Shown here: positions 1 to 64,000 of the stretch, piece by piece
Layout: each line of letters starts with the position of its first letter
How positions within the stretch are numbered: the first letter of the stretch is position 1
DNA from: Corallium rubrum
Lineage: Eukaryota > Cnidaria > Anthozoa > Scleralcyonacea > Coralliidae
Reading direction: 5' to 3'
DNA length: 64,000 bases
Assembly (NCBI GenBank): GCA_964035015.1
Contig: OZ035998.1
Span: 52,815,647 to 52,879,646 of the forward strand
The notes under the pieces: model-generated
The model's database searches: none
Told to the model about the DNA's origin: nothing
The model's input: the letters and a program-made list of their open reading frames with translations, nothing else
Program-made: the position numbers and the translations under genes

Positions 1-3000
1 CCATACTCAGCCATACTCAGTCATACTCAGCCATACTCAGCCATACTCAGTCATACTCAGCCACACTCAGCCATACATGTAGTCAGCCATACTCAGCCAT
101 ACTCAGTCATACTCAGTCATACTCAGCCATACTCAGTCATACTCAGCCATACTCAGCCATACTCAGCCATACTCAGTCATACTCAGCCATACTCAGCCAT
201 ACTCAGCCATACTCAGCCATACTCAGCCATACTCAGTCATACTCAGCCATACTCAGCCATACTCAGTCATACTCAGCCATACTCAGGCATACTCAGCCAT
301 ACTCAGTCATACTCAGCCATACTCAGCCATACTCAGCCATACTCAGCCATACTCAGCCATACTCAGTCATACTCAGTCATACTCAGCCATACTCAGCCAT
401 ACTCAGTCATACTCAGCCATACTCAGCCACACTCAGTCATACTCAGCCATACTTAGCCATACTCAGTCATACTCAGCCATACTCAGCCATACTCAGTCAT
501 ACTCAGTCATACTCAGCCATACTCAGCCATACTCAGCCATACATGTAGTCAGCCATACTCAGCCATACTCAGTCATACTCAGTCATACTCAGCCATACTC
601 AGTCATACTCAGCCATACTCAGCCATACTCAGCCATACTCAGCCATACTCAGCCATACTCAGCCATACTCAGCCATACTCAGTCATACTCAGCCATATAC
701 TCAGTCATACTCAGCCATACTCAGCCATACTCAGCCATACTCAGTCATACTCAGCCATACTCAGCCATACTCAGTCATACTCAGCCATACTCAGCCATAC
801 TCAGTCATACTCAGTCATACTCAGCCATACTCAGCCATACTCAGCCATACATGTAGTCAGCCATACTCAGCCATACTCAGTCATACTCAGTCATACTCAG
901 CCATACTCAGTCATACTCAGCCATACTCAGCCATACTCAGCCATACTCAGCCATACTCAGCCATACTCAGCCATACTCAGCCATACTCAGCCATACTCAG
1001 CCATACTCAGTCATACTCAGCCATATACTCAGTCATACTCAGCCATACTCAGCCATACTCAGCCATACTCAGTCATACTCAGCCATACTCAGCCATACTC
1101 AGTCATACTCAGCCATACTCAGCCATACTCAGCCATACTCAGTCGTACTCAGCCATATACTCAGTCATACTCAGCCATACTCAGCCATACTCAGCCATAC
1201 TCAGCCATACTCAGTCATACTCAGCCATACTCAGCCATACTCAGTCATACTCAGCCACACTCAGCCATACATGTAGTCAGCCATACTCAGCCATACTCAG
1301 TCATACTCAGTCATACTCAGCCATACTCAGTCATACTCAGCCATACTCAGCCATACTCAGCCATACTCAGTCATACTCAGCCATACTCAGCCATACTCAG
1401 CCATACTCAGCCATACTCAGCCATACTCAGTCATACTCAGCCATACTCAGCCATACTCAGTCATACTCAGCCATACTCAGGCATACTCAGCCATACTCAG
1501 TCATACTCAGCCATACTCAGCCATACTCAGCCATACTCAGCCATACTCAGCCATACTCAGTCATACTCAGTCATACTCAGCCATACTCAGCCATACTCAG
1601 TCATACTCAGCCATACTCAGCCACACTCAGTCATACTCAGCCATACTTAGCCATACTCAGTCATACTCAGCCATACTCAGCCATACTCAGTCATACTCAG
1701 TCATACTCAGCCATACTCAGCCATACTCAGCCATACATGTAGTCAGCCATACTCAGCCATACTCAGTCATACTCAGTCATACTCAGCCATACTCAGTCAT
1801 ACTCAGCCATACTCAGCCATACTCAGCCATACTCAGCCATACTCAGCCATACTCAGCCATACTCAGCCATACTCAGTCATACTCAGCCATATACTCAGTC
1901 ATACTCAGCCATACTCAGCCATACTCAGCCATACTCAGTCATACTCAGCCATACTCAGCCATACTCAGTCATACTCAGCCATACTCAGCCATACTCAGTC
2001 ATACTCAGTCATACTCAGCCATACTCAGCCATACTCAGCCATACATGTAGTCAGCCATACTCAGCCATACTCAGTCATACTCAGTCATACTCAGCCATAC
2101 TCAGTCATACTCAGCCGTACTCAGCCATACTCAGCCATACTCAGCCATACTCAGCCATACTCAGCCATACTCAGCCATACTCAGCCATACTCAGCCATAC
2201 TCAGTCATACTCAGCCATATACTCAGTCATACTCAGCCATACTCAGCCATACTCAGCCATACTCAGTCATACTCAGCCATACTCAGCCATACTCAGTCAT
2301 ACTCAGCCATACTCAGCCATACTCAGCCATACATGTAGTCAGCCATACTCAGCCATACTCAGTCATACTCAGTCATACTCAGCCATACTCAGTCATACTC
2401 AGCCATACTCAGCCATACTCAGTCATACTCAGCCATACTCAGCCATACTCAGCCATACTCAGCCATACTCAGCCATACTCAGTCATACTCAGCCATACTC
2501 AGCCATACTCAGTCATACTCAGCCATACTCAGGCATACTCAGCCATACTCAGTCATACTCAGCCATACTCAGCCATACTCAGCCATACTCAGCCATACTC
2601 AGCCATACTCAGTCATACTCAGTCATACTCAGCCATACTCAGCCATACTCAGTCATACTCAGCCATACTCAGCCACACTCAGTCATACTCAGCCATACTT
2701 AGCCATACTCAGTCATACTCAGCCATACTCAGCCATACTTAGCCATACTCAGCCATACATGTAGTCAGTCATACTCAGCCATACTCAGCCATACTCAGCC
2801 ATACTCAGTCATACTCAGCCATACTAAGCCATACTCAGCCATACATGTAGTCAGTCATACTCAGCCATACTCAGCCATACTCAGCCATACTCAGTCATAC
2901 TCAGTCATACTCAGCCATACTCAGCCATACTCAGCCATACTCAGTCATACTCAGTCATACTCAGCCATACTTAGCCATACTCAGCCATACATGTAGTCAG

Positions 3001-4480
3001 TCATACTCAGCCATACTCAGCCATACTCAGCCATACTCAGCCATACTCAGTCATACTCAGCCATACTCAGCCATACTCAGCCATACTCAGCCGTACTCAG
3101 CCATACTCAGCCATACTCAGTCATACTCAGCCATACTCAGCCATACTCAGCCATACTCAGCCATACTCAGCCATACTCAGCCATACTCAGTCATACTCAG
3201 CCATACTCAGCCATACTCAGCCATACTCAGCCATACTCAGCCATACATGTAGTCAGCCATACTCAGCCATACTCAGTCATACTCAGTCATACTCAGCCAT
3301 ACTCAGTCATACTCAGCCATACTCAGCCATACTCAGTCATACTCAGCCATACTCAGCCATACTCAGCCATACTCAGCCATACTCAGCCATACTCAGTCAT
3401 ACTCAGCCATACTCAGCCATACTCAGTCATACTCAGCCATACTCAGGCATACTCAGCCATACTCAGTCATACTCAGCCATACTCAGCCATACTCAGCCAT
3501 ACTCAGCCATACTCAGCCATACTCAGTCATACTCAGTCATACTCAGCCATACTCAGCCATACTCAGTCATACTCAGCCATACTCAGCCACACTCAGTCAT
3601 ACTCAGCCATACTTAGCCATACTCAGTCATACTCAGCCATACTCAGCCATACTTAGCCATACTCAGCCATACATGTAGTCAGTCATACTCAGCCATACTC
3701 AGCCATACTCAGCCATACTCAGTCATACTCAGCCATACTTAGCCATACTCAGCCATACATGTAGTCAGTCATACTCAGCCATACTCAGCCATACTCAGCC
3801 ATACTCAGTCATACTCAGTCATACTCAGCCATACTCAGCCATACTCAGCCATACTCAGTCATACTCAGTCATACTCAGCCATACTTAGCCATACTCAGCC
3901 ATACATGTAGTCAGTCATACTCAGCCATACTCAGCCATACTCAGCCATACTCAGCCATACTCAGTCATACTCAGCCATACTCAGCCATACTCAGCCATAC
4001 TCAGCCATACTCAGCCATACTCAGTCATACTCAGCCATACTCAGCCATACTCAGCCATACTCAGCCATACTCAGCCATACTCAGCCATACTCAGTCATAC
4101 TCAGCCATACTCAGCCATACTCAGCCATACTCAGTCATACTCAGCCATACTCAGCCATACTCAGCCATACTCAGCCATACTCAGTCATACTCAGCCATAC
4201 TAAGTCATACTCAGTCATACTCAGCCATACATGTAGTCAGCCATACTCAGCCATACTCAGCCATACTCAGCCATACTCAGTCATACTCAGCCATACATGT
4301 AGTCAGCCATACTCAGCCATACTCAGCCATACTCAGCCATACTCAGCCATACTCAGCCATACTCAGTCATACTCGGCCATACTCAGCCATACATGTAGTC
4401 AGTCATACTCAGCCATACTCAGTCATACTCAGTCATACTCAGACATACTCAGTCATACTCAGCCATACTCAGTCATACTC
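1..4480. repeat. 10-bp satellite (CCATACTCAG / TCATACTCAG) with higher-order repeats
   Basis: The decamer CCATACTCAG and its variant TCATACTCAG repeat almost without break from the window start. A marker variant containing ACATGTAGTCAG recurs near 71, 537, 845, 1265, 1731, 2037, 2327, 2753, 2839, 2985, 3241, 3667, 3753, 3899, 4225, 4291 and 4387. The spacing series 466/about 307 occurs twice, offset 1194 bp, and the series 426/86/146 occurs twice, offset 914 bp. A rare GCATACTCAG variant (about 285, 1479, 2531, 3445) shows the same two offsets. The array lies in the translin intron upstream of the first visible exon and probably continues left of the window. Confidence 0.97.
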
Positions 4481-4893
4481 ATTGACAGGATTCTGAGGCT
4501 GAGTCAGATAGATTCCTCACGGAAACCTCTGCAGAGGAGAAAGGGAGGATGCAGTGGCCGAGAATGCACCAGAAGTTATTTCAGAGCATTGTAATTTCTC
4601 AAAAACTGGGGTGTGGCCCGTGGGGGATATGCCTAGTAATCTGGTGTCCGTGCATGTTAGACTTTCTGTTCTGAGTCATACGCTCTTGTGATAGCTTGCA
4701 GTTATCAACAGTCATTGAATATTGACCATGGTAAGAAATTTCAATGGGAATTGGGATTGAGTATTTGCTATGTGGATTAGTCTAGTCATAACTGGAATTT
4801 TGCAAATATTTGCTTCGAAAAACTGTCAATCTGTAATATAATTATAGTAATAAATATAGTATTATACATGTAAGTCTTTGCTTCATTTTTTAG

Positions 4894-4984
4894 AAAATAA
4901 GCGTTGCTGTGCGTGACATAGAACAGACAACAAGAGAAATTCTTGCAGTTTTACAGGCTGTTCATCATAGTTCTCACCAAGAAG
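4894..4984 (+). CDS. TSN: Translin exon (helix DIEQTTREILAVLQ)
   Basis: It starts in phase 0 after a TTTTTTAG acceptor and ends GAAG before GTTAGC. It encodes 30 residues plus one base; the leftover G joins AT of the next exon to make Asp. The N-terminal amphipathic helix is typical of translin. Confidence 0.88.
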
Positions 4985-7900
4985 GTTAGCAAGTTTGTGA
5001 ACAAGTTGGTGTGAATTTCTAAGATTTTCACACTCATTTTGATAGAATAAGTACTGTAGATCACACTCATTTTAAGCGCTTTAAAAACTAGTGAGTTCGC
5101 GCAAGCGCAATGCTATCTCATATAATTCCTCAGTGCTAAGAATAAAATGGCTAATGTATATAATAAAAGATTTATTAATCTCGTTTCCTCAGTCTTTACG
5201 AGAAAATATTATAGACCTCGGTTTTTTCTTGTACGAACCTCGCTTGCGGCTCGGTCTGTACTGTGAAGACTTTAGTCTGATATTTTCCAGTACAGACCTT
5301 GTTCTCGATTTAAGGCGGATTTCCAGTCCTCGCACGAAGCAACTCGCAGCTCGCTGCGAGTACTCGCAAGCTCGCTGCGAGTGTTTCAGCGCTCGTGGCA
5401 GATAGTTGAAAATTTTGAACTATTTTTCACTCGCAGCAAATTCGCGCAGTAAATAAACCAATCAAAAGACAGTTTCTAGTCACATGCTTCTGTTTTTAAA
5501 AATCAAAATGCTTCTGTTTTCAAAATGGCCGACAGGTGGAGTGATGAGAAGGTCGAAGTTCTTATAGAAACTGTAAGAAAATATTCTGCATTGTACATGA
5601 TAAAGAGCAGAAGCTATAGAGACAAAACACAAAAGGAAAATGCGTGGAAAGCGGTGGCAATGGAGGTCGATATGCCTGGTAAGTCAAGTGTACGGAGTAT
5701 TTAAAACATTTATATATTATTATGTCAGACATTCAGCTAGTCTGATGTAATAGTTCAAACACGAGTAGGAGGACTTTACAGGGATTTCAAAACACCGAGG
5801 GGAGTTGAAAATACGAGGCGAAGCCGAGTATTTTTAACGAACTTCGAGGTGTTTTGAAATCCCTGTAAAGTCCTCCTACTCGTGTTTGAACACAGTTGTT
5901 TGAACGAACTTCTAAAACTCGCGTGTATTTTGAGAGAAAATCAAGGTGAAAGTTCGCTTAATTTATGTAATTTCTCTCGCTGATTTCAAACGTCCTCTAC
6001 GGTACTGATTTCCTTTGTCTTTTCTTCATGAATTATTAATGAGTTTTTGAATTACAAATTAGATGTAGTTTCTTGTCTACTCAACATGCACAATAGGATT
6101 TAGGTAAAATAAAGACTTTTTGTGACTACCGCTGACCTGTCAGCGGGAGCCACTATGTCGGCGTGATGCTTGCTTGCGCGGGTGTCTTGGACCTCACTTA
6201 CGTCATACTCGACAACCATCGCCGCAACATCGCCCGATATTCGACAAGATCGTCAATTTGGTCGACATGATCGCCATGTACTCGAGAAGTGCTCGCGTTG
6301 TTCGTGGGGGTATGATAAGCGAAAAGCGAAACCAGTTCAAACCAATTGTGAACCTCGTGTTTGGTTTGGACGATTTGTCATTTCGAGTTTTCTCACTGCC
6401 TGTTTCAGTAATAAATCTTTCCTTTTCGGAAAGGTTTCTATCGTTCTCTGTTACAAGGTAAGAAGTAGTTTTAAAACTGTGACGTTTGTTTATCTCAATC
6501 GATCTGAAACAAATCTCGACTCAACAGAACTGACTGAGGACTGAGCTGACTGGGTGCTTTGTTTGTTTGTTGTAGGTGTTTTTCAACATCTTATTTTATT
6601 CAGTTTTGTTAAAGAAACGAAAGTTTGCGCAGACCCAAGCCAGCGGTCTGACTGAGCGTCAAGTGTTACGCTATCGAGACTTTTTATTGAACGAAAGTTT
6701 TGGGCAGACCCAAGCCAGCGGTCTGACTGAGCGTCAAGGTTACGCTCTCTATCTATTGAAACATTGTTGATAAAGTTCTATTGAGAAACTATTAAGAAAC
6801 TATTGAGAAATTATTGAGAAACTGAAAGCTTGAAATCTGTTGTGATTCTGAAGTGCTCGGCGTTTATTCGTCAAACCCACGCGAGAAACACGCGGTTTTT
6901 TGTTATTGTAAAATTTCAAGTGTGACGTCATCTATTATAATTTTGAAATATAATCACAAAATACATTAGCATTTAGCAAAATACTTCAAAATGGGCATTA
7001 CACCAGAACAATATCGATCGAGAATCGGGTGCCACAGCATATTTATGGCAGGTAAAGATAATGAACGTCGTTTGAAAGGGTCGTTTTGGAACACAATGTT
7101 AATGATGTTTTATTTACATGTGTTTTACTTGCCAACATTAAAACGTGTCGTTGAGCAATATCAAAGATCAAATGAAGTTATGTCTTGGTTTCATCAAATG
7201 ATGTGTTATCATGTATATGTACCATTGCTTCTAAGGCTGTCAAATGACGTGGAAGAAAATCCAGGTCCTACAGTATATGAAATAATTAATGTATTGGAAA
7301 CTCTCCGTGCTGATTTTAGTCAAGGAGATCAGTCGAAGTTCGGTGATAATGCGGGTAAACAATGCGTTGCAATGTCATTAACCGCTATAATATTCAGACA
7401 CATTAAACCACATATTGGCAACTGGGATTCTCCTGATTTAAATAATATTTTGTATCGTGGTAACTGTCTGTATGATTGCATTAAAGGTTCTGTTAAAAAA
7501 GACTTCTTGTTGTTGACTGATGTTCCTGCTATGGTATCACTAAATGAGAAAACATATAATTTAACCTATAGTGGGGAATCATTAAGTGGGGAATTATTTA
7601 TGACAGATAATAATGGGCCTTATATTTCCCTAAAAAATGCATTTACAGAGATATTTTTTGGAGGAGAAACAAATTATGAATGTTGTTTGTTAACTGTTGA
7701 TTCTAACACAGTTGCAGTGTTTAACATGTTGAACAACAGTTATAGAATCTTTGATTCTCACTCAAGGGATATGTGGGGAATGCCAAGTTTTTCTGGAACA
7801 TGTGTCTTGCTCATTGTTGATGGCCTTGAAAACTTAGTTGCATTTTTTCAGGCTACTTCTTATCGAGGAACATGTGTGCCTTTTGAAATGAAAGGTGTTT

Positions 7901-10900
7901 TAGTCAATGAGGTCTGTATTGATGATAATCAAAACAATCAATTAGTCAATAATCAGAAACCTGAACTAGGTAATTGCTATAAGAAAAGAGAGTATGCTAA
8001 TGAAAGTAATGATAAATGCGAGGTAACAAGAAAAAATGACCAGTGTAAAAGCAAGAACAAGAAAGTAAAAATTGAGGATTCAGAAACTAGAAATAAGCGA
8101 TTGCAAGCTAGGCGATTGAATTATTTAAAACGAAAAAATACAGAAAGTGCTTTAACAAAAGAAAAGAGGCTTCAAAAGTGTCGGGAGTATAAACAGCAAA
8201 AGAGAGAAAATGAATCTGTTGAGCAGAGAGAAAATCGATTGAAGGCAAAACAGGTGAACAATAAGCATAAAAGAGTGAATGAATCTACTGAGCACAGACA
8301 GAATCGATTGCAGGAAAAACAAGTGTATGATTTAAATAGGAGAGCAAATGAATCTGATGAGCACAGACAGAATAGATTGCAGGCACAGCAAGTGAGTGAT
8401 TTAAATAGGAGAGCAAATGAATCTGATGAGCATAAACAGAACAGACTCTTGATTCAAAAAGAATGTGATACAAAAAGGAGAAACTGTGATGCTGGACCAG
8501 TTTCAGATCTTATACATAGATTTCACACAGCTGTATCAAAAGGCCCAATATATATTTGTACTTGTTGTGACCAGTTGTGGTATAGGCATAGTGTTAATTC
8601 TGCTGAAAAACTCAAAGTGTCAAACCCCACTATGTCACAATACTTGTTGAAAAAAATATGTGTTGACGATATTGAGTGGATCTGTAGAACATGTGAAAAA
8701 CATTTAAAAAAGAATAAAATGCCTCCATTGGCTGTAAAAAATGGGATGGTATTTCCAGAAAAGCCAGAAAGTTTTGATTTAAATCAATTAGAGTGGAGAC
8801 TTATTGCACCAAGATTAGCTTTTCTGAAGCTTATGCAAGCACCAAGGGGTAAGCAATTTAAGATAAATGGCAATGTTGTCAATGTGCCTGCTGATGTTGT
8901 CAATACTGTAAATACATTACCAAGACTACCACATGAAACAGGGACAATCAAAGTTCAGTTAAAACGACGACTCCAATATAAAAGTTCTGCAATGTCTTTA
9001 AATGTGAGGCCACATAAAGTCTTTCAGGCAGCAACTTGGTTAGCTATGAACAGTGGACTTTATCATGAACAAGGCATTGTTTTTAATGAGCACTGGCAGA
9101 AAAACTTTCAGGAAAATTTATACACACCTGATGATATTACGATGGGACATGAAAAAGACAATTTAGACAACAATTCTAAAAATACTGATGACAAGAATTT
9201 AAATGTTGCCAAAGATTGTGCAAAATGCCAGAATGATGATTGGAGTGAAGATGAGACTGAAATTCCTGCTGGGGTAACTGACAGTATGTTGACTCCTACA
9301 GATTTTCTTGACGATCATGAAAGAGAAATAATACATAACATAGCACCAGGTGAAGGTAACAGACCTCAGAGTATATTTCGAGATAAATATTCAGAAGAAC
9401 TAGCTTATCCTGGGATATTTCTTGGGCAAAAAAGGCCAGAAAATAAAGAAAGATCAGTCAAAGTATTTTATAGTGACATTTGTAAATCAGAGTTAAGAAG
9501 GTCAGACAGAAGAGCTGCAATGTGTGTAGAGAATATATTCTTTAAGACCAAAAAGCTACAGATGAAAATACTTTTAGGCAAATCCCAAATAGCACTAAGA
9601 AAATCTAAGAGAAGTAACACAGGCTTAACAGCTGGACAGTTAAAGCAACATGGTAGTTTGGAAAGAATTGTTCACCATGATGAAGGTTTCAAATTTTTAA
9701 GAGCACTAAGAGGATCACCCCCATATTTTGAAAAGGCTAAAAAAGATCTTTTTGCAATGATAAGACAATTGGGTCCTGCAACTTTGTTCTGTAGCTTTTC
9801 CTCAGCCGAAACAAAATGGTTACATCTCCTAAAAATATTAGGGCAACTTATTGATCATAAAGATTATACTGATGATGAATTGGAAGAATTAAATTGGGAA
9901 GAAAAATGCAGACTCATCCAAAGTGACCCAGTGACTTGTGCAAGACATTTTGATTACCAATTTAATAAACTCTTGAAAGAATTCTTGATGAGCAACATTG
10001 CCCCTTTGGGAAAAATTAGAGACTGGTTCTATAGAGTTGAATATCAGCAACGAGGTTCACCCCATATTCATATGTTAATATGGCTAGAAAATGCTCCAGT
10101 GTTTGGTGTTGCTAAAGATGATGATGTCACATCTTTTATTGATCAGATAATCACTTGCCATCTACCAAATAATGAGCCTGACCTAAGAAATCTTGTTAAT
10201 CGACAAACACATAGACATTCACATACTTGTCGCAAAAAGTCGAAAAAGGAATGTAGATTTAATTATCCTCAACCACCAGTGAAGTCAACAAAAATTCTTT
10301 ATCCACTAGATGATAATGTTTCTCAAAGTGAAGTTAAAAAACTAAAAGTTTTGTGGAAAACTATAAAGCAGCAGCTAAATGACATGAAAGAAGGTGAAAA
10401 TATCACATTTGATCAATTATTAGCTGATCTGAATGTCTCTGACAATGATTATATACTTGCAATTAGATCATCTCTCAACTGTCCCACAATCTTTTTAAAA
10501 CGAAATCCCAATGAACTCAGAATAAACAATTATAACACTGCATGTCTGAGTGCCTGGAGAGCAAACATGGACATTCAATTTGTTCTTGATGTGTATGCAT
10601 GTGCAATGTATATTGTTTCATATATATCCAAGGCTCAAAAGGGAATGAGTGAACTACTTCGTACTGCATGTGCTGAAGCAAGAGAAGGAAATGCTAGTAT
10701 TAAGCAGCAAGTGAGAGATATTGGTAATAAATTTTTAAACAGTGTTGAAATTAGTGCGCAAGAAGCTGTGTACATAGTTCTACAATTACCAATGAGAAAA
10801 TCATCAAGAGAAGTTGTTTTCATACCAACCTCACCACCTAATGAAAGAGTTCAATTGTTAAAACCACTAAGTGAAATTGAAAAAATGCCAGATGAATGTG

Positions 10901-13900
10901 AAGAAATACATTTTGGTGGACTTTTAAAGAGATACACTGAACGACCTGCTAGTCTTGAGAATGCAACCTTAGCAGACTGGGCAGCATGGTATGATAGTGT
11001 TAACAACAAATCATATCAAAAGAAAACAACAAAACCAGACATTGATGATCTGCCATTAGAAACATCAGATAATGATGACAATAATGATGATGAACTTTGC
11101 GATGACACCAACACAATTAATAAGTCCAAAAAATCATATAAAAATAGTGAACTGAAAAAACGAACAAAAGCCAGAATCATAAGGTGTGTCTGGTTTAATA
11201 AAGAGGCCTACCCAGAGAAGCACTATCGGGAATTAATTATGCTTTTTACACCATGGAGGAACGAGGAAAGTGATTTAATTGGCAATTATTCATCTTATGA
11301 AGAACATTATTTAACTTTACAAGACTCAATAAGAGATCAAATGAGCCTCTATGCAGTTTGTAATGAAGAATTAAATAATGCCCGGGAACAATTAAATTCA
11401 GCTTTTGACAATGATGAAGACCAATTTGATTTAATTGCACCAGTAACTCAAGATGCTGAACACCAAGATGAAGATGAAGGGGCTATAGATTTACATCCTG
11501 ACTTGAATGAAAACTATGATCTGTCACACGACATTGGCATTCCTTCAGCATCATCAAATAATGAACCACTTATTCTAAATGAAATGCCAGACGACGAATA
11601 TAGAGAAATGGTACAAATGTTAAATAAAGAACAAAAGGAATTTTTCTATCATACTCTTCACCTAATAAAGACTTCAGACAAACCATTTTACTCATTTCTT
11701 AGTGGAGGTGGAGGTGTTGGCAAATCACATCTTACAAAATCAATCTATCAAGCAGCATTGAAATACTATAATACAAGAGCGGGTGATGACTTCAGTCAAG
11801 TTAATGTTTTACTTCTAGCTCCTACAGGAAAAGCTGCATTTATCATTCGAGGCAATACAATACACAGTGCTCTTGCAGTACCTGCATGTCAGTCCTTAAG
11901 AAATTATAAACCACTTGATTCAAACAGATTAAACACTTTAAGGTGTCAATTAGGAAGTGTAAAACTGATATTACTAGATGAAATATCTATGGTTGGAAAC
12001 AGTATGTTTAATGTTCAAATAAATAATCGATTAAAAGACATTAAAGGTAGCAAGGAAGATTTTGGAGGTGTAAACATAATTGCAATTGGTGATTTGTTTC
12101 AATTAAAACCAGTCATGGATGGTTTTATATTCAAAGATTTTGATAACTCAGAATATGGTGTTCTTACTCCAAATTTATGGAAACAACACTTCCAAATGTT
12201 TGAACTACATGAAATAATGCGACAACGAGAGAGTAAAGCATTTGCAGAAACTTTGAATAGATTAAGAGAAGGAAAACATACTGAAAATGATATTTTAAAG
12301 ATTAAAGAAAGAATAGTTTCAGAAGAAAACTGTCCAAAACAAGCACCTCATTTATTTATACAAAACTTGAATGTTGATGAATTTAACAACCAAGTTTATA
12401 AAGCAGCAACAGGGGCAAAATACACAGTAAAAGCTCATGACAGTGTCATAGGTGCTAATACACGATTCTACGGTTTCCTCGCAAGGTATGCGCGCGCATC
12501 TGAGACCCAAGCAACGGCCCATAGCAACAAAAATTTCGAGTAAACGCACAAAGAATGACCTTTCAATGACTTGTGTATCCCGTTGCCTTCATTGTTGTTC
12601 ATTCTAAAAGAGCATTAAACCGTTTTTATTCAAACGTAAATCACTCTGTGAGTGATTAGTGGTGATTAATCATAGTTTACTCGAGGAAATGACTCTGGAG
12701 ACATTCAAACTTTGGAAAACGAATGCTCTGAAGTCGTTCTTATCCGCGAGGAAGAAGTCTGTTGATGGCACATTTGATGAGCTGGCAAGCAGGTAAGCTT
12801 ATCTTTCTGACTTATTTACAAAGTTCATTGTCAATATTTAGTAATTTCATGCATTAGATATTTAAAAACGCAAAAATTATGGCGAAATGCAATACAAATG
12901 ATGCTAAATTTTCTTATTATTTTGATGTTACTCAGGGCATTTGTAGCTTGGGAAGATGGCGTTCTTGAAGATATGGATGCTGAACATAAGGAACGTTGCC
13001 TTGATAAAGAATACAAAGCGAAGCTTATCTTAGATGGGACTGTTTCTCCTGATCCTTTTTCCATAAAGTCAGGGTGGATTGGAGAAACTGCAAATGGTTT
13101 GAGTAAATGGCCATCCCTTTATTTTCACGATATTGCTGAATATCTCAAATCAAAATCTTCTGGAAATCTCATGAACAGACTGGTCAATGAGTACAAAGAA
13201 GGTAAAGCATACAGATACTATTCATGTGGCTGGGTTAAAGAAATTTTTATACACTCTATTAGCCCAATGACAAAGTATTGTATTTTGAAAACCAAAGTGA
13301 CCCCCTCACAGAGACTTAGCCTCAAACCTTATGATGTGTGGGCCATTGTTCAGAAAGACTTCCCTGATCATCCTGGAGGAACAATTAAGAGCTGTTATTG
13401 CTCATGTACTGCAGGACTTCATGGTTCATGCAATCATGTTGCCGGCCTTTTATTCCGAATCGAGGCTGCAGTGATGAAAGGGGTTACAAAACCAACATGT
13501 ACAAGCAAGTCATCAGAGTGGGTCAAGCCAGCAGCGAAGTCAGCTCCTACTTGCCAGCCTGTGGCCAATTTGGTCTTTAAAAAAGACCATTATCAGAAAT
13601 TAGCAACAAGCAATCCAGAGAAGATGAGCAGTGATCAGAAGAAGAGAACTGAGTTTCTGCCAATGGACAAAGACAAAGTGGAACTTTTAGCTGATGGTGA
13701 TGCAGTAAGACAAAGCCTCCATAATATTCTGAAGACAAATGCACCAGGGAGTTGTTTTCAGGAATTCATGGAAGCTAAAAAGATTCCTGCCAAGGATGTC
13801 CGTGAGTACGAAGCTCCTGTATCATTGATTAAACAAGCAGAAAGTTTTACATTGCCATCACCTCCTGTTATCACCGCCGAGCTTGTTCAACAATTCACAG

Positions 13901-16900
13901 AAAACCATGCCAAGTTAACTTCAAAACAACAAGATGCAATTTATAATGTTACAGTTGGCCAAGCAGAAAATTCTCAATGGTTTGACCAAAGGAAAGGAAG
14001 AATCACTGCCAGTGTGATGCAAAGAGTTTACACGAGAAGTCAGACCTTGCAACGCTCACCAGAAAGTGATCACATCCCTCTTGTTTCCTCGCTGATGGGA
14101 TACAAGAAAATGCCTCAAACAGTAGCATTGAAACATGGCAGATCAATGGAACCTCATGCCATTAAGAAGTACTTGCAGATTGCAAAAAAAACTCATAAAA
14201 AACTAAAAAGTCAGGCACCAGGACTTTTAGTTTATCCAGAGTACCCATACATTGCTGCATCGGCTGATTTAGACATCACATGTGTATGCTGTGGTGCAGG
14301 ACATGTTGAAATAAAATGCCCTTATTCAGTAAAGGACACATCTCCAACAGCAGAAAATCTTTCTTACCTGGAGAGAGAAGGGGACACGGTTGTCTTAAAA
14401 AAGAACACAAACTACTACTTTCAAGTTCAAGGGCAAATGGCAGTAAGTAAGAGAGCGTACACTGATTTTTTTGTGTTCACATTGCATGGCTATGTTCTCT
14501 TCAGAATAAATTTTGACCAGGATCACTGGGAAATGGTTTTCCCAAAATTAGCTTGGTTTTGGGAGCACTATCTCGGGAAGGAAGTTCTCACAAGGGACAT
14601 TGCTTCACAATTAACAGCAACAACTTCCCCAGAATATATGGATAAAGAAAACAAGGCTCCATTGACACCAGTTGTCAAATTGGCTATTCCTGGAAGTTCC
14701 AGAAAATCAGCTACACGTAATGGAATGAAAAGGAAAAAAAAGACAAAGAACCCAGTTTATTTTTGTGGACTATGTAGCAAGCAATTAAGCGAAGAGCCAC
14801 AAGTATATGAAGATGAAAGCATTGGATGTGATTCTTGTCCTTTATGGTTTCATAAAGTCTGTGTCCATATTAAGGATAAAGAACTCCTCCCAAAGAAATG
14901 GTACTGTAAACAATGTTCTACTGTTGCAAAGCATTGAAAATACAACACATGAATTTTATCTGTTACTGTAATACAGTATATCATTAATTTTATTAACAAA
15001 CGTTAGACAATTTTAAAGCAACACACGTAAAACAATCTGCATGTATTCATTTAAATACTTTGGTAAGACTTTTAATACATCTCTAGAAATTGCCTGCTTC
15101 TCACTAGGCTGGGAATTTATTGTATAGATGTAATTAATAAAATAGGTTACAGTCGGACAGGATGTTCGTTACTGCACAACTTTGCAATATTGACTGCAAC
15201 ATTGCAATGTTGATCATCAGCAAGTTGTTGAAAAGTCACATTTCAAACAAGAAATTTGCAACTTTGCGCTGTAACGAACACCCTGTTTGACTGCAATAAT
15301 AAGTGAATTTGTATATAATTATTGTAAATGAACTATAACAATCAATAGGTTACTGTAATTAAGGGGTTTGTAAATAATTATCGTAAAGGTTTTATATTAC
15401 AATCAAGGGGCCAGTTAAACATATATTAATTAATTGTACAATTTAGGGACTGGTGTTCGAAAGCTATCTTAATCTTGGATTAGTGAAAAATTATAGAACA
15501 GAATTTTTAGCTCCCACTTACAAAAATTCCACTTTGTCTTCATAAACTTCCTATTAATTAATAAAGGTTTTATCAAGACATGTGAAAATTGAACTAAAAC
15601 AGTTGGTCTAAATATAACAAAACAAACAACAGATTAAATTTTAATCCAGGATTAGTGTTAATCAACTTTTGAACAACCAGTTCAAATTTATTTACAAGAG
15701 TTTTTCTGAATGCATGTGTCCTGCAGTATATATGCCCACACTCTCATTTTGGGCAATTCAGGCAATAATAGGTTTTTTCATGTTTTGCAATGCAGAACAT
15801 ATAATTAGCAAGTCATCGACTTGAGGAATTAAAGTTATTGGTAATTCCTGCTGCAGAATTTTGAATGTTTTTATCCTTCTTATAACCTGCTCAACAATAA
15901 TCCTGAGGTTTGCAATTTTTTTGGTTTTATTTACCTCAGCACTTGTCATCTGGGAGGTTCCCCTTTTTCCAGGAGGCATGTATGGGGTGATGCAACGGGT
16001 AGCACATTCCTGGTCCAGCATGAACCCCTTGTCAAACATTATTGTAGAATACCTAGGTACTTTATCTAGATATCCAGAATCAACAGTTATCTGTTTGTCT
16101 GTTGTTCTGCCAGTGTATGCTTTTGAAATGAATGTCACCATGGAATTTGGGGCAACGGCAACAAGGAATTTCAAAGTGTTATGGTGCTTGTATGATGACC
16201 AAGTGGAGCTCTGAAGTTTCGGGTCTTTTGGTGTTTCAATAAACAGTTCAGATGCATCTATGATTGTGTGCAGTCCTTTTATCGACTTGAACCGTTCTGG
16301 CATTGTTGCAGAGATAACACTTTGTTCTGGTATGTAGATCATATTGCGCAAGGTGAGTGACATTGCTCGAACCCATGACGTAAATATCTGACCACAAAGA
16401 GAAGTTGAAATTGAAAATCTTCTTGCTAAGTCCATATGCAATAGACCTAAGCGTATCTTCATCAGTGCCAGTAAAAATTCATCTTTTCCTTGAAGGAGAC
16501 GGTTCGGTCCCCTCTTATTGCCATTTGCTTTCGGTGCAGGTTTTGGGGTGTTTCCTCTGGGGCGTCTTTGCACAAATGGTGAAATGAGTTCGTAGAGGGC
16601 GTTAAATGTTCCTTTATTACTGATTCCAGTGAAAAAGTTAACATTTTTATCATCTTTCAGCAAATGTTTATGCATAGGTTGCTTATGGCTGCAAGAGGCT
16701 ACTTGTCTTCTTAATGCCTTAACTCTGTTGGTCAAAATAGCTTTCTCTCTTTTCAATCGTATAATTTGAGAATGTAGCTTCATTGTTTCTTTGATAGCCA
16801 TACTCAAAAAGGAAATTATCACAACAACCAAAACAGTCAATGGAAACTCAAATGAATGGTTTTCATGCTGCTTTTCTGCTGCCACACTAGAAGTACCCGG

Positions 16901-19900
16901 GTTGTCGTTATCGAGTGAATCTGGGATTTCATCCGCTTCCATCGCTTCTGAGACAGAGGATTGTGGATTTGTAGGCATTAAAATTTGCTGCTCTTCTTCC
17001 CTTGGTGTTGGTGTGGTAAAAAGCAGTTTTCGCCGCTTTGGAGTTGGAGTAATGCGCTGAACTCTGTCACTGCTGTCATATCCAAGATGAAGGGTTGGAT
17101 AAGGGTTTTCTGCTGTGGGTTTCCCATCCACAAAATGCCTTGAGCAAACTCTGGAGTCTTTGGATGGTGACCATAATTTTTTATTGCTTGTGGGATTAAC
17201 TCTGTTGATCAGCTGTTTCCATTTCTGTCGTTCAGCAGGCTTTTTCTTGAAAGTTGGAAATGGGGTCAAGCTGAAAAACAGAAAACAAGCTCCAGTTTAA
17301 TTTAAAATATATATTTGAAACATCTTATCCACTGTAGTTAAACTTATCTACCAAAGACTAGTAACTATGTATTTTATAAGTGTAAACTGTTAACATGCCA
17401 GTGCCATTCAGTCTGTGTAGCATGGCATTGGTGGTCTTCATCAAGGCTTTAAAATAACGTAAAATGCAATGCTTTCACTCTCTTACCTGAACTCTGGCGG
17501 GCAGTCGCATTCATTGGAACATCTTCGTGTTTTATGAATATCACAATAACCTTCTTTCCATTTCTTGAGCCGATAACTCCATTGCCACAGTCACGACAAG
17601 CACAGTGATATGCCATGCAAACACTACGATTAACTGGCCAAAATAGGTAAAATTACCTGCTTTAATGCGCCAATTAAAGATCATTTGACGCTAATAGTCT
17701 TTACGTTTGTATGTCAAGACTCCTTTAGCGTTTCTATCCCAAAATATGGAAGGAAACCATGAATAAACTGAAGAACGATAGCGTTTCCCTATGCTCGCCT
17801 TTAGGTGACAGACTGACTTTACTCGAAATTTTTGTTGCTATAGAGGTTACTAAGGAGCCCGCGCTACCTAAGTACAACCGTGGAATCGTGTATTCTGCAG
17901 AACTTAGAGACAAAATAATGAAGCAAATTCCAAATGACCCACGAAAAACTAAACAGCTTGCTTCAAAGCTCCAGATTGCTGAAGGTGAAAGAACTGAAAT
18001 TTCCATAAATGTAAGAACTGATGATGGTTTGACAAATGGTGCTAGTAATATTGTTAAGTTAGTACAGTTACATCAACCTGGAAAACCTTCGGGTATAATA
18101 TGGGTAGAGTTTGATCAACAAGAAGTTGGTAAGAAAACAAGACATGAAAACAGGCAGCTTTATCGACAAAATAATATTCAAAGTACATGGACACCAATTA
18201 AACCAGTCACCACACAATTCGCTGTTGGTAGAAATAGAACGGCTCAAGTTGTCAGAAAGCAATTTCCACTGCGACTAGCTGCTGCTAAGACTGTACATAG
18301 ATCTCAAGGTGATACTCAAACTGAAATTGTTGTTAACCTTAACACTCGAAGAGCAATTCCGCACATACATTACGTTGCATTGAGCCGAGTAACTACGATT
18401 GAAGGACTGTATGTCACTGACCTTTGTGAAGACAAAATTTCTGTTGATCCTAAAGTTGTAAGCGAAATGGAAGAGTTGAGAACAGAAAGAAGCCTCCAGC
18501 TTTGTATCTCTCCATTGTATAAAATAAATGATTCAGTTTTGAAATTGTGTTATTTAAATGCGCGTTCACTCCATAAACACATTGAAGATGTTCGTAAAGA
18601 TTTTAATTATCTCTCTAGCGATATAGCAGTATTTACAGAGACAAGATTCAATCCGATAGAGCCAAATGAAATGTACACCATTGATGGTTTTGAGTTATTT
18701 TGTAACGACAGTCACTCTTGTGTAAATAATGGACGACCCTATTATGGTACAGCGGTATATAGCAGAGTGCCATTAGTTGCTGGTTATCCTTACAGCCACA
18801 ACATTAATTCTATAGAATTCACAATGATCAAAGTAACAAGTCATCCCAACCTGACAATCGTTGCCGTATATCGTTCACCAAAAGTTCCTATTAGTCAACT
18901 GTGTTCCGCATTGAGAGAAATTGTCCTTGAAGTTGCTGGTGAGGAAAGTGTAATAATTGGAGATTTCAATGTAAACTGGCTCAGTGAAACTGATAGAAGA
19001 CCTCTCTACAATGTGTTGGTAAGGGACAATAGCTATGTACAATTAATATCAGACTACACAACAGATAATAAAACTCTCATCGATCATATATTCTGTAAAA
19101 TCACTTCTCAAAATGTAAATTCAGGTATTTTAGAAACCTATTTTAGTGATCATAAAACAATTTGGGTATCATTCAAATGAAGAGCAGACAAATAATATTG
19201 CTATCTATATACAGTAATGTATTTAGAGATACAAATGCAAATAAAATATGTATTACAAATAAATTTTTTATAATGATCATTAATACTTCTAAACTGGCAT
19301 TTACAAGAAAAACTAAGAGCAGAATATTTTTAAAAGGAACACTTTAAAGTGCATAAAGTATTAATTATATAATACAGTATTAAAGATGCAATTGATCAAA
19401 CATGTTGTTTTGCAATTATCAAAAATTATGAATTTAATATTATGAATAAAAATGATTAATTTTTCAAAATAAACAAATAAGTGCTAAAAATTACATTGTG
19501 AATGTTCCCATGCAATATGGGAAAATGTTCCAAGGCAATATGGGAAAATGTTCCAAGGCAATATGGGAACAACTTCACCTGAAGTAATTTTATTACTTCA
19601 ACAGAAGCAGGGGCAACAGACCCACACCACAATTGGACATACTATATAGCAGGTAAGTTATTTTTTCTAATTTACTCTGATTACTTACATGTAACTGGTC
19701 TAGTCAGTTATTCAGTTATTATTTCCAACTGTCAATTAAAGGCTTTGCCTTTTATTTTTTTATAGAAATTGACCAGTGTACAATATATGGAATGTCCAGT
19801 TATGCAGTTCAAGTCTCAAATTGTCAACTGCCAAAAAAATGTTATTCCACTTACTGACAAAAGTATATGGTACTTCTTCCAAATTCTAAACCACATTTTC

Positions 19901-22900
19901 ACCATTTAAGTCCATTAAAGTCTGGCTACTCTAGCAGATGTTATGATGCAAAATCAGAATATTGCAACACTTTTACAAGAGACATTATTTCAAGACTTTT
20001 TCCCTTGATATTAATTCTTCAGCATTATAATGGTAAAGGATAAAGCATTGAGGATAAAGGACTGGGGGCTAATTATCTTTACTTACACTGCCGGTGGCTG
20101 AATTGCGAAGGATGCAGATCAACGTGGCCGTGTTGAGGCATATTAAAGGTGCTCCAAGCAGCCATTCTATGACACACTTCAGATCACGAATCACAGCGAA
20201 GATGTAGGTGTTGATATACATCATGTTTGGATATGGATAATCATAAAGAAACATTGTTTAATCACCATGATGTCACCACAATTTTCCTGTTATGGAACAT
20301 ATTGCAAGTTCCAAACTGAATACATGTACACCGAAAGATGCACATATCCTGATAAATATTTGATATACGATAACTGTACACCTTTTAATGGCTCAAGAAT
20401 GCAAAATTCTATGGCTGGTGGAAACTTTATTATCAACAAATATTCTCCATTAATTGTTATTTACTCTCAATCCAAAATATGAATTTTACAAGCTCACTTC
20501 ATGCAAACTGTTCAAGGTGTATATTACTAACAGTATATGATGCAAAGATTTGGATTCAGCCAGTAATGAATGAAATTGAAGAACATTATTGTAGCTAGTT
20601 ATTTACATGTATTGCTGTGGACCTAAATTTTGTGGTGTATGCTTTGCCTCTGTGTGTTTGAATTTTTTGAACACAAATGATAAATAACTAGGCCATGTTC
20701 AGCTAAAAGAACAAATTGATGGGTTTGACTATTCTAGTTCTCAAAATAATTAAGGTCCATATTTTACACCCATGTGTTGAAATGAACAATATAAGACACA
20801 TTTGTAAATTAAAAAAACTATCAATTGATTTGTGTCAGTATCTGTTTGCATTTCACTCATTTTCATGCTTTTCGTCTTTACAGCCAAACTGGGTGTTCGT
20901 TTCCACACGACCTTGTTCTGACTTTCAATAGAACTTCATATTGTGTGAAGTTCGATATTTAAAATGCGAATTTTTAGCAACTTGCCAAGGAGTCACTGTG
21001 TATCGTTAGCTAGTAAACATTGCAATGTTGCTGTCAATATTCCAAGGTCGCGCGGAAACGAATACCCGGTTTGGCTGTAATAGTCTCCTTTATATCTGTT
21101 TCTGTGTAAAAAGCGGTAGTCACATGTACGCTTTGCGTACCTATTTTTATTAATGTCGACTCTTCAGCAATTATGGGATATGGTTTAGTCGACAGCACTC
21201 AGCAGTGTTTCATTAGGATATCCAAACACCACACTGAGAAATTTCATTAAAAACATGGTTTTTTGAGCAAACTTCGAAGTATATTTTCTTTGAAGCTTTT
21301 CATGGTGGTGTACTTATAAAATTCTGACACAATTGTGGGTTTTCACCACGTATTTTATTTAATTCTTAAATAAAATAAAGAATTAAAATACATGATAAAA
21401 ATCCACAATTGTGACAGAATTTTATAAACTTTGAAGTGTTTGTACATATATCCTGATGAAACACTCTTCTGAGTGTTTGATATAGCATCTCAAACAAATC
21501 AGTTATTTTGAGAGGTGAAAGTTTGATTAATTTATGTAATTTCTTCCAATTATATGCAAACCATTGACATGGTATTGGTTTCCTTTTTGCAGTTTTCCTC
21601 ATGAATTACTAACAACTTTGAGATGTTGACATAATTTGTTGTTTTTTGTTAGTTGCTGCATGTCAGGTGAAGTGGAAGGGTTTAAGAGATACCTTCTCAG
21701 AGAAGGTAAGAAGCCAGAACCATCCATCTGGCTCAGGGTCAGTCAAAGGAATAAGGTGGAAATGGTTTAACAACATGGAGTTTATAAGAGAAACTATACT
21801 ACATAGAGCAACTTCAACCAACATTGGTAGCAGTAATATTGTAAATAATAGAGAAGAACTAAGACTGGCAGAGGAGGACATACCTGTACCTGTATACTCT
21901 GTGGATGCAGCTGAGAGTGATGTCAACATTGTACCAATATCAGCATCGCCAGTAAAAGTTACGCAAGAAAATGTGAAAGTGAAGAAGGAATTAAGCCCAA
22001 CAGTAAGAAAAAAATTCAAGGATTCACCAATCAAGAGAAAAGCAGGAGTTGACCGAAAGATTGATCTTGAAATTTTAAAGATGTTAAAGAGTGATGAAAA
22101 AAAAGACAGTGGAAATGTCGAAAACAACAGAGCTGAGGATGAGAATATTGCATATGGAAAATATATTGCAGCAACCTTAAGCAAGTTTGATGGGTATCAT
22201 AAATCACTGGCTAAGATGAAAATATCTCAAGTATTGTTTGAAGTGGAATCTGGGTTTGTACGTAATTGCCCACCTAGTGACCATCCAGTGGTGAGCACTT
22301 ATTCTGTTGATGGCTCTATTGATTTATTTGATTAACAATAGATAAAAAGCATGTTATGAACCCATTATTGTTGTATCCACTAACATGCTTCATCCTGTTA
22401 AGGTAGCTTCATGTTAGTTCACATTTTTATGTATTACATTTTTATGTATTACATTTTTATGTTTATGGAAATGTTAATTTCACATGTGTAAATTACATGC
22501 AACGTTTTTTATTGTAAAATTACTGAATAAGCTTATACAGTATTGGACCTATAGTTGATTCATGAAATGATAATTTGAGATGTCTCAACAAACATTTTTA
22601 TTCTTAAGTTACTGAACAAGTTAATACATGTTGTTTGAAGGTCGATTCATGTTATTTAATTTATTTTGTACATATATTACTCAATGTTATTAAAAGTCAA
22701 ATGTCACTTGTCTCCTGTGCTAGATATTTGATTTAACTGCCATGGAACTTCACCTTGGGGATTCCTGAAATATGCAGTTAAGTCATCTCGTATTGCAGAT
22801 GCATCTTTCCCAAAGAAGTTAGAACCTTGTCTCCCAACTGACCTCAAACCATTTTCATCTTCATCTGATATTCTCCAAGATCCTGGTACTAGATTACCAT

Positions 22901-23370
22901 CTCTTAACAAAAACAAAATAAAACAGAATTTTATCTCAGTAATTATCTAAATATATGTACTTAATTTACAATTAATATTTTAATAGTAATATTTTAACAT
23001 GATTTTAATATTACTTGCAGGATATTACATGAGGGAAGCTAGAAGAAATTCACTAGGGGGGGGGGGGGGGCTTCCATAAATGCAAGGAGAAAATTTAAAA
23101 ATAAAAACAGCTCCCCTCCCCACTAACCCCACTAATTAAATTAGGAATGCTCTCTAACCATCTGTCACACAGCATATTTTCACTAAAATATCTCTTTAGG
23201 GTGGCACATGTGGTTAGTGCATTGCTTCTCACCTAGGAGACTTAAGTTAAGCCTGGTTGGACGGGGTGCGCACCTGGATGGGTGACTGCCCGGTCTCATT
23301 CCCAAGCTGGCTTGAGACTCATGTGAGTAGCGTTGTTGGTTCTCTCCTGTGCTTTGAGGGTTTTTCTCTG

Positions 23371-23420
<50 letters not shown>

Positions 23421-23668
23421 AATCTACAGACACGTGTTTCGCTGTTCCACAGCTCATCAGTGTAGCTCGGTACAATCTGGATATGACATGGCAACTATTT
23501 ATACCAAAGCGGCTGTCAGTGACTACCGCTTGTGGGACAACAGCTGTCATGCGCACATCCAGAGAGCGTAAAGCGATATGGGGTGCTCAAACTACCACAA
23601 GGGTAGTGAGCTTTGCATTATTGCTAAAGGACACCCTAAATTATTTTGCTAAAATTGCTAAAGGACAT

Positions 23669-23738
<70 letters not shown>

Positions 23739-26700
23739 CCCACAATAATATTTAAGAAATTCTATTTAGCAAAATTACAACACTACTCCAATAATTTTGC
23801 TCACTTTACATTCAGTGCTTCTACTATATGGAAAAGATTTATAATTTTCTATTGACAACCAAGCCATAAAAATTACAAAAAAATAATAAATGGAAAAATC
23901 CTACCTGTCTTCTCTGTCCACATAACCTTGTGGTAAGTACATTCTGGAGCTTGCTGTGTTGTCTCTGTTCTGATATAATTAGAAAATTATGAAGGGCAAC
24001 TACAGCCATGGTAATCCTCTCTACTTTTTCTGGTTTTGCAATAATTTCTCTTCTCAATATTCTAAATCTTGATGCAGCAATACCGAAAGCATTCTCAACT
24101 ACCCTCCTAGCTCTCGATAGGCGATAGTTGAAAATTTGATGGTTTTCTGGCAGGAATCTACCAGGATATGGACGCATAATATTTTTCATCAAAGGAAATG
24201 CTTCATCACCCACAAGAAGAAAGGGAATGGTAGTTGATGTGCCAGTCAGGAAACGGGGTTCAGGAAACCCAAGTGAATTCGTCGGCATCCCAATGCCAAT
24301 TTCAGAACTCTGAAATACACCTCCATCACTGTGACGTCCATTGTCACCAACATCAACTAACGTGAAGCAATAATCAGCACTTACAACTGCAAGAAGAACG
24401 ATACTATGCCAGTGTTTGTAGTTGAAGTACAGACTTCCTGATCCTGGAGGCGCTTGTATTCTGATATGTTTACCATCAATGGCACCACAGCAATTAGGAA
24501 AATTCCATACTCTCTCGAACTCATTTGCTATCTTCATCCATTCGTGTGGTGAATTGGGAGCCTTTAAATACTTCATTTCCAACAGAGCTTTCCAAAGTGC
24601 AAGGCATGTCTCTGAAATAATTCTGTGTACTGTGGTCAGACCAATTCTGTAGCTAAACGAGAGACTTCGAGGAGAGTCTCCTGATGCTAAATAACGAATA
24701 GTCAATGCTAACCTTTCATCTGAACCAATACTATCACGGTTTTTGTTAGCCTTCTGAATGAATGGCCTCACAAGATTGTAAATAATCAAATTGGTTTGGT
24801 AACATCCTGAAATAAGTGAAATAACCTTCGTGATCTCCATCTCGTAATTCTTTTACCAATGTAAAAAACTCGCTCAATTGTGTTCGCTTCTGGAATATAG
24901 GTCTAACCCAAAAGCGCTTACGGTATTTTTGACGTTGTTTTCTTCGACTTTGCATGTACAATAAAAGAATCAATTTCCTTCTACTTAAACCCATGTTCAG
25001 TCGCCGGTCGCCATATTTGTTTGTTTTTGTTTGGGACTTTAAACCTCGCGCGTTATCGCAACGAGCTGCGTGTGGTGGAAATGGAGTGGCAACCGTGCGA
25101 GTACTCGCAGCGAGCTGCGAGTTGCTTCGTGCGAGGACTGGAAATCCGCCTCCCTTAGTACAAAAAAAGTATGAAAGATCATTCATTTTACTGTACGAAC
25201 ACTTCACGCCCGAGATGCAATGTATATACATGTTTTAATATTTATTCTTTATACTGTAGATATTGTCAAAACCTGCCAAAAGGCAAATTCCTTGTTTACA
25301 AATGTGAAAGATCAGTTTTCTCAACTTATAACAAAAATCCCAGCCGGTCAATACTACAGGTATGGTAACATATGTAGTGGGTTTTATATTAAAATAGTTA
25401 GATTATAAAATTTCTTGTCATTTCAGTTTAGCGTTAAGTTTCATTCAATTTTTTTAAAAAAATGTTTCCGTAGGATTAGAGCGATCATACATATAGTTTA
25501 CAAACAACCCTACTTGAAAAATCTTGAGTACGAATAATGCTGCTGACTTCAAATCAGGAAGGAAAGTATATTTAAAACGTGTTGTTTTGTTTCAGTTGGT
25601 TTTGATCGAACTCAATTTTATTCCCGGAACATATATAATAATATATCAATTATTCACTGATATTCACCGAGCTTGAGGCGAATAATTGTTTTAGTGTAAA
25701 TACACATTTTCGTACATTTGGGAATAACATTTTCTCTAAAATTGTTAATTTCTTCGTCTGTCGCATTGTCAAATTGACACGGCGTTATTAGCAGGAATCC
25801 CTCCAGCTTCTTATTGGCCGATAAAACTTAGCACTTCCGCATGACGTTTCTGGCGCGGTATAGCGTATTTATATATCTGGTAGCACAAATATATCACTCT
25901 CTGAGTACGGATTGATTCTAGACTGTAGTTATGTTGCAAATACTGTGACTCAGCTTCAGAAACAATTCCAAAGTTAGCAAAGATGTCAGTGCACACGAAC
26001 GCGCCATGTCAATAACGTTGAAAGAGCAGTCTCGGATTTGAAATCGGTATTAAAATATCGAAAAGAAAGATTCGCACTATTATACGACAACGTGTTTAAT
26101 TGCAACTTTTGGTTTATACCCACTCTTAATCTTTGCATGTTTGGCCAAGAGTGGCTTGGAGAATTTGTATGCGACTGGGCATAATTATAACTTAAACAGT
26201 TTAATGAAATTATGATACTTAACGCTTTAATCGCAGCATCGTGCTTCGATTATCTGACTCATTCTATTGCCACCAACGTGCACAGCAATCTCTTCAAAGA
26301 ATTAATCTTTAATTTTCATTCACAACAATGCGATACTTCCATTAGATATACAGTACTCCGATGTGCGAATAGCATTAACATCATTTTATTAAAATGTGTT
26401 ATTTGTCGGCTAAACTTCAGTCAAAGACATTTCAATTATTTTTGAATCCCAATAATTATATATTCAATTCATGTAGACGACAAATAATCACTTTGACAAC
26501 AGAAATGCTAAATTTATCGGCCAATCAGAAGCCGGAGGGATTCCTGCTAATAACGCCATGTACAAATTACTGGTGGCCATTTTGAATAAACGCTGTAGGT
26601 GATTATCGAGAATTAGTCCGAAGTAACACAACCAATCAACGCGCGTGATTTTCTATAATCACCTGTGTATTTATACTAACAGCAGATACCGCTGCAATAC

Positions 26701-29700
26701 TTACCATCGTGTTAAAATAAATGATTTTGTATTGTATTGATTTTGTATTGCATGCTCTGGCCTAAACAGTTTTGAACGTAGATTGAAAAGTTGCTGTGTC
26801 GTTTGTGCTGATAAATTATAGCTGCACTTGCATGAAAATTAATTATAACTTATCAAAATATCTCGTTTAGATTTCATGATCATTGGAGGTTTGTTAGTCA
26901 ACGAGCGAGCTTTCTTGCTTCATTCTTAGTTTATCTACAGTTTGACAAACTGATAACACGTGAAGAAGTTGCTCTAATGTTGGGACGTGAGTTTTGTTTT
27001 ATTTAACTAAGTTATAGTTTTCAGAAAGGTATATGGTTAATCACAGCCAAGTTGTTTTGTCTGACTTCAGGTTTGTTTTGCGTATTTCTACGTAAGTCAG
27101 TTTCTTTGTTATTGTCTTTGTTTATCTACACTTTGATAGACCGATACTTCGTATAGGTAATCGCATGGGACCGCGACAATTAAGGTTTAATTTCACTCGT
27201 GTTTTCAAAATCTTACAAGTTATCCTCGTCGCGAAAATTAAGGTTTAATTTCACGAGTGGTTTCAAAATTTTACAAAATTGCCCAAGTCGCGAAGCGACG
27301 AGAGTAATTTGTAAGATTTTGAAAACACAAGTGAAATTAAACCTTAATTTTACGAGAACTCCTGCGATTAGGTGTTAATAATTAGCGGGCAAAAGTATTC
27401 AAGAGCTATGTTATGTTAAGAAAATGTCGTAGTACGTGTACCCTATCATGGTCGGTGCTCGGTAACATTGCAATTTCCCCTCGCTTGATCGCTGTGTCTG
27501 TAGCTTTCTTTCTGTAAAGACAGGCAAAAGTTCGTAAATTTTCTAGTGTATTCATTTTCACTAGTAGTTTACACTCCTTCAATGGTTTAAATTAGTTCAA
27601 AGTAAACAAAAAAGCATTTTGAGACCGAAAAACCTTGCAGATTTATTGAAAAAAAGTCAGTTCTCTGAGGTTCACTGATGCTCAGTAACAAAGCGACCAA
27701 TCACATGCAAGTACTGCTGATCAAAGAACTAATCAAGTGCAAGTAATTTTGCCCTGAATTACAAAAACAATGCCCTCTTCAGTAGCCAATAATATTCAAA
27801 TAATTTTGCCCTGTGTATTATTAGAGAAGAAATTGCTGTAATTTCTGTGAAACAAGTCTTATTTTAGTGTAACGCGTGGAGAAATTAAAATTCCGAGTTC
27901 CAGACGGGACTCGAACCCACAACCATCCGACTACCAGTTTGTGGATGCTTTAATTAGTTTACCCATTGAGCCACTAGAACGCAGATGGCAGACCAAGATT
28001 GTTTGCGGTATTTACACCTGGGAACGAGTCAAACCGTATAAATATGTGAGCAATTCGCGGGGCTGGCGAGAGCAAAAGCTGGGCCCCTGGACTGACGTGT
28101 GTATGGGCCCCCCTATATACCCTAAATTTACGTGAAATGTATGAATGCATGATGGCTAATGCAGGTATAATAGCACATTTGCAATTTTGCATACGGCCGT
28201 ACACTCTATATAAGACGTTACGCCACATTCTAAGACGGTACGCTGCATTCTAAGACGGTACGCTGCATTCTAAGACGTCATGCTCTATATAAGACGTTAC
28301 GCTACATTATAAGATGGTACGCTACATTATAAGACGTTCCGTTACATTATAAGACGTTACGCCACATTCTAAAACGGTACGCTGCATTCTAAGACGTCAT
28401 GCTCTATATAAGACGTTACGCTACATTATAAGATGGTACGCTACATTATAAGACGTTCCGTCACATTGTAAGACGTTACGCTATATTCCGTAAGATGTTA
28501 CGCTGCATTCTAAGACGTCATGCTCTATATAAGACGTTACGCTACATTATAAGATGGTACGCCACATTATAAGACGTTCCGTTACATTGTAAGACGTTAC
28601 GCTATATTCTAAGATGTTACGCTGCATTCTAAGACGTCATGTTCTATATAAGACGTTACGCTACATTCTAAAACGTTACGCTGCATTCTAAGACGTCATG
28701 CTGTATATAAGACGTTACGCTACATTATAAGACGGTACGTTACATTGTAAGACGTTACGTTACATTCTAACACGTTACCCTACATTATAAGACGGTACGT
28801 TATAAGACAATACGTTACATTGTAAGACGTTATACGTTACGTCGTATTGATTGTAAGACGTTACTTCACATTCTGTGGCTGTGCGCTATCGAAATTTTTT
28901 TGTATGCCGTTGGAATACTGAAGTTAAGACTTCTAGTATCCCAAACTAAAATCTAGCATCCCATGGATATCGGTATACAACAGCAAATTTCAAACCCTGG
29001 GTACACAATGGTTTCAACATTTCTTTGGTCTGCATTACACCAGCCACTAGTGATTGACGTCGCGACGGGCGACGCGGCCTGGCTTCGCCGGACCCCTTGC
29101 AAGGTCCCGGGCCCTGGGTATTTTGCCCTCTCTGCCCCCCCCCCCCCCCCCTCGCCGGCATTGGCAATTCGTGAATAGCAAAAACAACTGAAAGTTTTTC
29201 GGGGAGCACGGGTGGCGTGTGCTGTTAGTGCGCTGCCTCTTATCAAAAGTTAAGCCTGGTTAGACGGGGTTAGTACTTCTGTCTTGGATGGGTCACCGCT
29301 TGGGACGTTGTCGAGCTTGGAAATCATGTGAGTAGAATTGTAGTTGATCTCTCCTGTGTTTCGAGGGTTTTTCACCGGGTACTCCGGTTTTCCTCCCTCC
29401 GTAAAATCAACACTTAACCTTAGCTGTGATCAGTGGTTAGAACTGTGTCGTATGGCAGCTGCCTGGAGTGCCTTGGATATGCCTCGATATGAAGATATTG
29501 ATGGTGATAATGATATTGATAGTGATGATAATATTGATGGTGATGATGATGAAGATATTGATGGTGATAACGATATTGATGATGATGATGAAAATATTGA
29601 TGGTGATAATGATATTGATGATGATGATGATAATGATATTATTTATGGTGATGATAATGATGGTATTGATGGTGATTTGATGATGATGGTGATATTGATG

Positions 29701-32700
29701 ATGATGATGACGACAATGATAATGATTGTATTTTCACGATGACAGAGGTAGTTCTCATGAATTACCATCATCATAATGGATTGATGATCATTTTGACAAT
29801 AGTAATGATGAAGATGATTGTGGTGGTAGTGATGTTGATTGTGATTGGTGGTGTTTTGATGACAGTGGTAGTTATCATGATAATGACATTGATGATATTG
29901 CTAATGATGTTGTCGCATTATGGAAATCACTAATTCTAACGTTTGGCAATATTTCTTGCTCTGTAGTTAAAGTAAAGCGTGCAGATGGATTTCATATTGA
30001 TCTCAATGACTTTCTCATGGGGCTGCTGCTGTTGGCTAATGAATTGGTATGCTATAACTATGATTTTTTAGAAATTATTGTGATATTTGTAAAAGGCGGT
30101 CTCTTTTTAATAACCAGGGGGAGTTTGTAATTATATAAATCTCGTGTTCGAACAAACACTGGCAAACAAACTTTATCACATATTGCAAGTGAATATTGGC
30201 AAGAACTTCCAGATTCAATAAAATAACTCAATGTCTTCTCTTTCTCTAAAAATATTAAGCAGTTCTTATTAGCAAAACAATTTAAAAGTTAAATTATTTT
30301 CATCTTTATTATATATTGTTTCATTAAATTTAGCTACATGTTAAAATAGAAACTAGTATTGGCTAGGGGCTAACTAGAAAACCTTACGGTTAACTTAGCC
30401 TCTAGGCACTTTTCCCTTTTATTCTTGTAATTAGTTGGGCACCTCCAGATGTAATCTCTCTCTTCCATTTGTTAAAAAAACCGAAAAAAAGTGTGAATAA
30501 AATTTGTATTGTATTGTATTGTATTGTATTGTATTGTATTGTATTGTATTGTATTGTATTGTATTGTATTGTATTGTATTGTATTGTATTGTATTGTATT
30601 GTATTGTATTGTATTGTATTGTATTGTAATTATCGCAAGGTGTTAACCGCTAAAGTGTAGTTTATTGCATGTGGAGTTTGTAGTGGACTCGACGCCTTCG
30701 CATCTCACTTAAATCATGCTAAATATACTATATTAGTTTATATGTTGCAACTTGCAAAAGAACCCACATCCACAAAATGGTTTGTCAATTTGTGTTTGTC
30801 AAACTTAGTGTAGAACTATAGTAAGACTTTTTGGAAGAAACCGAATTTACTACAGAACTGTACGTTTCAACGTTGTTTCTTGTATATGAGCGATTACAAA
30901 AGGAATTCTTGTTCGCTAAAACGTACTAAATAAATGTTTGCTGTTATATTCAAACGATAAGTGTTTCGGAAACTTGGTAAACTTCAATACACGCCTGTGC
31001 ACATTCTTTTTGTTTTTTTTTGCTTATTAATATAAATAACACGGTATAGTGACTGAACTCAAACGCTATGCTATTGGCTGATTGCTCCATTATATACGAA
31101 ACAATAATAATAATTACCCCTTCCGGCCTTCCCCAACATTTCAAATGAGGGGGGCTAATCCCTTCTAATATCTCTGAAGATTTTGCTAAAAATTGTCTAA
31201 AATTTCCTGAGTGGAGGATCAAAATACACCCTTATTATTCTATATGATGAATGAACTCCTCCAATATAGAACATCTTCCGCCACCACAGCCATGCGCAAG
31301 TTTGTATAAACACGAACAGAAAGATAGAACAAAGCTTTTCCTGAGTTTTCAGACCATATTTTGATTGCCTATTTTACCAAAAACCCTTTAGAATATGTAA
31401 AATACCTCACACATGAGGCGTTTTAAGGTGGCTCGATGAAATTATCGCTTCCCCCCATACAAAGTTTGGCACAGGTCTTATGAGCTTCAATTCTTCTTCT
31501 TTTTATATTCTCAAAGTTTATCTAAGTGAAGAAATCGTGAGTAGTAATAGACCCCCATATGGCGGATTCATAATTAATTAGGTAAATTGAATTTTTAATG
31601 AGCTCTGTCAATATCCTCCTCAGGCTCCTTTGGGACCCTCTAACCCTAATCTCATTATGCATACGTCATTATGGCTCATGCTCCTATAGGACACTCTAAC
31701 CCTATCCAACCCCCTTACCCTGGCTTGTTGCTGAACCCCCGGTTTTTATTACGTCATAACTGACTCGCGCTCTTCCGAAACACCCTAACCCTAGCTTGTT
31801 ACTTAACCCCCCTGGTATTCACTACGTCATTCCCGATTGGTCTCCGACTGATTTCCGAAGTTACGTAAAAGGCACTGGACTTATCTCTTTATAACTAATA
31901 GAAACCAACTTTCATTTAAACCCTTAACCCTACTTATAGCCAACACTTGTGGGACACGTAGACGTACAGAGCATGCGTACAGTAAACTTTAACAAAATAG
32001 ACGTTCTTTACAAGGAACTAAAAAGAAAGTGAGAGAAACACTTTATATTTTTTATCTGAAACCTTGTCTCGATGAGTATAGAGAGTTTTGGGCAGCCTAA
32101 GTGTCTGAATTGGCAGAGCTCGTATAGACTCAGATTAATAGCATACATGAATATTATATCAGTTTGGAACTTAAACGGCCAAACAGTTCTTTACCCATTT
32201 ATTTGGACATATGTGCCGAATTGTCGCTTATTTGGCTTTAGTGTATAAAGTAAACGATGCCTTGAATGAAGAAACCGTTCGGAAAGCTGTTCGATAGACA
32301 TTGAAACACTTTCTTCAGATAAACGGCTGACTCGGCTATTTTATTAACGTCGTCAAGCATCTTGTTAATGTTGCTACGGCTGATATTTGCATATTTATCC
32401 TGAGTGCACGTGCAGGAGACAAAAGAAAAACTCATTAGGGGCAATTAAGAGGATTAAGCGCTTGGGCAGGTCTAGGCGAGAAAGTCATTAGCGTGTACTT
32501 TGCATAAGACAGAATTCACAACAATCGGTTTAAAATATTTATTTACACAAAAAACTCTTGATTATTTAGTGATCTATCGGTAACACTAGCATATGGGCAT
32601 ACAGTACATCTTATAATCCGAAGGCATGGATCATGAGTCTTGAATTCTGTACCAGTCTTCAAGCAAAGCAGGTGATAATTGATATTGCATTGACCGAAAG

Positions 32701-35700
32701 TTAAACATACAATCACAAATGCATCTAATTTGCTCGGGGCTTGCAGTCTCCAACAGAGCTCGCTGTTGAATAGGTTCACTTGTACATAAAAGTTCAAGAA
32801 ACGGTTTGTGCTTTTTGATCAACATCTCTATTTGACAGTCAGTGTCTAAATGAGGAAAACGCTACCAAAATACACATTTTAAGAGGAGGAGGAGGAGGAG
32901 GAGGAGGAGGAGGAGAAGGAGGAGGAGGAGGAGGAGGAGAAAGAGGAGGAGGAGGAGGAGGAGGAGGAGGAGAAAGAGGAGGAGGAGGAGAAAGAGGAGG
33001 AGGAGGAGGAGAAAGAGGAGGAGGAGGAGAAAGAGGAGGAGGAGGAGGAGGAGGAGGAGAAGGAGAAGGAGGAGGAGAAAGAGGAGGAGGAGGAGGAGAA
33101 AGAGGAGGAGGAGGAGGAGGAGGAGGAGAAAGAGGAGGAGGAGGAGGAGGAGGAGGAGGAGAAAGAGGAGGAGGAGGAGGAGAAAGAGGAGGAGGAGAAA
33201 GAGGAGGAGGAGAAAGAGGAGGAGGAGAAAGAGGAGGAGGAGAAGGAGGAGGAGAAAGAGGAGGAGAAAGAGGAGGAGGAGGAGGAGAAGGAGGAGGAGA
33301 AAGAGGAGGAGGAGGAGAAAGAGGAGGAGAAAGAGGAGGAGGAGAAAGAGGAGGAGGAGGAGGAGGAGGAGGAGAAAGAGGAGGAGGAGGAGAAAGTGGA
33401 GGAGGAGAAAGAGGAGGAGGAGAAAGAGGAGGAGAAAGAGGAGGAGGAGGAGGAGGAGAAAGAGGAGGAGAAAGAGGAGAAAGAGGAGGAGAAGGAGGAG
33501 GAGGAGGAGGAGGAGGAGGAGAAAGAGGAGGAGGAGGAGGAGAAAGAGGAGGAGGAGGAGAAAGAGGAGGAGGAGGAGAAAGAGGAGGAGGAGAAAGAGG
33601 AGGAGGAGGAGGAGGAGGAGGAGAAAGAGGAGGAGGAGGAGAAAGTGGAGGAGGAGAAAGAGGAGGAGGAGAAAGAGGAGGAGAAAGAGGAGGAGGAGGA
33701 GGAGGAGAAAGAGGAGGAGAAAGAGGAGAAAGAGGAGGAGAAGGAGGAGGAGGAGGAGGAGGAGGAGGAGAAAGAGGAGGAGGAGGAGGAGGAGAAAGAG
33801 GAGGAGGAGAAGGAGAAAGAGGAGGAGGAGGAGAAAGAGGAGGAGGAGGAGGAGGAGAAAGAGAAGAAGGAGTAGGAGTAGGAGGAACAAATAAACACAT
33901 ACATACAAAAGCATTTAGCTTAAAAATATTTATTTCGGTTTTCGTTCAAACATATACATATAAAAAGTTTTAGTAAGGTCTGCTTCTTAGATTATATTTA
34001 GGCGTTTTTATTTTAAAGGTAGCGTGATAGTCTTTCTTGTCTTCTGGTGATAATTGTGATACATCTTCTTTTGTCATGGGTAAATATTTTGATCTAGTCA
34101 TCAATAGATGATGTTCATACTCTTCTCTATCATCTGGGGTCATCTTTGCCAAGTCGCTTTCTTTCCAATCCGAAGAGCTTTCCCAATTATGAAAGAAATT
34201 ATGTTTAAGCGTCGGTTGTTCAACGGTAGGAGGCGGTGTTACAAAATAGGTTTTAGGTGTAGCATGGAAACTCCACGGAAGAGCGTCAGTTTCTTGCTTT
34301 ATCTCCGGTGTCAAATTTTCTGTATTTTGCTGAGTTTGAAGATTAGTCAGAGGTTGAGACTGATTATGCAGTTGGTTTTGAAACGTCAGAAAACGTCCTA
34401 GCTGATTGGAGTAAAGTATGTTCTTTTCGTCAGGTGTTAACTGTGGCGCTTGTACAATATCTTGCATTTTTTGTTCTGTATTGTACATGGCATTAACGAT
34501 TGGAGGTAATTGATAGGATTGCTTTTGTATGAAACTACCCAGCTGTTGCTGCAGGCTTGAGCTATTTTCTCCAGGTAGAACATTGGTCTTGAGGCGATGA
34601 TCGTCGTCCGTGGTCGGTTTCAGATCAAGCATTAAATAACCATGAGGACGAGTTGTGGCTTCCTCGTAACTCTTCATAAATTCATGGACATGACCTGGGT
34701 TCACCTGCCGTGCCAAGACAGAAATTTGTTGCTTATCCCTCGGAGACTTGAATAGTACGATATAGTGTGCGTTGAGGCTGATGTTTCTTGTTTCTTTGCC
34801 TTGGTGAAATATATTCTGAACAATGTAGATCACGGAGAGATTCCTGTGATGACTACCTTTAGTAAATAGACTAGCAATACGTTTATCTCTTCCTGACTGA
34901 TCCATGAGATCATCGAGGACGATCAGGTTACGTTGAGAGACCTCAAGAAAATTATCAGAGTCAATGTCGGAAGGTATACCCTCATAGAATTCGATGCCTG
35001 GTATTGTTTTGATCATTTCTAAATACATGGGCTGCCATTGCCCATAGCACCAAATGATACGTTCGAGAGGAGGATTAATCGTAGTTTTGGCGTTTTCAAG
35101 AAGCGTTTTCACCCATACTGTTTTACCACTCTGTGTGCATCCAGCGACAATGCAAGTAAATGGATGCTGCATGACTGTTGCGTCATTGAGAAGATGTGCT
35201 GGTCTTGAATAAGTACTGTTTTTATGGAAATTTTTTATATGACGTTGCATGTTGAATAGTGTAGAAAACGTTTTTCCACAAATGCTGCAGACATAAGACA
35301 TGTTAACTCGTTGAAGAACATGAGCAGAATAAACATTTCTAGAGAATGTCATATTATTTATTTCTCCTCCTCCTCTTTCTCCTCCTCCTCTTCTTTCTCC
35401 TCCTCCTTCTCCTTCTCCTCCTCCTCCTCCTCCTCCTCCTCTTTCTCCTCCTCCTCCTCTTTCTCCTCCTCCTCCTCCTCCTCTTTCTCCTCCTCCTTCT
35501 CCTCCTCCTCCTCCTCCTCCTCCTCCTCCTCTTTCTCCTCCTCCTCCTCTTTCTCCTCCTCTTAAAACGAGCTCTGCCAATTCAGACCTTTAGGCTGCTC
35601 AAAACTCTCTATACTCATCGAGACAAGGTTTCAGATAAAAAATATAAAGTGCCTCTATCAATTTCTCTTTAGTTCCTTGTAAAGAACGTCTATTTTGTTA

Positions 35701-37435
35701 AAGTTTACTGTACGCATGCTCTGTACGTATACGTGTCCCACAACTGTTGACTATAAGTAGGGTAAAGTGTTTAAATGAAAGGGTGATTACTATTACTTAT
35801 ATAAGTCGAGTACCTTTTGATAATGACGTAACTTCGGAAATCAGTCGGAGACCAATCGGGAATGAATACCAGGGGGGGTTGAGTAACAGCCTGGGTTAGG
35901 GGGAAGTTAGGGTTAAAAGTGTCCTAAAGGAGCCTGAGAAATAATGATGTAAGCATAAATAATAAGTGTGACGTAATAAAACCGGGAGGGTTGAGTGACA
36001 TCCAGGTTTGGGGGGAAGTTAGGGTTAAGAGGGTCCCAAAGGAGCCTGAGAAATAATGACGTATGCATAATGAGATTAGGTTAGAGGGTCCCAAAGGAGC
36101 CTGAGGAGGATATTGACAGAGCTCATTAAAAATTCAATTTACCTAATTAATTATGAATCCGCCATATGGGGGTAGGCTGCCCAAAACTCTCTATACTCAT
36201 CGAGACAAGGTTTCAGATAAAAAATATAAAGTGTCTCTCTCACTTTCTTTTTAGTTCCTTGTAAAGAACGTCTATTTTGTTAAAGTTTACTGTACGCATG
36301 CTCTGTACGTCTACGTGTCCCACAAGTGTTGGCTATAAGTAGGGTTAAGGGTTTAAATGAAAGTTGGTTTCTATTAGTTATAAAGAGATAAGTCCAGTGC
36401 CTTTTACGTAACTTCGGAAATCAGTCGGAGACCAATCGGGAATGACGGGGGGGGGTTAAGTAACATCTAGGGTTAGGGGGGAAAACTTAGGGTTACTACG
36501 TCCCAAAGGAGTCTGAGAATGAATAAATAATAAGTCGGTATGACGTAGTGAAAACCGGGGGGTTGAGTGACGGCTAGGGTTAGGGGTGAAGTTAGGGTTA
36601 GGAGGTCCCGAAGGAGTCTGAGAATGAATAAATAATAAGTCGGTATGACGTAGTGAATACCAGGGGGGTTGAGTAACAACTAGGGTTTAGGGGGGAAAAT
36701 TAGGGTTACGACGTCCCAAAGGAGCCTGAGAATGAATAAATAATAAGTTGAATATATGACGTAGTGAATACCAGGGGGGTTAAGTAACAGCCAGGGTTTA
36801 GGAGGGAAAGTTAGGGTTACTATGTCCCAAAGGAGCATGAGAAATAATGACGTATGCATAATGAGATTAGGGTTAGAGGGTCCCAAAGGAGCGTGAGGAG
36901 GATATTGACAGAGCTCCATTAAAAATTCAATTTACCTAATTAATTATGAATCCGCCATATGGGGGGGTATCACTACTATCGTGTTTCCAGTAAATGCAGA
37001 AAACCTAATAAAATCTGTCGCTTACACAAACACAATTTATCAGGATACGCAAGCGCTACAAGTATAAATCTTTTCAATAATCAAGAGCACCACTAGAGCT
37101 ATGCAATGAACTAAAATGAATCTCATGGGACCTGTGCTACATTTTTCATGAAGAAAATACGTAATTTCTCATGATTTAGACTGTCTAGCCAACTTAATAA
37201 TTCTACTTACGTTTTTTTTTGTTAGTCAAGATATGCTGTTAACTGTGTAACTGCTGGAGAATATGAACAACCGCAGAAGATTGCTTCTTTTGTTTCTCAA
37301 TTGGACGCTGGATTTCGATTGTTAAATTTAAAGAATGACGCGCTACGAAGAAAGTTTGATGGGCTAAAATACGATTTAAAGAAAATTGAGGAAGTTGTTT
37401 ATGATATCAAGATTAGAGGTTTGAAAAACTCGTAA
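4894..37435 (+). CDS. TSN: Translin, five visible exons, 5' end outside the window
   Basis: Translin is a single-strand DNA/RNA-binding protein that forms octamers and, with TRAX, the C3PO endoribonuclease that helps load RISC. Exons are 4894-4984, 25260-25359, 26871-26986, 29967-30046 and 37226-37435. All have AG/GT borders and phases that join without a frame break. Read in order they give the family's signature blocks: the helix around DIEQTTREIL, then QYYRFHDHWRFV, then GFHIDLNDFLMG, and the C-terminal block ending KIEEVVYDIKIRGL. The initiator exon is not visible and probably lies left of the satellite. The intron 4985-25259 contains a 19.8-kb nested transposon, and the last intron contains a Polinton-derived element. 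The exons themselves look undamaged, so the gene is probably functional. Confidence 0.93.
4985..5312. other. Translin intron, left of the Harbinger insertion
   Basis: No coding signal was recognised. The stretch 5210-5310 contains partly inverted GTACAGACC-type words and looks like an old MITE remnant. Confidence 0.4.
5525..22335 (+). CDS. MADF-domain protein of the Harbinger element (two exons, intact frame)
   Basis: Exon 1 is 5525-5678, starts MADRWSDEKVEVLIETV and ends at GTAAGT; exon 2 is 21653-22335 after a TTTTTTGTTAG acceptor. The phases join (G + TT = Val) to give 278 residues. The MADF fold is split by the intron: exon 1 carries the first helices with W and the Y/LYMIKSRSYRD block, exon 2 continues with CQVKWKGLRDTF. 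The C-terminal half is lysine- and serine-rich and acidic, ending in a YHKSLAKMKISQVLFEVE helix typical of MADF/BESS-like partners. Harbinger elements usually carry such a protein to help transposase binding and nuclear import. Its 16-kb intron contains the Helitron and ISL2EU elements. No stop or frameshift is seen. Confidence 0.85.
5753..5891. repeat. Perfect 44-bp inverted repeat (foldback)
   Basis: Arms 5753-5796 and 5848-5891 are exact reverse complements (outer word GTTCAAACACGAGTAGGAGG). The spacer holds a shorter inverted pair. It lies just inside the MADF intron and resembles a MITE terminus or a solo foldback. Confidence 0.85.
5892..6990. other. Left flank of the Helitron coding region, with a 75-bp direct repeat
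   Basis: 5900-6060 matches, in degraded form, the genomic repeat around TCATGAATTATTAATGA that also occurs at 21500-21640, 42573 and 61835-61930. Two open frames at 6170-6544 are not recognised. The word GCAGACCCAAGCCAGCGGTC with its neighbours occurs at about 6630 and again at about 6704, and contains the inverted pair AGACC/GGTCT; it could be a Helitron subterminal repeat. The exact left end of the Helitron could not be fixed. Confidence 0.45.
6991..12543 (+). CDS. Helitron/Helentron replicase, N-terminal part (2A-like, C76-like peptidase, HUH Rep, helicase), interrupted
   Basis: This is a rolling-circle transposon protein. Residues 86-93 read DVEENPGP, a 2A-like ribosome-skipping signal preceded by VPLLLRLSN; the expected break is between Gly92 and Pro93. 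Next comes a cysteine peptidase-like domain with Cys125 in GKQCVAMSL and Asp255/His257 in FDSHSRD, resembling the C76 herpes-tegument-type fold. Charged repeats rich in RLQ and RRAN follow (about 365-500), then a Cys zinc knuckle (523-568). The Rep HUH motif is H1025-I-H1027 and the Rep tyrosines are Y1207 and Y1211. The helicase has Walker A GGGGVGKS (K1578) and Walker B LILLDE (D1663). True coding stops at 12456; the last 29 residues are read from the inserted ISL2EU element. The reading resumes at 17897. Together the two parts give 2249 codons without a stop. Confidence 0.92.
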   Translation: MGITPEQYRSRIGCHSIFMAGKDNERRLKGSFWNTMLMMFYLHVFYLPTLKRVVEQYQRSNEVMSWFHQMMCYHVYVPLLLRLSNDVEENPGPTVYEIINVLETLRADFSQGDQSKFGDNAGKQCVAMSLTAIIFRHIKPHIGNWDSPDLNNILYRGNCLYDCIKGSVKKDFLLLTDVPAMVSLNEKTYNLTYSGESLSGELFMTDNNGPYISLKNAFTEIFFGGETNYECCLLTVDSNTVAVFNMLNNSYRIFDSHSRDMWGMPSFSGTCVLLIVDGLENLVAFFQATSYRGTCVPFEMKGVLVNEVCIDDNQNNQLVNNQKPELGNCYKKREYANESNDKCEVTRKNDQCKSKNKKVKIEDSETRNKRLQARRLNYLKRKNTESALTKEKRLQKCREYKQQKRENESVEQRENRLKAKQVNNKHKRVNESTEHRQNRLQEKQVYDLNRRANESDEHRQNRLQAQQVSDLNRRANESDEHKQNRLLIQKECDTKRRNCDAGPVSDLIHRFHTAVSKGPIYICTCCDQLWYRHSVNSAEKLKVSNPTMSQYLLKKICVDDIEWICRTCEKHLKKNKMPPLAVKNGMVFPEKPESFDLNQLEWRLIAPRLAFLKLMQAPRGKQFKINGNVVNVPADVVNTVNTLPRLPHETGTIKVQLKRRLQYKSSAMSLNVRPHKVFQAATWLAMNSGLYHEQGIVFNEHWQKNFQENLYTPDDITMGHEKDNLDNNSKNTDDKNLNVAKDCAKCQNDDWSEDETEIPAGVTDSMLTPTDFLDDHEREIIHNIAPGEGNRPQSIFRDKYSEELAYPGIFLGQKRPENKERSVKVFYSDICKSELRRSDRRAAMCVENIFFKTKKLQMKILLGKSQIALRKSKRSNTGLTAGQLKQHGSLERIVHHDEGFKFLRALRGSPPYFEKAKKDLFAMIRQLGPATLFCSFSSAETKWLHLLKILGQLIDHKDYTDDELEELNWEEKCRLIQSDPVTCARHFDYQFNKLLKEFLMSNIAPLGKIRDWFYRVEYQQRGSPHIHMLIWLENAPVFGVAKDDDVTSFIDQIITCHLPNNEPDLRNLVNRQTHRHSHTCRKKSKKECRFNYPQPPVKSTKILYPLDDNVSQSEVKKLKVLWKTIKQQLNDMKEGENITFDQLLADLNVSDNDYILAIRSSLNCPTIFLKRNPNELRINNYNTACLSAWRANMDIQFVLDVYACAMYIVSYISKAQKGMSELLRTACAEAREGNASIKQQVRDIGNKFLNSVEISAQEAVYIVLQLPMRKSSREVVFIPTSPPNERVQLLKPLSEIEKMPDECEEIHFGGLLKRYTERPASLENATLADWAAWYDSVNNKSYQKKTTKPDIDDLPLETSDNDDNNDDELCDDTNTINKSKKSYKNSELKKRTKARIIRCVWFNKEAYPEKHYRELIMLFTPWRNEESDLIGNYSSYEEHYLTLQDSIRDQMSLYAVCNEELNNAREQLNSAFDNDEDQFDLIAPVTQDAEHQDEDEGAIDLHPDLNENYDLSHDIGIPSASSNNEPLILNEMPDDEYREMVQMLNKEQKEFFYHTLHLIKTSDKPFYSFLSGGGGVGKSHLTKSIYQAALKYYNTRAGDDFSQVNVLLLAPTGKAAFIIRGNTIHSALAVPACQSLRNYKPLDSNRLNTLRCQLGSVKLILLDEISMVGNSMFNVQINNRLKDIKGSKEDFGGVNIIAIGDLFQLKPVMDGFIFKDFDNSEYGVLTPNLWKQHFQMFELHEIMRQRESKAFAETLNRLREGKHTENDILKIKERIVSEENCPKQAPHLFIQNLNVDEFNNQVYKAATGAKYTVKAHDSVIGANTRFYGFLARYARASETQATAHSNKNFE
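12689..14937 (+). CDS. YqaJ-type nuclease with SWIM and PHD fingers (ISL2EU second protein)
   Basis: Exon 1 is 12689-12792 (starts MTLETFKLWK, ends GCAAGCAG before GTAAGC) and exon 2 is 12936-14937 (acceptor ACTCAG). AG + G restores Arg and joins DELASR to AFVAWEDG, giving 701 residues. Domains in order: a short SAP-like N-terminal helix pair; a SWIM zinc finger (C190-x-C192, C200-x-H202); a YqaJ/lambda-exonuclease-like core (WFDQRKGRITAS, ALKHGRSMEPHA, SADLD with D479, E493-I-K495, then QVQGQM); and a C-terminal PHD finger from C645. Starting instead at the later ATG at 12898 would put intron sequence in the protein. The frame is intact. Its role in transposition is not established; a recombinase or exonuclease role is inferred from the fold. 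Confidence 0.88.
15147..15296. mobile_element. MITE with CAGTC..GACTG ends
   Basis: The left end CAGTCGGACAGGATGTTCG matches the reverse complement of the right end (GAACACCCTGTTTGACTG). It lies in the ISL2EU intergenic space between the two convergent genes and resembles the MITE at 20881-21077, so it is probably the same family. Confidence 0.7.
15297..15757. other. ISL2EU 3' intergenic region
   Basis: AT-rich sequence without a gene. The inverted pair around TTAATCTTGGATTAGTG (about 15468) and AATCCAGGATTAGTGTTAA (about 15640) suggests another small foldback. Confidence 0.45.
15758..17616 (-). CDS. ISL2EU THAP-DDE transposase, exon 1 apparently frameshifted
   Basis: Exon 1 is 17616-17487 and exon 2 is 17270-15758, spliced at GTAAGA and TTTTTCAG. 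Exon 1 begins MAYHCACRDCGNG and, in another frame, continues with SYRLKKWKEGYCDIHK and a Cys-rich end, the usual THAP zinc-finger start. The frame changes between them, so one base appears missing near 17585. Exon 2 opens with LTPFPTFKKKPAERQ and the CSRHF motif that completes the THAP finger. A membrane-like hydrophobic stretch and coiled coil follow. The DDE_4-type catalytic core is then visible: IIDASE (first Asp), MFDKGF (second Asp) and RIIVEQVIRRIK (Glu). Expected length is about 547 residues. The core is intact. Confidence 0.82.
17897..19180 (+). CDS. Helitron/Helentron replicase, C-terminal part (helicase motifs V-VI and EEP endonuclease)
   Basis: This continues the frame broken at 12456. 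The upstream ATG at 17759 belongs to the ISL2EU end, so it is not the true start. The first 200 residues complete the Pif1-like helicase (AAELRDKIMKQIP, then AAAKTVHRSQGDT, then YVALSRVTT). After a short linker comes an endonuclease-exonuclease-phosphatase domain: LNARSL, FTETRF with the catalytic Glu, GDFN, LIDHIF and the terminal SDH. A Rep-helicase with a C-terminal EEP endonuclease is the Helentron arrangement. It ends at TGA with no damage seen. Confidence 0.9.
   Translation, partial: AELRDKIMKQIPNDPRKTKQLASKLQIAEGERTEISINVRTDDGLTNGASNIVKLVQLHQPGKPSGIIWVEFDQQEVGKKTRHENRQLYRQNNIQSTWTPIKPVTTQFAVGRNRTAQVVRKQFPLRLAAAKTVHRSQGDTQTEIVVNLNTRRAIPHIHYVALSRVTTIEGLYVTDLCEDKISVDPKVVSEMEELRTERSLQLCISPLYKINDSVLKLCYLNARSLHKHIEDVRKDFNYLSSDIAVFTETRFNPIEPNEMYTIDGFELFCNDSHSCVNNGRPYYGTAVYSRVPLVAGYPYSHNINSIEFTMIKVTSHPNLTIVAVYRSPKVPISQLCSALREIVLEVAGEESVIIGDFNVNWLSETDRRPLYNVLVRDNSYVQLISDYTTDNKTLIDHIFCKITSQNVNSGILETYFSDHKTIWVSFK
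19181..20068. other. Helitron 3' flank with a short tandem repeat and a possible exon
   Basis: At about 19500-19570 the word AATGTTCCAAGGCAATATGG repeats about three times. At 19605-19651 an AACAG border, 47 open bases (about ATDPHHNWTYYIA) and a following GTAAGTT look like a small exon. The Helitron 3' terminus was not found. Confidence 0.4.
20092..20254 (-). pseudogene. Isolated exon, possibly TM1 of a 7TM receptor
   Basis: An ATG at 20254 opens about 54 residues that end ILRNSATGS at a good donor (GTAAGT just below 20092). The segment CVIEWLLGAPLICLNTATLI is a plausible membrane helix followed by a basic turn, as in TM1 of rhodopsin-like receptors. Base composition is more GC-rich than the surroundings. 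No later exon is visible, and the sequence lies inside the MADF intron beside the Helitron, so it is more likely a captured host exon than a working gene. The family call is tentative. Confidence 0.4.
20255..20880. other. AT-rich stretch without a recognised gene
   Basis: Only short chance frames are seen. It sits between the captured exon and a MITE. Confidence 0.4.
20881..21077. mobile_element. MITE with CAGCC..GGCTG ends
   Basis: The left end CAGCCAAACTGGGTGTTCG is mirrored by the right end (reverse complement CAGCCAAACCGGGTATTCG). It is bordered by TTA and TAA. Same family as 15147-15296. Confidence 0.75.
21200..21480. repeat. Foldback repeat in the MADF intron
   Basis: Inverted words around CATTAGGATA/TATCCTGATG, CTTCGAAGT/ACTTTGAAG and AATTCTGACACAATTGTGG/CCACAATTGTGACAGAATT give a long imperfect hairpin just before MADF exon 2. 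Confidence 0.65.
22336..22703. other. Short gap between the convergent Harbinger genes
   Basis: It contains three copies of TTTTTATGTATTACAT-like words (about 22423-22462) and AT-rich 3' ends. No gene seen. Confidence 0.5.
23199..23372 (+). mobile_element. SINE with 5S-rRNA-like internal promoter
   Basis: The segment around CCTGGATGGGTGACTGCCCG resembles the 3' half of 5S rRNA (internal control region). The 5' part contains a GTGGTTAGTGCATTGC word and the tail is rich in GAGGGTTTTTCTC. A second copy lies at 29195-29410. It runs into a TA microsatellite. Confidence 0.7.
23372..23417. repeat. (TA)n microsatellite
   Basis: About 22 uninterrupted TA units at the end of the SINE. Confidence 0.95.
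23669..23737. repeat. (CA)n-(TA)n compound microsatellite
   Basis: A CA run passes directly into about 26 TA units, inside the Harbinger transposase intron. Confidence 0.95.
25260..25359 (+). CDS. TSN: Translin exon (ends QYYR)
   Basis: Acceptor ATACTGTAG and donor GTATGG. It encodes the linker helix from DIVKTCQKAN to ITKIPAGQYY. It starts only 103 bp from the right end of the Harbinger element. Confidence 0.9.
25360..26870. repeat. Translin intron with a foldback element (arms 25780-25832 and 26508-26559)
   Basis: The arms are about 52 bp inverted copies (core GGCGTTATTAGCAGGAATCC). The roughly 675-bp interior has no recognised coding. Sequence around 25640-25700 (CACCGAGCTTGAGGCGAAT) looks like a further MITE end. 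Confidence 0.7.
26871..26986 (+). CDS. TSN: Translin exon (FHDHWRFV..LITREEV)
   Basis: Acceptor CTCGTTTAG and donor GTGAGT. It encodes FHDHWRFVSQRASFL and the following helix, the most conserved part of translin. Confidence 0.93.
27155..27380. repeat. Foldback element in a translin intron
   Basis: Arms 27178-27220 and 27309-27349 are inverted copies (core AGGTTTAATTTCACTCGTG), with a third partial copy between them and a CGAAGCGACG hairpin near the centre. Confidence 0.8.
27381..27896. other. Intronic stretch without recognised content
   Basis: No coding block, repeat family or RNA was recognised. Confidence 0.4.
27897..27980 (-). tRNA. tRNA-like sequence (pseudogene or SINE head)
   Basis: On the minus strand an A box (TGGCTCAATGGGTA) and a B box (GGTTCGAGTCC) are well placed. 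The ends GTTCTAG and CTGGAAC can form a complete 7-bp acceptor stem with one G-U pair, and the T stem closes over a TTCGAGT loop. The D and anticodon arms do not fold convincingly and 84 nt is long, so a working tRNA is unlikely. No CCA or isotype can be assigned. Confidence 0.45.
28196..28870. repeat. Minisatellite of about 20-bp units with a 119-121-bp higher-order period
   Basis: Units resemble ACGCTACATTATAAGACGTT. The marker TCTATATAAGACG starts at 28205, 28284, 28403, 28524 and 28643, which shows the higher-order spacing. Confidence 0.93.
29110..29190. repeat. GC-rich segment with a poly-C run
   Basis: A CCCGGGCCCTGGG palindrome is followed by about 18 consecutive C. No gene function seen. 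Confidence 0.6.
29195..29410 (+). mobile_element. SINE, second copy (5S-like internal region)
   Basis: It contains GTTAGTACTTCTGTCTTGGA and GGATGGGTCACCGCTTGGGA, close to the 5S rRNA C-box region, and a tail ending CGGGTACTCCGGTTTTCCTC, common to invertebrate SINE families. The 5' part has GTGTGCTGTTAGTGCGCTGCC. A short insertion interrupts the 5S-like box. Confidence 0.75.
29490..29920. repeat. GAT-rich imperfect trinucleotide/hexanucleotide repeat
   Basis: Runs of GATGAT, GATATTGATG and GATAAT extend over about 430 bp, drifting to ATG-rich words. The open frames here are repeat artefacts. Confidence 0.9.
29967..30046 (+). CDS. TSN: Translin exon (GFHIDLNDFLMG)
   Basis: Acceptor GCTCTGTAG and donor GTATGC. 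It encodes KVKRADGFHIDLNDFLMGLL; phase 2 at the start fits the preceding exon, giving LGLKVK. Confidence 0.92.
30117..30628 (+). mobile_element. LINE 3' end with (ATTGT)n tail
   Basis: A short open stretch reads about TGKQTLSHIASEYWQELPDS then FSKNIKQFLLAK, the usual C-terminus of CR1/L2-type reverse transcriptases (aromatic-x-LP-x-x-I, then FK). About 230 bp of 3' UTR and about 25 pentanucleotide units (30503-30628) follow. It is heavily 5'-truncated. Confidence 0.7.
30940..31376. mobile_element. MITE copy (GGTCTGGAAAC family), diverged
   Basis: It shares GGAAACTTGGTAAACTTCAA, the CTGTGCACA block, AATAACACGGT and a terminal CAGACCATATTTTGATTG with the copies at 40256, 41274 and 60790. An insertion of roughly 150 bp lies in its middle. 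Confidence 0.65.
31540..32125. repeat. Left terminal inverted repeat of the Polinton-derived element
   Basis: It matches 35569-36170 and 36178-36977 in inverse orientation. It includes CCATATGGCGGATTCATAAT near the tip, several CCCTAACCCTAA-like words, and GCAGAGCTCGT at its inner end. Confidence 0.88.
32238..32444 (-). CDS. Hypothetical 68-residue protein in the Polinton-derived element
   Basis: Not recognised. The central part KMLDDVNKIAESAVYLKKVF is a likely amphipathic helix. It has the same strand as the other two frames of the element, so it may be a remnant gene, but chance is possible. Confidence 0.3.
   Translation of the reverse strand: MPLMSFSFVSCTCTQDKYANISRSNINKMLDDVNKIAESAVYLKKVFQCLSNSFPNGFFIQGIVYFIH
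32631..32825 (-). CDS. Small helical protein of the type carried by Polinton/adintovirus-like elements
   Basis: The 64-residue frame reads MLIKKHKPFLELLCTSEP, then QQRALLETASPEQIRCICDC and a C-terminal LSPALLEDW. The pattern of a basic start, an LLETASPEQ-like turn and a Cys-containing helix is one I associate with short conserved frames in Polinton-like elements. It ends earlier than expected, perhaps by a frameshift. Function unknown. Confidence 0.45.
   Translation of the reverse strand: MLIKKHKPFLELLCTSEPIQQRALLETASPEQIRCICDCMFNFRSMQYQLSPALLEDWYRIQDS
32883..33880. repeat. Polypurine (GGA)n/(GAAAGA) tract, about 1 kb
   Basis: An almost pure purine + strand built of GAGGAG runs with AAAGAG interruptions. 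The single variant GTGG occurs at 33396 and 33645, showing a 249-bp internal duplication. It lies downstream of the ATPase gene. All open frames through it are artefacts. Confidence 0.97.
33970..35352 (-). CDS. Packaging-type (A32/HerA-FtsK-like) ATPase with N-terminal C2H2 finger
   Basis: The start is taken at ATG 35352 (MTFSRN) or 35301 (MSYVC), because upstream codons come from the TCC tract. Residues 18-40 form a C2H2 zinc finger (CSICGKTFSTLFNMQRHIKNFH). Walker A is AGCTQSGKT and Walker B is LIVLDDLMD, followed by a sensor-like IYIVQNIFHQGK. The C-terminal 200 residues are Gln/Asn-rich with repeated SPEDK/TPDDR words, ending NLRSRPY. Such ATPases package DNA in Polinton, adintovirus and large DNA virus lineages. 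At about 460 residues it is of ordinary size. No stop or frameshift is seen. Confidence 0.82.
   Translation of the reverse strand: MTFSRNVYSAHVLQRVNMSYVCSICGKTFSTLFNMQRHIKNFHKNSTYSRPAHLLNDATVMQHPFTCIVAGCTQSGKTVWVKTLLENAKTTINPPLERIIWCYGQWQPMYLEMIKTIPGIEFYEGIPSDIDSDNFLEVSQRNLIVLDDLMDQSGRDKRIASLFTKGSHHRNLSVIYIVQNIFHQGKETRNISLNAHYIVLFKSPRDKQQISVLARQVNPGHVHEFMKSYEEATTRPHGYLMLDLKPTTDDDHRLKTNVLPGENSSSLQQQLGSFIQKQSYQLPPIVNAMYNTEQKMQDIVQAPQLTPDEKNILYSNQLGRFLTFQNQLHNQSQPLTNLQTQQNTENLTPEIKQETDALPWSFHATPKTYFVTPPPTVEQPTLKHNFFHNWESSSDWKESDLAKMTPDDREEYEHHLLMTRSKYLPMTKEDVSQLSPEDKKDYHATFKIKTPKYNLRSRPY
35358..35564. repeat. Polypyrimidine (TCC)n tract, inverted relative to the GGA tract
   Basis: About 200 bp of CTCCTCCTC with TTTCTCC interruptions immediately upstream of the ATPase start. 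It is complementary to 32883-33880. Confidence 0.95.
35569..36977. repeat. Right terminal repeat of the Polinton-derived element, tandemly duplicated
   Basis: Two successive copies of the terminal repeat lie head to tail, joined at about 36170 where CCATATGGGGGT runs directly into AGGCTGCCCAAAACTC. Within the second copy a unit of about 105-120 bp with GTTAGGGTTAGGGG and GGTCCCAAAGGAGCCTGAG repeats about four times. Confidence 0.85.
37226..37435 (+). CDS. TSN: Translin last exon
   Basis: Acceptor TTTTTTTGTTAG, 69 codons, stop TAA. It encodes SRYAVNCVTAGEYEQP, then LDAGFRLLNLKNDALRRKFD and the C-terminal helix. AATAAA polyadenylation words follow at about 37468. Confidence 0.95.
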   Translation, partial: SRYAVNCVTAGEYEQPQKIASFVSQLDAGFRLLNLKNDALRRKFDGLKYDLKKIEEVVYDIKIRGLKNS

Positions 37436-37539
37436 AGATAATGTTAAAGTTTATTCTGAAAAATATAAATAAATAAAAATATTTTGAAGAGAGGAAAATA
37501 ATTGTTATACATGTTCGCTATGTCAGAATATTGGAAAAA

Positions 37540-37712
37540 AAGGCTAAAAATGTTTAACTAATAGTCTATATTTACAATAAAAAAAACAATGAGACGTTTT
37601 TGACATAAAGTCATCATCAGAGTTAAAAAGACAACTTATCCCTGATGGATGACTTTATGTCGAAAACTTTGGTTTTTAATTGTAAATATAGTTAAACATT
37701 TTTAGCCTTTTA
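37540..37712. ncRNA. Palindromic element with decayed hammerhead-like cores
   Basis: The arms GGCTAAAAATGTTTAACTA (left) and their inverted copy on the right surround CTGATGA on the minus strand (37620-37614) with a GAC/GTC stem. On the plus strand the core is CTGATGGATGAC...GTCGAAAAC. The G12 and A9 positions are altered, so activity is unlikely. Confidence 0.5.
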
Positions 37713-37980
37713 TTGAATATGAAGGAAAATAAATTAAAGACTCGTACATTCTCTCAATAGCGTACATATACCTCGGGCATTCGCTAGTTGTTAGCTCTAA
37801 CAATTTCATTTAAGACGAAGTGCTGACAAAGTGTTAGCTGTAGCCATGGCTGAAATTGAATGATAGCAAAGGATAATTATATTAATATATAACAGACTCG
37901 CACTATTTTATTGGTTTTAAAACAATTTTTGCAAACAATTCTCTATTCTTACTTAATACTGTAGTCTTAAAGTGCCGATG

Positions 37981-38813
37981 AAATGAAAATTTTTATTGCT
38001 TCATTTGAAAGAGCATCACAAAGTAGGACAATATGCAGTTTACCGTTCCTTGATATCTTTTATAGTTCCAGAGTTATAAAGATTTAAAGATGTCAAAATG
38101 AAGAAAAAATATGGCACAAACAAATTGCTGATTTTGTGACGTCATGTGGTTTGCATGTTAATTTGGTGAATGTTTAAATGAACTATATATAGCTCAGTTA
38201 CTATGTGTCAGAATCCAATGAACCTTTGCACACATATAGTGCAAGATGAAATACAGTTGATAATATCACCAATTTTGTTGTCAAGGTAACACTGTTGTAC
38301 CCAGGCCCCTTGCACGAATTTTAATAATAAACCACCTTCTCTGTCCTGATAAGGATAAAATAATATCAGACAAGTGCTTGTCACACCTATGCATGCCTAA
38401 AATACGTTTATACTATAATAATTTGAAAATTATGCCCACAGAGATAAATACATGGTGTTTTATAAAATCCGTGCAAGGGGCCTGAGTACAACAGTGTTAC
38501 CTTGACAACAAAATTGGTGACATTATCATCTGTGTTTCATCTTGCACTATATGTGTGCAAAGGTTCATTTGATTCTGACACATAGTAACTGAGCTATAGT
38601 TAATTTAAACATTCACCAAATTAACATGCAAACCACATGACGTCACAATTTGCGCTGAATCAGCAATTTGTTTGTGCCATATTTTTTCTTCATTTTGACA
38701 TTTTAAATCTTTATAACTCTGGAACTGTAAAAGAGATCAAGGAAAGGCAAACTGCATATTGTCCTACTTTTTGATGCTCTTTCAAATGAAGCAATAAAAA
38801 AAATATAGGCACT
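37981..38813. mobile_element. Large foldback transposon with TTAA target duplication
   Basis: Arms of about 350 bp (37981-38330 and 38460-38813) are nearly exact reverse complements, separated by about 130 bp. The ends read AGTGCC...GGCACT and are flanked by TTAA at 37977-37980 and 38814-38817. No coding. A transcript would form a long dsRNA hairpin. Confidence 0.88.
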
Positions 38814-38817
38814 TTAA

Positions 38818-39250
38818 TGTGTCGACACTAGATCATGGGCGACATACGAACAAATATGTGATAGCCTATTTTCTACATTTTCTGATTTTTCCAATTCGTT
38901 TCTACTTTTTCAGACCAAAATTTACCCAAATCTAACGCCAACACTATCATTTGCCAGAATTGAGTTCTAAGGGGTGAATGGCGTTTTCCCCACTTTCTGT
39001 GATTATGCTCTCATCCCGAGGGGGTATGGTTTTCTAGCTCCGGGGTCTGGGATAGAATAGGGGATACAAATTGTCTATTTTGGTCTGGCATATATAGGGT
39101 GCATATTTTGGTCTGAGCAATGTGACACAAGTGTTGGAATAGGGTATTGATTTTTTTTTAGTTTCGGTCTGTGATAAGGTCGCCTTTTTACGTCTGGGTA
39201 GGGTCAGGACTTTGAGGTCGTGGCGGTCGCAAGAAATTAAGGTTTAATCA
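38818..39250. repeat. Diverged TTTGGTCTG-containing repeats
   Basis: Words such as ATTTTGGTCTGGCATA, ATATTTTGGTCTGAGCAA and TTTCGGTCTGTGATAAGG recur with GGGTA spacers, a degenerate tandem or MITE remnant. No gene. Confidence 0.5.
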
Positions 39251-39410
39251 ATGTCTGTTTACCCCGATACAGAACTGATATCAGTGTCTGTAAATGTGAT
39301 ATAGAACTGTTTAATAAAACATCAGTTCTGTACTTCTTTATCACATTTACAAACACTGATATATATCAGCTCTGTAGCAAGTATACAGACACTTCGCATT
39401 CAACTATCTT
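39251..39410. repeat. Foldback repeat
   Basis: TACAGAACTGATATCAGTGT with its neighbours is inverted at AACACTGATATATATCAGCT, giving a hairpin of about 150 bp. Confidence 0.7.
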
Positions 39411-39485
39411 GAGAAAGTATCCAAATAGTGTAATAAACGTAGCGTGCTGCGTAGGCAGTGCAGAAACAACAATCGAAATATAGCA

Positions 39486-39712
39486 AGGTTAGATATACTG
39501 CCGAAACAGAGAACGTAGGAGTCTAACGTTTCGAGCGAAGGCCCTTCGTCAGAGAGAAACGTTTCTCTCTGACGAAGGGCCTTCGCTCGAAACGTTAGAG
39601 TCTAACGTTTGGAGCGAAGGCCCTTCGTCAGAGAGAAACGTTTCTCTCTGACGAAGGGCCTTCGCTCGAAACGTTAGACTCATATATACGTTCTCTGTTT
39701 CCGCAGTATATC
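39486..39712. ncRNA. Palindromic element with four hammerhead-like motifs in alternating orientation
   Basis: CTGACGA cores lie at 39569-39575 (+), 39648-39654 (+), 39552-39546 (-) and 39631-39625 (-). Each is followed by GGGC-CTTC-GCTC, able to form stem II, then GAAAC and GTT. Three have the full GAAA; the second minus copy has CAAA. A CTCT/AGAG pairing provides a short stem I. Outer arms (AGATATACTGC(C/G)GAAACAG) are also inverted. Type I minimal hammerheads with tiny stem III are known from Penelope-like elements; activity here is inference. Confidence 0.6.
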
Positions 39713-40040
39713 TGAGCGTCCTCATACAAGATGAAGATGCAAACAGTTGTTGATCAACAACATTTGTATCAGAACGGCTATTTATGGCACGTCACTTAGA
39801 ATATAAAATGTGGGATTAATACTAAATCAAAGCGCATGCTCACATCACTAATTTAATAATCGTAGCCTATTAAGCCTTACCTCGAAGGTTTATCAGCTCT
39901 CAACATGATGTATTTTTCGCTAACTTAATAGACGTTTTAGAAGTCATTTACAGAATTCGTGTCCGTTTTGTATCGGGATACAGAACTCCCCGGTACAGAA
40001 CGGCCATTCATTCTGTAAGTAGTACATATAATATAATATA

Positions 40041-40182
40041 CACTTAATGTCTGCTCCCGAGGGAAACAGTTAGTTTTGTTTTCCAGAGAGTCTTGATATT
40101 TCCCGAGACGAAGTCGCCGGAGGGAAACATCGAGACTCGAGGGAAAACAACTAACTGTTTCCCGAGGGATCAGACATATTAA
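40041..40182. repeat. Foldback repeat (CCCGAGGGAAACAGTTAG)
   Basis: The left word CTCCCGAGGGAAACAGTTAG is inverted at CTAACTGTTTCCCGAGGGAT. The centre contains CCCGAGACGAAGTCGCCGG. Confidence 0.8.
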
Positions 40183-40255
40183 GTGTTTTGTTATATAGTT
40201 TGAGTTCCGCTGAATAATTTCGACGTTTATCAAGGGAAAGTACACAAAAGACAAA

Positions 40256-40558
40256 CCATAGTCAATCGAGATATCATGGTCTGGAAACTCGGCAAACTTC
40301 AAAGCTCCTATAATGAGCTGTGATTTTATGTTGAACCGTACCTTACACCGTGCACATCCTTTGTTTTAGGTTTATTAATATTTAAATAGCACGGTTGAGT
40401 GATTGAACTGAAACGTTGCTATTGGACAATTCGTTCATTATACTAAAACACAATGTGTTCAGTGACCGTACACCGTGCACAAAAATGCATAAAGGTGAAC
40501 AAAAAGATAGACCAAAGACTTTAGCTAAGTTTCCAGACCATATCTCGATTGACTATGG
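40256..40558 (+). mobile_element. MITE (GGTCTGGAAAC family), copy 1 of an inverted pair
   Basis: Its ends CCATAGTCAATCGAGATAT and ATATCTCGATTGACTATGG are inverted. It is about 303 bp with a GTGCACGGTGTA-like centre and is almost identical, inverted, to 41274-41570. Confidence 0.88.
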
Positions 40559-41273
40559 ACAAACGCTAAGACTTACTTCAACCAAACAAATATGAGTCTC
40601 AGAACAAAAGAACAGCAATACATTTCTCCAGTTAATCTTCACACATTGCTTTGAAGACCTATAAATATTCTTTTTTTCGTACCAAACAAGCTTTTGTTTA
40701 TAGGATGCCGTGAAGAGTTCAAAGTTCTAGCGGGCAACAATTGAAAACTTATTGACCGAGCAGGCAATAAGTTCTCAATTATTGCCCGCTTGGTAGACAT
40801 TGAAATTTAGCTAATGTCATGTGACCACAAACCAACCAATGACAGTCATCTTTGCATCCAGTGAAACTCTAGCTATATAACAATATATTATATTATATTG
40901 TTTAGTAACGAAATTTAATCATAGATAATGGAAGGGGAACTGGATAGGAAACTTACAAAACCAGAAACGATTTTTGCACAACTTGCTATGGTAAGTATAC
41001 ATTTATAAGGGCCTAATCATCAAACGGGTGGTCCCACATGGCTAAACTCAGACACTGCTGAATTTAATCGATTTTACACTATTGTTTAATTTCAGCAATA
41101 GCTTTCAGCAATAGCTGATCCTGGCCATGTGGGACCGCGCGTTAGGTGCAATAGCTGTTTGTAAGTGTATAATTACCAGAACATCACGCAAACATAGTTT
41201 CCGGTTTCGTAACATCGTTTTAAGTTTCCTATCCAGTCCCCTTTCATATTATCTATGGTTTAATTTAGTATAA
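40559..41273. repeat. Inner foldbacks between the inverted MITE pair
   Basis: At 40732-40790 GCGGGCAACAATTGA pairs with TCAATTATTGCCCGC. At 40917-40955 and 41225-41262 AACTGGATAGGAAACTT is inverted, the ends of another MITE of about 345 bp. Together with the outer pair this is a nested palindrome. Confidence 0.8.
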
Positions 41274-41570
41274 CCATAGTCAATCGAGATATGGTCTGGA
41301 AACTTAGCTAAAGTCTTTGGTCTATCTTTTTGTTCACCTTTGTGCATTTTTGTGCACGGTGTACGGTCACTGAACACATTGTGTTTTAGTATAATGAACG
41401 AATTGTCCAATAGCAACGTTTCAGTTCAATCACTGTGCTATTTAAATATTAATAAACCTAAAACAAAGGATGTGCACGGTGTAAGGTACGGTTCAACATA
41501 AAATCACAGCTCATTATAGGAGCTTTGAAGTTTGCCGAGTTTCCAGACCATGTCTCTCGATTGACTATGG
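41274..41570 (-). mobile_element. MITE (GGTCTGGAAAC family), copy 2
   Basis: Inverted copy of 40256-40558. Its outer end CCATAG supplies the last codon and stop of the receptor gene next to it. Confidence 0.88.
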
Positions 41571-42497
41571 TATAACTGAACCTATTTTGTTTTCCGTTTT
41601 GGGCAGGAATAGCATACGAATATTTTTCTTCAAAATTAATCGATAATTTCTATTCATAGCCAAGTAAATGATTGCGTTATTTGCTTGGTTTGTGAGCATC
41701 ACTAAGACGATGATATCCTTTAACATATTTCCAACAGTTTGCGGTAAAACGTTGTACAATATACCTCCGACCAGAATTCCACACAGGTGTGTGACTGCTA
41801 ACCAAACTGTGACAACCAATGAACTTCGAATTAAATGTAATTTTTGGACAGTCGCATACTCAGTAACATCTTGGTTTGTGCCATTTTCTGGTTGACTTGC
41901 TGTGAGGAAACGTAATGCAGTTTTGTAGATTCGGAAATTGGCATAGACAATCACAACGGTAATGCTGATTTGAATGATGTTGAGAAGTAAGGTGAACTTT
42001 ATGGAGAGAACGATGTTGCATTGAATCATGTTCTGTCTTGTTTCATCGTATTTTGCCATGTGATTGAAGTAGATATAACTTGTTATTACCAAGAACCATG
42101 TGCTAGCGAGAAGATATTTTGTTTTTACACATGTAAAAAAGTTGCTAAATATGTTTTTATAAGCTAGGGTGTAGTGACTCAATGATAGAAGCAAATAATT
42201 TAATAATGAACCTATCAGCAATGACATTATAAGAGGACCGAAAATCTTACAATATTGTTCATGGATTGTTGTGTTTTCGTTTAGAACAAGAATGGTTTTT
42301 ATTGTTTGGAGAACACCAAAAACTATGAAGAGAATCGCCAAATTTATAATGATGTTATTTGCCGCTGATTTTCTGAGTTGCCTTGTAGCGATCGTAATAA
42401 TGAGAAAGTTACCAAAGATTCCAATCACTGATATGATTAGTGCTATAGATTGATGAACTTTGAGCCATGTCCTATCACCTTCACTGATACCATCCAT
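41565..42497 (-). CDS. Divergent class A-like 7TM receptor, single exon
   Basis: A 310-residue frame with seven hydrophobic segments. TM1 has GIFGNFLIITIATRQLR with the conserved Asn. TM2 has NIIINLAILFIVFGV, where the usual Asp is replaced. The end of TM3 is LSHYTLAYK in place of DRY. TM6 is SSLVVTVWLAVTHLCG, without the CWxP motif. TM7 ends NNAIIYLAMNRNYR in place of NPxxY. The C-tail is short and basic. A Cys in HEQYCKIFG could bond to one in extracellular loop 2. Intronless orphan receptors of this sort are common in cnidarians. The ligand cannot be inferred. The stop codon lies inside a MITE, so the original tail may have been longer. Confidence 0.85.
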   Translation of the reverse strand: MDGISEGDRTWLKVHQSIALIISVIGIFGNFLIITIATRQLRKSAANNIIINLAILFIVFGVLQTIKTILVLNENTTIHEQYCKIFGPLIMSLLIGSLLNYLLLSLSHYTLAYKNIFSNFFTCVKTKYLLASTWFLVITSYIYFNHMAKYDETRQNMIQCNIVLSIKFTLLLNIIQISITVVIVYANFRIYKTALRFLTASQPENGTNQDVTEYATVQKLHLIRSSLVVTVWLAVTHLCGILVGGILYNVLPQTVGNMLKDIIVLVMLTNQANNAIIYLAMNRNYRLILKKNIRMLFLPKTENKIGSVIP

Positions 42498-42700
42498 AGT
42501 TTGAAGAGATCTTTTTCACATAACTCGTTCTTTAGGGATCTAGAAAACGACAGAGCATACTTTCTCAAATCATTAATAATTCATGATGAAAATTCAGAAG
42601 AAAGAAATATTTAAACAGTATTTAGAAATCGGAGGAAGATTCTGAGTTGTGAAGTGTAGCAAAGTTAAGTGGGGTCTATTTTCTCTTAAAATATATAGAT
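42498..42700. other. Upstream of the receptor gene
   Basis: It contains CATTAATAATTCATGATG at about 42573, a fragment of the dispersed TCATGAATTATTAATG repeat. No clear promoter element recognised. Confidence 0.4.
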
Positions 42701-42748
42701 TCGTTTAATAAGCTATATATATATATATATATAGATTCGTTTAATAAG

Positions 42749-42818
<70 letters not shown>

Positions 42819-43683
42819 GTATAAATGAGCTCATAGCCAGCGAGGCGCTTCGCCGAGTTGGCTATGAGTTCATATACGACGAGAGCGAATGGTATAATTG
42901 TTTTATAATATAGCAAAATATGGCATGATAATTAATGCAAAATTGTTGATTTATTGCAATAAATTATATTAATTGAATATCCGCCACATATGAGCTTCCG
43001 TCATGCGTATTGTAGTTTATGTTTTCAAGTTTCTTGCTGAGTTGAAAACAGCTTCAGAATTTTCTCTCAGAGCCAGAAAATACGTTGAAAAGATTGAATG
43101 AAGAATAAAAACAGCTTTGAAAAGTCAAAAGGTGGGTAATTTATTTCTTAATCTGTCGTGGTTGTGAATCTTTGGCTTTTTAAATGGACAAAGAAGCTAA
43201 AAATATAATTAATAGCGTAAATTACGCGTTGTTTTTCAATATTTCTAACCTGAAAGAATAACACAGTCTTTATCCATAATTATTTATTACTTCAAAACCC
43301 ACTTTGCTGAGTAATAATAATGGTTGTACTCATAAATTCAATTCTTGTGGATTTTAATTTGTCTGACAAAACATTGTTGTCAACTTGACAATTCAAATCG
43401 GGTTTTGTAAACTCTTAAGACGGTTTTTAAAATGGATTTACCATCTTAACTTTGTAAATTGTGCATTTGGGTTGTGTATTTTGTGTTAAATGTTAGTTTC
43501 CCCTTCTTAGCTCACGTTTTTCTGAGCTATACGTTGAAAATACCAGCCAGTTTCATCTGCAATAGTTTAAGAAAACTACGCCGTCATTTTGTTTTTCACT
43601 ACTCGCTGTATATGAGCTGATATACAGTTAGTAATGCAGCCAATCAGATTGCAAGATAGCTCATATACCATTAGTAGCTATAT

Positions 43684-43761
<78 letters not shown>

Positions 43762-43765
43762 AATA
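42701..43765. repeat. TA-bordered foldback region
   Basis: TA microsatellites lie at 42713-42732, 42751-42815 and 43687-43761. Between them, GAGCTCATAGCCAGCGAGG is inverted at TTGGCTATGAGTTCATA (42826-42880), and TATATGAGCTGATATACAG lies at 43610. No gene in about 1 kb. Confidence 0.75.
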
Positions 43766-43799
43766 TAAATCAAGTCTTCCTTAGATTCCTAGAGTGCTC

Positions 43800-44500
43800 A
43801 ATGGCCTTATTGGTATCAGAGCTTAATACTAATAAAAATAGGCTGGATGCGTTTACACAAACATTTTACTTCAAGTTTCTGGAGGTGTTCCTCCATCTTC
43901 AGAAAGTTTGTAGTGATTTAATTATTCACAAAGTGTATTAAAAATTAAAAATGCTAATGGTCGATTAAAAGTTTAGAATATGGTTCGGTTGTATTAAAAA
44001 TGCTAGTGTTCGATTAAAAGTGCAGAATATAATACAATAGTTTCATGATGCGTGGTGAATCTCTGTGTTAGTTCACGTTTTAAAATTTTTAAGGAGAAAT
44101 GGTGCTTTGTGTCTACACGCGGAGGCTAGTTCATTCCGTTTGTTTAAAGTTCCTAGTTCTGGTCTGTAAATAATGTAGACTTTTTCAAGGTTGCATAGTT
44201 GTTATCTTTTTGTCCTGTTGCTGTATGGTTTTGCTTCGCGTAAGATTTCCCATTCTATCTTATGGACTTTCTGTTGATCTTTTAAACTCCAGATGTACTT
44301 GCTAAGCTCTGTGTTATTTCGCTTGTTCGTGTTTTTGAATGTCGTTTTGTGTCCGCGTTGAATCTTTCTTTAAATGTGTTCTTTGTCAGGCCGATGTAGG
44401 TCTCTTTTGAGTTGCTTTGGTTTGTTGTCAAATGGAATGAACTATAGCCTCCGCGTGTAGACGCCTTTCTCCTTAAAAATTTTAACGGGGGTGCACGACT
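43800..44500 (-). pseudogene. Penelope-like element fragment (GIY-YIG end and 3' region)
   Basis: On the minus strand one frame reads NSKETYIGLTKNTFKERFN, the start of a GIY-YIG-type endonuclease. A second frame continues NTELSKYIWSLKDQQ and IEWEILREAKPY, ending at a stop near 44210. One frameshift separates them at about 44330. These words are characteristic of the C-terminal nuclease of Penelope-like elements. The reverse transcriptase part is absent. A hammerhead motif follows 300 bp downstream, where these elements usually carry one. Confidence 0.72.
43857..43912 (-). ncRNA. Hammerhead ribozyme, type I minimal
   Basis: On the minus strand CTGAAGA (43902-43896) fits the core CUGANGA. The perfect 6-bp stem II TGGAGG-AACA-CCTCCA (43895-43880) follows, then GAAA (43879-43876). 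A 2-bp stem III (AC/GT over TTGAA) leads to cleavage site GTA, predicted after 43867. Stem I pairs TACAAACTTT with AAATGTTTGTG, with one bulge. All core bases are present. Its position 3' of a Penelope-type nuclease matches the known association. Confidence 0.8.
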
Positions 44501-44570
44501 CAATTTTGCCGACAAAATGGGCGTGGCTCGGATTGAACCACGCCCATTTTGTCGTCTATTTTAATAAATC
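44480..44570. repeat. Hairpin GACAAAATGGGCGTGG
   Basis: GACAAAATGGGCGTGG at 44512 is inverted at CCACGCCCATTTTGTC at about 44539, a near-perfect hairpin with a short loop. Confidence 0.8.
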
Positions 44571-45180
44571 AAAATATGGATTTTGTTTACATAGCATACC
44601 AAGTTTGCAATTTAAGTTAATGGATCTTGTCACCTATTTCACAAATTTAATAAAAGGAAGACAAACACTGAAGGCAATTACCAGTACAACTGCAATAAGT
44701 CTACTGTGATATGCCAAGCGAAAAGCTCTGTTAGTGAGAGGAAACACGATTTGTGTTCTTCGGATAATACCCGATAAAACACCTTGCCGGATAGACGATG
44801 CCGGACATCGGGATTTTTTTTACCAAATCTTGTCAGCGATCCAATCTTGTCGGGAAAGTTGCGATTTTTTTGTCAACTTCGCCGAAATTTTTTCGGCATT
44901 TTCCAATAAAATTTATCCGAAATATGAAAGTGTCACCATCGCATCAAACGTTTTCTCTCGAAGATCAGGCGTGTAGGAATGAGTTTGAAGGGGGTAGGGC
45001 TAAAATCGAGCGCCTAAGGGGTCTGAGAACCGGCTAGAGGTTGTCCCGGACATTCTCCCCGGAGAATTTCGAATTTTAGAGTGTCTGAAATTGCATTTCC
45101 TGCATTTTGAGAAGAGATTTAAGATTTCTGAAGGAGTTTGGCTGATTTTTAATTTTTTTAATTTTTTTGGGCGGGGGTGT
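44571..45180. other. Stretch without a recognised gene
   Basis: Scattered GCCGGA/TCGGGA and CTTGTCGG/TTCGGC words suggest a degraded repeat (44780-44930). No coding block recognised. Confidence 0.4.
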
Positions 45181-45190
45181 GGGTGTGGGT

Positions 45191-45228
<38 letters not shown>

Positions 45229-45265
45229 GGGGGGGGTGCATTTAAAAACTTGGGGGGGGGGGCTC
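45181..45265. repeat. (GT)n microsatellite and poly-G runs
   Basis: About 18 GT units between GGTGTGGGTG and runs of 8-10 G. Confidence 0.93.
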
Positions 45266-45592
45266 AAGCTCTTGTAGCTCCCCGAATGTTAGATTAGTTC
45301 AAGTCTTCAAAGCAGGCTATTTTATAAAATGTAATAATCATCATCACAACCACGTAGTTTGTAATCATTTTCAGTTTATTTGTCTCTGATATTTTTTGTT
45401 ATTTACTAGAACCCTTTGAAAATCGCGTTTTTTTGTGAAAGAGCATCCTAGGAAAATATTTTCAAATTCTAAAATACACAATTTCACGGACTCGTTGTCT
45501 TGTGGAATTTTTGAAGAAAAGGACTTGCTCACTCAATGTTACGTTGGTCACCAGGATAAGGTTAAGTTTTCCTAAGGTTTCTGTAGTGACGC

Positions 45593-45793
45593 CAATCTCG
45601 TTCCCAGAGCCCACGTTCCCCTTACCCAACGGGCGGGAAACGAGAGGCCCTGGGATAATCCGCCATCACAGGATTCTTGTTATCCGGAAGAAGAGTAATC
45701 ATGTTTATCAGCCAATGAAATATCGATGTGAAACGGATATCCCAGAGTCTCTCGTTTCCCAGGTGGGGAACGTGGGCTCTGGGAACGAGATTG
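45593..45793. mobile_element. 201-bp MITE with 9-bp target duplication (CAATCTCGTTCCCAG ends)
   Basis: The ends CAATCTCGTTCCCAGAGCCC and its inverse are about 28 bp and nearly perfect. TAGTGACGC flanks both sides (45584-45592 and 45794-45802). A 9-bp duplication is typical of Mutator-like elements. Confidence 0.9.
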
Positions 45794-45802
45794 TAGTGAC
45801 GC

Positions 45803-46288
45803 CTAAGATTCCAGCATTGCGGGCGCATTGGGAATTTCACGGCTGCAATCTGGATCTACGGCTAACCAGGATGCATTTCTGGGGTTACAGAGCTTGAAAT
45901 TTTCCCGATGTAAGTGATCATCCCGTATTAATGCGTATACATTTGTATATTAAATGCAAGTTTGTAAAAAAACTTGGTACCGCAAGACAAGTGCAAACAC
46001 TCAGGAGGGGCGTAGGAAGTATTTTAGAAGTGGTTAGGCCAAACTAGAATATGTGATGAGAAACGCTCTCTCTTGAAACCGAAGACAAACATCTGCTTCC
46101 TTTTTGTCAAGTAAATTAAAACGAATGGCCAGATAAGTGCGGCGACTAAAACTGCTACAGCCGCGCTACAGTTCCTGCGCCCTATACACCCGCCATACTA
46201 ACGCCTGTATGCATCAATGAAGAGTTTGTAAAATGCGGTTCAAGTATCTCAAAGATGTCACCAATACTCAGTTGTTACCGGCTGAAAC
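45803..46288. other. Unremarkable stretch
   Basis: No feature recognised. Confidence 0.4.
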
Positions 46289-46390
46289 TACGTTTACACG
46301 GTATCGGACGAATTCGAGACCGGTCTCGAGTTCGTCCTATTTCCCCGTGTAAACAGGGAGAAACTGTACTAACCGTGTAAACGGGGTCTG
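46289..46390. repeat. Small palindromic element (GTTTACACGG..CCGTGTAAAC)
   Basis: Inverted GTTTACACGGT ends surround the palindrome CGAATTCGAGACCGGTCTCG. Confidence 0.7.
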
Positions 46391-48300
46391 AAAGTGCAAA
46401 AATGCTTGACAAATTTTGTATTCAGTTGAAATAATTATATCTTGTTCTAATAACGTTTCCTTCATTTCTAACAGTAATTGTTTTGAATCAGCAGTGGGTG
46501 GAGTGAAATGGACAAAATGAAAAGTCTTTTAACATGCATTAGTTATTTATGCAATTTGTTACAAGAAAGTGACAAAATGTTGGGATATTATATGAAAAAC
46601 AAAGTAGACTACGTCGCCTCAAGATTATTAAAATAAATTTTGTAAGAGTTAATGGTTGAAGGCTGAAACGTGCATCTTTGCTAAAAAATTTAAATTCACA
46701 GAAATATTTCTCAGTAAAGTTTGGTTTGGAAACGTACAGAATTAGAAGAAACATTTCCTTATTTATTTTGTCTCCAAAGCCCACTTTATCTAAGAAATGA
46801 TCATTAATATTTGCCAAAACCTTGAACAGTCTATCATAAGCATGCTAGTGTCCGGACAGTCAAACTCGAATATCCAGGCCATGTATATAATTGTATATGG
46901 TTATGTATTGCCTTTAAACAACTAAAATAAATTTCTAAAACTTAGTGCTTCTTGCATGATTTGATGTTAAATGCGGTTGGCCAAGAAGATCAGTTTTCAC
47001 TCACCTGACGAGCAATGCCAAATCTTTCGTTTCATTGCAGGTATAGACGTGTGGTTTAGCTCAGTGTAAATGGCAGCGGATTTTCCTTCGTCTATTGGAC
47101 AGTAAGTGCAACTAAATTCAGCTGTAGTTGACTGCATGTATTTGGTTTTTATAACACCGCGTTAATGAATCTTCAGCCAATCATTTTGATAACTTTTTTT
47201 ATCGGCATAATTCTTCAAAGCATTTTCAACCTAGCCGGGTGCACACTTGTATCAGCACCTTTATTGACTAAATTATTCATGAACAACAACCAGCTGTTTT
47301 CAAAGCAAAACTCGTAAAAAGAACATCGTCGATCTTTAAATTGTATTTTATATTAACATTGTCAACGTGGGAATCATTATGAGTTTAGTGCTTTACTTTT
47401 GATCAGTAAAAACGTAATACAAGGAATGTTTCCCGTATATACAATCAGATATAATAAGTATAGGTTATTTTGAGGCCACGAGGGGATATGTGATTTATTC
47501 ACAGAAGGCGAAACTTATTTTTCACATGGCGAGGTTGACAGGATTTCATAAGATAAAGAGTGGTGCGGGGGGTATTAGACAGGAAGATTAGAGGAGAATA
47601 TTATAGCGAGGAATAGGAGAGGGGAATATTAGAGCCTTAGAAGGGAATATTAGAGGGGAATATTAATCTATTGTTTTGCCAGGGGCTATTGAATGTATTC
47701 CCCAAAAAGAACGAAGGAAACCGAGGCATGTGAAAAATAAACCTATATATTGTCGATATTGTTTACCGTTCGGTCCGTGGTCTATTAGAGTGAGAACGAG
47801 ATGAGATCGGCGGCTGGCTTTCAGTCTAGTGTAAAAATTAAATTAAAATATTATAATAAAAATATATCAAAGTACTTTGCTAAGAATAAAAAACGTTTTA
47901 TGTCTGTCTTCGATTCTCATAGATAATTTGAAAAATATTATATAGTCTTTCTGTGTTGCATTTGGGCCCATCAGATTAAGGCTCTTTTCCACGCATGGCA
48001 GAAACTAGTTCGCAGCTTGCGACTTGTATATATCTCATTAAAAAGAATTCACAACGAGAAAACAGGCACAGCAATTAGCAAATCCCAGTATCCCACTCAC
48101 ATTGACAACAATCTTAAAATCCCATTCACATGTTTTCCTCATTAATGATTTTCCCATTCCCACCTGCACTTTAATCCCAATGCCAGTGGTGAAAATCCCT
48201 AGAAATCCCAGTTCTCAGGACAAAATGGACAAATCCCAGTTTCCATTTTACCTTTTAAGACACAATAATAGTGCATGCAAACTAACACGTTTGCTTGTCA
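46391..48300. other. Nearly 2 kb without a recognised gene
   Basis: A minus frame at 46539-46817 is not recognised. 47570-47665 repeats GGGAATATTAGAG-like words four times. An ATG-GTAAGT mini-exon (47071) could not be supported. Otherwise AT-rich unique sequence. Confidence 0.4.
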
Positions 48301-48304
48301 AGAA

Positions 48305-48692
48305 GGCCTAAGGCCACTCCAAATTAGACTTTAGTTTCCCGTCCTCCCCTTCCTGAGAATTGCACGCGGGCGGGCGGCTCATGACCATTATCCATTATTT
48401 AATATGTATGCAATATCCCTGAAATCTCACTTCCGGTGCGAATGTGTGCCCAGTCGCACATTTCTTAAATCCCAGCGGTTAATACCAATCTCGTACCCAG
48501 ACCCTTGGTTAATACTAACAATTTTATATTGAACGTTACGTTGATATGTAAACAATTTATTAGTAGATTAATCAATAATGGAAACAAAATTTGGTCAATA
48601 ATGGAACTGAATAATGGACAAATCACGTGGCCCCTTCTAGGGGACGCGAGCCGTGGACGGGAAACTAAAGTCTAATTTGGTGTTGCCTAAGG
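48305..48692. mobile_element. MITE with CCAAATTAGACTTTAGTTTC ends
   Basis: The left arm 48313-48342 is inverted at 48656-48683. The interior of about 310 bp includes ACCAATCTCGTACCCAGACC, one end of the CAATCTCGT family. Confidence 0.75.
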
Positions 48693-48842
48693 CTTGTTTC
48701 CTCTCGCTCTCATGCAGGTAGCCTCAGCTATAGAATGGATCCAAATAGAGCTCACTAGACAAAAGCCTTAAAAACATTAGATCGCGGCATTCAAATAACG
48801 AGTGGAAATCAAAAGGCCCTGGGGATGAGGTTGGAGTGGAGG

Positions 48843-49330
48843 TTAGATAAATAGAAACTTTTATTTGAATAAGGTAATGCAATCAGTTCTAATAAAATTA
48901 AAACTGGTATCAATAGGAGCCCTATATAATAATATAAACTAATAATTACAAATTACAATAACTAAATAAATAATGAAACTATATACACGTAATAATATAT
49001 AATACTAAAAATAAAGTGGTAAAATAACTATAGTCATTCTTCCAACGATTAAAAACTGCACATCCATGATAGTAGAAAGACTTCTTAGCTAGTTTTAATC
49101 TTACACTGGGCAGATGACGTAAACCACTCTGCCGAGTGATCCGCTTGACAATATCTCTATTAAAAATAAAATAGTTGTGGGACTTGTCCGTTTAAACACT
49201 TTCTAACTAACTTATAGGTGGTGTACTTCTCTCGTCTGTTTTCGAGGGTATCATACCTAAGTTGATCTAATGCCTCATCACTGTTAGAGGACAGACCCCA
49301 GACTGAGAGAGGGACTAATTAGGCCTAATG
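48843..49330 (-). pseudogene. LINE reverse transcriptase C-terminal fragment
   Basis: Minus strand: LDQLRYDTLENRREKYTTY and then, after a stop, NRDIVKRITRQSGLRHLPSV and FNRWKNDYS, the degenerate C-terminus of a LINE RT. An AT-rich 3' UTR runs to about 48843. Dead copy. Confidence 0.6.
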
Positions 49331-49624
49331 GGAATATCAGTGAGAGTAAAGTATAATTTAGTAATGGTAAAGAAAAAAAGAGAGAAAAATATTGTAAGGA
49401 ATTAAATAAAGGAAAAACGTTTGTTAAGGCCATAGCCATAGGGATGTGTATCAAGTTTTGCGAATTATTATAGAAGGATTTTCATTCTGCCATTCAGCTT
49501 TTTTTTGTAGTGGTAGTGACTTTTTGTGATCACTTTTTTGTCTTGTGAAGCCTCGTCTTCGACGGATCCAGTTAAAACAAAAAAATGGTAAATGAAATCT
49601 GTGTGCATGAAACGGAAAATTAAG

Positions 49625-50577
49625 TTTGTCTTATTTGAAAGAACACTTAAAATGACAGAGTAACATCTTTTGAAGTTTTTCGTTTGTTTTCTTGCTTCGT
49701 TCTTGAGGTATTTCAGGTTGTTTGATATGCGAATTTAACAACGTGACGTCACACGTGCATTATGAGGAAGTGAACATTGGCCAGAAAGTTAACAGAAAGT
49801 TATATATTTGCTATTATTACTTGAAAATCTACATGATTGGTGTTCTGGGAGAAACACATGCACATGATTTTCAGTTGAAGTGATTTGGTTTGATAATAGC
49901 AAGGGTATAGTTATATAACTCCTCAACATCACAAACAAACAAGATCATCCAACCCTGACTGCGACAAATATCAAACCAAAAAATGTAATACTTCGACCTA
50001 CCAAAAATCATACACAATTCGGACAACAAGAACATGGAACATACTACCAAAAACTATTACAACAAAAAACATCACCCTCTCAAACTTCAAGAAGTTACTA
50101 TTCAACTACTACATTAACACACTTAACAACACATATGACGTAGGCGACCCACTAACATGGAAAAGCATATGTTTAAAATGCAATACAGCTCAAAGCCTTA
50201 TGAACCCACCATCGTGTTGCTTTTAGTAGATATCGTAGTAAATTTAATGTATTTAATGTATGTTGTATATCGTTATGTATTTTTAAAGTAACAGTTAAAT
50301 CGTACTTGTTTTGGGGCCGCAGTAATTGGCACTAGCTGTTGCGGTTACCCAGCCTATTGTCTTAATGTCTGTATTTACGTGTATGGCAAAGTTATTAAAA
50401 TAAAATAACTAACTAAAATAAAATAACCTTCGATAACCCATTATGTACATGCATACGATGTAAAGCCTGCAAAATTTGCATATGTAACTTCTCAACAACA
50501 AAGCAATATCTCAACAACAAAGCAAGATAAATGCAAATGTTACTCTGTCATTTTAAGTGTTCTTTCAAATAAGACAG
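49625..50577. mobile_element. Foldback element containing a LINE 3' fragment
   Basis: Arms 49625-49666 and 50537-50577 are inverted (CTTATTTGAAAGAACACTTA). Inside, 49920-50411 (+) encodes about SYTIRTTRTWNILPKTIT and YDVGDPLTWKSICLKCNT, then a stop: a LINE C-terminus with a 3' UTR ending in AAAATAAAATAACT repeats. The LINE appears to have landed in the foldback. Confidence 0.72.
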
Positions 50578-50670
50578 ACACCACACAGGGTGGTCACCGG
50601 CATCTAGGCTTAACATCAGCAGCGAAAAGCAGCGCGCTAACAGCTTGTGCCAGCAACTACAGCCTACCTT

Positions 50671-51023
50671 CAGTGGCGTAGCCAGGGGGGGGGGGGGAGC
50701 TGTGGGAGCCGCGGCTCCCCCCTTTAGATATAAAGCAACAGACATGTAACAACAAAACTGATGCAAAATGAATTATGTCAGGAAATAAACTGTAAACAAT
50801 GTATTCAATCTACTGAGTGTATGCATTTTGAGTATCTGTGTGGCGTTTGCATGTTTTGAGTATTTATATATGACGTTTTTTAACCTTTAGGGTCTGTAAA
50901 ATCTTCCTCCAAAAGCCAGGAAATGGCATTTCAGCGACTCTCGATTTCAAAATTTCCCGGGGGAGCATGCCCCTGGACCCCTGATTTCGGCTCCCCCCTT
51001 TCAAAATCCTGGCTACACCCCTG
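50671..51023. mobile_element. hAT-type MITE with 8-bp target duplication
   Basis: The ends CAGTGGCGTAGCCAGG and CCTGGCTACACCCCTG are imperfect inverted repeats starting CAG. CCTACCTT flanks both sides (50663-50670 and 51024-51031), as for hAT elements. 353 bp, no coding. Confidence 0.92.
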
Positions 51024-51344
51024 CCTACCTTTACCTAACTCTTAAGAATCATTATTTTCTTATGACTGCCATGACCTCACCCAACCTCAGCAATAAACCT
51101 TAATGTCTAATGGGTATACAAAAATTCATTTGAAGAACCTGAAATAACGGAACACTGGAGAAAGGCCCTATAGAGTCCAGAGAAAAACAGTTGTTGTATG
51201 TAGTATTTAATTATAGCTCCTGCTAGAAAAATTACAAAGTTTCGTGATATGATATTTGTGTTTGGGTAAAAGATTCATAATTTTTTGGAAAATATTAATT
51301 TAAACTAAATGAAGGTGACAAGGATTTTGAATGCCTCCAATGTT

Positions 51345-51482
51345 TAACCCTTTACTGAGCACAGATGCTTGTTGTCTACTTAGTACTTAGTACTTATTAA
51401 TTTTACTCTGGCAAGATGATTTTACTAGCTCGTCAAGGGGAGAGCTGCTGGAAATCTCGTCAATAAAGCCATAAAGGGTTAA
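51345..51482. mobile_element. Small MITE with TTAACCCTTTA ends
   Basis: TTTAACCCTTTACTGAGC on the left is mirrored by ATAAAGGGTTAA on the right. Confidence 0.6.
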
Positions 51483-51589
51483 AATGCTGTGAAAAAGAAT
51501 GTCCGTTTTTTCTTAAATTTTTTATAATATAATTTTTTCTTTTTCATTATAATTATTTAAGAAATAGAAAACATTTCCGTGTTTCTATA

Positions 51590-51725
51590 GAGTTATAGAA
51601 ACACGAGTGGAAGTTTGAGAGAACGAGAAATTGTAGTGGTAACACGAGCCTGCAGGTCGAGTATTTCCACGCTATTTCGAGTTCTTCCAAACTTCCACAA
51701 GTGTTTCTGTAACTCTATAAGAACA
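51590..51725. repeat. Foldback (TAGAGTTATAGAAACACGAG)
   Basis: The left arm 51594-51625 is inverted at 51688-51720; GAAGTTTG/CAAACTTC extends the stem. A third partial copy of CATAGAGTTATAGAAACACG is at 51912. Confidence 0.78.
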
Positions 51726-52391
51726 CGGGGAAAATGTTTTCTATTTCCTTTATAAAATAACCCGTCAAAATAGATTAAACGTTAAAATTAATCCAAATAA
51801 AAAGTGTAAATTCTGATTACCCACCACGGATGGCGTATTGGATTGCGTTTGATTGTACAAATTTTAATTAGAATGATGGCGTATTGGATGGCGTAATCTA
51901 TCCCTATTTTCCATAGAGTTATAGAAACACGACTTTTAGCCAATCACCGCTTGCGTTTTCAAAATGTTATTTTATAATAATAACTATGCACTGTTTTCTA
52001 TCACTTTACACCCACTAATAAATCACGGTCTTTGAGTATACAACTTCTAAACTTCATTAGTTCTCCCGGCTCCCTCACAGTCTTGTTACTGATCAATGGT
52101 AAAAATAGCAAATAGTAACATTTTTAAAAATACAAGACAAAGCATAAACCGAAAACAAACATCTTGAGAAATATTTTGCTTCTCATTAATTATCAGTTTG
52201 TTTTAATACCCTTGCACAATTGCCTATTTTTATCTACTTCACCTTTTTAAGCTACTGTCACACGACGCGACTTTTAGAGCAACTTACAACAAATTTACCC
52301 ACTAAAAGAAATCGCAAGTTGCCTAGAGGGGTGTTTACACGCAAACACATTTTCCTCAAATATGTTGATCCTCAGAGTCACTAGTCATAAG

Positions 52392-52490
52392 ATGAAGTAC
52401 TTCCTTCTGATTTATTTCCTACCGCTGGTCTTCTCTAATGTCATTGCAGACTCACGCGGTTACAGATCAGCTTCGAAGGAGGCAATTTGA
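52392..52490 (+). CDS. Candidate 32-residue secreted peptide
   Basis: ATG at 52392 opens MKYFLLIYFLPLVFSNVIA, a convincing signal peptide, followed by DSRGYRSASKEAI and a stop. It lies 59 bp before the PDIA5-like start, so it could also be an upstream frame in that mRNA. No known family. Confidence 0.35.
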   Translation: MKYFLLIYFLPLVFSNVIADSRGYRSASKEAI

Positions 52491-52548
52491 AGGCCACACG
52501 TGGCATTTGCTTTTTATTTGATTTACATTTTCTGCTCAGATCAAGAAA

Positions 52549-52581
52549 ATGAAGGGAATTTACTTTGTAATAATCGCTCTG
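52549..52581 (+). CDS. PDIA5: PDIA5-like exon 1
   Basis: Eleven codons from AAAATG to CTG before GTAAGT; the first half of the signal peptide. Confidence 0.8.
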
Positions 52582-53697
52582 GTAAGTCCACTTAGTAAAA
52601 CTATATTTAGGCTAACTTTGGAATCTGGACAACTTGTTGAAGTCAGTGCAACTTGCATCGCCAGCTGTCAAGTGTCAATGGCTTTATGACTATAAAATGA
52701 GCAAGCAACGTTTCTTTTTCTTTCATAATACAGTCTCTGATTGCAGTACAATGTCGAAAGCAAAAGAATAATGATAGAAAGAATATTATAACCATTGACG
52801 ATGTGAAATTGTTGAAGAAAATCATTAAAACGCACACGAACCTCCTGATTCTCTTCTTCCAGACAGGTAAGCTTAAATAATAGTTTTATAGTATCAGATA
52901 AACATTAATAAATATGTTTTTAATATGCTCGAATAATCTTATCATGGTTAATAATCTTAGTTAGAACTTATCCTAAACTATCCTTAAATGCATGGGTATA
53001 TTTTATGATATATTAAATTGCATATATTAATTATAATATTCAAACTTATTAACGAAACGAATTTTTATTGCCTATTGTTTATAATGATAAACAACGTCAA
53101 ATATTTATTCAGCTTAATTTCTCTAATATCTAATTAGTTTGTTAGATTTGAGTAGCTCCTAGTAAAAGTCTTTTGAGCTGGTTTTTCTAATTTTCAATAA
53201 TATATAAAAACTCTGGGCTAATAGTTTTTGCAATCATTATAGAATACACCAATTTTTTAAAACTTGAAACCTTGATTTATTGCCATGTCAGTTTGTGGTC
53301 TGCAATGAATGAATATGAGTGATTGATTGTAATGTATGTAACTAGGGTGCACAATTTTGAAGTCTAGCAGGGGTGCAACCAGGAATTTTGGAAGACAAAT
53401 GTTTTAGCTGAGTACTGAAATTAAGGAACAGATTACGATGATGTTGATGATTTCCAAGTTTTTTCAGACAACAGCGTTATTATATAGGATTTTGTAATAG
53501 CAGAACGATAGCTAATTATTGGAGAACTTTGACTGTCAGTGTAAGCACAAAGTCTGTGTCTTTCCAAATCCTGTGGTATATTGCTTCATCCTCACAGAAA
53601 ATTTAAGACTGCTTTGGAGTAAAAAAAGTCTCAGTAAAACTAAATTGAACAACATGAACTTGAGAAATGGGATATCCAACAGACTGCAATGCTTATA

Positions 53698-53734
<37 letters not shown>

Positions 53735-53889
53735 CAAAGTAATGCTACCACTGGCATTGAGAGTGCTCAAGAGTCTGATGATCGCCCCGAGCGTGAAACT
53801 CGAGTAACTGACATTTTTAGTTCTCTGTTTTTTAGTTTTTTAGTATTGTAGTATATTGATGAAAGTTTTATCTATCTAATGGTTTAAAG

Positions 53890-53964
<75 letters not shown>

Positions 53965-56900
53965 GAAACAACAGAAAAAGGCACTCTCATTAAAGGAGCT
54001 TAGTCACAGAAAGGCAGACACCCACTTTCCCCAACCTTAACTGTCTCTCTATATAATTTTTGCCAAATGAAAGTACTTATGATTTCACTATAGGTAGACT
54101 TCTTCTCTTGATGAATAAAATCATCTGGTGTTAGCCAGAGTAAAGTACTAAAAAGCCCCAAAGCAAAAAGGTTAATATATAGTAGCTATAGTATATATGT
54201 ATATGACATTCTTTCATTTTGAAACAAGATGTCACACTTATGATTAAGTAGAACTGACTGCATGTGTACTGCAGTGGTGTGTAAATTAAGTTTAAAAATA
54301 TCTGAGTGAGTAATGGGGTATTCTGTACTCTACATAAGGTTTAATATTCTGGACGGTTATTTTTGAAAAGTCTAGTCATTGAAGAGACATAAGTACATAA
54401 GTTTCATAAAATGAATGCACTGCACAGTGTAACATCTTCAACTGTAATGCTGCATGAGTCATTTTTGTGGGATGGTCAGTACAGTACAGTACAGTACAGT
54501 ACAGTACAGTACAGTACAGTACAGTACAGTACAGTACAGTACAGTACAGTACAGTACAGTACAGTATGGGGTGGTGCAGTGCCAGTGCAGTACAGTACAG
54601 TGCCAGTACAGTATAGTACAGTGCCAGTACAGTGCCATTACAGTGCCAGTACAGTGCCAGTACAGTGCCGGTAGGTACGGTATGGTACAGTACAGTACAG
54701 TATGGTATGGTACAATACAGTACAGTACCTGCAGTACTGTGCAGTGCCAGTGCAGTGCAGTACAGTGCCAGTACAGTACACTACACTACACTACACTACA
54801 CTACACTACACTACACTACACTACACTACACTACACTACCCTACCCCACCCCACCCCACCCCACCCCACACCACACCACACCACACCACACCACACCACA
54901 CTACAGTATTGGACAGTACAGTATTGGACAGTACTAGTATGGTGGTATGGTACAGTACTGTACAATACTCTATGGTACAGTAAATTATTCTATTGTGAGA
55001 CAAGTTGTATGTAAAATTGCATTGTGTAAGGGGGCCTTGCACTAAAGGTGGTGTCCCATCGTTCAAAAGGCTTTTAAATTGAGTTTTGCTTTGAAAGGTG
55101 CTAAGTGTAAGTAAGTTTGAGGTGTTAGTTTACTAAATATTGCAGATCTAAGTTTTACCACTTTGGTTGTATGCATGCCAAGTTTAGGCCATTGGGAAAC
55201 ACCTTAGTTTTAATGGTGACAGTTAATATGTTCACTTGACAAATTTATTACAGGCGTAGAGCAATTAAATTTTAATTGCAGTGCGCCAGGCGGTAAACAC
55301 ACTAATGCGTTGTGTTTTATAGTGTGTAAACTAGGCAGTAAACATGCTAGTGGGTCAGGTTTGTGTATAAGGCTAGTGTACTGTAGACAAACACGCTAGT
55401 GGGTCAGGTTAGTGTATAAGGCTAGTATACTGTAGACAAACACACTAGTGGGTCAAGTTAGTGTATAAGCTATAGACGGTGGGTCAGGTTAGTGTATAAG
55501 GCTAGTATACTGTAGACAAACACACTAGTGGGTCAAGTTAGTGTATAAGCTAAACAGTAAACACGCTAGTGGGTCAAGTTAGTGTATAACTTAAACAGTA
55601 AACACGCTAGTACGTCAGGTTAGTGTATAAGCTACTGTACTGTGGACACTAAACATGCTACTGGGTCAAGTTAGTGTATAACCTAGACGGTGGGTCAGGT
55701 TAGTGTATAACCTATAGACGGTGGGTCAGGTTAGTGTATAACCTAGACGGTGGGTCAAGTTAGTGTATAACCTAGACGGTGGGTCAAGTTAGTGTATAAC
55801 CTAGACGGTGGGTCAGGTTAGTGTATAAGCTATAGACGGTGAGTCAGGTTAGTGTATAACCTAGACGGTGGGTCAAGTTAGTGTATAACCTAGACGGTGG
55901 GTCAAGTTAGTGTATAACCTAGACGGTGGGTCAGGTTAGTGTATAAGCTATAGACGGTGGGTCAAGTTAGTGTATAAGCTAGACGGTGGGTCAAGTTAGT
56001 GTATAACCTAGACGGTGGGTCAGGTTAGTGTATAAGCTATAGACGGTGGGTCAGGTTAGTGTATAAGCTAGACGGTGGGTCAAGTTAGTGTATAACCTAG
56101 ACGGTGGGTCAAGTTAGTGTATAACCTAGACGGTGGTTCAGGTTAGTGTATAAGCTAGGTAATAAACCATCGTCTGTGAATGGAGACGACCTTATATAAT
56201 CTTCCGGACAGGAGATCAGGGTTGTCTGTTTTTGCAGGGAAGATACGCCACGTCGCACCAGGAACCACTACATGATGTAACATTTTCCAATGCATAATAA
56301 AAGTAATATTTACTGAAAATATCTGAACTAAAATATCTGAATGAACGTGTATACGGTGGGTCAGGTTAGTGTATAAGCTAGGCAATAAACCATCGTCAGG
56401 TGAGATGTGAGACGTTTAGCAAGGGCGGACATAAACAGTGTTTTCACGTTATCTATTTGTCCTCTCTTTTATTTAACACTTCCGTAGACGCTGTTTTTGT
56501 TTAGCAAGGGCGGACATAAACAGTGTTTTCACTTTATTTATCTATTTTTTTACTCTCGCTCATCCTTTTTGCGCCCCCTTCTTTTTTGCTCATCGACGGT
56601 GAGAATAGCAAATGTCTTTTGCATCTCATTGATTTTTTATTGTTATTTTGCTCTGATTGGCTAATTTTTGGTCACATGAGTATCTTATATTAAAGCTCCA
56701 GGGCTCTCCGGGAAGAAACAAGAGGAGCCTGACAAAAAGAGCTCGCCAAAGTGGTAAGGGGCTCTTTTTAGAGCCCCTGGGAATTATACAGAAACTGGGT
56801 AGTGGATGGGTCTACTAACATAATTAATGACATCGAGATTATTTGAGAATGAGTTAGCACTGCAGTCCTTGCACAGTGGATAGTTTATACTTTATAGAAG

Positions 56901-59900
56901 AATATAGTAACAATTTTATTACAGTAAATAAAATTATGTTAAACATTTTAATTTCTAAACAAAAATAACATGAAAATGATGAAAAGCAAATTATCAATAT
57001 TACAAAATAGGAAAAAGTTAGAGATGTCCATAGACATACTGTACAGTTCAGTGTCAGTGACAATGTGAATTGTGACATAGTGACTAAGTGACTACATTGA
57101 GCCATTGACAGATTATCCTTATTTACAATTTTACATGTTTCTCACTCAGTAACTCTGTAAGACAGTAAGACTGTAACTGCAGTATATACTATAACTTATA
57201 ACTGCTGTATATATTAGTACGTAACAGTGTCACTCAGACTACTCAGTGCAGAGTGCTAATTCACATCGATGCAAATGCAATCAGATATTCAGATTATCAG
57301 ATTTTTTCATCAAATTCATCACTACTGTTGCTGCAGGCGCTGCTGGTATCGCTGCCTATTTCATGGGTTTTTCCCTTAAAATGACGATCCACATTGTGTT
57401 TCGTCACTTTGTTTGTGCCGTCGATAAATATTTTCATCGCCTTTTTTGCGTTTCCTCGACATGTGGGGTGCTGTAAGATTGAAGTTGGATTTCGACTGCA
57501 AACTTTGCACCATATCGACACTACTGAAGTTGCACCTTCGACTTCTTCGGTTTTAACACCCAAGTTGTCTTCTTTCCCCCACGACTTGAAGTTTAACTTT
57601 GATCCCTTTTGAATTTAATGCCACCATATATTAACATTCATCATTCATATATTCAATCGACGCCATTTTTAGATTTTGAGAGCATGGATAACATCCAACC
57701 TCGTACCCAGGGCCTTCTGAAAATGGCGGGGCGGAGAGAAGACCCTGGCAAAGGCTGGTCACGTGACACCAATAATTTTGGAATATTTTTATGAGTGACT
57801 CACGCTGTACCGGGGGGCGCGGTACAGTCACTGATAAACAAGTATAGTTGGCTTGTTATTCAGCAAACTATTTAAGCAACCAAGAATAACAAAAACCGTA
57901 CAAATAACAAGACATTCTCTTAACAAATTTATAAAATCAGTTAATGACCATCTTTAGTAAGAAGCGTATATACTAAAACATATTTGCTTTATACTGAATG
58001 CAAGCAAGAAGTGTTTATTTGTTTCTGGACTATCCGAATCTAATTTAAAAAGTTTAGAAATCTACAAAGCCAAAGTCTTCAATGCTAATCTATAATGTTC
58101 GTCAATCGTAGTATTGTTGTTGATCGAATATTTGTATTAAAGTACATGAACCTCAAAGTCAACGAGGACAGCAGACTCGAATATGCCGTTTGGGTATAAA
58201 TCGACAGATCAACAATTAAATTAACACAAATCCCAAACGTGTGGACAAGAAACATAAATGTGCTATACTGGACGGTAAATAAACTTCCAACAATCAACAG
58301 CATTCGAATATTTTAAGTGTATGTAGCAGTACCTGTATTAAACCGCAGTAGTATTTGAAAGCGGGTTTCTGTTTATCAGTTTATGATCGTTCATCACCTT
58401 CGGCTTCATTTCTAGCGATTGACAGCAACAAATATGAATTATCCAGCAAATGTCGTAAATTTTGAAGTATATCTCATTTATTTACCGCTCCAATTAATTT
58501 AACGTTACAGGACTTGCAACAACCTTCAACATTTATGAATTATGAGAACCGAATCAACCGCTCCCCCCAGGACGGGCGAAGCTCAAATTATCCACGTGAC
58601 CAAATACTCCAAGAATCTTGGAGTATTTTGGAATCACGTGACCAGCCTTTGCCAGGGTCTTCTCATCTCGCCATTTTGAAAGCAGATAAGACCCTGGGTA
58701 CGAGGTTGGATAACATCCTAGTTCCAGTACTAATACTCGGCCACAAACTGTCATGCCAGCAATTCTCCTTCTCAAGCACTGATACGCACGTTTTGGGAAC
58801 GAGATTGCCAGCGATTAAAGAAAACTTAAAGCTTGCAAAATTGATTGATAAAATCCAAACTTTATAGTGTTTTGTTGTTCACTTCAAGTTCCCACAGTAT
58901 ATTCAATACTACTAGGAAGGTAGGTAGGTTTTTTTTGTAAGATATTCTATTTAAGGCGCTTGATTTTTCGAGCTCGCCAACCGTTTTGAGGCGCGTTTTC
59001 CAGGCGCGCGGGCGCTAGCGCGCCTTTCCTTGAGAGCCCTGTTAAAAGCTCGTTGTTTGTTTACACTCTACGTTTCTCTCTGACGAAGGACCTTCACTCG
59101 AAACGTTAGAAAGTACGTTCAATATTTTCGGAAGTACTCAAACCTTACTATATTTCGAAGCTTCTAGGACAGCGTCGGCCACGGTTGAAATCCAAATATT
59201 ACCAGGGTTAAGTCACGTTGGCCTGAAAAACAGAGAAAAATCTTCTCGACGTTTCAAGCGAAGGCCCTTCGTCAGGAGAAATTAGGGCCTTCGAAGGGCC
59301 TTCGCTCGAAACGTCGAGAAGATTTTTCTCTGTTTTTCAGGCCAACGTGACTTAACCCTGGTAATATTATTATATTTCGACTGCCTGCGCAGCACACTAC
59401 TTTTATTTCACTGTTTGAACTAACAGTACATATAGAACAACGATTGATCGGCATGTATAAGGAAATTAGGCAAATCATAAAAATTGAAACATCTGCTTCC
59501 ACATACACGTATTAAATCTTCATATACCTTCCCAACAATCATTGGGACACTAGATTTTCTTTCCTTGCGTACATGCCAATCTCGTTACCAGAGCCAAATA
59601 TGCCCTGCTGCACGCGTGGCAAGATGGCGCTGGGAACGATATTGAAAGCATGCATGTACGCAATCTCGTTCCCCAACATCTCATCTCATCTAGAATTCAG
59701 GATTATCCTGAATATTAAAGAAATTAATTCCCCCCTCTCCTCCCCCCCTCTCCCCCCTCTAAACCCAACCCTAAACCTAACCACAACCCCCCAGAAACCC
59801 TAAATCCGTAACTACGACTCCCCGGTGCTCCTAAATCTAACCACAACCCTCCAGGAAAAAGCTCCACCTCTCAGACTCCAAAACGTAAACAGGCACATTG

Positions 59901-61316
59901 CAATCATCATGTCCAATGGTAGCTTGTAAATATAGCTCATTAAGTGTTTGGAAAGTGCTTGAGGTGGTTGTATTTGCAGGCTAGTCAAATGGTAGCATGC
60001 AGTCATACTGAAACGTATAAAGACAATATATGTGTACATGTACGATACTTGCTCGGTCGGCACTTCAGTGCCTAACCCAATTACCCAAACAAAAACTTTA
60101 ATTCTAATCAGTAATGAGCATGGCAACGGTTCGTTCGTTCGTTCGTTCGTTCGTTCGTTCGTTCGTTCGTTCGTTCGTTCGTTCGTTCGTTCGTTCGTTC
60201 GTTCGTTCGTTCGTTCGTTCGTTCGTTCGTTCGTTCGTTCGTTCGTTCGTTCGTTCGTTCGTTCGTTCGTTCGTTCGTTCGTTCGTTCGTTCGTTCGTTC
60301 GTTCGTTCGTTCGTTCGTTCGTTCGTTCGTTCGTTCGTTCGTTCGTTCGTTCGTTCGTTCGTTCGTTCGTTCGTTCGTTCGTTCGTTCGTTCGTTCGTTC
60401 GTTCGTTCGTTCGTTCGTTCGTTCGTTCGTTCGTTCGTTCGTTCGTTCGTTCGTTCGTTCGTTCGTTCGTTCGTTCGTTCGTTCGTTCGTTCGTTCGTTC
60501 GTTCGTTCGTTCGTTCGTTCGTTCGTTGGTTGGAAACACCGTTATGTAATGTCTGCAATGTTACTGTATTATAATTATGTTAATGTATATTGTGAAACTT
60601 TTAGTTGCTTATATAATAAATATATCTTTTAGACAAAGACGTATCAGAAAAATTAGATTTATTGGGTCTTTTTGCTCAGGAATTTAAAGGAAAAGGGACG
60701 GTAGCTTCAGTGAATTGTGGGTATGTTGATTATGGAAATTTCAATTTATTTTTACAAACTTTTGTAGTAGGAAATTTACGAAAAACGAATAGTCAAAAGA
60801 AATGTCAAGAAATGCTTTGGAAACTCGACGAACTTCAAAGATTCTATAAGGAGGACTGATTTCATGTTGAGATGGTACTCACCGACACCGTGCAATCTTT
60901 TGTTTTAAACATTTTAATATTTAAATAACACGGTTGAGTGATTAAACCCAAACGCTGCTTTGGATGATTGCTTCAAAAATACATTGTCCACACTATGCAC
61001 AAGTTTGCATAAACATGAAAAACAATATGGTCTGGAAAGACCATATTTAGATTGACTATGTCTATTATTGACTAGAGTAAGAGTCAGCCTACATGTTGTG
61101 GTGTAACTTCCACGGAAGAGGTAGCTACGCAGTCTTGAGTAGAGCACATCGCTAAAGCATTGCAATACCAGCTATTGGTACATACCATGAAGTATTTGTC
61201 TCATTGTTTTCCAGGGAGTATTCCAAAGTTTGCAAGAAATTCAAAGTCTCGACCAAACATGGTTCAGTATTAAAGCACTACAAGTAAGTTTGGTATATCT
61301 ATTTTAGTTATATGTA

Positions 61317-61388
<72 letters not shown>

Positions 61389-61816
61389 AGTATATAGAGT
61401 GCTGCGTGGGCCGTGTTTTGGATAGAGCAATGTGAAAAAGTGGTAAACTGCCAAGAATAACTTTGATATGGGAATACTGCACGACGTTTAATTTCAAGCG
61501 AAGCTCTTCATCAGAGTGAAATCGGTATTTTGATTAAGGGCTCCACTTGAAACGTCAGTATTTTCGGCGTTATCAAAAGTACTTTTGACAGTTTACGACT
61601 TTTTCACTTTGCTCTACATATCATGTACTGCATGATCATGTTTGGCATTTTACAAGTACAGGTAGACACTGTTAGTTTATTCCGATACTTCTTCATACAG
61701 TATAGTTATGATGTCATGTTTACTGACTGCTAATTACTAAATACTAATTACTAACTTTGTTCTTTGCCAGGAGTGGTAAATTTAATAAAGATTATGATAG
61801 AAAAGACACGTTAAAG
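52549..61816 (+). CDS. PDIA5: PDIA5-like protein disulfide isomerase, first five exons
   Basis: Exons 52549-52581, 52734-52866, 60633-60720, 61215-61283 and 61771-61816 join in phase at consensus GT-AG sites. The start MKGIYFVIIALSLIAVQC is a signal peptide split by intron 1. Then come IITIDDVKLLKKIIKTHTNLL, FAQEFKGKGTVASVNCG, YSKVCKKFKVS and SGKFNKDYDRKDTLK. This order matches the N-terminal non-catalytic thioredoxin-like domain of PDIA5, an ER enzyme with three CxxC domains that would lie beyond the window. The Cys pair CG...VCKKF is also present in that family. The 7.8-kb second intron is full of repeats. No damage is seen in the exons. Confidence 0.82.
52734..52866 (+). CDS. PDIA5: PDIA5-like exon 2
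   Basis: Acceptor ATAATACAG and donor GTAAGC. It completes the signal peptide and the first strand and helix of the thioredoxin-like fold. Confidence 0.82.
52867..53690. other. PDIA5-like intron 2, start
   Basis: AT-rich, no recognised repeat family or gene. Confidence 0.4.
53694..53733. repeat. (TA)n microsatellite
   Basis: TA run with one G interruption. Confidence 0.93.
53893..53961. repeat. (TA)n microsatellite
   Basis: About 34 uninterrupted TA units. Confidence 0.95.
54476..54990. repeat. Evolving pentanucleotide array
   Basis: ACAGT units (54476-54566) pass through GCCAGTACAGT variants to ACTAC units (54778-54838), then ACCCC and ACCAC units, and back to TACAGT words. Open frames here are artefacts. 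Confidence 0.95.
55265..56160. repeat. About 30-bp minisatellite
   Basis: The core GTGGGTCAGGTTAGTGTATA followed by AGCTAGAC or ACCTAGAC repeats about thirty times, with longer 5' units that include ACAAACACGCTA. A single unit reappears at about 56354. Confidence 0.95.
56400..57296. repeat. Intronic stretch with a 43-bp direct repeat
   Basis: GTTTAGCAAGGGCGGACATA with AACAGTGTTTTCAC follows at 56413 and again at 56500. A hairpin of GGGGCTC/GAGCCCC lies at 56758. The rest is not recognised. Confidence 0.6.
57297..57612 (-). pseudogene. Zinc-finger exon of the ZNF862/KIAA1586 (hAT-related) type
   Basis: The open minus frame reads LNFKSWGKEDNLGV, VVSIWCKVCSRNP and NKVTKHNVDRHFKGKTHEIG. A Cys-x2-Cys followed about 40 residues later by H-x3-5-H is the TTF/BED-like finger of hAT-derived proteins. 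No transposase core is near, so it is an isolated fragment. Confidence 0.5.
57696..58708. mobile_element. 1-kb MITE with 9-bp target duplication (CAACCTCGTACCCAGGG ends)
   Basis: The ends CAACCTCGTACCCAGGG and CCCTGGGTACGAGGTTG are perfect inverted copies extended by AGACCCTGGCAAAGGCTGGT. GATAACATC flanks both sides (57687-57695 and 58709-58717). The interior has no recognised gene; CCAAGAATCTTGG lies near the right end. Confidence 0.9.
59073..59115 (+). ncRNA. Hammerhead-like motif, single
   Basis: Core CTGACGA at 59080-59086, AGGACCTTCACTC for a weakened stem II, GAAA, CGTT, then AGA pairing with TCT for a short stem I. Confidence 0.5.
59215..59345 (-). ncRNA. Palindrome with a hammerhead-like motif
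   Basis: On the minus strand CTGACGA (59275-59269), AGGGCCTTCGCTT, GAAA (59255-59252) and cleavage triplet GTC are followed by GAGAA, which pairs perfectly with TTCTC before the core as a 5-bp stem I. Outer arms (GGCCTGAAAAACAGAGAAAA) are inverted at 59320-59342. The plus-strand half lacks the CTGACGA core. Confidence 0.6.
59346..60128. other. Intronic stretch with CAATCTCGT remnants and telomere-like words
   Basis: 59578-59645 is bounded by CAATCTCGTTACCAGAGCC and an inverted GGCGCTGGGAACGATATTG. 59755-59815 has CCCTAAACC-like words. No gene. Confidence 0.5.
60129..60527. repeat. (GTTC)n tetranucleotide array, about 100 units
   Basis: Uninterrupted GTTC repeat of 399 bp, ending 105 bp before PDIA5-like exon 3. 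Frames through it are artefacts. Confidence 0.98.
60633..60720 (+). CDS. PDIA5: PDIA5-like exon 3
   Basis: Acceptor ATCTTTTAG and donor GTATGT. It encodes KDVSEKLDLLGLFAQEFKGK and GTVASVNCG. Confidence 0.85.
60790..61061. mobile_element. MITE copy (GGTCTGGAAAC family), diverged
   Basis: It has GGAAACTCGACGAACTTCAA, AATAACACGGTTGAGTGATT and a terminal GATTGACTATG. Fourth copy in the window, in PDIA5-like intron 3. Confidence 0.75.
61215..61283 (+). CDS. PDIA5: PDIA5-like exon 4
   Basis: Acceptor GTTTTCCAG and donor GTAAGT. It encodes EYSKVCKKFKVSTKHGSVLK. Confidence 0.85.
61319..61383. repeat. (TA)n microsatellite
   Basis: About 32 TA units, 35 bp after exon 4. Confidence 0.95.
61405..61620. 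ncRNA. Palindrome with decayed hammerhead-like core
   Basis: Outer arms (AAAAAGTGGTAAACTG and CAGTTTACGACTTTTTC) are inverted. On the minus strand CTGATGA (61514-61508) is followed by AGAGCTTCGCTT and GAAA, but extra bases separate it from ACGTC. Probably inactive. Confidence 0.45.
61771..61816 (+). CDS. PDIA5: PDIA5-like exon 5
   Basis: Acceptor CTTTGCCAG and donor GTACAG. It encodes SGKFNKDYDRKDTLK. Later exons lie beyond the window. Confidence 0.78.
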
Positions 61817-61829
61817 GTACAGTCGTACG

Positions 61830-61930
61830 CAGTCTTAGTACTCATCATTAATAATTCATGAGGAAAACACAAAGGAAATCAGTACGATGTCGGTGGTTTT
61901 ATATCTGATAAAACTATTGACGTTAGAAAG
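61830..61930. repeat. Dispersed TCATGAATTATTAATG repeat
   Basis: Inverted relative to the copies at 5900-6060 and 21500-21640; shares GTACTGATTTCCTTTGTG and TCCTCATGAATTATTAATGA. Confidence 0.65.
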
Positions 61931-62230
61931 AATAGTAATGACATACAATTTTATGTAATATTTACAATAGTGTCGTGTGCCGTGTTGTATTGGATATGCA
62001 AGCTTTCGCCGGAGAATATCATAAAATACTTCGATTGATTGATTGTTAATATGAGTAATATTTGTTCAGATTAATTTAGAAAAACCTTAATTTCAGTGTT
62101 TTAGAGCTGAGATAGACCTGATATACAACCACTAGTGACTGTATCAAATGATACAACCAATAACAGAACGTTTTTTACGCTGTTCAAAACACTCACATCA
62201 CGTGTATTATCAGGTCTAAAGATTCTCGTG

Positions 62231-64000
62231 CTAACATAACATAACATAACATAAACAACTTTATTTAATGAGGGTAATAACACATAACAGTTTGGTAATA
62301 AACTGATAAACTTGTGGCCCTCTAATATAAAAACTTAATTAAAGTATATATATTTACATGCATAAATTAAATGACAATTAATAAAATAAAATAAAATAAG
62401 AAAAATAAGAATAAAACATGACTAGTAAAAATTATATTAAGAGTTCAAAATTATCTAAGTTTGAATACTTTTCAAAGAAAAATTGTCTAAGAGCTATCTT
62501 AAAAGATTTTACTGATTCTTTTTGTCTAATTACTATTGGAATACTATTCCAAAGTTTAGTACTTGTGACGGCAAATGTCTGACCCCCTTCGCTTTCACGT
62601 TTGTAAGAGGGGCACATTAGGTTAACGTTACTATATCGACTGTTTCTTGAATGAACATCAGAGTTCCGACAAAGAAGTCCTCGAATGTAGGTAGGAGAGG
62701 TTCCCTTCAATGTATTATAAATAAGAGTACATTTTTTTAGTTTTATTTCATCAAAAAACGGCAGCCAGTCTAACTTTTTGAAAAGAACGACACTTCTTTC
62801 ATGCAAACCAGATCCAAGTATAACTCTCGCGGCTCTTTTTTGAATTTTTAGCACCCTATGAAGGTTTACGGAGGAACATGAGGACCAAATGGTACTTCCA
62901 TACATTAAGATGGATTTTATTAGGGTGTTGTAAAGTAATACTCGCTCACGAAGAGGCAGAAATCTGCAAATCTTTCTCAGTAAGCCAATTCTCTGAGACA
63001 GTTTAGTACAAAGCTTATCGATATGATCATCAAACGATAACCTGTCATCCAAAATGACACCAAGAAGTTTCTGTGAGGAGACTTGATCCATAAGTGTTCC
63101 ATTGGCGGATACCTTTAGGTCTGTGGACTGCATTTTCTGTGCCAATCTTTTTCCTGTGATTAACATAGATTTGGTTTTGGAGCTGTTTAAAATCATAGAA
63201 TTTTCCTGGGTCCATTTCGAGATTGAGTCTGTGTCGTGTTGGAGATTTTGTTCGATTTGAGAGGGAGCATCTGTGTGGTTAGAAGACGAACTGAGGGTTG
63301 TGTCATCAGCATATATATCAATGATGGATTTGGTGGCAACAGATGGCAGATCATTTATAAATACCAGAAACAACAAAGGGCCTAAGATGGAACCCTGCGG
63401 TACGCCACATTCTAGTTGTTGCATGGTGGATTTATGATCACTGATCTCTACATACTGCGGTCGGTTTGACAAATATTTGTTGAAAAGTTCTAAATTATTA
63501 GATCTAATTCCATAGGCTTCGAGTTTGGTTCGTAGTATTCGGTGGTCAATTAAGTCAAACGCTTTCTTATAGTCAATGAATACTAGGCCACTAGTCTTAT
63601 TGGCATCCAGGTCAAATCGTAATTGGTCGATTAAGCGAATGAGCCATCTCGGTCGAATGACCTTTTCTAAAACCGGATTGTAGGCCGTAAAAAAGATCAT
63701 TAGCGTTTAGATACACATACAGTTCATTATAGATATGTCGTTCAAAAATCTTAGATAAAATCGGGAGAATAGAAATGGGTCGATAGTTTTCTTTATTGTC
63801 CTTGTCACCATGGTTTTTATATATTGGAATGACCTTGGATGTCTTCCGCTGAGTTGGGAAGGTGCTTGTTTCTATGCAGTGATTTATTATTCGACTGATT
63901 GATGGTGAGATCGCTGATGCAGCAAGTTTTAATAGTTTAACACTTAAGCCATCAGGACCCGTAGCTTTCTGATTCGGTAGAGATTGAATAAACTCAAATA
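62231..64000 (-). pseudogene. LINE reverse transcriptase (CR1/L2-like), frameshifted, runs off the window
   Basis: The downstream frame ends at 62432 and carries FIDYKKAFDLIDH, CGVPQGSILGPLLFLVFIND, the catalytic IYADDTTL, the LGVILDDRLSFDDHI block and the terminal LWNSIP...FK motif. The upstream part is open in another frame from 64000 to about 63625 (ATGPDGLSVKLLK, VIPIYKNHGD, NYRPISILPILSKIFE). One frameshift lies near 63640, between GHSTEMA and LIRLIDQL. The 3' UTR ends in about four TTATG units at 62231. The endonuclease domain would lie right of the window. Inserted antisense in a PDIA5-like intron. Confidence 0.9.

Follow-up and report, generated by a model that had tools for sequence, protein, structure and literature searches.

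The closest described systems to the element reported here are the adintovirus-like Polintons, or Mavericks, of animals. Virophages and transpovirons belong to the same virus world or accompany it, and are likewise small and dependent on a helper; virophages, however, have a capsid gene of their own, none having been detected in the present element, and nothing in our analysis suggests a giant-virus helper. For Mavericks/Polintons the passages cited from a vertebrate study give the terminal motif as (AGT)2//(ACT)2 or (AG)3//(CT)3, the terminal inverted repeats of vertebrate elements as 46-1,447 bp long, intact vertebrate elements as 12.7-24.6 kb, and the order of the first module of vertebrate genes as ppolb-atp-pm-pz (PMC8097293). 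Fragmented Mavericks are also on record: those of Mayetiola destructor, for example, are described in the sections cited as short, deletion-bearing copies with consensuses of 600-4,500 bp, the fragments holding polymerase or integrase domains only (PMC8504770). A phrase search of a literature library found no description of a non-autonomous or miniature Polinton/Maverick.

The element studied here was found in a 64,000-nucleotide stretch of Corallium rubrum DNA, referred to as the window. It shares with animal Polintons the (AGT)2//(ACT)2 ends, the 6-bp duplication, the long terminal inverted repeats, an A32/FtsK-type packaging ATPase and apparent relatives of the proteins at the PM and PZ positions. 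It differs from them in being 5.4 kb long, in having no detected polymerase, integrase, capsid or protease gene, in the joining of the ATPase to a C2H2 finger and what appears to be the PZ-position domain, and in the truncation of a probable PM-position gene. Unlike the M. destructor fragments, as these are portrayed in the sections cited, it has both ends, a target site duplication and an open ATPase gene (PMC8504770).

Results

The element occupies positions 31540-36977 (5,438 bp), as delimited by its AGTAGT...ACTACT ends and the duplication that flanks them. The target site duplication ATCGTG was read from the sequence at 31534-31539 on the left and 36978-36983 on the right. The left junction reads ATCGTG followed directly by AGTAGTAATAGACCCCC, the element starting at 31540, and the right junction reads GGGGTATCACTACT followed by ATCGTG, the element ending at 36977. 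The duplication is perfect on both flanks and both end hexamers are perfect. The preliminary description had taken the AG-starting ends and the 6-bp duplication as Polinton hallmarks, in an element of 5.4 kb with one large gene, and all of this was borne out.

The left terminal inverted repeat, with AGTAGT first, was assigned to 31540-32123 (+) (584 bp; the inner boundary is our assignment) and the outer right one, with ACTACT last, to 36173-36977 (-) (805 bp; inner boundary likewise ours). A further copy, without about the last 12 nt, lies on the inner side of the latter at 35567-36172 (-), again with boundaries assigned by us, so that the right arm is the terminal repeat twice in tandem. A 275-nt arm pair scored as 100% complementary (rounded), with one mismatch in the alignment. 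When the left and outer right repeats were compared, 271/272 positions were identical in the inner part, 134/140 in the outermost part and 526/554 over all alignable positions, minisatellite included. This minisatellite, a 111-bp unit in 3.6 copies at 36450-36843 inside the outer right repeat, accounts for much of the difference in length between the two. The near-identity of the repeats suggests recent homogenisation of the ends or a fairly young insertion; since the outermost 140 bp differ at 6 positions, the insertion need not be very young. The 20-mer CCCCCATATGGCGGATTCAT occurs three times in the window, in every case within the repeats of the element (expectation from shuffling 0.00). 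A chance match of ends and repeats was ruled out by the arm pairing, the shuffling of the 20-mer and the junction sequences.

The three repeat copies contain 13 TTAGGG/CCCTAA hexamers (2 in the left, 3 in the right inner and 8 in the right outer copy), which do not count as independent occurrences since one repeat gave rise to all three copies; 26 are present across the whole window. In all 13 the G-rich strand points to the end of the element, as at chromosome ends. No G-quadruplex pattern was found in the terminal repeats by the regular expression used.

Outside simple repeats the element has a single long gene-like ORF, 33970-35589 (-). The open gene, 33970-35352 (-), encodes a C2H2 finger, a packaging ATPase and a C-terminal domain. 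The start at 35352 is the first ATG behind a purine tract and gives 460 aa; a start at 35301 (443 aa) is favoured by comparison with related proteins and is more likely. The finger is at aa 20-43 and the ATPase domain at about aa 59-262, with Walker A (GCTQSGKT) at 71 and Walker B (LIVLDD) at 143. Two Pfam matches of the protein, to Pox_A32 (2.2e-07) and zf-C2H2 (9e-06), passed the curated cut-off. The ATPase is of virion type, and its best solved match was STIV2 B204. The catalytic motifs are present and the reading frame is open. An AATAAA read from the sequence at 33929-33934 (-), about 35 nt behind the stop codon, is a candidate polyadenylation signal.

The element thus combines the 6-bp duplication, AGTAGT...ACTACT ends and 584/805-bp terminal inverted repeats with a packaging ATPase of virion type. 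A foldback element or MITE outside the Polintons was ruled out, since the ends, the duplication and the ATPase are all in line with Polintons.

When 5.8 billion proteins were searched with the window protein, 706 matched, 120 of which were listed. The first 17 listed had 60-64% identity over 95-96% of the protein, and most of these include finger and tail. By motif script, 88 of the 120 listed matches have Walker A, 68 a finger before it, 70 a tail of at least 100 aa and 57 all three parts; the misses of the script include short fragments and proteins that start behind the finger. Only two of the listed matches carried the name of an organism, the stony coral Oculina patagonica in both cases (47%). 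Fourteen of those listed represent clusters of 50 to 225 member sequences; cluster size was dropped as a measure of copy number, the spread of members over genomes not being given in the table. A midpoint-rooted tree of ATPase cores was built from 86 of the 120 listed proteins, the window protein and two tubeworm loci. It contained a supported fork (97/99) of 55 rows with the window protein inside and the tubeworm loci far outside. Taken by themselves, the relatives and the tree suggest an animal host, probably an anthozoan. Judging from these relatives, the fusion of finger, ATPase and tail is not a one-off. Term searches and passages of a few papers gave no description of a finger-ATPase-PZ fusion. 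Adintoviruses, a group that likewise has finger proteins, possess zinc-finger genes called "Ziftr", which the part of the report cited describes as separate genes like transcription regulators (PMC11071296); the likeness to the present finger is one of description only.

No relatives were found in scans of IMG/VR. Among GTDB contigs 66 stretches matched and two loci were confirmed, both in one symbiont assembly from the tubeworm Escarpia laminata. The two contigs, QGON01000010 (L001) and QGON01000029 (L002), carry Polinton genes and are most likely host DNA within a bacterial genome record. L002 (11.8 kb) reads PolB, ATPase, small protein, second small protein, integrase, capsid-region ORFs and adenain-like protease, a content that resembles the one published for vertebrate Mavericks. 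Its PolB, cut off at the 5' end, matched DNA_pol_B_2 (2.9e-09) and has a C2H2-like finger near the front (0.014, below the Pfam cut-off). The L001 counterpart of the L002 integrase ORF matched rve (1.3e-09) and a chromodomain (6.8e-08), and the L002 protease match (4.9e-04) was just under the cut-off. The capsid-region ORFs of L002 had no Pfam match above cut-off and are named by position. The two small proteins are likewise called PM and PZ by position alone, after the vertebrate module. The identification of the element as a Polinton gains further support from a tubeworm contig on which the ATPase, the C-terminal domain and the relic ORF described below all have relatives, placed around the polymerase and integrase.

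The window ATPase is 45% identical to that of L002 over 212 aa. With a profile of 32 tails, the two best-scoring of 128 ORFs were those at the PZ position of L002 (E 4e-09) and L001 (E 8.2e-06), the next having 0.053. This is the main support for the view that two genes separate in the tubeworm, for ATPase and PZ-position protein, are most likely fused in the window protein. Comparison of the window tail with the PZ-position protein by hhalign gave a probability of 14.7% with one tubeworm sequence and 58% (P 9.7e-05) with two, a weak agreement, and when the window protein was compared with its tubeworm PZ-position counterpart by BLASTP, nothing matched in the right place. A 27-sequence finger profile ranked the L002 polymerase first of the 128 ORFs (E 4e-06); this match, which would derive the front finger from a lost polymerase, was not counted because any C2H2 finger would score.

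Genes for the remaining Polinton functions were sought with L002 queries by tblastn. The polymerase query gave only a match of E 0.52, which overlaps the relic ORF, and the integrase ORF query gave none up to E 1; queries from a single contig could miss a diverged remnant in both cases. For capsid and adenain-like protease there was no match inside the element and one protease match (E 0.13) outside it. Nothing better than this E value was found in the whole window with the PolB, integrase, capsid-region or protease queries. At 5,438 bp, compared with 12.7-24.6 kb for intact vertebrate elements, the element is therefore a non-autonomous relative and not itself a full Polinton. By gene content it looks like Polinton module 1 minus the polymerase.

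The ATPase gene is flanked by purine and pyrimidine tracts in inverted orientation: a (GGA/GAAA)n purine tract of about 1 kb at 32883-33886 and its inverted pyrimidine counterpart at 35364-35561. Long tracts of this kind can form triplexes and may promote rearrangement. In the right arm GAGCTCG is joined directly to TTTTAAGAGGAGG; in the left arm the same two sequences are about 750 bp apart. As the terminal repeat abuts the tract on the right, the purine tracts seem to be part of the inverted repeats. The segment of about 750 bp between terminal repeat and purine tract (32124-32876), present in the left arm only, would have been lost from the right arm or gained by the left.

This segment carries a 76-aa ORF (32634-32861 (-)) that appears to be a truncated relative of the PM-position small protein found after the ATPase in Polintons. 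With a 22-sequence PM-position profile it was the best of 597 window ORFs of at least 40 aa (E 0.0015; next 0.2). Its score of 13.8 bits was reached by none of 4541 scored shuffles (5000 made; highest 7.4). Comparison with the PM-position protein by hhalign gave a probability of 80.7% (P 1.3e-05), and BLASTP against the tubeworm protein gave E 0.008. The profile match begins near the N-terminus of both ORF and family; it ends after about 54 residues and the conserved C-terminal part is absent, hence the term relic. The kinship, which rests on these 54 or so residues, is held with moderate confidence. Pfam had no match for the ORF in the left arm, and a protein search returned no candidate, full-length relatives possibly lying beyond the length limits of that search. 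The claim in the preliminary description that essentially only the ATPase had been kept was therefore nearly right: the gene that was kept is a three-part fusion, and the relic of a second gene is present.

Outside the element, an exon-like ORF at 37226-37435 (+), about 250 bp away, has a strong match to Translin (PF01997, 1.6e-25). A second translin-like stretch was seen by eye inside 25175-25405 and was not scored by Pfam. It is possible that the element sits in an intron of a translin gene. Elsewhere the window contains a long tandem array at 83-4594, which gives SHTQPYSAIL-like repeats when translated in several frames, and a 1,857-aa Helitron-like ORF at 6970-12543 (+) (Helitron_like_N, PIF1, DUF6570) with a Herpes_teg_N match near its front. 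A 708-aa ORF at 12811-14937 (+) combines a YqaJ-like recombinase with a PHD finger, and a 512-aa THAP and DDE_Tnp_4 ORF without stops at 15758-17296 (-) is possibly an intact transposase.

Discussion

The reading that we prefer, with a probability of about one half, is that the element is a non-autonomous Polinton (Maverick), whose ancestor was presumably a full Polinton and whose polymerase, integrase, capsid and protease genes have been lost. As no polymerase or integrase gene was detected in it, it would have to be moved in trans, and the ends and 6-bp duplication indicate a Polinton integrase. What it would need in cis, the terminal repeats and AGTAGT/ACTACT ends, is retained. Both enzymes would come from a full Polinton present in the same cell: its protein-primed polymerase would copy the element from the terminal repeats, and its integrase would insert the copy, creating the duplication. 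The ATPase gene would be mainly a residue after deletion of the remaining genes. In the tubeworm Polinton the polymerase immediately precedes the ATPase and bears C2H2-like fingers (below the Pfam cut-off); the front finger of the present protein may be the N-terminus of the lost polymerase, or else part of the ATPase in this Polinton clade.

Several observations sit poorly with a deletion remnant. The fused gene has an open frame and belongs to a type common to many divergent proteins, and a passive leftover would need neither property. The order ATPase-tail-relic is unlike the ATPase-PM-PZ of the tubeworm contigs. The 6 differences in the outermost 140 bp count on the same side, as the insertion need not be very young. 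The part of a survey cited here records nine capsid-less Polintons that had also lost ATPase and protease (PMC4028283), a joint loss unlike the retention of the ATPase only. The contrast with this pattern would favour an established satellite lineage, in which the finger would bind the terminal repeats and the ATPase would package the satellite DNA in capsids supplied by a full Polinton. Such a lineage would be consistent with the joining of a finger to a packaging motor, and with an open gene that has its catalytic motifs and a candidate poly(A) signal beside a truncated PM-position gene. It would also fit the 706 homologous proteins, with all three parts (tail of at least 100 aa) in 57 of the 120 listed and 14 standing for clusters of 50-225. 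There is a precedent of principle in bacteria, where some phage satellites (PICI/SaPI) encode a terminase small subunit themselves and so combine helper dependence with a packaging-specificity gene: in the passages cited, TerS of phage-inducible islands directs preferential packaging (PMC6092414). The parallel is with the proposed principle and no homology is claimed. The divergent finger-ATPase-tail relatives may, however, sit in ordinary full Polintons, in which case the window copy would simply be a shortened one. Cluster sizes do not tell satellite copies from full elements, and the 5-kb layout is known here from the sequence of one element. The suggestion in the preliminary description that the element could be a satellite reliant on a full Polinton is compatible with these data. 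A plain non-autonomous derivative is therefore weighed above a true satellite lineage, which we regard as a tentative alternative. The broader proposal of a long-lived 5-kb Polinton satellite family in animals, probably anthozoans, with a dedicated finger-ATPase fusion that would direct the satellite's DNA into a full Polinton's capsids, is somewhat more doubtful still; such a family would be the animal counterpart of the phage satellites with their own terminase.

Two further explanations seem improbable. Duplicated repeats and long purine tracts are difficult for assemblers and rearrange easily; here the duplicated right repeat and long inverted purine tracts might have led to loss of the interior of a full Polinton, either in assembly or by recombination. 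This is unlikely: target duplication and both end hexamers are perfect, the gene is open, and the inner segment is in one arm only, which simple collapse does not predict. That the finger-ATPase protein itself drives the movement of a new type of autonomous transposon could be suggested by its being encoded in the only long gene-like ORF outside simple repeats. We know of no integrase chemistry in packaging ATPases of this family, which counts against the idea. The 6-bp duplication and ends are moreover as reported for Polintons in the passages cited (PMC8097293), and an autonomous transposon of this kind is very improbable.

Conclusions

If the element is a plain deletion copy, it still documents a finger-ATPase-PZ fusion and Polinton ends moving in trans. 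According to the passages cited (PMC8097293), no Maverick particles have been observed. If an element that depends on a helper for copying and insertion keeps only the packaging motor open, this would speak indirectly for continued packaging of animal Polintons into particles, and the element would then be a small natural substrate for testing packaging.
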